This document shows positions 1-64,000 of a stretch of 64,000 nucleotides of DNA, in pieces (the first letter of the stretch is position 1; every line of letters begins with the position of its first letter). A program made the translations under genes and the position numbers. The notes under the pieces are model-generated. The model saw only the letters and a list, made by a program, of their open reading frames with translations, did not search any database and was not told the DNA's origin. This DNA is from Anastatus disparis (taxonomy: Eukaryota; Arthropoda; Insecta; Hymenoptera; Eupelmidae): positions 1,118,501 to 1,182,500 of the forward strand of contig JAFFSR010000249.1 of NCBI GenBank assembly GCA_017163975.1. The letters run 5' to 3'.

Positions 1-445
1 GACTCTATCATTTTCGTTTCCTGCCCAATCGGCATCCACGTATCCAAATAAACCCATATTGGTTTTGCGATATAATAAACAGTTACTTTTGGTGCCGCTT
101 AAATAACGCAGGACTCGTTTTGCTGCTTTCCAGTGACAAACGTAAGGATCCATATTATAACTACTTAAAACGTTTATCGCGTATGAAATATCCGGTCTAC
201 TACCCGTTGATATGTAGATTAGCGATCCGATTAATTTTCGATATAGTTTTTGATTTGCTTGTAGTGAGCCCTCATCTTTGGCAAGCATAGGCCTTGACTC
301 CATTCGTGTTTTGACTGGGTTAGCACCCTGCATTTCGAATCTAATTAACAAATCATTAATAAATTTTTCTTGTTTCAATGTGATTTCTTTAGTTTCAGTG
401 TTTTGATTGATTTCAATACCTAAACAATACTTAATACGAAGTCTT
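1..445 (-). pseudogene. Copia RT thumb and start of RNase H, cut by the window edge
   Basis: Translating the minus strand in the shifted frame gives KYCLGIEIN, YRKLIGSLIYISTGSRPDISY, HWKAAKRVLRYLSGT and then GYVDADWAG at the window edge. These are the canonical copia blocks joining RT to RNase H. The DADWAG motif carries the first RNase H aspartate. The rest of RNase H and the 3' LTR lie outside. No further stop appears within these 445 bases. Confidence 0.88.
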
Positions 446-1670
446 TTATGACTAGTTTTGACATTAATTGGTTTATAAATTTATTGTACAAACTCTTGTT
501 GTTTGTGGCTGACATGATGTCATCTACATAAATCACAACAATTATTATGTCACTTTCTTTAATTTTTATGAACATGCAAGGTTCCACATCTGATTGCTTG
601 AATCCAAATTCTTTTAAAATATTAATCAATAATGAATGCCATTGTCTACCAGCTTGTTTTAAACCATATATAGCTTTTTTCATTTTGTATACGTAATCTT
701 CATAACCTTTAACTATAAAGCATTGAGGTTGTTTCATATAAATTTCTTCGTCTAAATCAGCGTTTACATAAGCCATGTTTACATCAGCATGATGAACATC
801 TAATTTTAATTCAGCTGATATTGCTAGTTGTAACTTTAGTGTTTGTAGCCTCGCTACGGGAGCGAATGTTTCATTATAATCTACACCAGGTATTTGACAA
901 CAGCCTTGTGCAACTAAACGTGCCTTTCTTTGCTTTATTGTGCCGTCAGAGTTATATTTTATCCTCAAAACCCAACGACATCCAATAGCATCTTTATCAG
1001 GTGGTTTTGGTACTAATTCCATTATTTTTGGCTTGTTAAGTCGATCAAATTCGATTTTTAAAGAATTTTTCCATTCATCTTTGTATGGTCCATTGAGTGC
1101 TTCTTGCAAAGTAGGTATCGCTGAATCATATATTGCTGTTTGCGCAAAATCAATTTTTGTTGGTACTAAGTTGTATTCCTTTTTCGGTCTACCAACCTTT
1201 CCTGTTTTGATCGACTTTGGTCTGCCAGGACCCCGTTGTAATGTAGATAGAGGCGTATCAACTAGATTTTCTTCTTTGCTTTTATGTTCAATATTTTCTA
1301 ATTTTGCATTATCCTTTAAATTAGATTCTTGTATTTCTTCTGTATCTTTTTGATTAGATTCTTCTGAGTCCTTTATCATATTGAATTCAACAGTGTTACT
1401 CGACGGTATATTATTGTGAAATTCGTCTAAGAATTTTACATCTCTGCTTTTTATTATTTTATTTGATTCATCGTTGAATAATCTGTAGGCCTTTGATTTA
1501 TTATCATAACCTAACATAATACATTCAATTGATTTTGGATCAAACTTTCCTTCTGTTGGAGTTTTATTAAGTGCAAATGCTTTACACCCAAATACGCGCA
1601 AATGGCTTATATTTGGTTTTATACCAAAAAGTTTTTCATATGGAGTAGAATAGTTAAGAAAACTTGTTGG
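445..1670 (-). pseudogene. Copia reverse transcriptase region (broken)
   Basis: The region starts with the integrase C-terminal segment (HLRVFGCKAFALNKTP) and a low-complexity Glu/Lys/Asn linker. The copia RT then follows: GCRWVLRIKYNSDGTIKQRKARLVAQG, FAPVARLQTLKLQLAISAE, the first catalytic Asp in HHADVNMAYVNADLDEEIYMKQP, IYGLKQAGRQWH, and the active site YVDD. Positions are close to those of the family. The frame breaks near 445: text after VIKDF is shifted by one base, and the conserved KYCLGIEI path continues in another frame. Confidence 0.93.
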
Positions 1671-2480
1671 TCATCGGTTTCTCAAATAAGCAGCAGTGTT
1701 TATTGCTTCACCCCAGAAATATTTTGGAAGGTTTGCATGCAGTAATAGGCATCTTGCCATCTCCACTAGTGTACGATTCATACGCTCAGCGGTACCATTT
1801 TGCTGCGGCGTGTAAGCTACAGTATGTTGTCGTTGTATGCCTTCTTTTTCTAAAATTTCAGTAAACTGCTTTCCTACATACTCTAAACCACCATCAGTGC
1901 GTAAGATTTTTATTTTACGATTATGCATATTTTCTACTTTTGCTTTATATTTGAGGAATGCAGATTTTACCTCATCTTTACTTTTTAGAAAGAATACTTT
2001 TGTGTAACGGCTTTTGTCATCTATAAACGTGGCGAAATAGACAGCTCCTCCAAGAGACTTTTGTCGCATAGGTCCACATACATCCGAATAGATTAAATCT
2101 AAAACATTTTCACTTTTATGCGTAGAACTTGTGGAGAACGGTGTTACAGTTTGCTTTCCAATTATGCAGGTTTTACAGCCTGAAATCACATTGTCGAATT
2201 TATTCGGTGGTCCGTAGACTAGCTTGTGTGAAGACAGTTTTTGCAGGTCTGACATATGTAAATGGCCGTAAGGATAATGCCATTGTTGTAAATGATTATT
2301 TTGCTTTACCGACAGAGCTTCAATTTCTCTTGGTTTTACAAAAAATAAATCGCCATGACGTTGCCCTTTTAAAATTAATTTATTGTTATTATTATAAACG
2401 CAGGCCTTTCTTTTATCAAAAAGTACTTTGTGTCCTTTATCTATCATTTTTGAAACTGATAGTAAATTTGTTTTTAAATT
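1671..2480 (-). pseudogene. Copia integrase region (broken)
   Basis: After the frameshift near 2480 the frame reads through a GAG-pre-integrase segment with an HHCC-type zinc motif (H and H around LQQWHYPYGHLH, then CKTCIIGKQ). The rve catalytic core follows: LDLIYSDVCGPM supplies the first Asp, ILRTDGGLEYVG the second, and TPQQNGTAERMNRTL the Glu. The order D-D-E and the phrase QQNGTAER are diagnostic of retroviral-type integrases. The frame ends at a TGA (1671-1673), after which the same frame continues with the conserved run towards HLRVFGCKAF. The lesion is therefore a single nonsense change. Confidence 0.92.
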
Positions 2481-3574
2481 TGGAACACATAGGTGTCTTT
2501 TAAACAGACTATTTTATCTTTTTCTTTTAAAGAGATATTTAATTTTATAGTACCTTTACCTATCACAGGCGTGCTTTTATCTGTAGCTAGCCTTACACTG
2601 TGTCCATCAGTGGAGTTTATATCGTCGAAGTTTTCCTCTTGACTACACATATGCGACGTTGTACCACTATCGATACACCATTCTTTGCTTCTGTTTTCGC
2701 TAACCGTGAGTGCTGTGCTTGATGATGACGGTTCGTGATGGTCTTTATAGTCACTTTCTTGCAGTATAGCAAGCAGCACTGCGTCTTCTGCTTGTGATGT
2801 TGATTGTCGTGTTTCATTTTTGAACCAGCATTTTGCAGCTTTATGACCATGTCTATTACAAAAATTACATTTATAATTAGCTTTATTTTTATTATTTTTG
2901 CTTACATTTTTGTTGTAAAAATTGAAGCCTGATGCTTTTTGTTGATTATGCGTGTAATTTTTATTTGATGTATAAAATGCTTTATTTGCATCCGATTGTT
3001 CGTTATTTATACTTTTACGCGAAATTTCTTCATCAACCAGTTTTACTGCTAGAGCTCCTGGTTTTGGTAGGTCGTCACGTGACTCGATGGCACACCGAAA
3101 ATTATCATAAGAGTCTGGAAGACTGTATAACATTAAAATAGTAACCATATCTTCTGGAACTGTCAACTCTAAATCCTTGAGTTTATTTACGGTGTCCATG
3201 AAGTTATTTAGATGTTGCGACATACCTTCGTTTTCTTGTAATTTAGTGAATAACAGCTGCTACAATAGAGTTGCTTTTCAAGCGGGCCCTTTTGATTGAT
3301 ATACATTATTAAGTTTATCCCATAATTCGTCAGACGTAGTAGTTCCCTTGACATGGCGTAATTCAGATGGGCTCATTGCTAAAATTATGTCTGATCTAGC
3401 CTTGGAATCTCCTTTGTCCCAAGCAGGTTGCGTTGTGTCTGTCGTTGGTCTAACCGATGATTTGTTAGCATATGCCCAGCCATCACTTTTTATGAGAATG
3501 GCTTGCATTTGTAGCTTCCATGTGTCATAATTGTCTTTTGTCAAATTTTCTATGTGTACACTTAAATTTGACAT
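2474..3574 (-). pseudogene. Copia gag and protease region (broken)
   Basis: The likely gag start is the methionine at 3574 (MSNLSVHIENL, followed by DNYDTWKLQMQAIL), matching the N-terminus typical of copia Gag (LxxxNYxxWKxxMxxxL). Further on are a CCHC zinc knuckle (CNFCNRHGHKAAKC) for nucleic-acid binding and the protease motif CIDSGTTSHM, with the catalytic DSG. Gag is broken by a TGA at 3278-3280 and a TAG shortly after, both in frame. At the 3' end the frame shifts near 2480, so the text leaves the conserved path towards the integrase after CLKDTYV. The polyprotein cannot be made in one piece. Confidence 0.88.
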
Positions 3575-3780
3575 CATAAAATTTATTCCAATTTTTATTT
3601 CTTTTTCTTGTATATATGCTACAGCTGTTGCTTGCGAATATAAAAGCTTTAACGACACTACTGTTGTCTTACACGTGCTTGAAAAAAAAATTTTAGGTTA
3701 GGTTTATACTAACATATTTTTTTTATGTTATTCACTAGAACTTTTTAAATTGAATCGATACTACAGCATCACAGCTTTTA

Positions 3781-3794
3781 TCTGGGCCATAACC
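3781..3794 (-). other. Primer-binding site matching the anticodon region of initiator tRNA-Met
   Basis: The plus strand reads TCTGGGCCATAACC, close to the anticodon-arm region of initiator tRNA-Met (CTGGGCCCATAACC) with one C missing. The minus-strand transcript is therefore complementary to it. Drosophila copia is known to prime from an initiator tRNA-Met half rather than a tRNA 3' end. The position directly next to the LTR end supports the assignment. Confidence 0.65.
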
Positions 3795-4005
3795 TGTTAA
3801 TATTTAATTATTATTATATTAGATGCTGAGTATGAAATAAAACACAAACGGATAAAGTTTTTAAGTATATTTATTCTACATGATGAAACAGAGAGAAATT
3901 AGCATAGACTATAGTTTTATATACATACACACTCATGTGCGTTTTAGGTTTTACATTAACTATAGCGCGGTAAATTTAAATAAGATTTTATAGTTTATTT
4001 TAACA
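3795..4005 (-). repeat. 5' LTR of the copia element
   Basis: The LTR begins and ends with TGTTAA/TTAACA, the usual TG...CA form, and its inner end directly abuts the primer-binding site. On the minus strand a TATATAAAAC TATA-like box lies at 3914-3923 and an AATAAA-like signal at 3870-3875. At 211 bp it is short, as copia LTRs often are. The partner LTR is outside the window, so the boundary rests on the terminal inverted hexamer and the adjacent primer site. Confidence 0.7.
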
Positions 4006-4030
4006 AATAATTATATTAAATAATAATCAA

Positions 4031-4261
4031 ATGAAAAAAATACCAAGATATGAAGAAATAGAATTGAAGGAAGTGAAAATAGAAAAGCCAGTCATATCAG
4101 AACCCATGGTTTTACAATCTCCTTTGCCTCGACCAACGCCTCCACCTTTACCAAATAAATCACCCTATATAACACTACCTTCCACAAGTACATCTACTCC
4201 TTCTAAACCAACATCTCAAGAACAAAAAGAGATTCGATTATTCAGTATAAGTCGTAATTAG
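4031..4261 (+). CDS. Short proline-rich open frame, possible exon remnant
   Basis: A 76-codon frame lies 25 bases beyond the copia LTR. It is rich in Lys/Glu at the start and then Pro/Ser/Thr (LPRPTPPPLPNKSP, followed by a Ser/Thr run), with no stop. Local base composition is less AT-rich than its surroundings. I recognise no domain, no clear upstream splice acceptor and no neighbour to connect it to. It could be a disordered exon fragment of a host gene or chance. The copia insertion would lie immediately beside it. Confidence 0.2.
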   Translation: MKKIPRYEEIELKEVKIEKPVISEPMVLQSPLPRPTPPPLPNKSPYITLPSTSTSTPSKPTSQEQKEIRLFSISRN

Positions 4262-5935
4262 TTTTTTTTTTTTTTAAATATATATAGTAATAAATTTCAT
4301 AATTTAAAAAATATAAAATCAGCCCATAAATGTCGTTCTATTAAATAAGCATTATCATATATATAATCAAATACATATAAATATAGCTGATGATAATTAT
4401 TTGTTAGTTATGGAAACAATTATAAAACTTTTAATTGTGATTTGAAATAAATCACATATACATAATATTCAAATATAACAAAAATTATACATATTTTATT
4501 GTTTTGTGTTACATAAAAGAATGAATGACACTATGCGCGTGTGTCATTCACCTAAGCGTGTGAATATCAAATGAAATCGTAAGCATATTTGATCTAACAA
4601 TAAAAAAAACCACACATGATGGATGTACGATACACATCTATAGTTAAGCGATTATAAATTTTATTTCATTTATTTTTCTGTGTGTCATTGATTTATATAC
4701 TTTAGTAAGCACATATTTCATTTAGATTTTTAAATATTATCCATCAAAATCTTAACCTTCTATGAATACATATAAGAAAGATTAGGTGGAAACTAAGATA
4801 ATAAAAATTTTTTTTTTGTTAATTATTCTTCAAGTTGCATTATTTAGCATATTATTGTTTAAGAAGTAATCTAACAAAAAGATGTAGAGTAAAGTTATAA
4901 TTTTATAAGAGATGACTCTTTTATGAAACTAGAATTTAAAAATTTGATACTTTAAGTTTATTAAGCAGTTAATTTTGCGTTCATTGTAAAACAATCCTTT
5001 TGTTTTATTTGCTGAATCGGTTCCGATTCAACCTTGTGCGGGAAGAGGTGAATGACACTAATCGTATGTCATTCATATATATTCAAGCATTATAAAAACA
5101 TAGCATATTTCAGAATCATATTTTTAAAATTAAATAGAAAACAAAAGGATTGTTATAATTAAAATTATACAAATAATCTAAGTAAATTTTATAATTCATG
5201 AAATAACTTAGCATTATTTTTACTCATTTAAGAAAACAATTAATAAATTATGAATCTAAAAATATCTAATACACTTATTATTTTTTTTGCAATATAAAAA
5301 TTTTATGATTCATCAAATTTGAAATGATTGATAACTAAGAAATTTGAATTTAACATTAATACTATAATTTATAAAACTTATGAATTCTGTATATTATTAC
5401 TAAATAGTGAAAAGTAAAGAAATGTAAAAAAAAAAAAAAAAAACTAACAAAAAATTTATATCTATATATATGTAATGATTTATGTAACGAGTCAAAAGAA
5501 AAATCTAAATCGCACACCTACATGTCATTCACTTATATTTTATAAGACATATCGAATATTGTCATTTTCTTTTGCTGAATTGCATTAGCAATATGTTTAT
5601 ATAATAAAATCATACACTTTTATTTAGTCCTGGTGAAAGCTAGGACTTAACATAAGTATAATTAATGAAAAATCATTCGCCATTCTCACACTAAGATTCT
5701 CAATCTGACGCTTTTTGCAAGAAATTTCATGAAAAAGACGTATATTAGAGTGCTGACGTTATAAAATTTAAACTTCAACATGAGAAATCTCTCTCTCCAA
5801 GACGTATGTAGGAGTGCAGATTATGTATGTATATGTATATGTATATATATATATGCAAATCATATGCAAATGATATGCAAATAATGGACAAATAAACGAT
5901 GCATTAGAATTAGTTATTATATTTTTAATATCATA
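4262..5935. other. AT-rich non-coding stretch with small hairpins
   Basis: I see no gene. Two short hairpins share the stem GAATGACA...TGTCATTC: one near 4523-4550 with a CG-rich loop, one near 5050-5075. A single TGTCATTC half is near 5523. An (A)18 run is at 5427-5444 and a TATG-rich microsatellite at about 5826-5860. ATGCAAAT octamers begin at about 5854. Confidence 0.5.
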
Positions 5936-6169
5936 CACTGTTAAAAAAAATATTAAATTTAATATAAAATATGAAATCAGCTTCCGATCCGTGTTATTAA
6001 TTTTAAAAATTAATTCTTAAAATTACGATAAAATTATTAATTTTTATACAATTTTCTGGTAAAATTAAGGTAAAATTATTAATTTTAAGAATTAATTTTT
6101 AAAATTAATAACACGGACCGGAAGCTGGTTTCATATTTTACATTAAATTTAATATTTTTTTTAACAGTG
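5936..6169. mobile_element. 234-bp palindromic MITE with TA target duplication (Tc1/mariner type)
   Basis: The ends are CACTGTTAAAA and TTTTAACAGTG, and the inverted arms run about 100 bp, including CAGCTTCCGATCCGTGTTATTAA and its mirror. The element is flanked on both sides by TA (5934-5935 and 6170-6171). There is no coding capacity. TA flanks with CACTG ends suggest mobilisation by a Tc1/mariner transposase, an inference from target choice only. Confidence 0.75.
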
Positions 6170-6171
6170 TA

Positions 6172-6591
6172 TATATTTATTTCCATTACATTAACAACAT
6201 ATCGAATCGATAAATACAGAAAATTAGTGATACAAAAATGATAAAGAGTATCAGGACCCCGAAACAAAAGGAAGTATAGCTATTCTACCTCTTTCGATTA
6301 GGTGTTTTTGACATTCATTGTTAATACACCCGAGTCGCGTATATAACTGCTGTATATATATACATATGCAAATGATATGTATATATTTATCAAAATTGAA
6401 TATATTATATTGAAAGATATTTATTATTTAAAAATTACAATTCATAAATTAACAATCATTACGCAATAAATATCGATGATTTATGATAAATAAGAAAAAA
6501 AGTATTAAGCTATTATAAAAAAGAAAGAGGTATACCATCCGTTATTTTGACAGTGGATGTGTATGTAATAAAATGATTCACAATTCATATA
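6172..6591. other. AT-rich non-coding stretch with a diverged repeat unit
   Basis: No gene is seen. The phrase ATGATAAAGAGTATCAGG (near 6238) is a relative of the units near 8249 and 8484, and an ATGCAAAT octamer sits near 6365. The stretch looks like a diverged copy of the repeat unit described at 8248-8573. Confidence 0.4.
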
Positions 6592-6980
6592 TTAAGAAGG
6601 GGCCGAACTATCTGTCTTTGTCTAATAGCGTTTTTCATTATTTATGTAAACACTATCCGGTATAACAAGAAAAAAATAGCAGCCCCCGCTAGATATTAGT
6701 ATGATTAGTAAATTTTGTAATAACAACCAAATTTTTTACCGCATAGTTTTTGACTAATTAGAGACCTACTAGCAATCTAGAATATAACCTATCTTTTTTT
6801 GGTAGGTCTCTAATTATTCAAAAACTACGCAGTGAAAAAATTTGGTTGTTATTACAAAATTTACTAATCATACTAATATCTAGCGGGGGCTGCTATTTTT
6901 TTCTTGTTATACCGGATAGTCTTTACATAAATGATGAAAAACGCTATTAGACAAAGACATATAGTTCGGCCCCTTCTTAA
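6592..6980. mobile_element. TTAA-flanked palindromic MITE, copy 1
   Basis: The termini are TTAAGAAGGGGCCGAACTAT and its complement. The arms are nearly perfect over about 180 bp and share CCCCCGCTAGATATTAGTAT. TTAA at both ends marks the target duplication. It is almost identical to the element at 52225-52612, with an older relative at 31503-31788. There is no coding potential. TTAA targets are typical of piggyBac and a few other superfamilies, so the family is not certain. Confidence 0.85.
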
Positions 6981-7862
6981 GGGTATTACCTAATATCGAT
7001 ATTTATTAATAGTTTAATTACGTATGCAAATTAGGTGCATATGCAAATTAACTGTATGTATAAATTATGTAAAGTACAAAGATTTTAGAAGTATAATAGC
7101 CATTACTACGACAATAAGGAATGGATGTTCTTAAGAGATGCACTCAAGTCATTGGTTATAATAGGATCAACCCAAGTTTGATAAGCGCGACACGAGATAC
7201 GAATAAGATTGCATAACACACGCCTTAAAGAAAAAAGTCCAACCTTCTCATAAGCGAAATTATAACAACCTGAGTTTTAATTATGCTAACTTAAAATTTT
7301 ATATAGAATTTTTAATAAATTGTCAATAATTATTGAAAGATTATTAAGAATGTTGAATGTCGTACTCACAACTCATCGGTTCCTACAAAACTGATTTATT
7401 TCTTGCTACGTTGGAGGTACAAATATCAAATTATTTTTACAGGTTTCGACAAGTTAAATATTATATTTTTACGCGCATGCTACCCCTTGAATTTATGATT
7501 TAATGTCGTTCAAATTTATGACGCAAAATGAAATCAGAGAAAACATTTAATACCATAATTAATTGAAAAGTTTTCATTCTATCACTAACTCGGGCATACA
7601 GTGCTAATTTACCTAAATAGCCCTAATGTAGTGTGAGGAAAAATTTAATAAAAGAAGGCCCAAGGTCGCTGATTTTGTAAAATTACAAAATCTATATCTG
7701 CGGTTTATAGGAATAACCGCACAAGTCTTTGGAATAAACTTAATTTGCATATTCACTTGAAAATAATAATGATCAAAATTTAACACATTACACGTAATAA
7801 AACTATTACATTTAATCGAATTTAATTTTTAAAAATCTAATAACCATCAGTTATTAACGATA
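6981..7862. other. AT-rich non-coding stretch
   Basis: No gene or convincing frame. It holds ATGCAAATTA octamers at about 7024 and 7041 and a diverged copy of the repeat whose better copy is at about 8350-8480 (aligned from about 7735). The repeat is interrupted by the MITE at 7863. Confidence 0.4.
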
Positions 7863-8247
7863 TTAAGAGCAGGTCGTATATCTTTATCCTTTTTTAACCA
7901 AAAAATTCTTTTTTCTGCAAAACCTAATAATTATAGCAAAAAATAAGAAGAAAGCCCCATCTTGTATAATAAAAAGCAATATTTTTTTTTATGAGGAAAA
8001 ATTATTTTTATCGCTTCGTTTTTAAGAAAACTTTGAAAAACTGAATTGTCCACACCAACCTCTATTTTTTAAGTTCTTCCAGGTTTTTTTTCAAAACGAA
8101 TCAATGAAAATAATTTTTGAAATGAAAATATTGCTATTCATGATACAAGATGGGGCTATCTCTTTATTTAGTGCAACAATTATTAGTTTCCGCAAAAAAA
8201 TTAATTCTTTGATTAGAAAAGAACAGAGATATACGACCTGCTCTTAG
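7863..8247. mobile_element. TTAA-type MITE, copy 2 (TTAAGAGCAGG ends)
   Basis: The ends are TTAAGAGCAGGTCGTATAT and its complement with TTAG at the right, and the arms are about 180 bp. The paralogous repeat near 8476 reads ATGATGTTAAAATGATAAAA with no insertion. It serves as an empty site and shows that the target was a single TTAA. Confidence 0.8.
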
Positions 8248-8569
8248 AATGATAAAAAGTATCAGGAGAGTAGAAAGCGAAAAAAAGTATAACATCAACT
8301 TAACATTAGATAGATAGTAAAGTTCCTACTTGTATGTATATATATATATATAAACCTAATTTGCATATTTATATGCAAATAATAACAATCAAGATTTGAA
8401 ACATTACATGTAACAAACTTGTTGCATTTAAAATAAATTTAGAATTCAAAAAGTAATAATCATCGGGAATAAATGATGTTAAAATGATAAAAAGTATCAG
8501 GAGAGCAGAAGACGAGAGAAAGTATAACTTAAACTCAACATTCACATTAGATAGACAGTAGAGTTCTAC

Positions 8570-8573
<4 letters not shown>
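8248..8573. repeat. Diverged tandem repeats of about 235 bp
   Basis: ATGATAAAAAGTATCAGGAG occurs at 8249 and again at 8484, with matching flanks (TTAGATAGA, TAGAGTTC/TAAAGTTC and a TA run). A third relative is near 6238. Each unit includes TTTGCATAT/ATATGCAAAT elements. No coding sequence. Confidence 0.6.

Positions 8574-8610
<37 letters not shown>
8574..8610. repeat. (TA)n microsatellite
   Basis: An uninterrupted TA run that appears to be the insertion target of the LTR-like block starting at 8611. Confidence 0.8.
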
Positions 8611-8613
<3 letters not shown>

Positions 8614-8749
8614 CGACGAGTATACATACCCGCGCATTTCAAATCCCCCGCCTAACGGCCAAGCTACTATAGAACAGTAGTTCTGAGCTCAACCGCTAGG
8701 TGGCAACCTCGAACGTCGTTGCACGCAACGAGAAAAATGAGGCCGGAGT

Positions 8750-8927
8750 CAGTGATGGATTTCGAAGATGCTTATATGATATCCAACAGCCAACTTCAGA
8801 GTATATACTACAGAATAATATATTCTGCTTATACTCTAATTCTACGGTATACTCTGAAGTTGGCTAAAGGATATCCTAATATATAGATATACATAAATGT
8901 TAAAAGCATTCTCGAAATCCATCACTG
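8750..8927. mobile_element. 178-bp hAT-type MITE with 8-bp target duplication
   Basis: The ends are CAGTGATGGATTTCGA and its complement, matching the CAGTGNTGG style of hAT termini. The direct repeat GCCGGAGT flanks it exactly (8742-8749 and 8928-8935). Inner dyads pair CAACTTCAGAGTATA with TATACTCTGAAGTTGG. No coding capacity. Confidence 0.88.
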
Positions 8928-9523
8928 GCCGGAGTGTATGAGAGGCCGAGAAGCTAACCAGAGCAGAGCAGTGTAGACTACGGTCTCCCCTCTCTCTTTA
9001 CCTAAATGAGCACACAAGGCTCAGAGAGAGTGAGACAGGTAGTAGCTGGCTGCCTTGGCTTGTGGAGCACCACAGCTTAGGCAGAGCTTCTCTCTCTTGC
9101 ACATGAGGGTAGACCAAGTCCGCACACAGGTCTATACTACAGTGCATATGCTGGTGGTATTAGAGTTACGTCAAGTGAGCACACAGGCGTAAATCTATGC
9201 TACCTAGAGCACACTCGCAACCTTTTGGCGTCGCCGCAATGCCGACTTTGCGCCGCTGAATTTAAGGGTGACGTCCACCCAAAATATCATATTCTATTTC
9301 ACATTTTCGCCACTAGCTTAATTAAGGGTATCATCCGCCCATAGCTGTCGCGTCCGTGTTGACGTAAACATTAGAATAAATTAACGGGGGTCGTCCACCC
9401 ATTACATTTTGTTATGTTAATCAAAGGACTTCGTCTTTACATCACTTGAGGGCTTCGCACGCCTATAGAGAATAGTAATTTAGATAATCAAGGAAGCCGG
9501 CTACCCATTATTACCATAGCATT

Positions 9524-10553
9524 AATTGAAGCGTCTTACAACATATGTGGCTAAGTCACAACTAACGCATTTTAAGAAAAATGCAAAAAACCTCTATCTT
9601 TTGAATGATTATAGATCGCTTGTTAACAAATATACTATTGAATTCGCTGATAAAATATAAGATTTTTGCACATGTTTCGAAAAATCTAAATTGATTTTTA
9701 GAGCGAAAAATAATATTTTAATATGGACTTAGCTAACTTTGATGTGACTTGGCTAGTTTTGAAAAAAAAAATTGAAGGACTTGACTAATTTTTATGCGAA
9801 ATCGGGACTTAGTTATTTTTTATTCAAAAATGTTATCCGGACTTAGCAATTTTAGATTTGCAGTTTATAGATTTGTCAAATAATATAACATAATGTCGAA
9901 GCGGCTCACAACAAAAATGGCTGAGTCCATTTTTTCCGAAAATTGAGTATTAAGTCATTTATGTTTTTTATCCTATTTTCTCGTATTTTAAATCATAAGA
10001 TTAAAAAAAAGTCTATATTTTTCCATTTGATTTTAATCAATCGTACATTAGAGCAGGTGAAAAGTTAACGAACGACTGAGGGCTTTATATTTTAATGAAT
10101 TTGCAAGGTATTTACATGATAAAACTTAAGCCTTTATTCTTGGAAGTTCGCTGAACATTATCAACAAACAGACGTACACTCATAAATACGCGTTTATTAT
10201 TTATTTTGATAATTTGCATAGAATATTATTATTGCATATGCTTACGAGTGTGTGTTTGTGAGCGTATTATGTGTATGTGTAAGTATATGCGTGTGTATAT
10301 TCATAAAAATACACATATACTTTATTCTTAAAATTAAAATTGGACTTGACCATTTTTGATAAGCAAGTTCAATGGACTTAGCGCTTTTTTGATTTGCAGC
10401 AGTCTTATGATACAAAAAAAAATTTTTTAATTAAATTTTTTTAAATTTTATCATTAATTATAGTAGGAAATAGGCTAAAAAATATGAATTAATTGATAAC
10501 TCAATTTTTGAAAAAAATGGACTTAGCCATTTTTGTGGTGAGACGCTTCAATT
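9524..10553. mobile_element. 1.03-kb non-autonomous element with GAAGCGTC ends
   Basis: The terminal inverted repeat AATTGAAGCGTC continues with an imperfect GGCTAAGTC dyad on each side. The flanks ATAGCATT and ATAGCGAT match at six of eight positions, which fits a decayed 8-bp duplication. The motif GGACTTAGC(C)ATTTTT and variants recur about eight times (9724, 9777, 9807, 9839, 10350, 10376, 10519 and inverted at 9920), like dispersed transposase-binding sites. No frame of note. Confidence 0.6.
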
Positions 10554-11103
10554 ATAGCGATACTAGGTGCCGTTTGCCTATTAGTATTAGTATTATAATT
10601 TAGTTATTAATCATTTGCCTCTTTTTGTTTGCACATTGTAGCAGGTAAGAGCCGCCGGTACAAATTAGACCGTCCGGGCCAAAGAATCTTTTAGTTAAAC
10701 TCAAACTATTAATTAGATTCATTTGAAGATTTATTAATTGATTTAATCATTTATTAAATAGCCGTCAAGTGGCCAAGATAAATAAAGAACTAATTACTTT
10801 TGTAAATTACATTTCATTTAAGGTTAGGTTAGTTGTTTGTATTATATAAAATAATAGGTTTAGTTTTGATTAACACATTATTATTATTTCATTATTGTAA
10901 TCGTCGTTGTAAATGAGTTTAACGAGTACAATAAAGCCAAGGTACTCCCTAGCATAACCAAACATGTTAAACCCGGTTACTTTCCTTCATTTTCCACCGT
11001 TCGATCCTTCCCACTCCTACCGATCTTACTCTGGTACCTCACTGAAGCGTCCGGCAACAGGAGAAACAGGTATTTCCCCCTCCCGAAAGGGAAAAACGTT
11101 ACA

Positions 11104-11121
11104 ATATATATATATATATAT
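11104..11121. repeat. (AT)n microsatellite
   Basis: Short AT run at the right border of the LTR-like block. It matches the TA run on the block's other side. Confidence 0.6.
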
Positions 11122-11135
11122 GTTAGTTATGTACG

Positions 11136-11290
11136 TAACTTGGGAGTACAAAGGATGAATACACTAAAGTGCTTATCGCTTAAGTAGCAGTCAGTTAAAG
11201 GCACACGAAGCGCGCACTTAACCGACTGCTGCTCAAGCGACAAGTACTTTAGTCAAGCCTGGATTCAAAATCATTGGTACTCCCAAGTTA
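11136..11290. mobile_element. 155-bp palindromic MITE
   Basis: The ends TAACTTGGGAGTAC and GTACTCCCAAGTTA are perfect inverted repeats. The inner arms pair CACTAAAGTGCTTATCGCTT and GCAGTCAGTTAA with their mirrors around an AAGGCACACGAAGCGCGC centre. No coding potential; target duplication not clear. Confidence 0.7.
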
Positions 11291-11350
11291 TGTAGATAAG
11301 TTTATGTCGTTGTAGGCCGGATGAGGAACATTAAAAATGATTTTTTAAAA

Positions 11351-11746
11351 TCAAGAGGAGGTCACATATCTCTGTCCTTTTCTAATCAAAGAATTCAGTT
11401 TTTTACAGAAACTAATAATTTCAGCAAAAAATGAAGAGAAAGCCGCATCTCGTATCAAAAAAAGCAATATTTTCTTTGATAAGAAAGAATTAATTTTATT
11501 GCTTTGTTTTCAAGAAAACCTTGAAAAACTTAAATCATAGAGGTTAGGGTGGACAATTTGGTTTTCCAAGGTTTTGTTGACAACGAAACAATAAAATTAA
11601 TTTTCTCTCATCAAAGAAAATATTGCTTTTTTTTATACAAGATGTGGCTTTCTCTTCATTTTTTGCTGAAGTTATTAGTTTTTGTAAAAAATCATTTCTT
11701 TGATTAGAAATAGACAGAGATACCTGAGCTCCTGAGCTCCTCTTAA
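11351..11746. mobile_element. TTAA-type MITE, copy 3 (GAGGAGGTC ends)
   Basis: Left end TCAAGAGGAGGTCACATAT, right end CTCCTCTTAA, with arms of about 180 bp. It shares CTCTGTCCTTTTCTAATC with the copies at 7863 and 59715. A duplicated CCTGAGCT at the right end slightly lengthens one terminus. No coding capacity. Confidence 0.75.
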
Positions 11747-12100
11747 TGATATATATTTTATTAAAAATAAGTTAGTGAAGTCATTATTTACTTATTTTTT
11801 TTACTTATTAACTGTTTAACTTTGAAAATTTGTTGAAACAAAACATTCTTTAAAGTTAAGATTTAATATGAATTTGTATGAGCATTTACATATCCAACGA
11901 CATTCTTTTGTTTTCACTAACCTACGAATCGATGTCACTTGCGTCATATACGGCCATGCTAAGCGATATCTCGATCAGTCAATACTCCCTAATGGAGTAT
12001 TGACAGAGAGAATATCGTCGAGATATTAGCATGAACGTATGCAATGCCTATACAAATTTAGTGTGGTTTATAGGTATTGCACCGAATATGGCCTACCGCG

Positions 12101-12131
<31 letters not shown>
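11747..12131. other. AT-rich stretch with a strong hairpin and an AT microsatellite
   Basis: A hairpin at 11978-12004 pairs GTCAATACTCC with GGAGTATTGAC. An outer dyad pairs CATGCTAA...CGATATCTCGA with TCGAGATATTAGCATG. This is probably a decayed MITE. An (AT)n run at about 12104-12131 is the target of the next element. No gene seen. Confidence 0.5.
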
Positions 12132-12132
<1 letters not shown>

Positions 12133-13163
12133 TAAACAGGTCGTTATTTCCCGAAACTTACTGAGCATCGCTCCCAACCCTTAGATCGATGTGTTTGTAC
12201 TGAAAATTGATAAGCAGCTGGAATACCTTGTTGGAATAGAGATTTAACCTTGCCGAATCGCAAAAAATTGTATTTTTTATTGTTTTTTTCTTATTTTTTT
12301 TTTCTACATACAGCTATGACTGAAAAATTTTTTTTGAGACCCTCTTTCACACTTCTATTGCCGTTAGTTAAAATAATATTTTATGAGGTAATTTTAGAGC
12401 CGAGAAAAAATTTTTTTCCAAATTGTTGCTCTTGAAATATTAAAAAATTTTACTGAAACGGGTTTATTCTCGTGTATGTTGAGGTTAAAAGTACTTTATT
12501 TTTTTTTATTCAAACAACCAACATAACTTTGAAGTAGGCTTGAAGATCTTCAATTTCCTTTTTTATAAAAGTTTCTAGGGGCTTCTGATACTGAGATATG
12601 TCCATTTGAATTTGATAGAAAATTCGTAGAGTAAAATCTGTAAATATCGTGAGCATGCGATTGACTATCAACTCGCTCTGATCACAAATTCAGTTTCAAA
12701 GCACATAGAAACGGTCTAAGTAAAGCAAAATGAAGGTCTTCATTTCAACAAAAAAGTGGCGCTAGGTGTCTTTCGCACAGTCAGAGTTATGAAATTAGTA
12801 AATACCCATATAGAAATAATTTTCATAAATATTTGTAAATATCTGTAAATATCTCTAAATAACTGTAAATAATTAATAAAACGTATTGAGACTGAAACAT
12901 TAATCAAAGTTATTTACACTTATTTATTATTATTTACAATTACTTATAGTTATTTAGTTATTTACGATTACTAACTGATTTTAAAAGTTATTTACTATTA
13001 TTTACAAACACTTACAGTTACTTACTCTTAATTACTGTTATTTACTATTATTTACAATTTTCAAAATATTTAGGTAAGTAAATAGTTTATTGTTATTTAT
13101 AATTATTCACGATGATTTACAGTTATTTATAGTTATTTACTTTCGTTGTCTTAGATAATTTTT
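12132..13163 (+). repeat. Left 1.03-kb TIR of the 12132-18552 element
   Basis: It mirrors 17516-18552 almost base for base with small indels. Its inner third (about 12800-13150) is a minisatellite of short TTATTTAC/GTAAATAA words with a period of about 12 bp. The inner border is TCTTAGATAATTTTT. A 61-codon Phe-rich frame inside it has no recognisable product. Confidence 0.85.
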
Positions 13164-13675
13164 CGAAACGCATGTACGCTTACCGTTAAATGATTTTTTC
13201 CGAAGTTGTACCTAAAATGGCAACGTCGCATATTCAGTCTATGGCGTAAGCGAATAATGAATTATACATCGAGTTTCGAATCATCAACTATTGCAACTTC
13301 GTCAATTGTACTCTGTTGGCAAAACAGCATCAAAATTTTTTAATTATCCTGTCAAATTTATAATTGTATAAAAAATATGAATTAAAACTAAATTTTAATT
13401 TGGATTATGCTGTAAAATATATAATTGTATAAAAAAAATGAATTGAAAATAAATTTTAATAATTATAAATAATTATAAAATTAAAAAATAAAGCAAAATT
13501 TGTTCTTTATTCAGAACTTCAAATAATATAACATCAAACTTTTATTATTTTTTATTATTAAAACTTTTGAGAAAATTTATGATTTTTTTAAAAATAATTA
13601 ACTACATTAATTTCAATACAATTTAAATTTATAATTGTAATACATAAACCATATTTTAATACAACTTTTTATTTA
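13164..13675. other. AT-rich interior of the 6.4-kb element
   Basis: I see no gene. TATAATTGTATAAAAAA-type words repeat loosely at about 13360 and 13420, and the rest is simple AT-rich sequence. Confidence 0.4.
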
Positions 13676-14198
13676 TTAAGGTAGTACTATCGTTAAGGGA
13701 TTGACGGTTCAGAAAAATCTGAAATTAGGTATAAAAGTAGATTTAAGTTAAAATAAGATGTAGTTGAATTTTGATAAACTTTTGGAGCATGAGAGAAAAA
13801 TGACAAACATTTTAATTTTCACATTTTTAACACGCGCTCTTATGGTAACCTCACAGAAATTCTTTTTCAACTTTTGATTATAAGTTACTGATGGTTCAAA
13901 ATTTCATCAAATTTAACACGTAATTAATCAAAGAACTAAAGAATAAATTTTTCAGTATCGAGTTTGAAACGATATAAACATCTTAGACTCAATGCACGCT
14001 CGTGTATAGCTATATATACACTATATATAGATATAAAGCGCGTGTTAAAAGATGAAAATTAAAATGCTTATAATTTTTTTCTCATGCTCTGAAAGTTAAC
14101 CAAAATTTAACTGTGCTTTATTTGAATTAAAATCTACTTATGTGCCCAATCTCAGATTTTTCTGAACCGTCAATCCCTTAACGAGAGTACTACCTTAA
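13676..14198. mobile_element. TTAA-flanked palindromic MITE (GGTAGTACT ends)
   Basis: The ends TTAAGGTAGTACT and AGTACTACCTTAA are inverted, with TTAA on both sides. The arms share TTAAGGGATTGACGGTTCAG, TTTAACACGCGC and a CATGAGAG/CTCATG segment, each with its mirror. The centre holds a TATATA dyad near 14010-14030. No coding capacity. Confidence 0.75.
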
Positions 14199-14221
14199 AT
14201 ATATAAATATGCATATATCTG

Positions 14222-15441
14222 AAAAAAACATGATCTACAAATTTCATGCTTGAATAAACTTCTAATTTTTCTTTTATGAATTATTATACTAATTTTAATA
14301 AAGTTAGTATGACATAATGAGTGCCTTCTAAATATAATAGTTGACAGAACCATTACTTTCAACATTTACATAATTTTATTCAATTATTTTTAATAAAATT
14401 TTACATTAATTAATGATTCATAAAATTATTGTTGTAATTAATCAATTATGAATCAGAGTTATGTATACGGGCTCCATTAATAGCTATTTTAACAGCAGCA
14501 TCAAACCCCAGATCAACTTCAGTATCTGCAATTTATCGAGGAGTTAATGAACTGAGAAACAAGGAAACTGTAACTTCTTCGCTTGCAAGCAATTAAAGCA
14601 AGATATGCATCTCATTTCTTTCTATACGAATACTTATTAATTAACTACTCAGTAAATAAATAGACTCGTTCCAGTATGCTTGTGTTTAAATATCCTATCT
14701 TGTATCTGCAAGGATATAAATTTTTACTTGATATAAATTTGACCTTTGAATTGTAAACTTTAAATTTCTTAACAAGTGTTTGTTATTCCAGTATTCCAAT
14801 AGTTACATCTCCTCGATATAACCAATGCAACATCTATGGTTCTGTTAATGGCAAATAAAGGAATTTTACTTTATTTTACTCTATTGGTAGCTTGCACCTG
14901 CTATCTAATCTTAGCGGCTTCAACATTATTTATGATTCCAAAACAGAATTTATTTTTGAATATTAATTTTTCAATCATTACAAATATTATACTTTTAGAC
15001 ATGATTTAATTAAAAACAAGACATGATCCACAAGTCTTATGCTTATAACACTTGAGAATGTTTGATTAAATTTGTAATATTTTTCGATGATAATTATATT
15101 AGATTACATACAATTAACATGACATAATGTGTGTTTTCTATGAATACTTGTTTACGTAATCAAAGCATTTTATGATTCCATAATTTTGTTAACCCATTGT
15201 CTCCAATCAAATTTGAAATTAATTTCTTACTTATTGAATTTTTATTTCTATTTATTTATTGTGAATCCATAAAAGCTATTGGTATGAAATTCCATACTTA
15301 CAATTATAAATTAGTCGAGGAGTTGATAAACTGTGAAACAAGGAAACTACAGCTTCTTCGCATACAAACAGTTGAAGCAAGACATGCGCCTCATTTCTTT
15401 TTACAGGAATGCTTATTAATTAACTACTGAGTAAATGAATG
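14222..15441. repeat. Diverged tandem duplication of about 800 bp (second unit split by a palindrome)
   Basis: The first unit (14222-14785) and the second (15021-15441, continued at 16313-16445) share ACATGATC, ATGACATAATG, TCGAGGAGTT, AACAAGGAAACT, CTTATTAATTAACTACT, GACTCGTTCCAGTATGCTT and AAGGATATAAATTTTTACT in the same order. The second unit is interrupted at 15442-16312 by an insertion. A 77-codon frame at 15197-15430 lies within the second unit and has no counterpart frame in the first, so I do not call it a gene. Confidence 0.7.
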
Positions 15442-16312
15442 CCCTATTGAAAAAAAACACGTGCAAAATACACGTGTTTTTTACACGTGTTTTTTACATG
15501 TAAAATTTGCGTGTTTTTTCAAGCATTTTTTTCACGTGCTTTTTTCACGTGTTTTTTTCACGTGTTTTTGTTGACGTGAAATATTGTGAAAATTGAAAAA
15601 AAAACACGTGTTTTTTGTATATTTTTTCATATTAAAAACTACGCATTTTTCATTAACGAACAATGAGAATGTTTTGTAAAGAGTATTTATAATACTTTAT
15701 TTTGACCCTTTTGAAAAAAATACGTTCTATCTACACGTATTTTTTATAACTCTTCGAAGATCGAAGAGCTTCTAAGATCCAGAGTGTCTGGCTTCATATA
15801 TCTTATGTCTTCGAAATTTGTATAGGGGATGACAAAACTGAGAAAAACGCCACCTAGTGATTTAAAATCGCTATTGATGATCGATTATGTCGGTCTGACT
15901 CTAAGTCACTAGGTGGCGTTTTTCTCAGTTTTGTCATCCCCTATACAAATTTCGAAGACACAAGATATATGAAGCCAGACACTCTGGGTCTTAGAAGCTC
16001 TTCGATCTTCGAAGAGTTATAAAAAATACGTGTAGATACACAACGTATTTTTTTCAAAAAGGTCAAAATAAAGTATTATAAATACTCTTTACAAAACATT
16101 CTCATTGTTCGTTAATGAAAAATGCGTAGTTTTTAATATGAAAAAATATACAAAAAACACGTGTTTTTTTTCAATTTTCACAATATTTCACGTCAGCAAA
16201 AACACGTGAAAAAAATGCTTGAAAAAACACGCAAATTTTACATGTAAAAAACACGTGTATTTTGCACGTGTAAATAACACGTGTAAAAAACACGTGTTTT
16301 TTTTCAATAGGG
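15442..16312. mobile_element. 871-bp near-perfect palindrome rich in CACGTG
   Basis: The ends CCCTATTGAAAAAAAACACG and its mirror start two arms of about 430 bp that are almost identical. Each arm has six or seven CACGTG hexamers spaced 12-60 bp, then a unique part containing CGAAGATCGAAGAGCTTC and CACTAGGTGGCG, around a loop at about 15868-15897. TG stands on both sides (15440-15441, 16313-16314), and the paralogous site near 14655 lacks the insertion. The superfamily is unknown. No coding frame. Confidence 0.85.
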
Positions 16313-16445
16313 TGGACTCGTTCCAGTATGCTTTTGTTTAAATATCCTATCTTGCATCCGAAAGGATATAAATTTTTACTGGATACAAATTTGACTGAAC
16401 AAAAAAGAAATTTAAACTTTAAATTTCTTGACGAGTGTTTATTAT

Positions 16446-17038
16446 TTAAAAATTTAACATTTCTTTAATACAACGAATACTGCAAACTTAAAATGTATTG
16501 AAAAATATTTTTTCAACATTATATATTTTAGGCACTTCACTTATATTTGATATAACTATAAATACTTTGAAAACTTTATAATAACAAAATGTTTAAATTA
16601 TCCTTTGAAATATATAATCATATAAAAATGTTAACTTGGAACTACGTTTTAATGATTATAAATGACTTTGAAATTAAAAAATAAAGCAAAATTTCTTATA
16701 TCATATCTTTATTCAAAACCTTAAATAATAATACATAAAACTTTTAAAATTTTAAATCTTATGAACTACTTTTATGAAATCACAACAAGTGTATTTTGTA
16801 CGCTGCTTGCGCATGTGCAGTGTGCAAACGAACTTTGAACGAAACTTTTAATTTTAGATTTTTACATATCTTATAAGAACTAATCAATAACATTAAAACT
16901 TTTATAATTTTAAATCTTATGAACTACTTTTATGAGATCACAACAGGTGTATTTTGTGCGCTGCTTGCGCATGTGCAGTGTGCAAACAAAGCTTGAGAAA
17001 AATTCAAAATCAAAATTTAATAGATTTCTTAATCATTC
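16446..17038. repeat. AT-rich interior with a 155-bp tandem duplication
   Basis: The segment ATCTTATGAACTACTTTTATG ... GCTTGCGCATGTGCAGTGTG occurs at about 16752-16828 and again at about 16908-16983, offset by roughly 155 bp. The remainder (16446-16750) is AT-rich with no gene. Confidence 0.65.
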
Positions 17039-17514
17039 TTAAAATAAAGTCATCAAAAATCGATAATCAATGAATCCACCTTCATTATCTATCACTTTCT
17101 GCAATCTTCGTGGGACAGAATCGCATAAATTATGAAAATATTTTGGATTATCAAATAAGGCAGTTCATGCTTCTTGAACGAGTTCCACGAGCTGCTCACG
17201 ATTTTGTGCCATTCCAGGTCTCCATCCTTTCACCATATATGACCAGATATTCTCGATGATGTTGAGATCTGGTGAACGTGGTAGCCAGTCGAATCTCTGA
17301 AGCTGGGGATGCGCTGCGTACCAATCGAGCACTATATGTGCGGTATGTATAAGACTATTATCCTCCACTATATCAATTGGCACCTTATCGTTTGCGTATC
17401 GTTCTCGTAGACTTGGCAGAAGCTCATTTTCAAGAATGTTCACGTATGCTTGAGCATTGAGTCTTCTGTCAATACAAAAAATACGACCGGGACCATCACC
17501 GTTCACCCACGCTC
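17039..17514 (-). pseudogene. Tc1-type transposase, C-terminal half (broken)
   Basis: The minus strand reads WVNGDGPGRIFCIDRRLNA, ALENELLPSL-type spacing (LENELLPSLRERY), then VEDNSLIHTAHIVLDWYAAH with the second catalytic Asp, and RFDWLPRSPDLNIIENIWSY with the third acidic residue. The spacing between DN and the IEN glutamate fits the DD34E arrangement of Tc1-like transposases. After a TGA at 17165-17167 the same frame continues NPKYFHNLCDSVPRRLQKVIDNEGG, the usual C-terminal signature, to a TAA at 17039. The N-terminal helix-turn-helix and first Asp are absent: the frame begins exactly at the inner TIR border. It is non-functional. Confidence 0.88.
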
Positions 17515-17515
17515 C

Positions 17516-18547
17516 AAAAAATTATCTAAGACAACGAAAGTAAATAACTATAAATAACTGTAAATCATCGTAAATAATAATAAATAACAATAAACTATTT
17601 ACTTACCTAAAAATTTTAAAAATTGTAAACAATAGTAAATGATAGTAATTAAGAGTAATTAACTGTAAGTGTTTGTAAATAATAGTAAATAACTTTTAAA
17701 ATCAGTAAGTAATCATAAATAACTAAATAACTATAAATAATTGTAAATAATAATAAATAAGTATAAATAACTTTTATTAATATTTCAGTTTCAATACTTT
17801 TTATTAATTATTTACAGTTATTTAGAGATATTTATAGATATTTACAAATATTTATGAAAATTATTTCTATATGGGTATTTACTAATTTCATAACTCTGAC
17901 TGTGCGAAAGACACCTAGCGCCACTTTTTTGTTGAAATGAAGACCTTCATTTTGCTTTACTTAGACCGTTTCTATCTGCTTTGAGACTGAATTTGTGATC
18001 AGAGCGAGTTGATAGTCAATCGCATGCTCACGATATTTACAGATTTTACTCTACGAATTTTCTATCAAATTCAAATAGCCATATCTCAGTATCAGAAGCA
18101 CCTAGAAACTTTTATAAAAAAGGAAATTGAAGATCTTCAAGCCTACTTCAAAGTTATGTTGGTAGTTTGAATAAAAAAAAATAAAGTACTTTTAACCTCA
18201 ACATACACGAGAATAAACCCGTTTCAGTAAAATTTTTTAATATTTCAAGAGCAACTATTCGGAAAAAAAATTTTTCTCGGCTCTAAAATCACCCCATAAG
18301 ATATTATTTTAACTTACGGCAATAGAAAAAGTATGAAAAAGGGTTTAAAAAAATTTTTACAGTCATAGCTGTACATAGGAAAGAGAAAAATAAGAAAAAA
18401 CAATAAAAAATACGGTTTTTTGCGATTCGGCAAGGTTAAATCTCTATTCCAACAAGGTATTCCAGCTGCTTTTTCAATTTTCAGTATAAACACATCGATC
18501 TAAGGGTTGGGAGCGATGCTCAGTAAGTTTCGGGAAATAACGACCTG

Positions 18548-18552
<5 letters not shown>
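17516..18552 (-). repeat. Right 1.03-kb TIR of the 12132-18552 element
   Basis: Inverted copy of 12132-13163, starting at AAAAATTATCTAAGACAACG and ending CCTGTCTAA against a TA microsatellite. The same 12-bp-like minisatellite occurs at about 17530-17880. The copy is close enough to suggest recent duplication or conversion between the ends. Confidence 0.85.
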
Positions 18553-18604
<52 letters not shown>

Positions 18605-18869
18605 TAGTAATGTAATTACGGAGAGAAAAAGACAGAGAAACGGAGACGGAGAGATGGAGACAGACAGGGATAGAGAGAAGGAGACAGAGAGACGGAGACA
18701 TAAGAACGGAGTTAAAGAGACAGAGACGAAAAGACAATGACGGAGACGGAGTGACGGATATTGTGTATGTGTATATGTATGTATATGTATGTGTATGTGT
18801 GTATGTATGTGTGTATGTGTATGTATATGTATATGCGTATGTTAAAGGTGCACGAGTGTATTTGTATGT
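18553..18869. repeat. Simple-sequence block: (TA)n, GA-rich and TATG-rich
   Basis: A TA run of about 50 bp is followed by purine-rich GAGA/CGGAGA sequence (about 18618-18755) and a TGTATGTATG-type run (about 18760-18845). Long open frames on both strands here are products of low complexity. Confidence 0.85.
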
Positions 18870-19596
18870 GGCTGATTCCATTCAGATTCATGCAGGCCGT
18901 CACTGATCAAATTTTTTTTTTCTTCTGAGTAATGAAAATACCTTCTATTATGTATATAAAGATAAAATTTACCTCGTAGAACGCTTAGAAATTTTTTTTT
19001 TTACTACAGCAATTCTAGTGTTGGATGTAAAAAGGAAAATTCAAAAATTGAAAATAAACCTCTACTTTCAAATAACTATAGCTCCGTCAATTTTTAACCT
19101 TTTTGAGCGTTCTTTTAACGAAAGCGTGCGGAATTTTGTCTAGTTTTAAATGCAATCTCGATTTTTATAATACAATTTGATCTTACTGAGTTATTTACGA
19201 AAAACCGAAAAAAGCGATTTTTCTCGAACACGATTTTCTCAAAAACTATAAATTTTTTTTTTTTAAATTTTCATATGATTTTATACATAAAAAATACTAA
19301 CTTTTAGGAAAAGGTGAGAATATGTGATTTTGCCTTATTTTTTTTTAACAGATTTTTAAACGTTTTTTTGATATTTTCGATTTTAAAACATTGATACCAT
19401 GGCGCATTGTACTATTTTTCCAACTTTACGTGTTCTTACAATTGTTAGTATGCTTTTATTTATTATCATACCAAAAATATCAACAATAATCTTTAAAATA
19501 AACCCTGGATCGAATATTTTGATCAATTAGAACCAAAGTTATGACAATTTAAAGTTTAAAAAAAAATGCTGAAGTTTTAAATAAATATATTTACTT
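18870..19596 (+). repeat. Left TIR of the 18870-40659 transposon
   Basis: Mirrors 39930-40659 with scattered substitutions. The outer 60 bp, including GGCTGATTCC and GCAGGCCGTCACTGATC, are identical to the other copies. Similarity ends near AAATAAATAT. Contains no credible gene. Confidence 0.88.
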
Positions 19597-19889
19597 TGAA
19601 TTTTAAATTTTGAATTTTGAATTTGAATTTTGAATTTTGAATTTTGGATTTGAATTTTGGAAAGGTGAGTTTTTTAAATACTAAAATATATTATTTGGTC
19701 ATTTTCAATGAACAAATAATATGCGATACAATTGAGAAAGAACACTAATGAATTAAGAACTAATGTGAGTAAAAAAATCCGAATTTGAATAAAACCTTTC
19801 AGTTTACTTCTTGCCACTCATGTCTCGAAGTTTTGGCAGTGTAGATCTGGTTTCGTTCACTTTTCCAACAGTAAATCTTTTGAATACCT
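19597..19889. repeat. GAATTTT minisatellite and transposase 3' flank
   Basis: At about 19605-19665 the word TTTGAATTTTGAA repeats with a 7-14 bp period. The rest, up to the transposase stop, would be the 3' untranslated region of the transposase transcript. No gene. Confidence 0.55.
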
Positions 19890-21545
19890 TTAATTTCTTT
19901 TGCATTTCCTAACCATTCCATTTTTTTTTGTCAGTCGAAAAACTTCTAACTCATCCTTGCGGATAACAAGAATGTTAATCAACGGAGTATATTTTGATAC
20001 GTGAGTGGCGATATTTTCAGCGTTTCTAATAAAATCTGCACTCTTCTTGGACAGATTATGCGTGGTAGCATAATGTTTAACTAAACCACCAATACCGTCA
20101 CAAGCGCCTTTACCATGACCTGTTGCAGAAAAAAGCCATTTTCTGTTTACTTTTGAGTTTTGAAGCTCATAGAATTGATATCTATTTTTAAAATGACTGG
20201 CAGCTCCATCGGAAATGGTTATGATTTCATCAAGATCTTGCGCAATATGTTTTTGTTTAAAGTTATCGATAGTTAAATTTATAGCCATTAGGGCGTGAGA
20301 CGAATCATGTTTAATATCGTCAGAGACAGTAACATAACTGACTGTTTTATCATTTCCAAAATAGCATACCGACGTAAATATTGATATTTGGTTTTTACTC
20401 CAATGATATCTTTGAATTTCATTTTGAAGCAGAACTGTCCAATTTTCTGCAAAATCGACATGAATAACTAATTGAAAGTCATTATTTTTCGGTAAAAGTT
20501 TAACCACTTTAATTGCTATACGTTGAATTTCTTTGACCAATTTATGAGCTCTTACAGTGAGAGCGCGCTCTCCTAACTCTATTAAGAAATTTTCAATTGT
20601 GCTAGTTTTATTCAGTAAATTTGATTTTTCCCAAACACCATAAATTATTTCTTCATATAAATCTTCTTCTGTCAAAGAAATTACTTGTAAATCAATAGAA
20701 TCTCCAATAAGACATTCTTTACATTCTCTTAGTACACATTTTATATCATCTTTTAAACAAAAAAGTAAAGAACATATTTTGAATTCATCTGCAATGTCTT
20801 GTTTATTCTCTTTTTTATAATTATTCAAAGCATCTAACATAAGTTTAAGATTCCCGCAGTAAACGCAAAGACACGAATCGGTGGGTGGATGTGGTATAAC
20901 CCACTTCGGTCTTAAAGCGTAGAATGTTGATTTACCAATTTTTGTTTTCATTCCAGGATTTTCGTCTTTAAATAATTGATATATTTCTTTTATACTTCGC
21001 GTAAGAAAGCGTTTGACTTTTTTAGTTTTTATACCATTTCCTTTGATAGATACTGTGTCGCTTTTATTCCCACTTTGACGAGAACAATTAAAATCATCGT
21101 TCAGATAATAATCCTTTACTTTCATTACAATTTCACTATCCAAAGAATGGCCACAATAGTTCTCAGACTGCTTGTAAATTTTTTTATTATTTACCAATGA
21201 TCGTGCTTGATCAATCATATAAATAGTTACATTTGGTAAAACTGATAATAAATAATCTTTGGAAATATCACTTGGTATAATACTCAACAATCGCACTTTC
21301 TCAAGAAAATTTGAACAATGATCTAATGCAATTTTAATATTCTCAAGCCATTTATCATTTGTTTTACATTCATTATTTTCATTCAATGCGGGCAAATCCG
21401 TTATATCGTAGACTTTCATCATTTTACTTGCTATTTGTGAATCAAATGCATCGTTTATTTGTTTTCTTTTTCGGAGAGCATAAGATTCTCGCATCTTGAT
21501 ATTGATACTTTGAGGCATTTTAATTGGTGAAATGTTTAATTTTAA
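19890..21545 (-). pseudogene. Transposase, main part (codons 107-657), separated from its start
   Basis: From the methionine at 21518 the frame gives 542 residues, and it is open for a further nine codons upstream to the target duplication, in phase with the N-terminal part at 39269-39586. Visible parts: a basic N-terminus (RKRKQINDAF), a region with SIKEIYQLFKDENPGMK and a Cys pair CLCVYCGNLKLMLDAL, then DFAENWTV (candidate first catalytic Asp), ITISDGAASHFKNRYQF (second Asp) and FSATGHGKGACDGIGGLVKH near the C-terminus. This DFAEN / SDGxxxxFKN / HGKxxCDGIGG set recurs in many uncharacterised arthropod transposon-like proteins. The internal frame has no stop, so function was probably lost only through the insertion at 21546. 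Confidence 0.85.
21536..21545. repeat. Left 10-bp target duplication of the foldback
   Basis: TTAATTTTAA, identical to 39259-39268 and present once at the matching place in the 59033-61914 copy. Because the target is nearly self-complementary the true duplication could be 9 or 10 bp. Confidence 0.92.
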
Positions 21546-21769
21546 TGAGCCTGAAGTTTCCGACGTCCAGATCCGACACTATTAAAATAATTTTTTTTTT
21601 TATTTAAACTATTTTATTATTGTTTAAATATGATTATTAACTGTAAATATAACTATTAAAAAAGTTTGGATAAGGTCGGACTACCGGAAGGTTGATAAAA
21701 TGCCATGAGTTAAAAAATATACTTTACGGTATGTATGCAAACATAAGGCTGGTAAGGCTGGTGGAAAAA

Positions 21770-24700
21770 AAAATTCTTTGAAGTACCTAATTACGGATAT
21801 TTATAATTGTAACTAAATAAACCAAAAATAAATAATTAATAATCATAAATCAAAATGTAATAAATGAATAATAACAATATGGTGTAGTTTGGAGCACCGT
21901 GACATGACTAAATCCAGACGGGTCTGATAGAAAAAAAAAATCTTTAAAGTACCTAATTACGAATATTTATTATCGTAACTAAATAAACCAAAATTAAATG
22001 ATTGATAATCATTAATTAACATATAATTAATAAATAAAAACGATCTGGTGTAGTTTGAAACACCGGAACATGACTAAATGCAGTCGAGTCTGATGGAAAA
22101 ATACTAGTCTGATTGAAAAAAAAATTCTTTTAAGTACCTTATAACGAATATTTATTATTGTAACTAAATAAACCAAAATTAAATGATTGATAATCATTAA
22201 TTAACATATAATTAATAAATAAAAACGATCTGGTGTAGTTTGAAACACCGGAACATGACTAAATGCAGTCGATTCTGAAGGGAAAATACTAGTATGGTTA
22301 AAAAAAAAGTTCTTTAAAGTACCTTATTGAGAATATTTATTATTGTAACTAAATAAACCAAAATTAAATGATTGATAATCATTAATTAACATATAATTGA
22401 TAGATAAAAACGAGCTGGTGTTGTTTGAAGTACCGGAACATGACTAAATACAGCCAAGTCTGATGAAATCATAAAAGGGTGGTGGGAAAAAAAATTCTTT
22501 AAAGTACCTAATTACGAATATTTATTATTGTAACTAAATAAACCAAAATTAAATGATTGATAATCATTAATTAACATATAATTAATAGATAAAAACGATT
22601 TGGTGCTGTTTGAACTACCGGAACACGACTAAATACAGCCAAGTCTGATGAAATAATAAGAGGCTGGTAGGAAAAAGAATTCTTTAAAGTACCTTATTAC
22701 GAATATTTATTATTGTAATCAAATAAACCAAAATTAAATGATTGATAATCATTATTTAACATATAATTAATAAATAAAAACGATCTGGTGCAGTTTAAAA
22801 TACCGGAACATGACTAAATGCGGTCGAGTCTGAAGGAAAAATACTAGTCTGGTTAAAAAAAAAATTCTTTTAAGTACCTTATTACGAATATTTATTATTG
22901 TAACTAAATAAACCAAAATTAAATGATTGATAATCATTATTCAACATGTAATAAATAAATAATAACAATCTGGTGTAGTTTGAATCACCGGAACATGACT
23001 TAATACAGCGGAGTCTGATGAAAAATTCAAGTTTCGTGAAAAAAAATTCCTTAAAGTACTTAAATACGAATATTTATTATTGTAACTCAATAAACCAAAA
23101 TTAAATGATTGATAATCATTAATTAACATATAATTAATAGATAAAAACGACCTGGTGTTGTTTGAACTACCGGAACATGACTAAATGCAGCCGCGTCTGA
23201 TAGAAAAATACTAGTCTGGTTGAAAAAAAATTTTTTAAAGTACCTAATTACAAATATTTATTATTGTAACTAAATAAACCAAAATTAAATGATTGATAAT
23301 CATTAATTAACATATAATTAATAGACGAAAACGACCTGGTGTTGTTTGAACTACCGGACCATGACTAAATACAGCCAAGTCTGATGAAATATTAAAAGGC
23401 TGGTGGGAAAAAAAATTCTTTAAAGTACCTTATTACGAATATTTATTATTGTAACTAAATAAACCAGAAATAAATGATTAATAATCATTAATTAAGATAT
23501 AATTAATAGATAAAAACGATCTGGTGCTGTTTGAACTACCGGAACATGACTAAATACAGCCAAGTCTTATGAAATAATAAAAGGCTGGTGGGAAAAAAAA
23601 TTCTTTAAAGTACCTTATTACGAATATTTATTATTGTAATCAAATAAACCAAAATTAAATGATTAATAATCATTAATTAACATATAATTAATAAATAAAA
23701 ACGATCTGGTGTAGTTTGAAACACCGGAACATGACTAAATGCAGTCGAGTCTGATGGAAAAATACTAGTCTGATTGAAAAAAAAATTCTTTTAAGTACCT
23801 TATTACGAATATTTATTATTGTAACTAAATAAACCAAAATTAAATGATTGATAATCATTATTCAACATGTAATAAATAAATAATAACAATCTGGTGTAGT
23901 TTGAATCACCGGAACATGACTTAATACAGCGGAGTCTGATGAAAAATTCAAGTTTCGTGAAAAAAAATTCCTTAAAGTACTTAAATACGAATATTTATTA
24001 TTGTAACTCAATAAACCAAAATTAAATGACTGATAATCATTATTTAACATATAAATAATAGTTAAAAACGACCTGGTGTTGTTTGAACTACCGGAACATG
24101 ACTAAATGCAGCCGCGTCTGATGGAAAAATACTAGTCTGGTTAAAAAAAAATTCTTTTAAGTACCTAATTACGAATATTTATTATTGTAACTAAATAAAC
24201 CAAAATTAAATGATTGATAATCATTAATTAACATATAATTAATAGATAAAAACGACCTGGTGTTCTTTGAACTACCGGAACATGACTAAATGCAGCCGCG
24301 TCTGATGGAAAAATACTAGTCTGGTTGAAAAAAAAATTCTTTAAAGTACCTAATTACGAATATTTATTATTGTAACTAAATAAACCAAAATTAAATGATT
24401 GATAATCATTAATTAACATATAATTAATGGATTAAAACGACCTGGTGTTGTTTGAACTACCGGAACATGACTAAATGCAGCCAAGTCTTATGAAATAATA
24501 AGAGGCTGGTGGGAAAAAAAATTCTTTAAAGTACCTTATTACGAATATTTATTATTGTAATCAAATAAACCAAAATTAAATGATTCATAATCATTAATTA
24601 ACATATAATTAATAAATAAAAACGATCTGGTGTAGTTTGAAACACCGGAACATGACTAAATACAGTCGAGTCTGATGGAAAAATACTAGTGTGGTTAAAA

Positions 24701-27700
24701 AAAAAATTCTTTAAAGTACTTAAATACGAATATTTATTATTGTAACTAAATAAACCAAAATTAAATGATTGATAATCATTAATTAACATATAATTAATGG
24801 ATTAAAACGACCTGGTGTTGTTTGAACTACCGGAACATGACTAAATACAGCCAAGTCTGATGAAATAATAAAAGGCTGGTAGGAAAAAAAATTCTTTAAA
24901 GTACCTTATTACGAATATTTATTATTGTAACTAAATAAACCAAAATTAAATGATTGATAATCATTAATTAACATATAATTAATAGATAAAAACGACCTGG
25001 TGTTGTTTGAACTACCGGAACATGACTAAATACAGCCAAGTCTGATGAAATAATAAAAGGCTGGTGGGAAAAGAAAATTCTTTAAAGTACCTTATAACGA
25101 ATATTTATTATTGTAACTAAATAAACCAAAATTAAATGATTGATAATCATTAATTAACATATAATTAATGAATAAAAACGATCTGGCGTAGTTTGAAACA
25201 CCGGAACATGACTAAATGCAGTCGATTCTGAAGGAAAAATACTAGTATGGTTAAAAAAAAAGTTCTTTAAAGTACCTAATTACGAATATTTATTATTGTA
25301 ACTAAATAAACCAAAATTAAATGATTGATAATCATTAATTAACATATAATTAATAGATAAAAACGATTTGGTGCTGTTTGAACTACCGGAACATGACTAA
25401 ATACAACCAAGTCTGATGAAATAATAAGAGGCTGGTAGGAAAAAGAATTCTTTAAAGTACCTTATTACGAATATTTATTATTGTAATCAAATAAACCAAA
25501 ATTAAATGATTGATAATCATTATTTAACATATAATTAATAAATAAAAACGATCTGGTGGAGTTTGAAGCACCGGAACATGACTAAATGCAGTAAAGTCTG
25601 ATGGAAAAATACTAGTCTGGTTGAAAAAAAAATTCTTTAAAGTACCTCATTACGAATATTTATTATTGTAACTAAATAAACCAAAAATAAATGATTGATA
25701 ATCATTAATTAACATATAATTAATAGATAAAAACGACCTGGTGTTGTTTGAACTACCGGAACATGACTAAATACAGCCAACTCTGATGGAATAATGAAAG
25801 GCTGGTGGAAAAAAAATTCTTTAAAGTACCTTATTACGAATATTTATTATTGTAACAAAATAAACCAAAAATGAATGATTGATAATCATAAATTAAAATG
25901 TAATAAATGAATAATAACAACATGGTGTACTTTGAAGCACCGTGACATGACTAAATGCAGCCGGGTCTGATAGAAAAAAAAAATCTTCAAAGTACCTAAT
26001 TACGAATATTTACAATCGTAACTAAATAAACCAAAAATAAATGATTAATAATCATAAATTAACATCTGGTTAATAAATAAGAACGATCTCGTGAAGTTTG
26101 AAGCACCGGAACATGACTAAATGCAGCCAAGTCTGATGGAAAAATACTAGTCTGGTTGAAAAAAAAATTCTTTAAAGTACCTCATTACGAATATTTATCA
26201 TTGTAACTAAATAAACCAAAAATAAATGATTGATAATCATAAATTAACATGTAAATAATAAATAGGAACGATCTGGTGTAGTTTGAAACACCGGAACATG
26301 ACTAAAGGCAGCCAAGTCTGATGGAAAAATACTAGTCTGGTTGAAAAAAAAATTCTTTAAAGTACCTCATTACGAATATTTATCATTGTAACTAAATAAA
26401 CCAAAAATGAATGATTGATAATCATAACTTAACATGTAAATAATAAATAGAAACGATCTAGTGTAGTTTGAAACACCGGAACATGACTAAATGCAGTCGA
26501 TTCTGAAGGGAAAATACTAGTATGGTTAAAAAAAAAGTTCTTTAAAGTACCTTATTGAGAATATTTATTATTGTAACTAAATAAACCAAAATTAAATGAT
26601 TGATAATCATTAATTAACATATAATTGATAGATAAAAACGAGCTGGTGTTGTTTGAAGTACCGGAACATGACTAAATACAGCCAAGTCTGATGAAATCAT
26701 AAAAGGGTGGTGGGAAAAAAAATTCTTTAAAGTACCTTATTACGAATATTTATTATTGTAACTATATAAACCAAAATTAAATGATTGATAATCATGAATT
26801 AACATGTAATAAATAAATAATAACAATCTGGTGTAGTTTGAACCACCGGAACATGACTTAATACAGCGGAGTCTGATAGAAAAAAAAAATCTTTAAAGTA
26901 CCTACTCAAGAATATTTATTATCGTAACTAAATAAACCAAAAATAAATGATTGATAATCATAAATTAACATCTAATTAATAAATAAGAACGATCTGGTGG
27001 AGCTTGAAGCACCGGAACATGACCAAATGCAGCCAAGTCTGATGGAAAAATATTAGTCTGGTTGAAAAAAAAATTCTTTGAAGTACCTAATTACGAATAT
27101 TTATGATTGTAACTAGATGAACCAAAAATAAATAATTAATAATCATAAATTAAAATGTAATAAATAGATAATAACAATATGGTGTAGTTAGAAGCACCGC
27201 GACATGACTAAATGCAGCCGGGTCTGATAGAAAAAAAAATCTTTAAAGTACCTAATTACGAATATTTATGATTGTAACTAAATAAACCAAAAATAAATGA
27301 TTGATAATTAATAATTAACATATAATTAATAGATAAAAACGACCTGGTGTTGTTTGAACTACCGGAACATGACTGGATACAGCCAAGTCTAATGAAATAA
27401 TAAAAGGCTGGTGGGAAAAAAAATTCTTTAAAGTACCTTATTACGAATATTTATTATTGTAACTAAATAAACCAAAATTAAATGATTGATAATCATGAAT
27501 TAACATGTAATAAATAAATAATAACAATCTGGTGTAGTTTGAACCACCGGAACATGACTTAATACAGCGGAGTCTGATGAAAAATTCAAGTTTCGTGAAA
27601 AAAAATTCTTTAAAGTACTTAAATACGAATATTTATTATTAAAACTAAATAAACCAAAAATAAATGATTGATAATCATAAATAAACATATAATAGATAAA

Positions 27701-30700
27701 TAATAACAACCTGGTGCTGTTTGAACCACCGGAACATGACTAAATACAGCCAAGTCTGATGGAATAATAAAAGGCTGGTGGGAGAAAAAATTCTTTAAAG
27801 TACCTTATTACGAATATTTATTATTGTAACTAAATAAACTAAAATTAAATGATTGATAATCATAAATTAAAATGTAATAAATGAATAATAACAATATGGT
27901 GTACTTTTAAGCACCGTGACATGACTAAATGCAGCCGGGTCTGATAGAAAAAAAAAATCTTTAAAGTACCTAATTACGAATATTTATTATTGTAACTAAA
28001 TAAACCAAAAATAAATGATTGATAATCATAAATTAACATGTAAATAATAAATAAAAACGATCTTGTGTAGTTTGAAACACCGGAACATGACTAAATGCAG
28101 CCGAGTCTGATGGAAAAATACTAATCAGGTTGAAAAAAAAGTTCTTTAAAGTACCTTATTACGAATATTTATTATTGTAATTAAATAAACCAAAAATAAA
28201 TGATTGATAATCATTAATAAACACATAATTAATAAATAAAAACAACCTGGTGCTGTTTGAACGACCGGAACATGACTAAATACAGCTAAGTCTGATGGAA
28301 TAATGAAAGTCTTTTAAATATTCGTAATTAGTCTCATCAGACTCATTACGAATATTTATTATCGTAATTAAATAAACCAAAAATAAATGATTGATAATCA
28401 TGAATTAACATATAATCAATAAATAAATACCACCTGCTCTAGTTTGAACCACCGGAACATGATTAAATACAGTGGAGTCTGATGAAAAATACAAGTTTTG
28501 TGGAAAAAAATCTTTAAAGTACCTAATTACGAATATTTATTTTTGTAACTAAATAAACCAAAAATTAAGGATTAATAATCATAAATTAACATGTGATTAA
28601 TAGATAAAAACAACCTGGTGTTGTTTAAACCACCGGAACATGACTGAATACAGCGGAGTCTGATGAAAAAATACTAGTCTGGTTGGAAAAAAAATTCTTT
28701 TTAGTACTTTATTACGAATATTTATTATTTTAACTAAATAAACCAAAAATAAATGATTGATAATTATAAATTAACATGTAAATAATAAATAGAAACAATC
28801 TGGTGTAGTTTGCAACACCGGAACATGACTAAATTCAGCCGAGTCTGATGGAAAAATACTAGCCTGGTTGAAAAAAAAATTCTTTAAAGTACCTTATTAC
28901 GAATATTTATTATTGTAACTAAATAAACCAAAAATTAATGATCGATAATCATTAATTGACATATAATTAATAGATAAAAACGACCTGGTATTGTTTGAAC
29001 TACCGGAACATGACTAAATACAGGCAAGTCTGATGAAATAATAAAAGGCTGGTGGGAAAAAAAATTATTTAAAGTACCTTATTACGAATATTTATTATTG
29101 TAACTAAATAAACCAAAAACAAATGATTAATAATTATAAATCAACATGTAAATAATAAATAAAAACGATTTGGTGTAGTTTAAAACACCGGAACATGATT
29201 AAATGCAGCCGAGTCTGATGGAAAAATACTAGTCTGGTTGAAAAAAAAATTCCTTAAAGTACCTTATTGCGAATATTTATTATTGTAACTAAATAAATTA
29301 AAAATAAAGGATTGATAATCATAAATAAACATATTAATGATAAATAAAAACAACCTGGTGCTGTTTGAACCACCGGAACATGACTAAATACAGCCAAGTC
29401 TGATGGAATAATAAACGGCTGGTGGAAAATAAAATTCTTTAAAGTACCTTATTACGAATATTTATTATTGTAACTAAATAAACCCAAAATAAATGATTGA
29501 TAATCATAAATTAACATGTGATTAATGAATAAAAACAACCTGGTGTTGTTTAAACCACCGGAACATGACTGAATACAGCGGAGTCTGATGAAAAAATACA
29601 AGTCTGATGGAAAAAAATTCTTTATAGTACCTAATTACGAATATATATTATTATAACAAAATAAACCAAAATTAAATGACTGATAATCATATATTAACAT
29701 ATAATCAATAAATAAAAACGATATGGTATACTTTGAAGCACCGGAAGGTAACTAGATTGACCCTTGCATGAGAAATGAGAGGAAACGAGGTTGATTATAA
29801 AATCTTAAGGACCACGTTTCAATTATATATATATTTGTTACGAATATAATCGACTAATAGTAATTTGTATTAAATAACTAAGATATAATTATTGATAAAA
29901 ACGCCACTGGTATAGTTTCAACTAGTGGAACATGAGTAGATACAGCCTAATTTCATGAAAAAAAAATTCTTTTAATTACCTAATTACGAATATTTATTAT
30001 CGCAATGAAATAAAGCAAAAACAAAAGATTGATAATCATAAATTAACTTGAAATAAGTAAATACAAACAACCTGGAGTGCTTCGAGGCACCGGAACATGA
30101 CTGAATGCAGCCGAGTCTGATGAAAAAATACTAGTCTGGTGGAAAAAAAATTCTTTAAAGTACCTAATTACGAATGTTTATTATCGTCATTAAATAAACC
30201 AAAAATAAATTTTTGATAATTATAAGTTAACATATAATTAATAAATATAAACAACTGGGTGTAGTTCGTACCACTGGAAAGGAACTAGATCGACCCTTCT
30301 CTTAGAAATGAGGGAATTCAAAATCAATTGAACGCGTTCGCAATAGTTAATCCCGTTACTAATATAACCGACTTGAAATGCTGTATTATAATTATTTTAT
30401 ATCTTACTTTTAAGAGAAAAATCCTCTTATGTAGTTTCAATAACCGGCACGTGAGCTAATAAAGCGTTGTTTCATACAATAGTACCAATGTGCTGTCAAT
30501 ATCAATAGTTTAAGCAGTAGATAACAGATCTTTATATTTTATCAATTAAACCAATTTTTAACAATTTTTTTTATAAATTTCTATACAATGAATAAATTAT
30601 AACAATCTGTTGTAGTATGAACCACCGGAAAGGAACGAGAACGCCCTTTGATTTAGTAACAAGAGAAATTAAAATAAATTAAAATACAATTACGAACAGT

Positions 30701-31480
30701 GTTCGCAATGTTTATTCTCGTTAATAATATAACTAACTAAAAATGCTTTATTAGAATTATTTTCGATATAATTCATAAGAAAAAACCCCACTGGTGTAGT
30801 TCCAATCACCGGAACGTGGGGGAATAAAGCGAAGTCTGATAAAATAGTACCAATGTGCTGTAAAAATCAATAGTTGAAGCAGTAGATAACGGATATTTAT
30901 CATTTTTATTAATTAAACCAAATTTTATCAATTGTTTATCATTAATTAATATACAATGAATTAATTATAACAATCTGATGTAGTTTCAAGCACTGGATGG
31001 GAACCATATCGCTCCTTGTTTTAGAAAGAAAGGAATTCAAAATTAATAATTAAAATGTAAGGACCGCGTTCGCAATATTTATTGTCGTTACTAATATAAC
31101 CAACTAATAATTTTATTTATTATTAAATAAGTTATAATTAGTGAAAACCAAACGGTAGTGATGTAGTTTCAACTACCAGAACGTCAGTGGATACAGCCTT
31201 CTCCGATATAAAAGTTCCAGTGTGCTGGCAAAAAAAATAGTTTAAGAAGTAAATAACGAATATTTTTTAGTTGTACAAATTAAACCAATATTAAACGATT
31301 GATAATCATTAATCAATGTACAATAAATAAATTCTAACAATCTGTTGTAGTTTGAACCACCGGAAGGGAACGAGATCGCCCCATAAATTAGAAATAAGAA
31401 AATTAGAAATCAATTAAATACAATTTAAGGACCTCGTTCGGAATGTTTATTCCCGTAACTAATATAAGCAATTGAAAATG
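21770..31480 (+). repeat. Left array of about 185-bp monomers (roughly 50 copies)
   Basis: Each monomer contains ordered landmarks: GGTGtagTTTGAAacACCGGAACATGAC, CAGCC/CAGTC-AAGTCTGATG, a poly-A stretch with TTCTTTAAAGTACCT, ATTACGAATATTTATTATTGTAACTAAATAAACC and ATGATTGATAATCATT (each given here as separate landmarks). Divergence rises towards the centre: from about 29750 to 31480 monomers are strongly degraded and carry insertions such as GAACTAGATCGACCC. Outer monomers are nearly identical to the outer monomers of the right array. The dyad AATGATT/AATCATT and the GGTG/CACC pair could form small hairpins. Confidence 0.92.
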
Positions 31481-32049
31481 TTTTTTTTTTATTTATTTAT
31501 TATCTAGCCCCGGCTAGATAATAAATTTTGTAATAACGACCGAATTCTCGTACAATGTACTTTTAAAATAATATGAGACCTACTAACAATCTATAATGTA
31601 ACGTATAATTTTCTAGTAGGTCTGATACTATAAAAACAAAAGTAATAAAAAAATTTAAATTTTATTACACAATTTACTTATCGTACCAATAACTGCTGCA
31701 ATGTGTTACTTGTTACAATGTATAATGTTTGTATGAATAATAAAAAAGGTTATTACAGAAAAACTAATAGTTACGCCCTTTCATAATTTTATACTGATAT
31801 TTATATTTCTAAAAAAGGTAAATATCAAAAATACTGCACATTCATTTCATTAATCCATTTCGATTGCTCTGTTTAAAAATATATGAATGAATTTAGCTTA
31901 TCTCTGAAAGTTAAAACCACACAAAATTATTTTTTTATTCATTACTTAAATCTTAATGAAGGATTCTCATGTTATTTTGGATTCGTTTAAGTAGTAAGAA
32001 CGATGGATAATGACAATAAAGTTGTTTAACGGTATTTATTAGAGAGAAC
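31481..32049. other. Centre of the foldback: spacer with a decayed MITE
   Basis: The junction between the two arms. It holds a diverged relative of the TTAA MITE (31503-31788) and then about 260 bp of AT-rich sequence without repeats or a gene. Confidence 0.6.
31503..31788. mobile_element. Old TTAA-type MITE, partial
   Basis: It shares CCGGCTAGATAATAAATTTTG-like text, GAGACCTACTA-CAATCTA, CTAGTAGGTCT and AATAGTTACGCCCTTTC with the MITE at 6592-6980 in the same order. It is diverged, and the left terminus is lost. Its presence at the palindrome centre, but in only one copy, shows that it was not duplicated with the arms. Confidence 0.6.
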
Positions 32050-35000
32050 TGGTACCATTGCATCGGACTAAACTGTATGAACATGTTCCGTTAGTTAGAA
32101 CTACACCAGTAACGTTTTTTGTAACTCATTACATGTATATTTATAATTATTAATAATTTGTAGTTGGTTATATTTATGAAGAAATTAAATATTGCGAACG
32201 CGTTCCACAAATTGTTGTTTATCCATGTCGTTTCCTGTAATTTGTGATTGAAGGGTAAATATACATTTCTTCCGGTGCCTCGAACTACACCAGATTGTAA
32301 TAATTTATTCATTGTACATTAATTAACGATAAACCATTGTTCAAAATAGTTGTAATTGATAAAAATTAGAAATATCCATCATCTACTGCTTAAACTATTA
32401 ATTGTTACAGCACATTGGTACTATTTTATCAGACAATGATTTATTCGCTCACGTTCCGGCGATTGAAAGTACAGCAGATCGTTTTTATTTATTAATTATA
32501 TGTTAATTTATGATTATCAATCATTTATTTTTGTTTTATTTCATTACAATGATAAATATTCGTAATAAGGTACTTTAAAGAATTTTTTCTTCCACCAGCC
32601 TTTTATTAGTCCATCAGACTTAGCTGTATTTAGTCATGTTCCGGTGTTTCAAACTACACCAGATCGTTTTTATTAATTATTTACATGTTAATTTATGATT
32701 ATCAATCATTTATTTTTGGTTTATTTAGTTACAATAATGAATATTCGTAATAAGGTATTTTAAAGAATTTTTTTTCCCACCAGCCTTTTATTATTTCATC
32801 AGACTTGGCTGTATTTAGTCATGTTCCGGTAGTTCAAACAGCACCAAATCGTTTTTATCTATCAATTATATGTTATTTAATGATTATCAATCATTTAATT
32901 TTGGTTTATTTAGTTACAATAATAAATATTCGTAATTAGGTACTTTAAAGAATTTTTTTTCCCACCACCCTTTTATGATTTCATCAGACTTGGCTGTATT
33001 TAGTCATGTTCCGGTACTTCAAACAACACCAGCTCGTTTTTATCTATCAATTATATGTTAATTAATGATTATCAATCATTTAATTTTGGTTTATTTAGTT
33101 ACAATAATAAATATTCTCAATAAGGTACTTTAAAGAACTTTTTTTTTAACTATACTAGTATTTTTCCTTCAGAATCGACTGCATTTAGTCATGTTCCGGT
33201 GTTTCAAACTACACCAGATCGTTTTTATTTATTAATTATATGTTAATTAATGATTATCAATCATTTAATTTTGGTTTATTTAGTTACAATAATAAATATT
33301 CGTTATAAGGTACTTTAAAGAATTTTCTTTTCCCACCAGCCTTTTATTATTTCATCAGACTTGGCTGTATTTAGTCATGTTCCGGTAGTTCAAACAACAC
33401 CAGGTCGTTTTTATCTATTAATTATATGTCAATTAATGATTATCAATCATTTAATTTTGGTTTATTTAGTTACAATAATAAATATTTGTAATTAGGTACT
33501 TTAAAGAATTTTTTTTTAACCAGACTAGTATTTTTCCACCAGACGCGGCTGCATTTAGTCATGTTCCGGTAGTTCAAACAACACCAGGTCGTTTTTATCT
33601 ATTAATTATATGTTAATTAATGATTATCAATCATTTCATTTTGGTTTATTTAGTTACAATAATAAATATTCGTAATTAGGTACTTTAAAGAATTTTTTTT
33701 CCTACCAGCCTTTTATTATTTCATCAGACTTGGCTGTATTTAGTCATGTTCCGGTAGTTCAAACAACACCAGGTCGTTTTAATCCATTAATTATATGTTA
33801 ATTAATGATTATCAATCATTTAATTTTGGTTTATTTAGTTACAATAATAAATATTCGTATTTAAGTACTTTAAAGAATTTTTTTTTTAACCACACTAGTA
33901 TTTTTCCATCAGACTCGACTGCATTTAGTCATGTTCCGGTGTTTCAAACTACACCAGATCGTTTTTATTTATTAATTATATGTTAATTAATGATTATGAA
34001 TCATTTAATTTTGGTTTATTTGATTACAATAATAAATATTCGTAATTAGGTACTTTAAAGAATTTTTTTTCCCACCACCCTTTTATGATTTCATCAGACT
34101 TGGCTGTATTTAGTCATGTTCCGGTACTTCAAACAACACCAGATCGTTTTTATCTATTAATTATATCTTAATTAATGATTATTAATCATTTATTTCTGGT
34201 TTATTTAGTTACAATAATAAATATTCGTAATAAGGTACTTTAAAGAATTTTTTTTCCCACCAGCCTTTTAATATTTCATCAGACTTGGCTGTATTTAGTC
34301 ATGTTCCGGTAGTTCAAACAACACCAGGTCGTTTTCGTCTATTAATTATATGTTAATTAATGATTATCAATCATTTAATTTTGGTTTATTTAGTTACAAT
34401 AATAAATATTTGTAATTAGGTACTTTAAAGAATTTTTTTTTCAACCAGACTAGTATTTTTCTATCAGACGCGGCTGCATTTAGTCATGTTCCGGTAGTTC
34501 AAACAACACCAGGTCGTTTTTATCTATTAATTATATGTTAATTAATGATTATCAGTCATTTAATTTTGGTTTATTGAGTTACAATAATAAATATTCGTAT
34601 TTAAGTACTTTAAGGAATTTTTTTTCACGAAACTTGAATTTTTCATCAGACTCCGCTGTATTAAGTCATGTTCCGGTGATTCAAACTACACCAGATTGTT
34701 ATTATTTATTTATTACATGTTGAATAATGATTATCAATCATTTAATTTTGGTTTATTTAGTTACAATAATAAATATTCGTAATAAGGTACTTTAAAGAAT
34801 TTTTTTTTTAAACACACTAGTATTTTTCCTTCAGACTCGACCGCATTGAGTCATGTTCCGGTATTTTAAACTGCACCAGATCGTTTTTATTTATTAATTA
34901 TATGTTAAATAATGATTATCAATCATTTAATTTTGGTTTATTTGATTACAATAATAAATATTCGTAATAAGGTACTTTAAAGAATTCTTTTCCTACCAGC

Positions 35001-38000
35001 CTCTTATTATTTCATCAGACTTGGCTGTATTTAGTCATGTTCCGGTAGTTCAAACAGCACCAAATCGTTTTTATCTATTAATTATATGTTAATTAATGAT
35101 TATCAATCATTTAATTTTGGTTTATTTAGTTACAATAATAAATATTCGTAATTAGGTACTTTAAAGAATTTTTTTTCCCACCACCCTTTTATGATTTCAT
35201 CAGACTTGGCTGTATTTAGTCATGTTCCGGTACTTCAAACAACACCAGCTCGTTTTTATCTATCAATTATATGTTAATTAATGATTATCAATCATTTAAT
35301 TTTGGTTTATTTAGTTACAATAATAAATATTCTCAATAAGGTACTTTAAAGAACTTTTTTTTTAACCATACTAGTATTTTTCCTTCAGAATCGACTGCAT
35401 TTAGTCATGTTCCGGTGTTTCAAACTACACCAGATCGTTTTTATTTATTAATTATATGTTAATTAATGATTATCAATCATTTAATTTTGGTTTATTTAGT
35501 TACAATAATAAATATTCGTTATAAGGTACTTTAAAGAATTTTTTTTTTAAACACACTAGTATTTTTCCTTCAGACTCGACCGCATTGAGTCATGTTCCGG
35601 TATTTTAAACTGCACCAGATCGTTTTTATTTATTAATTATATGTTAAATAATGATTATCAATCATTTAATTTTGGTTTATTTGATTACAATAATAAATAT
35701 TCGTAATAAGGTACTTTAAAGAATTCTTTTTCCTACCAGCCTCTTATTATTTCATCAGACTTGGCTGTATTTAGTCATGTTCCGGTAGTTCAAACAGCAC
35801 CAAATCGTTTTTATCTATTAATTATATGTTAATTAATGATTATCAATCATTTAATTTTGGTTTATTTAGTTACAATAATAAATATTCGTAATTAGGTACT
35901 TTAAAGAATTTTTTTTCCCACCACCCTTTTATGATTTCATCAGACTTGGCTGTATTTAGTCATGTTCCGGTACTTCAAACAACACCAGCTCGTTTTTATC
36001 TATCAATTATATGTTAATTAATGATTATCAATCATTTAATTTTGGTTTATTTAGTTACAATAATAAATATTCTCAATAAGGTACTTTAAAGAACTTTTTT
36101 TTTAACCATACTAGTATTTTTCCTTCAGAATCGACTGCATTTAGTCATGTTCCGGTGTTTCAAACTACACCAGATCGTTTTTATTTATTAATTATATGTT
36201 AATTAATGATTATCAATCATTTAATTTTGGTTTATTTAGTTACAATAATAAATATTCGTTATAAGGTACTTTAAAGAATTTTCTTTTCCCACCAGCCTTT
36301 TATTATTTCATCAGACTTGGCTGTATTTAGTCATGTTCCGGTAGTTCAAACAACACCAGGTCGTTTTTATCTATTAATTATATGTCAATTAATGATTATC
36401 AATCATTTAATTTTGGTTTATTTAGTTACAATAATAAATATTTGTAATTAGGTACTTTAAAGAATTTTTTTTTAACCAGACTAGTATTTTTCCACCAGAC
36501 GCGGCTGCATTTAGTCATGTTCCGGTAGTTCAAACAACACCAGGTCGTTTTTATCTATTAATTATATGTTAATTAATGATTATCAATCATTTCATTTTGG
36601 TTTATTTAGTTACAATAATAAATATTCGTAATTAGGTACTTTAAAGAATTTTTTTTCCTACCAGCCTTTTATTATTTCATCAGACTTGGCTGTATTTAGT
36701 CATGTTCCGGTAGTTCAAACAACACCAGGTCGTTTTAATCCATTAATTATATGTTAATTAATGATTATCAATCATTTCATTTTGGTTTATTTAGTTACAA
36801 TAATAAATATTCGTAATTAGGTACTTTAAAGAATTTTTTTTTCTACCAGCCTTTTATTATTTCATCAGACTTGGCTGTATTTAGTCATGTTCCGGTAGTT
36901 AAAACAACACCAGGTCCTTTTAATCCATTAATTATATGTTAATTAATGATTATCAATCATTTAATTTTGGTTTATTTAGTTACAATAATAAATATTCGTA
37001 TTTAAGTACTTTAAAGAATTTTTTTTTTAACCACACTAGTATTTTTCCATCAGACTCGACTGCATTTAGTCATGTTCCGGTAATTCAAACTACACCAGAT
37101 CGTTTTTATTTATTAATTATATGTTAATTAATGATTATGAATCATTTAATTTTGGTTTATTTAATTACAATAATAAATATTCGTAATAAGGTACTTTAAA
37201 GAATTTTTTTTTCAATCAGACTAGTATTTTTCCATCAGACTCGACTGCATTTAGTCATGTTCCGGTGTTTCAAACTACACCAGATCGTTTTTATTTATTA
37301 ATTATATGTTAATTAATGATTATCAATCATTTAATTTTGGTTTATTTGATTACAATAATAAATATTCGTAATTAGGTACTTTAAAGAATTTTTTTTTCAA
37401 CCAGACTAGTATTTTTCTATCAGACGCGGCTGCATTTAGTCATGTTCCGGTAGTTCAAACAACACCAGGTCGTTTTTATCTATTAATTATATGTTAATTA
37501 ATGATTATCAGTCATTTAATTTTGGTTTATTGAGTTACAATAATAAATATTCGTATTTAAGTACTTTAAGGAATTTTTTTTCACGAAACTTGAATTTTTC
37601 ATCAGACTCCGCTGTATTAAGTCATGTTCCGGTGATTCAAACTACACCAGATTGTTATTATTTATTTATTACATGTTGAATAATGATTATCAATCATTTA
37701 ATTTTGGTTTATCTAGTTACAATAATAAATATTCGTAATAAGGTACTTTAAAGAATTTTTTTTTTAAACACACTAGTATTTTTCCTTCAGACTCGACCGC
37801 ATTTAGTCATGTTCCGGTATTTTAAACTGCACCAGATCGTTTTTATTTATTAATTATATGTTAAATAATGATTATCAATCATTTAATTTTGGTTTATTTG
37901 ATTACAATAATAAATATTCGTAATAAGGTACTTTAAAGAATTCTTTTTCCTACCAGCCTCTTATTATTTCATCAGACTTGGCTGTATTTAGTCATGTTCC

Positions 38001-39045
38001 GGTAGTTCAAACAGCACTAAATCGTTTTTATCTATTAATTATATGTTAATTAATGATTATCAATCATTTAATTTTGGTTTATTTAGTTACAATAATAAAT
38101 ATTCGTAATTAGGTACTTTAAAGACTTTTTTTTTTCCCACCAGCCTTTTAATATTTCATCAGACTTGGCTGTATTTAGTCATGTTCCGGTAGTTCAAACA
38201 ACACCAGGTCGTTTTCGTTTATTAATTATATGTTAATTAATGATTATCAATCATTTAATTTTGGTTTATTTAGTTACAATAATAAATATTTGTAATTAGG
38301 TACTTTAAAGAATTTTTTTTTCAACCAGACTAGTATTTTTCTATCAGACGCGGCTGCATTTAGTCATGTTCCGGTAGTTCAAACAACACCAGGTCGTTTT
38401 TATCTATTAATTATATGTTAATTAATGATTATCAGTCATTTAATTTTGGTTTATTGAGTTACAATAATAAATATTCGTATTTAAGTACTTTAAGGAATTT
38501 TTTTTCACGAAACTTGAATTTTTCATCAGACTCCGCTGTATTAAGTCATGTTCCGGTGATTCAAACTACACCAGATTGTTATTATTTATTTATTACATGT
38601 TGAATAATGATTATCAATCATTTAATTTTGGTTTATTTAGTTACAATAATAAATATTCGTAATAAGGTACTTAAAAGAAATTTTTTTTCAATCAGACTAG
38701 TATTTTTCCATCAGACTCGACTGCATTTAGTCATGTTCCGGTGTTTCAAACTACACCAGATCGTTTTTATTTATTAATTATATGTTAATTAATGATTATC
38801 AATCATTTAATTTTGGTTTATTTAGTTACGATAATAAATATTCGTAATTAGGTACTTTAAAGATTTTTTTTTTCTATCAGACCCGTCTGGATTTAGTCAT
38901 GTCACGGTGCTCCAAACTACACCATATTGTTATTATTCATTTATTACATTTTGATTTATGATTATTAATTATTTATTTTTGGTTTATTTAGTTACAATTA
39001 TAAATATCCGTAATTAGGTACTTCAAAGAATTTTTTTTTCCACCA
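32050..39045 (-). repeat. Right array of about 185-bp monomers (roughly 38 copies)
   Basis: Same monomer in the opposite orientation. It contains a clear higher-order repeat: four monomers (739-740 bp) at about 34804-35543 are repeated at about 35544-36283 with the same order of variants. A further block starting near 33117 recurs about 2956 bp downstream (16 monomers). Identical 62-63 codon frames appear in many monomers because the sequence is repeated, not because of coding selection. Confidence 0.92.
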
Positions 39046-39258
39046 GCCTTACCAGCCTTATGTTTGCATACATACCGTAAAGTATATTTTTTAACTCATG
39101 GCATTTTATCAACCTTCCGGTAGTCCGACCTTATCCAAACTTTTTTAATAGTTATATTTACAGTTAATAATCATATTTAAACAATAATAAAATAGTTTAA
39201 ATAAAAAAAAAAATTATTTTAATAGTGTCGGATCTGGACGTCGGAAACTTCAGGCTCA

Positions 39259-39268
39259 TTAATTTTAA
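39259..39268. repeat. Right 10-bp target duplication of the foldback
   Basis: TTAATTTTAA, the partner of 21536-21545. It lies inside codons 107-110 of the interrupted transposase frame. Confidence 0.92.
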
Positions 39269-39586
39269 GCTACTTGAAGTCTCGTTGAGCTGTTCTACCA
39301 CAGCCTCACTATGAATAAAATCTTCCGAAGATTGTTGACTGCTTGAAGTCGATAAAATAGGCGCATTTTTCACTTCATCTAATAATATTTTGTAACACGA
39401 AGGGCATACTTTATCTTCTCTAGAGAAAGAAGTATTTAGATACAAGCGCTTCAAAGACTCCGTTAGATCACCTAATTCTCTAAGCGGACTTTTGGAGCAA
39501 TTATAAATAACTTTTTTGTGCCTTTCTTTTAAATCCTTGCACTTCATTTCAACAATCAGTGATGCCATTATTGATATTCTGTTCAA
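39269..39586 (-). pseudogene. Transposase N-terminal part (codons 1-106), separated from the main part
   Basis: It starts at ATG 39586 (MNRISIMASLIVEMKC). It contains HKKVIYNCSKSPLRELGDL and a CPSCYKILL cysteine pair that may belong to a zinc-binding fold, then a Ser/Gln-rich linker. The frame reaches the target duplication in phase (Leu-Lys-Leu) and then runs by chance 23 codons into the foldback terminus before a stop. The homologous stretch at 60485-60820 continues directly towards the main transposase part without an insertion. A truncated 129-residue protein could be made, but it would lack all catalytic motifs. Confidence 0.85.
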
Positions 39587-39929
39587 TGACAGATCGAAAA
39601 AAATAATTTTTCTTAAACAACTTTATTTTTTATCTTCCTTTTCTTATATTTTTAAACGCGTCAAGTCGTTGATGAGAATGCAAAGAACGAATCATCGCCA
39701 CCTAGTAGTGACATGCGTCAACTCCCTAGAAAATAAATTCAAATTCTAGGCGCGAAATTCAAACTGATAAAAAAATTATATTCTTCAACAAAAAAAATTT
39801 TTATTATAATAATGTACCATAAAAAGAGGATGAATGGTTATATATTCTTTCATCAAAATAACTTTTTTTTTAAATTAAAAAATTAATATCTTTAGATTTT
39901 AATCTTTAACGAAAATTGCGTTTCTTCAA
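39587..39929 (-). promoter_or_regulatory. Transposase leader and likely promoter region
   Basis: This is the sequence between the right TIR and the transposase ATG. It is strongly conserved between this copy and 60136-60484 (for example GGCGATGATTCGTTC, CATCAACGACTTGACGCG, then a TTTAAAAATATAAG-like TATA candidate). Conservation outside the coding region suggests it belongs to the element, but no core promoter can be proven. Confidence 0.4.
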
Positions 39930-40659
39930 TGTAAATATCATATTTATTTAAAGTTTCAGGATTTTTTTTTAAACTTTAAATCGTCATAACTTTGGTTCTA
40001 ATTGATCAAAATATTTGATCCGGGGTTTATTTTAAACATTATTGTTAATATTTTTGATATATTAATAAATAAAAGCATAAAAATAGTTGTAAGAACACGT
40101 AAAGTTGCAAAAATAGTACGATGCGCCATGGTATCAATGTTTCAAAATCGAAAATATAAAAAAAACGTTCAAAAATCTGTTTAAAAAAAATAAGGCGAAA
40201 TCGCATATTCTCACCTACCCCAAAAGTTAGTATTTTTTATGTATAAAATCATATGAAAATTAAAAAAAAAAATTTATAGTTTTTGAGAAAATCGTGTTCG
40301 AGAAAAATCGCTTTTTTCGGTTTTTCGTAAATAACTCAGTAAGATCAAATTGTATTACAAAAATCAAGATTGCATTTTAAACTAGACCAAATTTCGCACA
40401 CTTTCGTTAAAAGAACGTCCAAAATGGTTAAAAATTGACGGAGCTATAGTCATTTAAAAGTAGAGGTTCATTTTCAATTTTTGAATTTTTGTTTTTACAT
40501 CCAACACTAAAATTGCTGTAGTAAAAAAAAAAAAAAAATTTGAGCGTTCTACAAGGTAAATTTTATCTTCATATACATAATAGAAGGTATTTTTATTACT
40601 TAGAAGAAAAAAAAAAATTCGATCAGTGACGGCCTGCATGAATCTGAATGGAATCAGCC
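39930..40659 (-). repeat. Right TIR of the 18870-40659 transposon
   Basis: Inverted copy of 18870-19596. It ends in GGAATCAGCC at 40659. The small open frames at 40002-40184 and 40454-40639 fall within it and are not conserved in the other copies. Confidence 0.88.
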
Positions 40660-40685
40660 AATAGTAGTAATAGTAATATTTTTAA

Positions 40686-40910
40686 TTGATCATTTTATTA
40701 AGTACATATTCTTTCAGAAACAAAAACGAAATCCCTCCATTAAAATGGGTCCAATCTAAATATATTTTCGAATGGCATGATAATACGATTAGATTTTTAG
40801 AGATATATAAGTACCGATGGTATAAGTTTATGATTCCATATACTGGTAAGGGTAGTCAATTTAAAGTTCAATTATATAGAAGTTGTTACTTTTCATTAAA
40901 TATTCATTGA
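40686..40910 (+). CDS. Short unrecognised open frame, aromatic-rich
   Basis: A 74-codon frame begins 27 bases outside the transposon end. From residue 17 it reads PLKWVQSKYIFEWHDNTIRF and later YKYRWYKFMIPYTGKGSQF, a Trp/Tyr-rich composition unlike the repetitive frames nearby. I recognise no family. It could be an exon fragment or a decayed transposon gene; the stop at 40910 is followed by AT-rich sequence. There is no visible start context or splice evidence. Confidence 0.2.
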   Translation: MIILLSTYSFRNKNEIPPLKWVQSKYIFEWHDNTIRFLEIYKYRWYKFMIPYTGKGSQFKVQLYRSCYFSLNIH

Positions 40911-41462
40911 TGCATACATTTTAATTCTAATCCAACAAAATTATTAAAATCATAGTGTAAGGAATAGATTTCAGACTTATTAGTCGCGTCGTACGCCTAC
41001 ATATAGACCACGGTACTTAAAAATATAGAAATATATTTATAAGAAAATTTATAGATTTAATGATTTAAGTGAAAGATAAATAATTTATTAATGCTATTAA
41101 CGAGATATTAATGAGATCTTAATACTTGAGATCTTATACTTATTATTGATGCATAATATTCTACATTTACGTGACGATTGTAATTTTTAAGTAATGTTGA
41201 ATTATATGGTATTAACATTGAGTTATCCACTTTTATTTGATGTTCATCAATTTTTTTTATTATTATAGTAGTCTTTTGATTTACTATTTTTTCTTTTGTA
41301 TTTTGGAAAACCATTATCTTAAAAAATAATTAATCTACAAAACGTTTTATAAAAAATTTTTTTAAATTTACTATTTTTCAATTCATAACAAAGTGTTTTT
41401 GGACCGTCTAACATATATTTTAACATGAATAAATCTTTTTCGATGTAAATTAAATTAAATAT

Positions 41463-41511
41463 TAAGGGTTGACGAGCGGTACCCCCTGCTCGCTTCGCTC
41501 GCCAACCCCCC
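41463..41511. repeat. GC-rich box, copy 1
   Basis: An isolated G+C-rich block (GGGTTGACGAGCGGTACCCC, then TGCTCGCTTCGCTCGCCAAC) in AT-rich DNA. It is shared with 43058-43102 and 58479-58522. Confidence 0.7.
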
Positions 41512-42290
41512 ATTTAGTATTTATTAGAAGTTAAATACACTTATTAAGGACTCTATTAAATTAAATATTGAATTTCCTAATTATCAAATTATAAAGTTTG
41601 TTTTACTTTTATAAGATTTTGTTCGCTCAATTTTTTCTTCATCAGAATATATAATTATACTTTATTTAATATATTATTTTTATATTTTTTTAAACAATTA
41701 TTACAGAAAGTTAAGATTTTCATTAAAATTAAAAAAAAGTGACAGATTTCCACACTACCCAAAGAGGTACTGTTATATCATATATTAAATAATTATATCA
41801 TAATTCAATTATTAAATAATATATGATATGAGCGCGTTGTTTTTTTTTTTGTCTTATAAAAAAATTTCTGATAATGAAAATTCTGTAGAAAGTTGGGATA
41901 CTGTGCATGATACATATGTATATCATTGTAATTTGTATAAAAAAATTTAATTTCTATCTTTATCTAATAAGATTGTTTTTTTTAAGAAGATGTAAAACGG
42001 ACATTACACTTGTACTAATAGATTTAAACTTTCTATTCATTATATGGCTGAACTAGAAGAAAAGAAATGCATTAGCTTGTTGTATGTATTTATATAAGTA
42101 TGTATGTATGTAAGTATGCACAATGATGATTATTTATTACTTAAGTTAACAAAGCGGCTATAGTTGAGGTGGAAATAAAGCATTTTATGTAAATCAGATG
42201 TAGATTTACTCATTTCTAATATTAAATGAAATAATTATTGTATTTTGATTTCTATATTTTATGTTTAAATTACCATTTTTTTCTGTTATT

Positions 42291-42430
42291 TTCATTCACT
42301 TTAATCTTAATTCCTATAAGAGTGATCACATCTTTATTTTACAGTTGAAAAGTTATGAATTTCATTCACTTTAATCTTAATTCCGCTAATAATGATCACA
42401 TCGTTATTTTACAGTTCAAAAGTTATTAAG
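42291..42430 (+). repeat. 66-bp direct duplication
   Basis: TTCATTCACTTTAATCTTAATTCC, GATCACATC-TTATTTTACAGTT-AAAAGTTAT occurs twice in tandem with few changes. No coding meaning evident. Confidence 0.8.
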
Positions 42431-42835
42431 ATATAGAAATTACAATAAAAATTAAACGGAAATAGGTGATTTATTTTCTATTCTAATTTTAAGAGAATTA
42501 GCACTAATTTTAAACAATATATAATATAAATTTTTATACAATTGACAAAACTTAATTCTAAGAAAACTTAAAGAGTCGTTAAGCAAAACGTAAGTCAGGA
42601 AGAGGCAGACTATAGTATTCCTGTGTTAAATATCGCAACTTTAGAAGCTGATTATTTAAAAATTAATATGGCATGCCATATAAAAAATGAATGCAATTGA
42701 TAGAGCTTACAAAGATCTACTTATTCCAATAATAGAATAATGTTTAAATTGATATTTTAAGAAAATCAATATCAATTTCCAAGAGAACGTTCTTAAATAA
42801 CAATTAATTAAATTAGCTAACAATAAACTACATTT

Positions 42836-42972
42836 CAGCTATCTCTCAACTAACTTTCAGCTAAATTTTATGTGAATTTCAGCTATCTCTCAGCTAACTT
42901 TCAGCTAAATTTTATCTGAATTTCAGCTAACTTTTAGCTAACTTTCAGCTAAATTTTATCTGAATTTCAGCT
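42836..42972 (+). repeat. CAGCTAA minisatellite
   Basis: About three units of roughly 53 bp built from TTTCAGCTAAATTTTATCTG and TTCAGCTATCTCTCAGCTAAC. The CAGCT word repeats about ten times. Confidence 0.85.
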
Positions 42973-43000
42973 GACTGAGGGCACATAAAATTCTTATACA

Positions 43001-43018
43001 CGGCGGCGGCGGCGGCGT
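43001..43018 (+). repeat. (CGG)n microsatellite
   Basis: Five to six CGG triplets in an otherwise AT-rich context. Confidence 0.8.
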
Positions 43019-43057
43019 AGGCGATATATCTTTATTATATAGGGAGATATATACATA

Positions 43058-43102
43058 TACTAGGGGGGGTTCACCCTTGCTCGCTCCGGTCGCCAACCCT
43101 CC
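43058..43102. repeat. GC-rich box, copy 2
   Basis: CTAGGGGGGGTTCACCCTTG followed by CTCGCTCCGGTCGCCAACCC, bordered by TATA on the left. On the minus strand it ends in CTAG before a T, which recalls a Helitron 3' end, but this is weak. Confidence 0.6.
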
Positions 43103-43559
43103 GAATACACACATTTCAAAGTAAATAGAAGAGTAGGACATAATGAAGCTAAATTTTATATTTGCGAATGTAAAAAAAGTTCAATAGAAAACATCGATAC
43201 ATAAAAATATAAGATATGAAGTAATAGAATTAGGATTAATAAAAAAAGATGGTTTAACGCGACATTCAAAAGTTCACAATGAATCAAACTTATATATTTT
43301 TGAAATAAATTAAAAATAGAATTGTAAATAACATTAAAATTTCAAGTTATGATAGTATATAATAATATTTAATAATAATTATGAGCAAATAATAAAAAAT
43401 AGAATAATAGAATAATAGAAAATTATGATTATAAATAAATATTTTTATCTTCTTATGTCCTAAATTTTATACATATTGAAAAGATACAAAGAAAATGCTC
43501 CCTCTCTGCATTTTTTATTTTTGGGCTTGAGACCAACATATATAAACATATAGCTGCAT

Positions 43560-44060
43560 TAAGAATGTTTTTTTTTACTGTCGCTAAAGAAGTGTACACT
43601 TTTTTTTCATTGTCGATAAAAAAGCTTAAAAATTTATTCATTATTGTCGCTGAAGCATACAGATCTATTGTTTGATGTCGCTAAAAAAATCTCATATAAG
43701 CATACAAATTTATTGTTTATTATCGCTAAAAGGAGCTTACAGATTAATTTGTTATTATTACTGAAATAATTTTATAGACTTATTTTTAATTGTCGCTAAT
43801 AGAAGCTTATAAATTTAAATTTCATTGTAGTTATAAAAAGCTTACATATTTATTCTTCATTGTCGCTAAAGAAGCTTGTACAGTTGCTTGATATTTTTAC
43901 TAAAAAAAATTTTTAATAATTCTAAATATTTATTTAATATGTCGTTAAATTTCATTGTCGCTAAAAGAAGCTTACAAATTTATGTTTTATTACAAGCTTA
44001 CATATTTATTTTTTATTGTTGTTAAAAAAAACTTATACATTAATTTTTTTTGTAGTAAAT
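43560..44060 (+). repeat. GTCGCTAAA array, left arm
   Basis: About eight diverged units, spaced 40-90 bp, of the form TTTATTGTCGCTAAAAGAAGCTTACAAAT. The inverted counterpart is at 49610-49975. Confidence 0.75.
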
Positions 44061-44311
44061 CAATAATATTTTATATTTTGTATTTTAACTATCATCAATT
44101 TATTTTTCTGTAACCTTTAAAAATAATCATTTTATATTGAGAATATTGTATTTATTAATGTAATGAAATAAAAATATTAAATTACTTAATTTGCCTTATC
44201 TAAAATTATTTCATTTGCTAATATAAGTTCTTCTTACTCCATGTTTTCATCATTTAATACTTTAGTAAATTCCAATCTTTTTACTTTTAATATATATGTA
44301 ATATCTATGAA

Positions 44312-44378
<67 letters not shown>

Positions 44379-44869
44379 CACGAATATTTTCATAAGTGTA
44401 TATGCATATAATATATTATTATAATTGTTTTTACTATTTTATTCTATTTTTCCAATAATTTCTAGTTTTGTTCCTCTTACCCAATTCACATATTTATTTT
44501 CTAATTTATTTAATAAAATGTCTAATTTATATTGTCCATCCGCTATTGTTCCGATGTATTCTGATTCATTTTTTTTATGTTTTTGTGCAAAAGAATTTTT
44601 TAAATACCCTTGTATTTCTGAAAAATGAAAAATTATTTATATTATTATATTTTTTTTTTCAATAATATTTAATTACTTATTAAACCAGGTCTTAATTTTA
44701 TTTCTTCGAAATTTATTTTAATTGGTTTGTTATTTTTCAATCAAGCGTACGCAATAGCATGAAATGCAGTCAAAAATAAAATCAAATAAAAACTCTCACT
44801 CACCAACCATTCAGCCAACACTCATACAATAAATACACTCACACCTTAAGCCTATATACAGGACGTTAC
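44061..44869. other. AT-rich stretch with a TA microsatellite
   Basis: A (TA)n run spans about 44317-44376. Two overlapping 65-67 codon frames (44425-44665) are Phe/Leu/Ile-rich, as expected of AT-rich DNA. I see no gene. Confidence 0.5.
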
Positions 44870-44913
44870 AAAAATAAATTAAATAAATTAACATAAATTA
44901 ATAGTAAAAAATA

Positions 44914-45660
44914 TTAATCTAGGTCGAGCAAGTACCCTCTCATCGCTGCTTTGAACCTGCTGAGAAATGGAAGATGTTTGATCTTAGCAGGCAGCGAGTT
45001 CCTAAAATGCGCACCTTGAACTTGGAAGGAATTCCTGCCAACCTCAGTACGCATAAAGGGCACCATTAAATCCCTGATTTCTCCCCTAGTAGCCACCCTG
45101 GGTACACATCTAGTGAAGAGACCCATTAGATGCTCCGTAGTATTCATGCGCACGATCTTGTACATGAATACAGCCAAAAAATACTGTCTCCTCGAATTAG
45201 TACGCAGCCAACCCAACGCTGCTCTATAAGAAGAAATATGAGCTCCCATTCTTATACCTAATATATATCTCACACACGAATTCTGCAGTCTTTGTATTCT
45301 CCTCTTCAAGCCCTGTGAAGCATTGAGCAGAACTACCGAACAGTAATCGAAATGCGGAAACAGCAGGGCGGTTGCAAGTTGTTTACGCAGAGCCTCCGTG
45401 GTATACCGACGAAAAAAACCGCAAACCGTACAATACTCTATTGAATTTTTTGTAACCATATTAATGTGAGGCTCCCAAGAAAGCTTAGAGTCAAGCACAA
45501 CACCAAGGCTCGTTACAATGTCAGAGAAAGGAATGCTGACACCTCCCTCAAAGTCAATCGTCCGTGGCGCCCCAGCATAAAATGAATTGATAAAACGATT
45601 ACTGCCAAAGACGATTGCCTTAGTCTTGCTAACTTTAAAGTGAGTGAGGCACCAGCCGCC
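44914..45660 (-). pseudogene. LINE reverse transcriptase thumb and C-terminal region
   Basis: The downstream frame gives HFKVSKTKAIVFGSNRFI, SLGVVLDSKLSWEPHI, ALLFPHFDYCSVVLL, LKRRIQRLQNSCVRYILG and FRNSLPAKIKHLPFLSRFK, all standard C-terminal landmarks of jockey/CR1-like ORF2. It ends at a natural-looking stop near 44914. It is in a different frame from the palm region. The GxxxD...W spacing and the final LPxxI block suggest that the 3' end of the ORF is complete. Confidence 0.92.
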
Positions 45661-46598
45661 CACTCCGACACCGCATTGGCCGCCCTCTGTAAGATTAGAA
45701 TACCTGCATCTACATTCTTACGAGGAACGTGCGTATAAATCTGCAGGTCATCTACATACAGTAGGTGCTCAACACAACCAGAGCCAAGAGCGTCACGTAC
45801 GTTATTAATGTAAAGGCAAAACAACAAAGGCCTCAGTACCGATCCCTGTGGAACTCCTAGGTTGGTTGTTAGCCAACCCGATTCTTCTTGTAAGTGTGTT
45901 GAAACCATTTGTTTTCTTCCTGAAATATAAGAGTTAATCCACACGAGAGCGGACCTGGAAAACCCCATCGATCTAAGCCTTGCAAGTAATTTAGAGAGAG
46001 AGAGAGAGATCATGTCGAATGCTTTACTAAAGTCAAAAAGTAAAAGTAACGTGACGAGTTTTTTGTCAAGACCTGACCTTATATCGTCTGTTAATTTAAG
46101 CAGAGCTGTCTGCGTAGAGTGATTTTTTCTGAAACCAGTCTGCATGGGATCAAGTATCTTATTTGTAGTGATATATTCCTGCAATTGGTCGTGGGCGATC
46201 TTCTCCAGTACCTTCGAAAAAAAACACGAAATCGCAACTGGCCTAAAATCTTTAGGCGACTCAGGTGCAGAACACTTTTTTAATGGCACAATACGTGCCT
46301 GCTTCCAAAGGCCAGGGAAGATCCCCCCAAAAGAAGAGTTAAACAGAGTCGAAAGATGTTCACCAATAAATGGTAAGGCTTTAAGTATCACGCTTTGAGA
46401 AATGCCATCTTCGCCACGAGCTTGCGATGAAAAATGGGAAATCGCAAGAACAACATCATTGATATTAATTGGTCTAATAGCAAAACCATCTTCACTACAT
46501 TCAGTAAGAACCCTCTCGCGAAGCTCATCATTATCATGCGGCGAGACTGACACCCCAGCAAAGTGCGCGTTATGCTCATCAGGAGTGAATCCATTCAA
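45655..46598 (-). pseudogene. LINE reverse transcriptase, fingers and palm
   Basis: Blocks in order: WKQARIVPLKK, FRPVAISCFFSKVLEKI, QTGFRKNHSTQTALL, LLLFDFSKAFDMI (first catalytic Asp), GVPQGSVLRPLLFCLYINN (Arg where Gly is usual) and LLYVDDLQIYTHV (active-site YVDD, against the more usual FADD/YADD). The frame is lost near 45655, shortly after SEWAAGASLTL. A (GA)n stretch at about 45999-46008 adds an extra Ser/Leu run, which suggests slippage. Non-functional. Confidence 0.92.
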
Positions 46599-47713
46599 GT
46601 CCCTTGTGGTCCGGTTAAGAGTCCCAGGTCTCTCAGCTCCTTCCAGGCATTACCATTTGCAAGTGCTTCGAATAGTCTATTATGATAGTATGTGGTCTTT
46701 GCAAGTTCAGTCTGTTCGTTAACCGTTTTACTTAAATGCAGAAACTCAGTCAGGTATTGCGTTTCGTTCGTCCGTTTATATCTTCTGTAAGTAGCATCTC
46801 TCTTGCGCCGCATCTGCGACAATTCTTTATTTAACCATGATGGGCTATTCTTCGTATGCTTGAGTATTTTCACTGGTGCTAAACTCTCTATGACAGAAGT
46901 AAAATTGTCACAAATGCAGCCAAGTGCAGACTCTGGGTCGACAGTACCAGCTGTTAATGGTGGCCAATCATAGCTGGCTAGTTTCTCTAGTGATTCATTT
47001 TGACAAATGCTTTTATAGTTTCTGTATCTAATTGACTTATGATCTATACTGCACGTATTATAAGCAATAGAAACATCAATTAAGTTGTGCCGACTATGAA
47101 AATTCGCAGGAAAGTTACGTGCGTCAAGTACATTATCATTGTCATCCACAAGAATCAGATCAATCCATGTGTGAGAAGATGGAGTTATATTCGTGGCACC
47201 ATGCTGGACCAACTGAAGCGAAAGCTCCGCTGTTAGTTTACTAAGAAACCTCGCATCACTGCTTTCTCGCAGAAGATCGGCATTCAGATCCCCCATTATA
47301 ATTTCATGTGAAAAATCATGGGATGAATCTCTCAAAGAATTTAACAAATCAGAATTTTTTGTAAATGAAATGATAGGAGGGCGATAAATGACAGAAACCA
47401 GCACAGAGTCGCCATCCTTAATCGAACAAAAAATATATTCTGGCACTTCAGGTTTACCGCTGCTAGTTATGGTTGTGGTACTAGAAATAGCTAGTACTTC
47501 ACATTTTAAATTATTTTTAACGTAGAGGGCAACCCCTCCTCCATGAAGCTTTCTGTCCTGCCTGAACAACTTATAATCCTCAATAAAAATAACGTCATCC
47601 GAGACAGTCGGTCCCAGCCAGGTTTCAGCAACTCTAAACAGATCATAAGAGGGACCATCGCATAAGAGCTCGCGCACCTGTCCAATGTGAGCTCTTAATG
47701 AGGTCACATTCAA
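46595..47713 (-). pseudogene. LINE endonuclease domain (ORF2 N-terminal part)
   Basis: The frame begins MNVTSLRAHIGQVRELL, the typical N-terminal block of endonuclease/exonuclease/phosphatase-type LINE nucleases. It continues with FRVAETWLGP (catalytic Glu in ETWL), GGGVALYVKN, VSVIYRPP, MGDLNADLL (GDxN motif), HTWIDLILV and FHSRHNLIDV, where SDH is usual; the SRH here suggests a changed catalytic pair. After an Arg/Lys/Tyr-rich linker (RRKRDATYRRYKRT) it reaches the RT lead-in and loses frame near 46605. The domain nicks target DNA in intact elements. Confidence 0.92.
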
Positions 47714-49609
47714 AAAGGAAATTATATATTTGAAAGAAGTATATTTTTTTTACAATGTGATTTTAATGTAAATATTCTTACATTCTACGGATTATTATAA
47801 CTGGTGGAAAATTAAAAAATCTGAAAAATTTTACATATTGAAAGAGTAATTTGTAAACTACAAAATGAAATCGAACCGAACTTCCGTAGTCACCTTAAGA
47901 TCTAAGGAAATTATATATTTGAAAAAAGTACATGTTTTTTACAACTCTTTTCAGAAACTTGAAAAAACAACAAAATGAATTGATTAAAACAAACATTTAG
48001 CTATATATTCATTTTTCTATTCTACCGCCTATTCAACTGTTTTTTCTCTCCACGTGACCATAGGGGGAAAAAAATCCGTGGAATGGAAAGAAGATGTTGC
48101 GTATTAGGTCGCGTAAACATAAACATAACCTCTTTAATATTGTAGCTCAAACAGAGCGATTTTCTACAATTTTTTTTTTAAATGAATGAAGTAGATTTGT
48201 ATTTATAATTTAATTATTTTTGTTTATTTACTTCGTGTCGCGACTCGCTTTTCCAGTTTACAGTAGAATAGAGAATAGAATTCTATTCTTCGCATGAAAC
48301 TTGCCGAATAGCGCTGATTAGTTGTTTCTATTACGCATCCTCTATTTGGCAGTCTCTTTTCTACTCATCTGACTGCACCCTTACATATTTCTTTTCTTTA
48401 GGGTGAATCGTGTAAATTATGACATGTATTGAATTTTATGTTTAATTACAACAGTAAGCATCCATCTTTCTCAAATTTCATACTTTACCTAAATTATATT
48501 ACATATAAATTTTATACATTTTAAGATTTATTTATATAATTTTATAATTTTAAAATTGTAAATCATTATTGTAATTAGGAAACAAATAAAAGATTTAACA
48601 ATTTTAATATATCTTTTAGTAAAGTTTTTGAGAATTACTTGTCAATGTAAATACCGAACCTAGTAATATAATTATTGCAAAAAAATTATTCAATATTAGA
48701 AGATGAATTAAGAAGTTTAAGCTAAGTTTATTAAGATGTTTTATAAAATAGTAGAAGTATTTGAAGACTGCACAAAAATTAAAATAATGATATTGTGTTT
48801 AAATACCGAAAAAAGTAGAATTAAATAAGTTTCTTTTATCAAATTCTGTTAAAACATTGTCACTTCTCGAAAAATGAATTGCATAAAATTGATGGTAATA
48901 ATGTAAATTTGAAAGTTGATTTCTATAAAAATACTTTTTTTTTACTTAGTTTTTCATATTTCTTTTTTATTTGTAAAAGTTAAGATGATTGAACAAAATG
49001 TCTTCCTGGAATATAACCTGTAATAATTTGTATTGATCAAGTTTTAACAGAGATAGAAATTTTAAATGTATAATTTTTAATTAATTTCATCGATAAAAAT
49101 ACTTCAGAAACGTAATTGGATAGGAGGTTTTCTGTTTTTATAAAAATATATGTCAACAGGCAATATGACATGATATTAAAGTCTTATAATTAATTACTAA
49201 TAATTGAATAATAGTGTTTTTTTAAGAATTAAAAATCAAGTACAAAGTATTAATATTGTTAGATAAAATCAAAGAAAATATATATTTCAAAAGAATGATA
49301 AATATTTTAAAAAGATGTAAAGTAGAATTATCAAGAGATTGGAATCAAATTACAGATTTAAGATGCATAAAAATATATTTCAAATTTTTAAAAAGTATAA
49401 TTATTTGAAAATAAAATTCATATAGTTTCCTTAGATCTTAAGACAGCCTTTGATGCATTGGGTAAGAATAGTTACATTTAAATCACATTAAAAAAAATAA
49501 AAGCAATAAAAATATTAAACAATGTAAACTAATTAACTGCTTACATTAAAAAAAAAATGAAAATATATAAGATGTGATGTAGTTTTTAATGTAATGAAGC
49601 ATATAATAT
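47714..49609. other. AT-rich stretch without a gene
   Basis: Two repeats are visible. GGAAATTATATATTTGAAA-AAGTA occurs directly at about 47722 and 47905. TTTCCTTAGATCTTAAG near 49428 is the inverse of CTTAAGATCTAAGGAAA near 47895. No coding sequence recognised. Confidence 0.5.
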
Positions 49610-49975
49610 AGATCTGTACGCTTCAGCGACAATAATAAATGAATTTGTAAGCTTTTTTAGCAACAATAAACAATAAATTTGTACGCTTCTTTCAGTGACA
49701 ATAAGATATAAATTTGTAAGTTTCTTTTAGCGGTTATGAAAAATAAATTTGTAAGCTTTTTTTAGCAACAACAAACAATATATTTGTATGCTTATATGAA
49801 GTTTTTTTAGCGACAACAAACAATAAATCTGTATGCTTTTTATAAGCGTTTTTAGCGATAACAAATAGTAAATCTGTACGCTTTTATGAACTTTTTTTTA
49901 GCGATAACAAATAATAGATCTGTACGCTTCAGCAACAATAAGAAATGAATTTCTAAGCTTTTAAAGCTTTTGATG
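49610..49975 (-). repeat. GTCGCTAAA array, right arm
   Basis: About seven units in inverse orientation (TGTACGCTTCAGCGACAATA, TTTTTTAGCGATAACAAATA and similar), followed by the mirror of the left arm's GGGCTTGAGACC block near 50010. Confidence 0.75.
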
Positions 49976-50085
49976 CAGCCATATATATTTATGCTGGTCT
50001 CAAGCCCAGAAATCTTTTAAAAAGATAAATATGTAAATATCTTATTTCAAGTTTAAAAAAAACATGTTTTATTTAAATACAAGTG

Positions 50086-50417
50086 TTAAGAGGAGGCCGT
50101 ATAGTTCTGTCCTTGTCTAATCTAAATTTTCGTTATTATGGCTAAATTAAATATTTTTATATAAAAGTAAGGGCAGAGCCCAATAGATTTAAGGATAGGC
50201 AGACGATTCTATTCTATGAAAAAATATAAAATTTTCATTAGTTTCAGACTTCACTCGAAAACTAATGAAAATTTTATATTTTTTCATAGAATAGAATCGT
50301 CTATTCATACTTAAATCTATTGGGCTCTGCCCTTACTTTTGTATAAAAATATTTAGTTTACTAATTATAACGAAAATTCAGATTAGACAAGGACAGAACT
50401 ATACGGCTGCCTCTTAA
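50086..50417. mobile_element. TTAA-type MITE, copy 4
   Basis: The ends TTAAGAGGAGGCCGTATAG and the mirror CTCTTAA, with TTAA on both sides. Long arms contain CTGTCCTTGTCTAATCT and GGGCAGAGCCCAATAGATTT. It sits inside the right arm of the 43.5-50.6 kb inverted repeat, so it is younger than that repeat. Confidence 0.85.
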
Positions 50418-50839
50418 TAAAGTACCTATGGATATTAAGCTAAATTCATTTTGTAATTTATAATTTACTTTTGTGATTAGTAAATTTTTTTAATAATAAA
50501 AATAAAAATACCATATGTAGAAATAAAAATATTATATATTTATCTGAATAAAAGAAATGCAGAGAGGAAGCTTTGTATTATCAATTAGTTATGTTTGTAA
50601 TTATATTAATGAAATATTATGAATAATAATTTTTTTTTATTATTGAAATTCAATATTAGAATATAAATGAAATGCAGTGAAAAAACTTTATATTATTAAT
50701 TAGTCACAGTTACAATCATAATAATAAAATATTACTAATTATAATAATATTCAATTACTTATAATTGTTATTATAATAATAGAATATTATTAATAATAAA
50801 AATATTTTTTTATTACTAATTACTAAAACATAATATCAT

Positions 50840-51035
50840 AGTGAGGGGAAGGGCATAATGAGGGGGGGGGCTATAAAGAGTGAGGGGGGCTATAAGAATT
50901 GAGGAGGGCGAGGGGGCTGAGGGGGGCTTTAGTTACGTTAATTTTGAAATGGCTATTTATAAGAGGAATTACAACGTAATTTGAGGGGGGCTGTACCGAC
51001 AGACATTTGAGGCGGGGCTACGGGGGGGAGTCGGT
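50840..51035 (+). repeat. G-rich cluster with TGAGGGGGGCTATA-like units
   Basis: Nine or more runs of four to ten G separated by short AT spacers (TGAGGGG, AATGAGGGG, GCTATAA-GAGTGAGGGG, GCGAGGGGGCTGAGGGGGG, then TTTGAGGGGGG and CGGGGGGGAG). Local loops are mostly under 15 bases in the first half. Confidence 0.8.
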
Positions 51036-51067
51036 TGAATCTTGTCTTACGACTAAATATATAGATA

Positions 51068-51070
<3 letters not shown>

Positions 51071-51113
<43 letters not shown>
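51071..51113. repeat. (TA)n microsatellite
   Basis: Uninterrupted TA run. Confidence 0.85.
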
Positions 51114-51115
<2 letters not shown>

Positions 51116-51554
51116 ATAAAAATATGAAAGGTTATCAATAATACCTAATTATTATCAGTGTTATTATTCTAATACTATTATAGAAATATTTTTATAATAT
51201 AAGAATGATATATTATTATGAAATTTTATTCTGTGAACGAGGTAAGAGAGAATTTCATTTAATATTTCTCCTTAAGTATTGGAAATTATAAAACAAATCC
51301 AATCATATAAAAAATGAATCACTATACGAGATAACTATAATAAAAATACAATATTAAAATAGGTCAGAAATATGATTAGGGGAGGATACGGGGGTCCAAT
51401 GGTTGATCAAGAAGGGGGAAAAGAGGAACAGTTTTCTATAAATACATAAAAGTAGCCATTTACGATCAGATTTACGGCATTATTTAATGAGGGGATAAGG
51501 GAGCAGGAGAGTACTCAGGACTAAAAAACGCTTACGACTATATATATATCTGAG

Positions 51555-51797
51555 TATATTGGTGATTTGACATGAAATGTTCCATATATACATATAAACC
51601 TCTGTATATGCTAGCGAGTTGACATTAAACATCCCATATGTATATAAGCACATGCGTGTACGTGCGTGCGAGTTGACATGACATATATATAAACCTGGGC
51701 GTATGTGCGTGTATGTATGCGTGATAACATCAACTGTCCCAAAGATATAATAATATACATGGGGGAAATTGACATGAAACGTCCTATACATATATAT
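51555..51797 (+). repeat. TTGACATGAAACGTCCC minisatellite, left part
   Basis: About five units of 50-65 bp containing GTTGACATGAAATGTTCC/ACGTCC, TATATA and ACCT-TGTGTATGTGCGTG. The same units resume at 57039, on the other side of the 5.2-kb insertion. Confidence 0.8.
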
Positions 51798-52224
51798 GGG
51801 TGAAATTCAAAAAGTTGTCAAAATCATGTTTTTTAAAAACTAAAAAAAAATTCCTAAATTTTACTTGATATTTTTTAATATGTTTATCAATACTATAAAT
51901 AAGAAGAAAACAATAATGGGCGAGCTGTATTTCAATTTTAGAAATATAACATGTGTAAATGTAAATGAACTCATAAAGTGTAACACGAAGACATTTTTTT
52001 TTCTTTTGTATACATTAAAAGTGATTACTTGGCGAGTAATATATATAATAACAAATATATTTCACAGTTTATTTAAAAGCCTACTTTCTTTTCCCGTAAT
52101 CCAAATCCTGATTAGATTTTTTTTTCGTTAAAAAAATTAGCGTTACACGTAGACATTAGAAAAGATACGTTTTTTTATGGTTTGATTTAAATATATTTTC
52201 TCACCATATATAAAACCTTTTACA

Positions 52225-52612
52225 TTAAGAAGGGACCGAATTATCTGTCTTTGTCTAATAGCGTTTTCCATCATTTATGTAAACACTATCCGGTATAACA
52301 AGAAAAAAATAGCAGCCCCCGCTAGATATTAGTATAAAAAGTAAATTTTGTAATAACGACCAAATTTTTTCACTGCGTAGTTTTTGAATAATTAGAGACC
52401 TACCAAAAAAGATAGGTTATATTCTAGATTGCTAGTAGGTCTCTAATTAGTCGAAAACTATGCGGTAAAAAATTTGGTTGTTATTACAAAATTTACTAAT
52501 TATACTAATATCTAGCGGGGGCTGCTATTTTTTTCTTGTTATACCGGATAGTGTTTACATAAATGATGAAAAACGCTATTAGACAAAGACAGATAGTTCG
52601 GCCCCTTCTTAA
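52225..52612. mobile_element. TTAA-flanked palindromic MITE, copy 5
   Basis: Close relative of 6592-6980, with its inner part in the opposite orientation relative to the ends. The termini are TTAAGAAGGGACCG and CGGCCCCTTCTTAA. Arms of about 180 bp, no coding. Confidence 0.85.
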
Positions 52613-52959
52613 TAACTCTTTTAATTACTAAAATACATATTAATTTTTATATTTGACGAGATTTAGCTCTAATTATTTGACTTCTTAAATTATTTTCACG
52701 ATAAATATTATAAGTGTGACTCGAGGACAAAAAAATTGTCGTAACTTTGACATCAGTTTTGAATACATTTTATTAAGTTATTGTATTTCTACACCCCACC
52801 ATTAGATTCTTTATTTAAAAATCTTCAAAAATCATTACAGTAAAATTTTAATAACTACCCACACAGCATGAAAGAATTTCGAAATAATTTCATGAAATAT
52901 TACAAGTAATAATACATTGAAAAAATTTAAAAAGGACTTAAAAAGATAACCATATTCTT

Positions 52960-55645
52960 TTGAAAAGAATTTATGAAATAATACACAGAAAGATTACAAA
53001 GTCTTTACAAAAATAATACCAAGAAGGAAATGAAAGTTAAAATATGAAATATTACACGAATCCTTTCTAAAAGGACTTTGAAATGACTTCTTGAAAGGAA
53101 ACAAGAAATAACTCAGAAATCTTCCAAAGATTGTAGTCATGAAATAATTTAGAAAGATTTTTGAAATAATCTAAGGTATTCTTTCAACAAATCATTTCAA
53201 GATACTTACAAAAAGCTTTTATGTAATAATTCCAAGCAAGGTTTTGGTAATATTTCAAGTAATCTTACAAGAAATAATTTTAAAACCTTTTTGAAATAAT
53301 TCATGAAAGAACTTATCATGACGATAAAAGTTATTACATGAATCCTTACTTAAAGGACTTTGAGAGAACTTCTTGAAAGGAAACAAGAAATAACTCAAAA
53401 ATCTTCCAAAGATTCTAGTCATGAAATAATTTAGAAAGATTTTCGAAATAATCTAAGGTATTCTTTCAACGAATCATTTCAAGATACTTACAAAAAGCTT
53501 TTATGTAATAATTCCAAGCAATATTTTGGTAAAGTCTCAAGAAATCTTACATGAAATAATTTTAAAACCTTTTTGAAATAATTCATGAAAGAACTTATCA
53601 TGACGATAAAAGTTATTACATGAATCCTTACTGAAAGGACTTTGAGGGAACTTCTTGAAAGGAAACAAGAAATAACTCAGAAATCTTCCAACGATTAAAA
53701 TCAGAAAATAACTTAGAAAGATTTTCGGAATGATCTAAGGTATTCTTTCACCGAATCATTTCAAGATTCATTCAAAAAGCTTTTATGAAATAATTCATGT
53801 AATATTTTGGTAAAGTCTCAAGAAATCATACATGAAATAATTTTGAAATCTTTTTAAAATATTTCATGAAATAACTTATGATGAGAATAAAAGTTATTAC
53901 ATAAATCCTTACTGAAAGGACTTTGAAGAGACTTCTTGAAAGGAAACAAGAAAGAACTCAGAAATCTTCCAACGATTAAAATCAGAAAATAACTTAGAAA
54001 GATTTTCGGAATGATCTAAGGTATTCTTTCACCGAATCATTTCAAGATTCATTCAAAAAGCTTTCATGAAATAATTCATGCAATATTTTGGTAAAGTCTC
54101 AAGAAATCTTACATGAAATAATTTTGAAATCTTTTTGAAATATTTCATGAAATAACTTATGATGAGAATAAAAGTTATTAAATAAATCCTTACTGAAAGG
54201 ACTTTGAAAAGACTTCTTGAAAGGAAACAAGAAAGAACTCAGAAATCTTCTAACGATTAAAATCAGAAAATAATTTAGAAAGATTTTCGGAATGATCTAA
54301 GGTATTCTTTCACCGAATCATTTCAAGATTCATTCAAAAGCTTTCATGAAATAATTCATGCAATATTTTGGTAAAGTCTCAAGAAATCTTACATGAAATA
54401 ATTTTAAAACCTTTTTGAAATAATTCATGAAAGAACTTATTATGACGATAAAAGTTATTACACGAATCCTTACTGAAAGGACTTTGAGAGAACTTCTTGA
54501 AAGGAAACAAGAAATAACTCAGAAATCTTCCAACGATTAAAATCAGAAAATAATTTAGAAAGATTTTCGGAATGATCTAAGGTATTCTTTCACCGAATCA
54601 TTTCAAGATTCATTCAAAAAGCTTTCATGAAATAATTCATGCAATATTTTGGTAAAGTCTCAAGAAATCTTACATGAAATAATTTTAAAACCTTTTTGAA
54701 ATAATTCATGAAAGAACTTATTATGACGATAAAAGTTATTACACGAATCCTTACTGAAAGGACTTTGAGAGAACTTCTTGAAAGGAAACAAGAAATAACT
54801 CAGAAATCTTCCAAAGATTCCAGTCATAAAATAATTTAGAAAGATTATCAAAATAATCTAAGGTATTCTTTCAACGAATCATTTCAATATACTTACAAAA
54901 AGCTTTTATGTAATAATTCCAAGCAAGGTTTTGATAATATTTCAAGTAATCTTACATGAAATAATTTTAAAACCTTTTTGAAATAATTCATGAAAGAACT
55001 TATCATGACGATAAAAGTTATTACATGAATCCTTACTGAAAGGACTTTGAGAGAACTTCTTGAAAGGAAACAAGAAATAACTCAGAAATCTTCCAACGAT
55101 TAAAATCAGAAAATAATTTAGAAAGATTTTCGGAATGATCTAAGGTATTCTTTCACCGAATCATTTCAAGATTCATTCAAAAAGCTTTTATGAAATAATT
55201 CATGTAATATTTTGGTAAAGTCTCAAGAAATCATACTTGAAATAATTTTGAAATCTTTTTGAAATATTTCATGAAATAACTTATGATGAGAATAAAAGTT
55301 ATTACATAAATCCTTACTGAAAGGACTTTGAAGAGACTTCTTGAAAGGAAACAAGAAAGAACTCAGAAATCTTCCAACGATTAAAATCAGAAAATAACTT
55401 AGAAAGATTTTCGGAATGATCTAAGGTATTCTTTCACCGAATCATTTCAAGATTCATTCAAAAAACTTTCATGAAATAATTCATGCAATATTTTGGTAAA
55501 GTCTCAAGAAATCTTACATGAAATAATTTTGAAATCTTTTTGAAATATTTCATGAAATAACTTATGATAAGAATAAAAGTTATTACATGAATCCTTACTG
55601 AAAGGACTTTGAAAGGACTTTATGAAAGAAAACGTGAAAGATAAC
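52960..55645 (+). repeat. 281-bp tandem array (about 9.5 copies)
   Basis: The landmark CTTCTTGAAAGGAAACAAG recurs near 53082, 53362, 53654, 53934, 54214, 54494, 54774, 55055 and 55336, that is, every 279-292 bp. Two unit types (AAAGATTCTAGTCATG versus CAACGATTAAAATCAG) are interleaved. Every unit has stops in all frames, apart from a short Phe-rich frame at 54660-54851. Confidence 0.92.
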
Positions 55646-55879
55646 AGAATCATTTAGAAATATTTTCGGGATTAGTTTATAATTTATCCGCTTGATGGCG
55701 GTATCTCTTACTCTCGCAAGCGGTAAGAGTGCTTCCCGTTTCATATATAAGGAAAATAAGAATCTTAAATGGAAACTATAAATTGTTATGCGTGCGATGT
55801 CTGTGTTATGATAACTTCGATTTTAACCGCTGTAAAACTATTCGTAATCCTATGAATAATTATATCATCATATATCCGT

Positions 55880-55944
<65 letters not shown>

Positions 55945-56029
55945 TGATTCTAAATTGATTCTTAAATAATACAGGAAAGAATAAAATTTCTAGAACTTTA
56001 CACGTCTCTCAACTAAAGATAGATGAAAA
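55646..56029. other. Unique spacer between the two arrays, with (GT)n
   Basis: It contains the hairpin CTCTTACTC...GGTAAGAG near 55708-55730 and a (GT)n microsatellite at 55884-55942. No gene: the 72-codon frame at 55729-55947 ends in the translated GT run. Confidence 0.6.
55884..55942 (+). repeat. (GT)n microsatellite
   Basis: About 29 uninterrupted GT units. Confidence 0.95.
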
Positions 56030-56640
56030 GATTAATGCATTATTACTAAAAGAATTCATGGATCCTTACAGAATTCTTTCATTGAAAGGATTCTGTAATA
56101 ATTCTATGTCCGAGATATATTTCTTTCAGAAATAATACAATGAAATATTTTTAAAATATCTTATATCATTCTTACAGAATACTTTCAATGAAAGATGTAT
56201 GAAAAGATTTAAGAATTATTACCAAAAGAATTCATGGATCCTTACAGAATTCTTTTATTGAAAGGATTCTGTAATAATTCTATGTCCGAGGTATATTCCT
56301 TTTAGAAATAATACAATGAAATATTTTAAAAATATTTCATATTATTCTTACAGAATCCTTTCAATGGAGGATGTATGAAAAGATTTACGAATTATTACCA
56401 AAAGAATTCATGGATCCTTACAGAATTCTTTCATTGAAAGGATTCTGTAATGATTCTATGTCCGAGGTATATTCCTTTTAGAAATAATACAATGAAATAT
56501 TTTAAAAATATTTCATATTATTCTTACAGAATCCTTTCAATGGAAGATGTATGAAAAGATTTACGAATTATTACCAAAAGAATTCATGGATCCTTACAGA
56601 ATTCTTCCATTGAAAGGATTTTGAAATGACTTGTGAATTC
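56030..56640 (+). repeat. 178-bp tandem array (about 3.5 copies)
   Basis: GAATTCATGGATCCTTACAG recurs near 56052, 56229, 56404 and 56579. Units share TCATTGAAAGGATTCTGTAA and ATGTCCGAG-TATATT. The phrase CTCGGACATAGAATTATT near 56691 is an inverted partial copy. Confidence 0.9.
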
Positions 56641-57038
56641 TTTATGAAATATTTTTATGTATTATTTTTAAAAGAATAATACCTCGGACATAGAATTATT
56701 TCAGAATCCTTTCAGTGAAATATTTCTGAAAGATTGTAGTCCTTTTATGAATCCTTTCAGAATCCTTTCAAAGTCCTTTCATGCTGTATGGGTATGTATT
56801 TAGATACTTTTTATTTTGAAAACAAAATACTTGTACGCTCCGGACACGTGACAGGAGGACATTTTTGTTTATTTTTCTTATTTGTTCCTTTGGATTAGTC
56901 ATTTAATCAAAGTTTTAATGGTTGAACAAGTTGATTAAGATTGTTACTAGCTAACTGTTGGGTTTAGACACGTACATATTATTTACATAAAAAGTTATTA
57001 TGTATAAACACCTATTTTCAATTTTTTGAATTTCACCC

Positions 57039-57401
57039 ATATATATATATATATATAAATCTGTGTGTGTGTGTGTGTGCGCGCGCGCATGTGAATTGAC
57101 ATAAAATATCCCATGTATATATATATACATATATTCATAAGCCCATGTGTGTGCGTGCATGCGACTTGACAGGAACGGTTCCATATGTATATATGTACAT
57201 ATAAATATATATAAACTCAAGTACGTGTGTCATGCATGTTCATTGACATAAAACGTCCCGTATATATAAACCTGTGTGTGGGTGCGCGCGTGTAAATTAA
57301 CATAATATATCCCATGTATATATGTGTATACAGACATACACACACATACATACACACACACACATACACACACACACACAAACACACACACACATATATA
57401 T
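57039..57401 (+). repeat. Minisatellite, right part, ending in CA/GT repeats
   Basis: Continues the units seen at 51555-51797 (TTGACATAAAATATCCC, TTGACAGGAACGGTTCC, TTGACATAAAACGTCCC, TTAACATAATATATCCC), with TGTGTG and CACACA runs. Long frames on either strand here are low-complexity artefacts. Confidence 0.8.
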
Positions 57402-58421
57402 GGGACATTTTACACCAACTGGAAGAGCAAAAATATAAAAATCGCTAGATCTCTGAGAATATATTTTGTTTGTTACCCAAAATATGTAAAAAAATTTTCA
57501 AAGATCTAAATTAAAAGTATCAAGAGCTATAGATCTTTGAAATTTAAACATTTTTCAAAATTTTTGGAAAAGTCCCAACTTTATTATTTTTTTTTCTGAA
57601 AATCCTGATGTTTTAGAGAGAAATTTATAAGAATATTTCTTGTTGTAAATGAAGAGGAGAGTTAGCATGATTTTTTACAGACCTGAATTTCAAAGTTTTC
57701 TTATATGTATTACATAGTAATTGAAATTACTCATTGTTCGCCACTTCAGAAATTGCTTTGCGAGGGCTTATTTTCTTTCATTCTACATGAACTTTGAAAT
57801 AAATTTTTGATCATGTAAGTTAGAGCCATCAATGAGGATTTATGGCAGTTTAAAATATATATTTTTATGTATGATTTATTTTCAATTTGAAAAATAAATC
57901 ATATATGAAAATATATATTTATAATCAATATGAAAAATAAATCATGTATGAAAATATATATTTAAAATAGCCATAACTCCTTATTGATGGTTCTGACTTA
58001 CATGATCAAAAATTTATTTCAAAGTTTATGTAAAATGGAAGAAAATAAGCCCTTAAAAAGCAATTTCTGAAGTGGCAAACAATGAGTAATTTCAATTACT
58101 ATGTAATACATATAAGAACCAATAGAAGACTTGGAAATTCAGGTTTGTAAAAAATCATGCTAACTCTTCTCTTCATTTACAACAAGAAGTATTCTTATAA
58201 ATTTCTCTCTAAAACATCAGTATTTTCAAAAAAAAATGATAGAGTTGGGACTTTTCCAAAAATTTGGAAAAATTTCCAAATTTCAAGGATTTATAGCTCT
58301 TGATCCTACCAATCTAAATCCTTAAAAACTTTTTAACATATTTTGGGTAACAATAATAATATATTCTCAGAGGTTCAGCGATTTTCATATTTTTGCTCTT
58401 CCAGTTGGTGTGAAATGTCCC
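57402..58421. mobile_element. 1.02-kb palindromic element
   Basis: The ends GGGACATTTTACACCAACTG and the mirror CAGTTGGTGTGAAATGTCCC lead into arms of about 450 bp, both bordered by TATAT/ATATA. Landmarks in both arms: GAGCAAAAATAT, TTACCCAAAATATG, AGTCCCAACT, GCATGATTTTTTACA, AATGAGTAATTTCAATTAC. The centre near 57890 is an AAAATATATATTT-type dyad. No coding sequence. Confidence 0.8.
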
Positions 58422-58427
58422 ATATAC

Positions 58428-58434
<7 letters not shown>

Positions 58435-58478
<44 letters not shown>
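58435..58478. repeat. (TA)n microsatellite
   Basis: TA run between the palindrome and the third GC-rich box. Confidence 0.85.
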
Positions 58479-58479
<1 letters not shown>

Positions 58480-58522
58480 TAGGGAGGGTACCCCCCTGCT
58501 CGCTCCGCTCGTCAACCCCCTT
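58479..58522. repeat. GC-rich box, copy 3
   Basis: CTAGGGAGGGTACCCCCCTG followed by CTCGCTCCGCTCGTCAACCC. The GGGTACCC dyad and the left TATA border match copy 2. Confidence 0.7.
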
Positions 58523-59032
58523 TTTGTTATTTAAGTTATATTATCTTTTTTTTTTCTTTTTATTAACTGTAAAAAATATAATTTTTAAAATATATTAAGT
58601 TATACTCAAAAATATATTTGAATATTTATTACAAACCCATTTTTGTTTTCCTTATTTATATGATGGTATACAATAAAAGTTCCTATTGCTTATATAAAAC
58701 CTATTTTCATAAACACTAATATCTTATAAATGTCCATAGCATTGATAAATTTTTGTTTTTTTACCTAAATTATTAAATTTATAAAGTTTGTATTATAAAT
58801 ATATTACTATATTTTCCACACCACCTAGTATTTTTGAATACCGAGGTATATATGTAGGCGCGTTTTTTTTAGTGGTTTCCCAGGAGGCCTATTTCCACTC
58901 GTATTTTTTAAAAATGTTTTTTTTTTAATTAATGAATAAAAAAAATAATTTTTTTATTTATACATTACAAATAATAAATAACATCTTTTAAATATTTTCG
59001 CTGAAATATAAAATATTAAAAATAATATGTAT
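58523..59032. other. AT-rich stretch without a gene
   Basis: T-rich and A-rich runs only. A slightly more GC-rich phrase near 58846-58895 (CCGAGGTATATATGTAGGCG, CCCAGGAGGCC) is not part of any recognised feature. Confidence 0.4.
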
Positions 59033-59714
59033 GGCTGATTCCATTCAGATTCATGCAGGCCGTCACTGATCAAATTTTTTTTTCTTCTGAGTAATAAAAA
59101 TACCTTCTATTATGTATATGAAGATAAAATTTACCTCGTAGAACGCTCAAAAAAATTTTATTTTCTTACTACAGCAATTTTAGTGTTGGATGTAATACGA
59201 AAATTCGAAAATTGAAAATGAACCTCTACTTTTAAATGACTATAGCTCCGTCAATTTTCAACTTTTTGTGCGTTTTTTAACAAAAATGTGCAAAATTTGG
59301 TCTAGTTTTAAATGCAATCTCGATTTTTGATCCCGCTGAGTTATTTACGAAAAACCGAAAAAAGCGATTTTTTTCAAACACGATTTTCTCAAAAACTATA
59401 TTTTTTTTTTTAATTTTTATATGATTTTATACATAAAGAATACTAACTTTTAGGATAGGTGGAAACATGCGATTTTGCCTTATTTTTTTTTAACAGATTT
59501 TTAAACGTTTTTTTTATATTTTCGATTTTAAAACATTGATACCATGGCGCATCGTACTATTTTTGCAACTTTACGTGTTCTTACAACAATTTTTATGCTT
59601 TTATTTATTAATATATCAAAAATATTAACAATAATGTTTAAAATAAACCCCGGATCAAATATTTTGATCAATTAGAACCAAAGTTATGACGATTTAAAGT
59701 TTAAAAAAAAATGC

Positions 59715-60122
59715 TTAAGAGTCCGCTGTATCTCTGTCCTTTTCTAATTAAAAAATTGACTTTTTTCCCAAAATTAGCAACGAGTGGCAAAAATAAAGAG
59801 ATGGTTTCGATGTGTTTAATAAAATGTAATATTTTCTTTGATTAGTATGAATTAATTTTATTGCTTCGTTTTTAAGAAAAGTTGGAATAACTTAAAAAAT
59901 TAGAAATTAGTGTCAAATAATGGGATTTTCAAGTTATTCCAACTTTTCTTGAAAATAAAGCAGTGGAATTAAATTATTCTTATCAGAGAAAATATTGCTT
60001 TCTATTACACGAATCGAAACCATCTCTTTATTTCTGCCTGAAGCTATTAGTTTTTATAAAAAATAAATTTTAAATAGATTCGGTAAAACAGGTAACTGTG
60101 TCGGTATACAGCTGACTCTTAA
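59715..60122. mobile_element. TTAA-type MITE, copy 6
   Basis: The ends TTAAGAGTCCGCTGTATCTC and AGCTGACTCTTAA, with TTAA at both sides. Arms share CTGTCCTTTTCTAATTA and AGTTGGAATAACTT. It lies inside the TIR of the truncated copy; the other two TIR copies are uninterrupted here, so the insertion is younger. Confidence 0.85.
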
Positions 60123-60484
60123 ATAAATATGATATTTACATTGAGGAAACGCAATTTCCGTTAAAGATTAAAATCTGAAGCTATAAATTTTTTAATTTAA
60201 AAAAAAAAGTTATTTTGATGAAAGAATACATAACCATTTATCCTCTTTTTATGGTACATTATTATAATAAAAATTTTTTTTGTCGGAGAGTATAATTTTT
60301 TTATTAGTTCGAATTTCGCACCTAGAATTTGAATTTATTTTGTAGGGAGTTGACGCATGTCACTACTAGGTGGCGATGATTCGTTCTTTGCATTCTCATC
60401 AACGACTTGACGCGTTTAAAAATATAAGAAAAGGAAGATAAAAAATAAAGTTGTTTAAGAAAAATTATTTTTTTCGATCTGTCA

Positions 60485-61914
60485 TTGAACAGAATATTAA
60501 TAATAGCATCACTGATTGTTAAAATAAAGTGCAAGGATTTAAAAGAAAGGCACAAAAAAGTTGTTTATGATTGCTCCAAAAGTCCGCTTAGAGAATTAGG
60601 TGATCTAACAGAGTCTTTGAAGCGCTTGTATCCAAATACTTCTTTCTCTAGAGAAGATAAAGTATGCCCTTCGCGTTACAAAATATTATTAGATGAAGTG
60701 AAAAATGCGCATATTTCATCGACTTCAAGCAGTCAACAATCTTCGGAAGATTTTATTCATAGTGAGGCTGTGGTAGAACAGCTCAACGAGACTTCAATTA
60801 GCTTAAAATTAAACATTTAACCAATTAAAATGCCTCAAAGTATCAATATTAAGATGCGAGAATCTTATGCTCTCTGAAAAAGAAAACAAATAAACGATGC
60901 ATTTGATTCACAAATAGCAAGTAAAATGATGAAAGTCTACGATATAACGGATTTGCCCGCATTAAATGAAAATAATGAATGTAAAATAAATGATAAATGA
61001 CTTGAGAATATTAAAATTGCATTAGATAATTGTTCAAATTTTCTTGAGAAAGTGCGATTGTTGAGTATTATACCAAGTGATATTTCCAAAGATTATTTAT
61101 TATCAGTTTTACCAAATGTAACTATTTATATGATTGATCAAGCACGATCATTGGTAAATAATAAAAAAATTTACAAGCAGTCTGAGAACTATTGTGGCCA
61201 TTCTTTGGATAGTAAAATTGTAATGAAAGAAAAGGATTATTATCTGAACGATGATTTTAATTGTTCTCGTCAAAGTGGGAATAAAAGCGACACAGTATCT
61301 ATCAAAGGAAATGGTATAAAAACTAAAAAAGTCAAACGCTTTCTTACGCGAAGTATAAAAGAAATATATCAATTATTTAAAGACGAAAATCCTGGAATGA
61401 AAACAAAAATTGGTAAATCAACATTCTACGCTTTAAGACCAAAGTGGGTTACATCACATCCACCCACCGATTCGTATCTTTGCGTTTACTGCGAGAATCT
61501 TAAACTTATGTTAGATGCTTTGAATAATTATAAAAAAGAGAATAAACAAGACATTGCAGATTTGGAATCGAAAATATGTTCTTTACTTTTTTGTTCAAAA
61601 GATGATATGAAATGTGTACTCAGAGAATCTAAAGAATGTCCCATTGGAAATTCTATTGATTTACAAGTAATTTATTCTACAGAAGAAGATTTATATGAAG
61701 AAATAATTTATGGTGTTTGGGAAAAATCAAATTGACTGAATAAAACTCGCACAATTGAAAATTTCTTAATAGAGTTAAGAGAGCGCGCTCTCACTGTAAG
61801 TGCTCATAAATTGGTCAAAGAAATTCAACGTATAGCAATTAAAGAGATTGAACTTTTAGCGAAGAATAATGACTTCCAATTAGTTATTCATGTCGATTTT
61901 GCAGAAAATTGGAT
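60485..61914 (+). pseudogene. Transposase pseudogene of the truncated copy
   Basis: It starts MNRILIIASLIV and matches the N-terminal part at 39269-39586. Stop codons then break the frame: a TAA at about 60818-60820 where the other copy has Ser, a TGA at about 60874 (Arg in the other copy), a TGA at about 60998 (Trp) and a TGA at about 61733. CPSR replaces the CPSC cysteine pair. The longest open part (61052-61735) covers the Cys-pair region. The frame ends at VDFAENW, where the copy is truncated. Confidence 0.9.
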
Positions 61915-62340
61915 AGTTACCCGCGTAAAAAAAATTAAGTATATCATAACTTCATATGAAGTTCATGTCTCCTCAAGTTCATATTAACGTGTCCAACGAG
62001 ACTTTCTGAACTTGTAATTTTTTAGGTTTAATTAATAAATGTTTATCGAGAGTTTCTCTTAAGTTCATCTGAAATTTATCTGAAATTTATCTAAAGTTCA
62101 TGAGGAGTTTATCATGGGTTGATCGAAAGTTGATCCGAACTTTATTAAAAGTTGATCCAAAGGTGATCACAAGTTGATACAAAGTTGATCTAAAGTTTAT
62201 CGAAAGCTTCTTAAAGTTTATCAAAGGTTAATCTTAAAAAAAAGTCAAGTATATAATTATTTCATATGAAGTTGATATGAACATCTGCAAAGAGACTTTC
62301 TAAACTAGTAATTTTTAAGTTTAAATAAAAAGATGTTTAT
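61915..62340. repeat. Short-word repeat block framed by a direct repeat
   Basis: AAGTTGATC(C/T)AAA words of 11-14 bp recur at least ten times between about 62080 and 62235. A longer phrase (ACTTCATATGAAGTT...GAGACTTTCTGAACTTGTAATTTTT) appears at about 61951-62029 and, diverged, at about 62262-62328. No gene. Confidence 0.6.
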
Positions 62341-62460
62341 AAAAATGTAATTAATTTTTTTATAAAAAAATTAACGGAGATGTTAAATATTTTTCAGATT
62401 CACCTCTCTTTTTTATTTTCAGTTTACGCAAATTTTATTTATTTGAATTTTAATAGTACA

Positions 62461-62572
62461 TTACGCAACGAGTGCGTAAAATATGTGATTATCGCACGAG
62501 TCAGGTCGCCCAAGCTGCGCTCGGGCGACAAAAAAGACGAGTGCGATGATCACTTTACGCTTGAGTTGCGTA
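62461..62572. repeat. 112-bp GC-richer palindrome
   Basis: TACGCAACGAGTGCGTAAA and its mirror TTTACGCTTGAGTTGCGTA form the outer stem, then ATCGCACGAG/GAGTGCGAT and GTCGCCC/GGGCGAC the inner stems around AAGCTGC. Probably a MITE or part of one. Confidence 0.75.
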
Positions 62573-62573
62573 T

Positions 62574-62858
62574 ATTATTTTTTGCCATTCTAACCCCAAA
62601 ATCGCAACTTCGTTGCTCTTTCTTAGCTCTCATGGCAAAAAATACGGTTCGCAACTGGTATGAAATGTACTATGTTGTAACGGGTATGAAAAGGCTTTAT
62701 TTACAAACGAGAAGTTTACGGCCCGAGCCGAATGCAAGGGTCGCAATGAGTTTCGTAAAAAAGCCTTTTCATACCAGTTGCAAACCGTATTTTTTGCCAT
62801 GAGAGCCAAGAAAGAACAATGAAGTTGCGATTTTGGGGTTAGAATGGCAAAAAATACT
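62574..62858. mobile_element. About 285-bp palindromic MITE (TTTTTTGCCATTC ends)
   Basis: Left arm TATTTTTTGCCATTCTAACC...AATACGGTT-GCAACTGGTATG, with its mirror at 62757-62858. The left arm has an extra GGTATGAAATGTAC... stretch. It directly adjoins the 112-bp palindrome. The open frame spanning both is a by-product of the dyads. Confidence 0.7.
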
Positions 62859-62930
62859 TTTTTCTAACAAGTGCGCAAAAGTCTAAGAATGACAAACTTG
62901 CGTCTGTGATAGCATGCACAATCTTGTTCG

Positions 62931-63045
62931 AAGGCTATGAAGATTGTAAGAGGTAGCCGTAGTTGGGGTGGAGGACGGGGTCCAGGGGCAAAGCCCCTGC
63001 CGGGGGATTCGGAGGCGGGGGCAGCGCCGTCCGCCTCTAAAATAA
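62931..63045. repeat. GC-rich hairpin block
   Basis: It contains GGGGCAAAGCCCC (stem GGGGC/GCCCC), CCGGGGGATTCGGAGGCGGG and a GAGGCGG...CCGCCTC dyad. Base composition is sharply different from its flanks. It resembles a mobile GC-rich repeat; the source is unknown. Confidence 0.6.
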
Positions 63046-63796
63046 TAAATAATATTTCTGATACAAAAATACAATTATTAAAACAATTAAATTAAAATTC
63101 CATGAAAATATATTATTAAAATAATAATTGAGAATTCCCCCTCCATGTTTAAAACAATAAATAGGAAATTATTTAAATAATTAATTCTAAATAAATATTT
63201 AGATTAATTAATAAAAGAGTTCACGTATTGAAAAAAAAATTGTACATAGCACTTTAAAAGAGCACCACAAGAGCTTTCAAATAAGACGTATGAATGTCTG
63301 TTATGATGTATACACTGAGAGAAAATTCATGCTAATAGAGCATGCGAACTGCCATCTATGCGAGCATATAAAACATTGATACAAATATGACAGGCCGTGA
63401 GAAGCTCTATTAGTATTAGATTACCTTATACTAAAAAAGATGGTATGGAGAGTAACTAAAGCATGAACGGCATTCACTGATGACTCGCGTGGTATACTTC
63501 GATGACTCCCCACTCTCATATCCTTTGTTTGCTTGAGTCGCCTTCTCTTTTGGGTGGCGACGCGAGCAAACACGGCTGGTCTATACCCAAAATTATGTTG
63601 CAAATTTCTTTAACGTATTTTCGTAGCGTGAATCTTTTATTTCTTTTCTTTTCTTTTTTTATGAAGGGAGATACGTTATAAATATAACCTGTTAAACTTT
63701 TTAACTTTAAATAATTAATTTTTAACTTAAAATTTAATTATTTTAAACCGCTGGGGGGCAGATGAGCATGTACGATTTTACGCCAGAGATATTTCA
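63046..63796. other. Non-coding stretch
   Basis: No gene found. Around 63310-63600 the composition is less AT-rich, with short dyads (ATGCTAATAGAGCATGC) and CGACGCGAGCAAAC. The minus frame at 63421-63603 is Arg-rich without a recognisable family. Confidence 0.35.
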
Positions 63797-63871
63797 GAGT
63801 AGCGTTGGTCTAGTGCGTAACGTTCACGCTTTTCCTTTTGAGTACGCGAGTTCAACTCTCGGCTAGGGTCA
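63797..63871 (+). ncRNA. tRNA-like sequence (SINE head or tRNA pseudogene)
   Basis: TTGGTCTAGTGCGTAACG resembles the D-arm/A-box of tRNA-Glu or tRNA-Asp, and GAGTTCAACTCTCGG about 40 bases later resembles the T-arm/B-box. CTTTTCC between them would place TTC as anticodon. The acceptor stem does not pair well and no CCA context is visible. It is followed by T runs that could stop RNA polymerase III. A degenerate tRNA or the head of a tRNA-derived SINE both fit. Confidence 0.4.
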
Positions 63872-64000
63872 CTTTTTTTTTAATTTTTTTTTTATTGTTT
63901 CAATATTTTTATTCCTTCTTATATTTATTTTTTTTAGATTTTGTATTTTTTTAATAATTTTAAAATTTAATTTTTCACAAGTACGCTTGTTTTTTCAATG
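63872..64000. other. T-rich window end
   Basis: Poly-T-rich sequence, possibly the tail of the tRNA-like element. Nothing else seen. Confidence 0.4.

Follow-up and report, generated by a model that had tools for sequence, protein, structure and literature searches.

How satellite arrays spread within genomes has usually had to be deduced from relics scattered among loci. The locus analysed here raises the question of whether a long satellite array can move as one unit. It lies in a window of 64,000 nucleotides of the Anastatus disparis genome (contig JAFFSR010000249.1), for which an earlier note, made from the sequence alone, had suggested that a whole array of inverted satellite repeats behaved as a single mobile element.

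Structure of the element and its insertion site

The boundaries of the foldback-type element were set by comparison with other copies (Table 1). Profile search found 51 forward monomers followed by 37 reverse ones, 88 in total, in good agreement with the head-to-head arrays of about 50 and 38 copies described previously; a stricter anchor recognised 46 left and 36 right monomers. The ∼185-bp units form two inverted arrays at 21.8–31.4 kb and 32.0–39.0 kb of the window, the longer arm being ∼9.8 kb, and in self-comparison of the window the arms matched each other in opposite orientation over 7.4 kb with 87% identity. Both arms were capped by an identical, unique terminal domain. The caps had been given as 220 bp and were found to be ∼229 bp long, with the perfect identity of the ends reaching 579 bp. 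The ends of the element family read ATGAGCCTGAAGTTTCC. The window contained 0 N, and no open reading frame (ORF) of at least 110 aa was found in the window element.

Table 1. Positions of the window element, its parts, its target site and the host transposon (window coordinates)
Feature	Position	Strand
Left copy of target-site duplication, TAATTTTA	21537..21544	.
Right copy of target-site duplication, TAATTTTA	39260..39267	.
Whole foldback-type transposon, 17,715 bp, ATGAGCC...GGCTCAT	21545..39259	.
Left terminal domain, ∼229 bp; its first 35 bp have 138 genome occurrences at ≤3 mismatches	21545..21773	+
Right terminal domain, same sequence as left	39031..39259	-
Left satellite arm, 51 monomers of ∼185 bp; from ∼29740 inward degenerate, partly 367-bp dimer	21774..31378	+
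Right satellite arm, 37 monomers of ∼185 bp	32043..39030	-
Centre between the arms, without long ORF	31379..32042	.
MITE-like sequence within the centre, 69–72% identical to the copies at 6590–6980 and 52225–52614	31519..31787	.
Host transposon ORF, C-terminal part, interrupted; frame extends a few codons into the element	19893..21578	-
Host transposon ORF, N-terminal part, interrupted; 5' end at 39622, low end inside the element	39200..39622	-
Host transposon paralogue without insertion; empty site 60803–60812	59010..61947	-

A direct repeat of 10 bp, TTAATTTTAA, flanks the element (chance of 5.6 × 10–6 per comparison), and it had been taken as a perfect 10-bp duplication. The flanking duplication was confirmed, but its length was rejected, as the ends of other copies gave 8 bp. 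The repeat appears to be 10 bp long because the target bases beside the 8 bp equal the terminal A and T of the element. With a duplication of 8 bp, each end of the element shifts outward by one base compared with the earlier placement.

The insertion target was found to be another DNA transposon, of which a paralogue without the insertion is present in the same window. The empty paralogue matched the flanks of the window element at 95.6% on the left and 96.1% on the right, and the two matches met with a 10-base overlap, indicating that the target site is single where nothing has been inserted. The host transposon (18869–40660 minus the insertion, and also 59010–61947) has inverted ends of ∼0.7 kb and a protein of ∼650–690 aa with a predicted integrase/transposase-like core, whose named relatives occur in ticks and a stick insect. 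Pfam search of the host ORFs returned no family above the cut-off, and fold comparison of the host protein listed only integrase and transposase cores and named no transposon superfamily.

Copies of the element across the genome

The assembly of this species (939 Mb) was searched with the 35-bp terminus at up to 3 mismatches. The 138 occurrences comprised 66 forward and 72 reverse ones, and the reversed-pattern control gave 0 and 0. By hand count, at least 33 head-to-head end pairs with a spacing of 2.5–17.9 kb were present among the matches listed. One pair, of which the ends only were read (C346:5656934–5674812), spans 17.9 kb with an 8-bp duplication and is slightly larger than the window element. 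With a 217-bp end query, the 40 scored matches out of 133 candidates fell into 27 at 95–100% and 13 at 77–80% identity; six of these 40 agreed with the query at all 217 bp and belonged to five copies (C278, C246 at both ends, C243, C123 and C9). The lower class represented a diverged subfamily, with a terminal domain 77–80% identical over up to 199 bp. Its terminal 35 bp had 0 mismatches in 8 and one mismatch in 3 of the 13 matches, among those listed.

Exact target-site duplications were observed in 15 of the 26 copies with both ends read, the window copy included: 13 of 8 bp, one of 9 bp and one of 7 bp. The thirteen 8-bp duplications were 13 different sequences. As a control, the left flank of one copy was paired with the right flank of another, and matches of 7–10 bp occurred in 1 of 650 pairings. 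No duplication was detected in 11 of the 26 copies, which may be old or rearranged. Recombination between copies was considered as the cause of the missing duplications and was rejected: no duplication was exactly shared between any two of the 26 copies, and five near-matches (one mismatch) were found, four of them between copies with their own duplications. C373 is not truncated and has an 8-bp duplication. When the flanks of 11 copies were compared, matches were found within C290 and within C65, together with short diverged ones between C290 and C34.

All 18 bodies that were read turned out to be two-armed monomer palindromes of 2.5–17.7 kb, forward then reverse; the sequence read for C373 stopped ∼0.3 kb short of its end, and C5 belongs to the diverged subfamily. 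The number of monomers per copy ranged from 11 (C362, counting matches >100 bp) to 88 in the window element. The sampled ends for which no partner was listed ran into monomer arrays in 6 of 6 cases. Comparison of the end and the monomer core with viral contigs gave 0 matches. The genome search that the earlier note had proposed was thus carried out, and it returned the same ends elsewhere, with different array lengths and different duplications. Repeat-built long inverted arms, duplications and several independent insertions, the structural criteria of a foldback-type transposon, were all found, and we are confident that the window element is a non-autonomous foldback-type DNA transposon with long satellite arrays as its inverted arms.

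The monomer query gave 518 matches in the genome, and all of the 150 listed fell within members of the family or, at C280, directly followed one of its ends. Since 37 of 512 first-look monomer candidates were scored, free arrays may exist as well. The earlier idea that the array moves and seeds new loci was borne out as to movement, and no free satellite was seen among the 150 of 518 matches listed. It is tentatively suggested, with somewhat more doubt than belief, that the satellite itself is a transposon. Its arrays would then not be left behind after seeding by a mobile element; their maintenance, homogenisation and redistribution would take place only while they form the arms of a foldback family with recent activity, which moves by cut-and-paste in units of up to ∼18 kb with the repeat order kept.

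Transfer of the arrays, probable exchange between arms and age

The monomer order was compared among 13 copies, that is, in 78 pairs. Shared blocks of at least 97% identity were found in 35 of the 78 pairs, with lengths of 112–3,626 bp (median of 1,114 bp). A block of at least 1 kb at 97% was present in 19 pairs and in none of the other 59, which indicated that the shared order is not universal. In four pairs picked for their long shared blocks, same-position monomers were 96.7–98.4% identical, whereas monomers shifted by 1–4 positions were 87.4–89.7% identical. For these four selected pairs, the identity of 97–98% in register versus 87–90% when shifted implied that the arrays moved with the element. 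The same order at unrelated sites is predicted by copying through transposition, but not by independent local expansion.

A query from the centre (31820–32080) detected three places in the genome, namely the window copy, C34 (99%) and C373 (97%). C373 shared 2.04 kb across the centre at 97.5% with the window copy and likewise with C34. The window copy and C34, which has no duplication, were colinear over 7.05 kb through the centre at 93.6%. The common centre of these three copies suggested that separate insertions derive from one element. The claim that the whole array is one mobile unit was thus strengthened by the common ends, the different duplications and the in-register order, and sequence comparison supports the conclusion that long satellite arrays are carried to other loci, with their repeat order preserved, by a family of mobile elements, which directly shows one route for the spread of satellite DNA.

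The age of the insertion was estimated from the interrupted host ORF, which is open across the junction apart from one frameshift near the C-terminus. In simulated neutral decay, no more than one lesion at 2% divergence had a P of 0.045. If the insertion is no more than 2% old, lineages that separated afterwards should differ by no more than ∼4%, and the monomers were accordingly grouped at 96% identity. The 81 monomers compared (45 left and 36 right, one 349-bp left unit being dropped) fell into 31 groups by single linkage, 37 by average linkage and 39 by complete linkage, and 20 of them had no neighbour above 96%. At least 31 groups at 96%, together with an insertion at most 2% old, imply that much of the array diversity predates the window insertion. 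The right arm contained six internal blocks of 0.5–1.26 kb with 97.7–99.0% identity, which may have been duplicated after the insertion, so 17,715 bp is not necessarily the size at which the element was inserted.

Monomers L01–L20 had best partners in the right arm with a mean identity of 98.9%, versus 97.1% within their own arm; for L21–L46 (25 kept), the right-arm partners were at 90.9% and the own-arm partners at 92.3%. Blocks common to both arms sit at shifted positions, such as one of 1.9 kb at 97.9%. The tree built from the 81 monomers required 22 arm changes against a mean of 25.9 after shuffling, and 34 of 500 shuffles were as low, indicating that the arms are nearly mixed. Exchange between arms would be the simplest reading of the shifted blocks and the intermixed monomers. 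The inner left arm contains degenerate ∼367-bp dimers that are partly monomer-like, and the monomer was probably born inside the element from this dimeric inner repeat; the birth of a repeat inside an element has been proposed for Tetris (PMC4079207). The similarity between the terminal domain and the monomer, with the candidate binding motif ACTACCGGAA, was marginal, being reached in 21 of 500 shuffles, so that transposase sites in the monomers are at most putative.

The arrays might also have grown in place by local unequal crossing-over after insertions of short foldback elements, without ever having moved. The varying array lengths among copies, the 59 of 78 pairs without a shared 1-kb block at 97%, and the near-identical right-arm blocks, which recent local duplication would give, agree with such growth. 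It is nevertheless highly improbable, as the in-register order is common to insertions in the four tested pairs and shared blocks reach 3.6 kb, the monomer groups are more diverged than the young window insertion allows, and left- and right-arm monomers nearly intermix. Longer copies elsewhere might also have enlarged short insertions through gene conversion or unequal exchange, which would produce a shared order without a full-array move. The arm-to-arm blocks at shifted registers suggest that exchange does occur, and ectopic exchange could leave copies without a duplication, as found in 11 of 26. However, in C243, C322, C123, C9 and C290 the shared blocks begin at the very ends and span many monomers while the duplications are intact; moreover, no duplication was exactly shared among the 26 copies, and 4 of the 5 one-mismatch cases joined copies with duplications of their own. 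We therefore consider this origin of the shared order unlikely.

False foldbacks are known to occur in long reads (PMC12870357), and the palindrome could in principle be a chimeric read carried into the assembly. But the arms are unequal in length and order (51 versus 37 monomers), both flanks are joined in the empty paralogue, and the at least 33 end pairs among the matches listed and the exact duplications in 15 of 26 copies would hardly result from such an error, which is thus considered extremely improbable. Transposition of the element together with its arrays remains the preferred reading. Because insertions flanked by duplications share the same monomer order, the sequence itself records that a long array has moved as a single unit, and the family could serve for tracing the growth of arrays, exchange between arms and transposition in individual copies.

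Possible mechanism, related elements and neighbouring features

A transposase supplied from elsewhere would most likely act in trans and recognise the conserved terminal ∼35 bp, which are constant in a subfamily whose terminal domain differs by 20–23%. The whole palindrome would then be cut out and reinserted with a duplication of ∼8 bp, and the arrays would travel along, as in the tested pairs, where the succession of monomers was shared at 97% identity for as much as 3.6 kb. In the intervals between transpositions, unequal exchange and conversion, acting inside an arm or across the two, may change how many monomers there are and transfer blocks to the opposite arm. No transposase-like ORF was seen in the 18 bodies or in six ∼3.5-kb stretches behind ends, the longest ORFs of the family being 159 aa (in the centre of C65), 117 and 113 aa. 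The duplications, mostly 8 bp with single cases of 9 and 7 bp, fit a Mutator-like element, but a range of 7–9 bp does not settle the superfamily; hAT and P elements likewise make 8-bp duplications. Our best guess for the superfamily is Mutator-like, a group with duplications of 8–10 bp (PMC5225508). The genome contained 131 MULE-domain matches. Among 15 fetched MULE loci (∼3.3 kb each), the 20-bp end was found in 0 at up to 5 mismatches, and in 2 of them the end domain gave weak matches of short length.

Compared by description, Tetris of Drosophila virilis is the closest known element. The available parts of its report (PMC4079207) describe a non-autonomous foldback-type element with ∼220-bp AT-rich tandem repeats in the arms after a terminal domain, duplications of 8–10 bp, monomers ∼87% alike in complete elements and a transposase that was not found; fiber-FISH revealed long arrays between two terminal domains. 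The architecture, the duplication size and the missing transposase are thus alike. In contrast, the arms of Tetris, with three structurally complete copies, reach 1,735 bp versus ∼9.8 kb here, and the present family has exact duplications in 15 copies and long arrays that moved. The latter argue against the suggestion of the Tetris authors that larger arrays may disrupt transposition (PMC4079207). Galileo of Drosophila, a P-superfamily element with a known transposase sequence, has long arms, some with ∼210-bp tandem repeats (Galileo F), that change in length through repeat expansion (PMC3573991, PMC3688188). Unlike those here, the arms described in the accessible parts of these papers do not exceed ∼1.26 kb and have two or three repeats; 7-bp flanking sequences are mentioned.

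Tm1 and Muta1, of the Mutator/Foldback type, resemble the present family in their composite repeat-built arms, their many non-autonomous copies and their duplications (8–10 bp in Tm1, 8–9 bp in Muta1), but differ, as far as the accessible text describes them, in subrepeats of 12–15 bp, arms of 145 bp in Muta1 and a known or predicted transposase (PMC3169594, PMC5225508). Very large segments are likewise mobilised by foldback transposons in Ising's TE of Drosophila melanogaster, so large size alone has a precedent; in the available description, however, hundreds of kb lie between two foldback elements and not in satellite arms (PMC6431247). Mobile elements with satellite-like arrays also include the Helentron elements of Crassostrea gigas (PMC7492417) and MITEs with satellite arrays, such as Xenopus miDNA4 (PMC12628747, PMC9659126). 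Helitron-type elements differ, according to the accessible parts of the reports, in that they make no target-site duplication (PMC9659126) and carry the array centrally and not as inverted arms (PMC12628747). Besides Tetris, no foldback element that is resolved at the sequence level and has satellite arms on the kb scale was noticed in the openly accessible literature. The earlier note had described known foldback elements as much smaller and with shorter subrepeats; the arms described for Tetris and Galileo are indeed much shorter, but their subrepeats are comparably long, with ∼220 bp in Tetris (PMC4079207) and ∼210 bp in Galileo F (PMC3573991). Satellite-like repeats in foldback arms were thus already known, and the present family differs in the arm size, the number of duplication-flanked insertions and the in-register evidence.

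With sizes of up to ∼18 kb and dozens of locations, such palindromes could plausibly give rise to rearrangements and to errors in assembly. A second palindromic element with long arms was observed in the window at 12136–18548, inside a TA microsatellite. Its inverted ends span ∼1.03 kb and are 95% identical, its arms contain ∼10-bp subrepeats (12826–13140 and 17539–17854), and it has no ORF of at least 120 aa. It recalls the TA-targeting Mutator-like MuTAnT, as described in the accessible part of the source (PMC4486113). Long imperfect palindromes were located at 57394–58429 (86%) and 15465–16302 (91% identical to its own reverse complement). Palindromic MITE-like sequences were present at 6590–6980, 52225–52614 and 50086–50417, the first two ending like TTAAGAAGGGGCCG, and the centre of the window element holds a relative ∼70% identical to these two. 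Other tandem arrays were found at 53050–55633 (∼281 bp, 9 copies) and 56015–56735 (∼176 bp, 3.5 copies), the latter also giving a self-inverted match. The regions 420–3697 and 44914–47749 contained copia-type retrotransposon ORFs and LINE-like ORFs, the LINE-like ones being recognised by eye.
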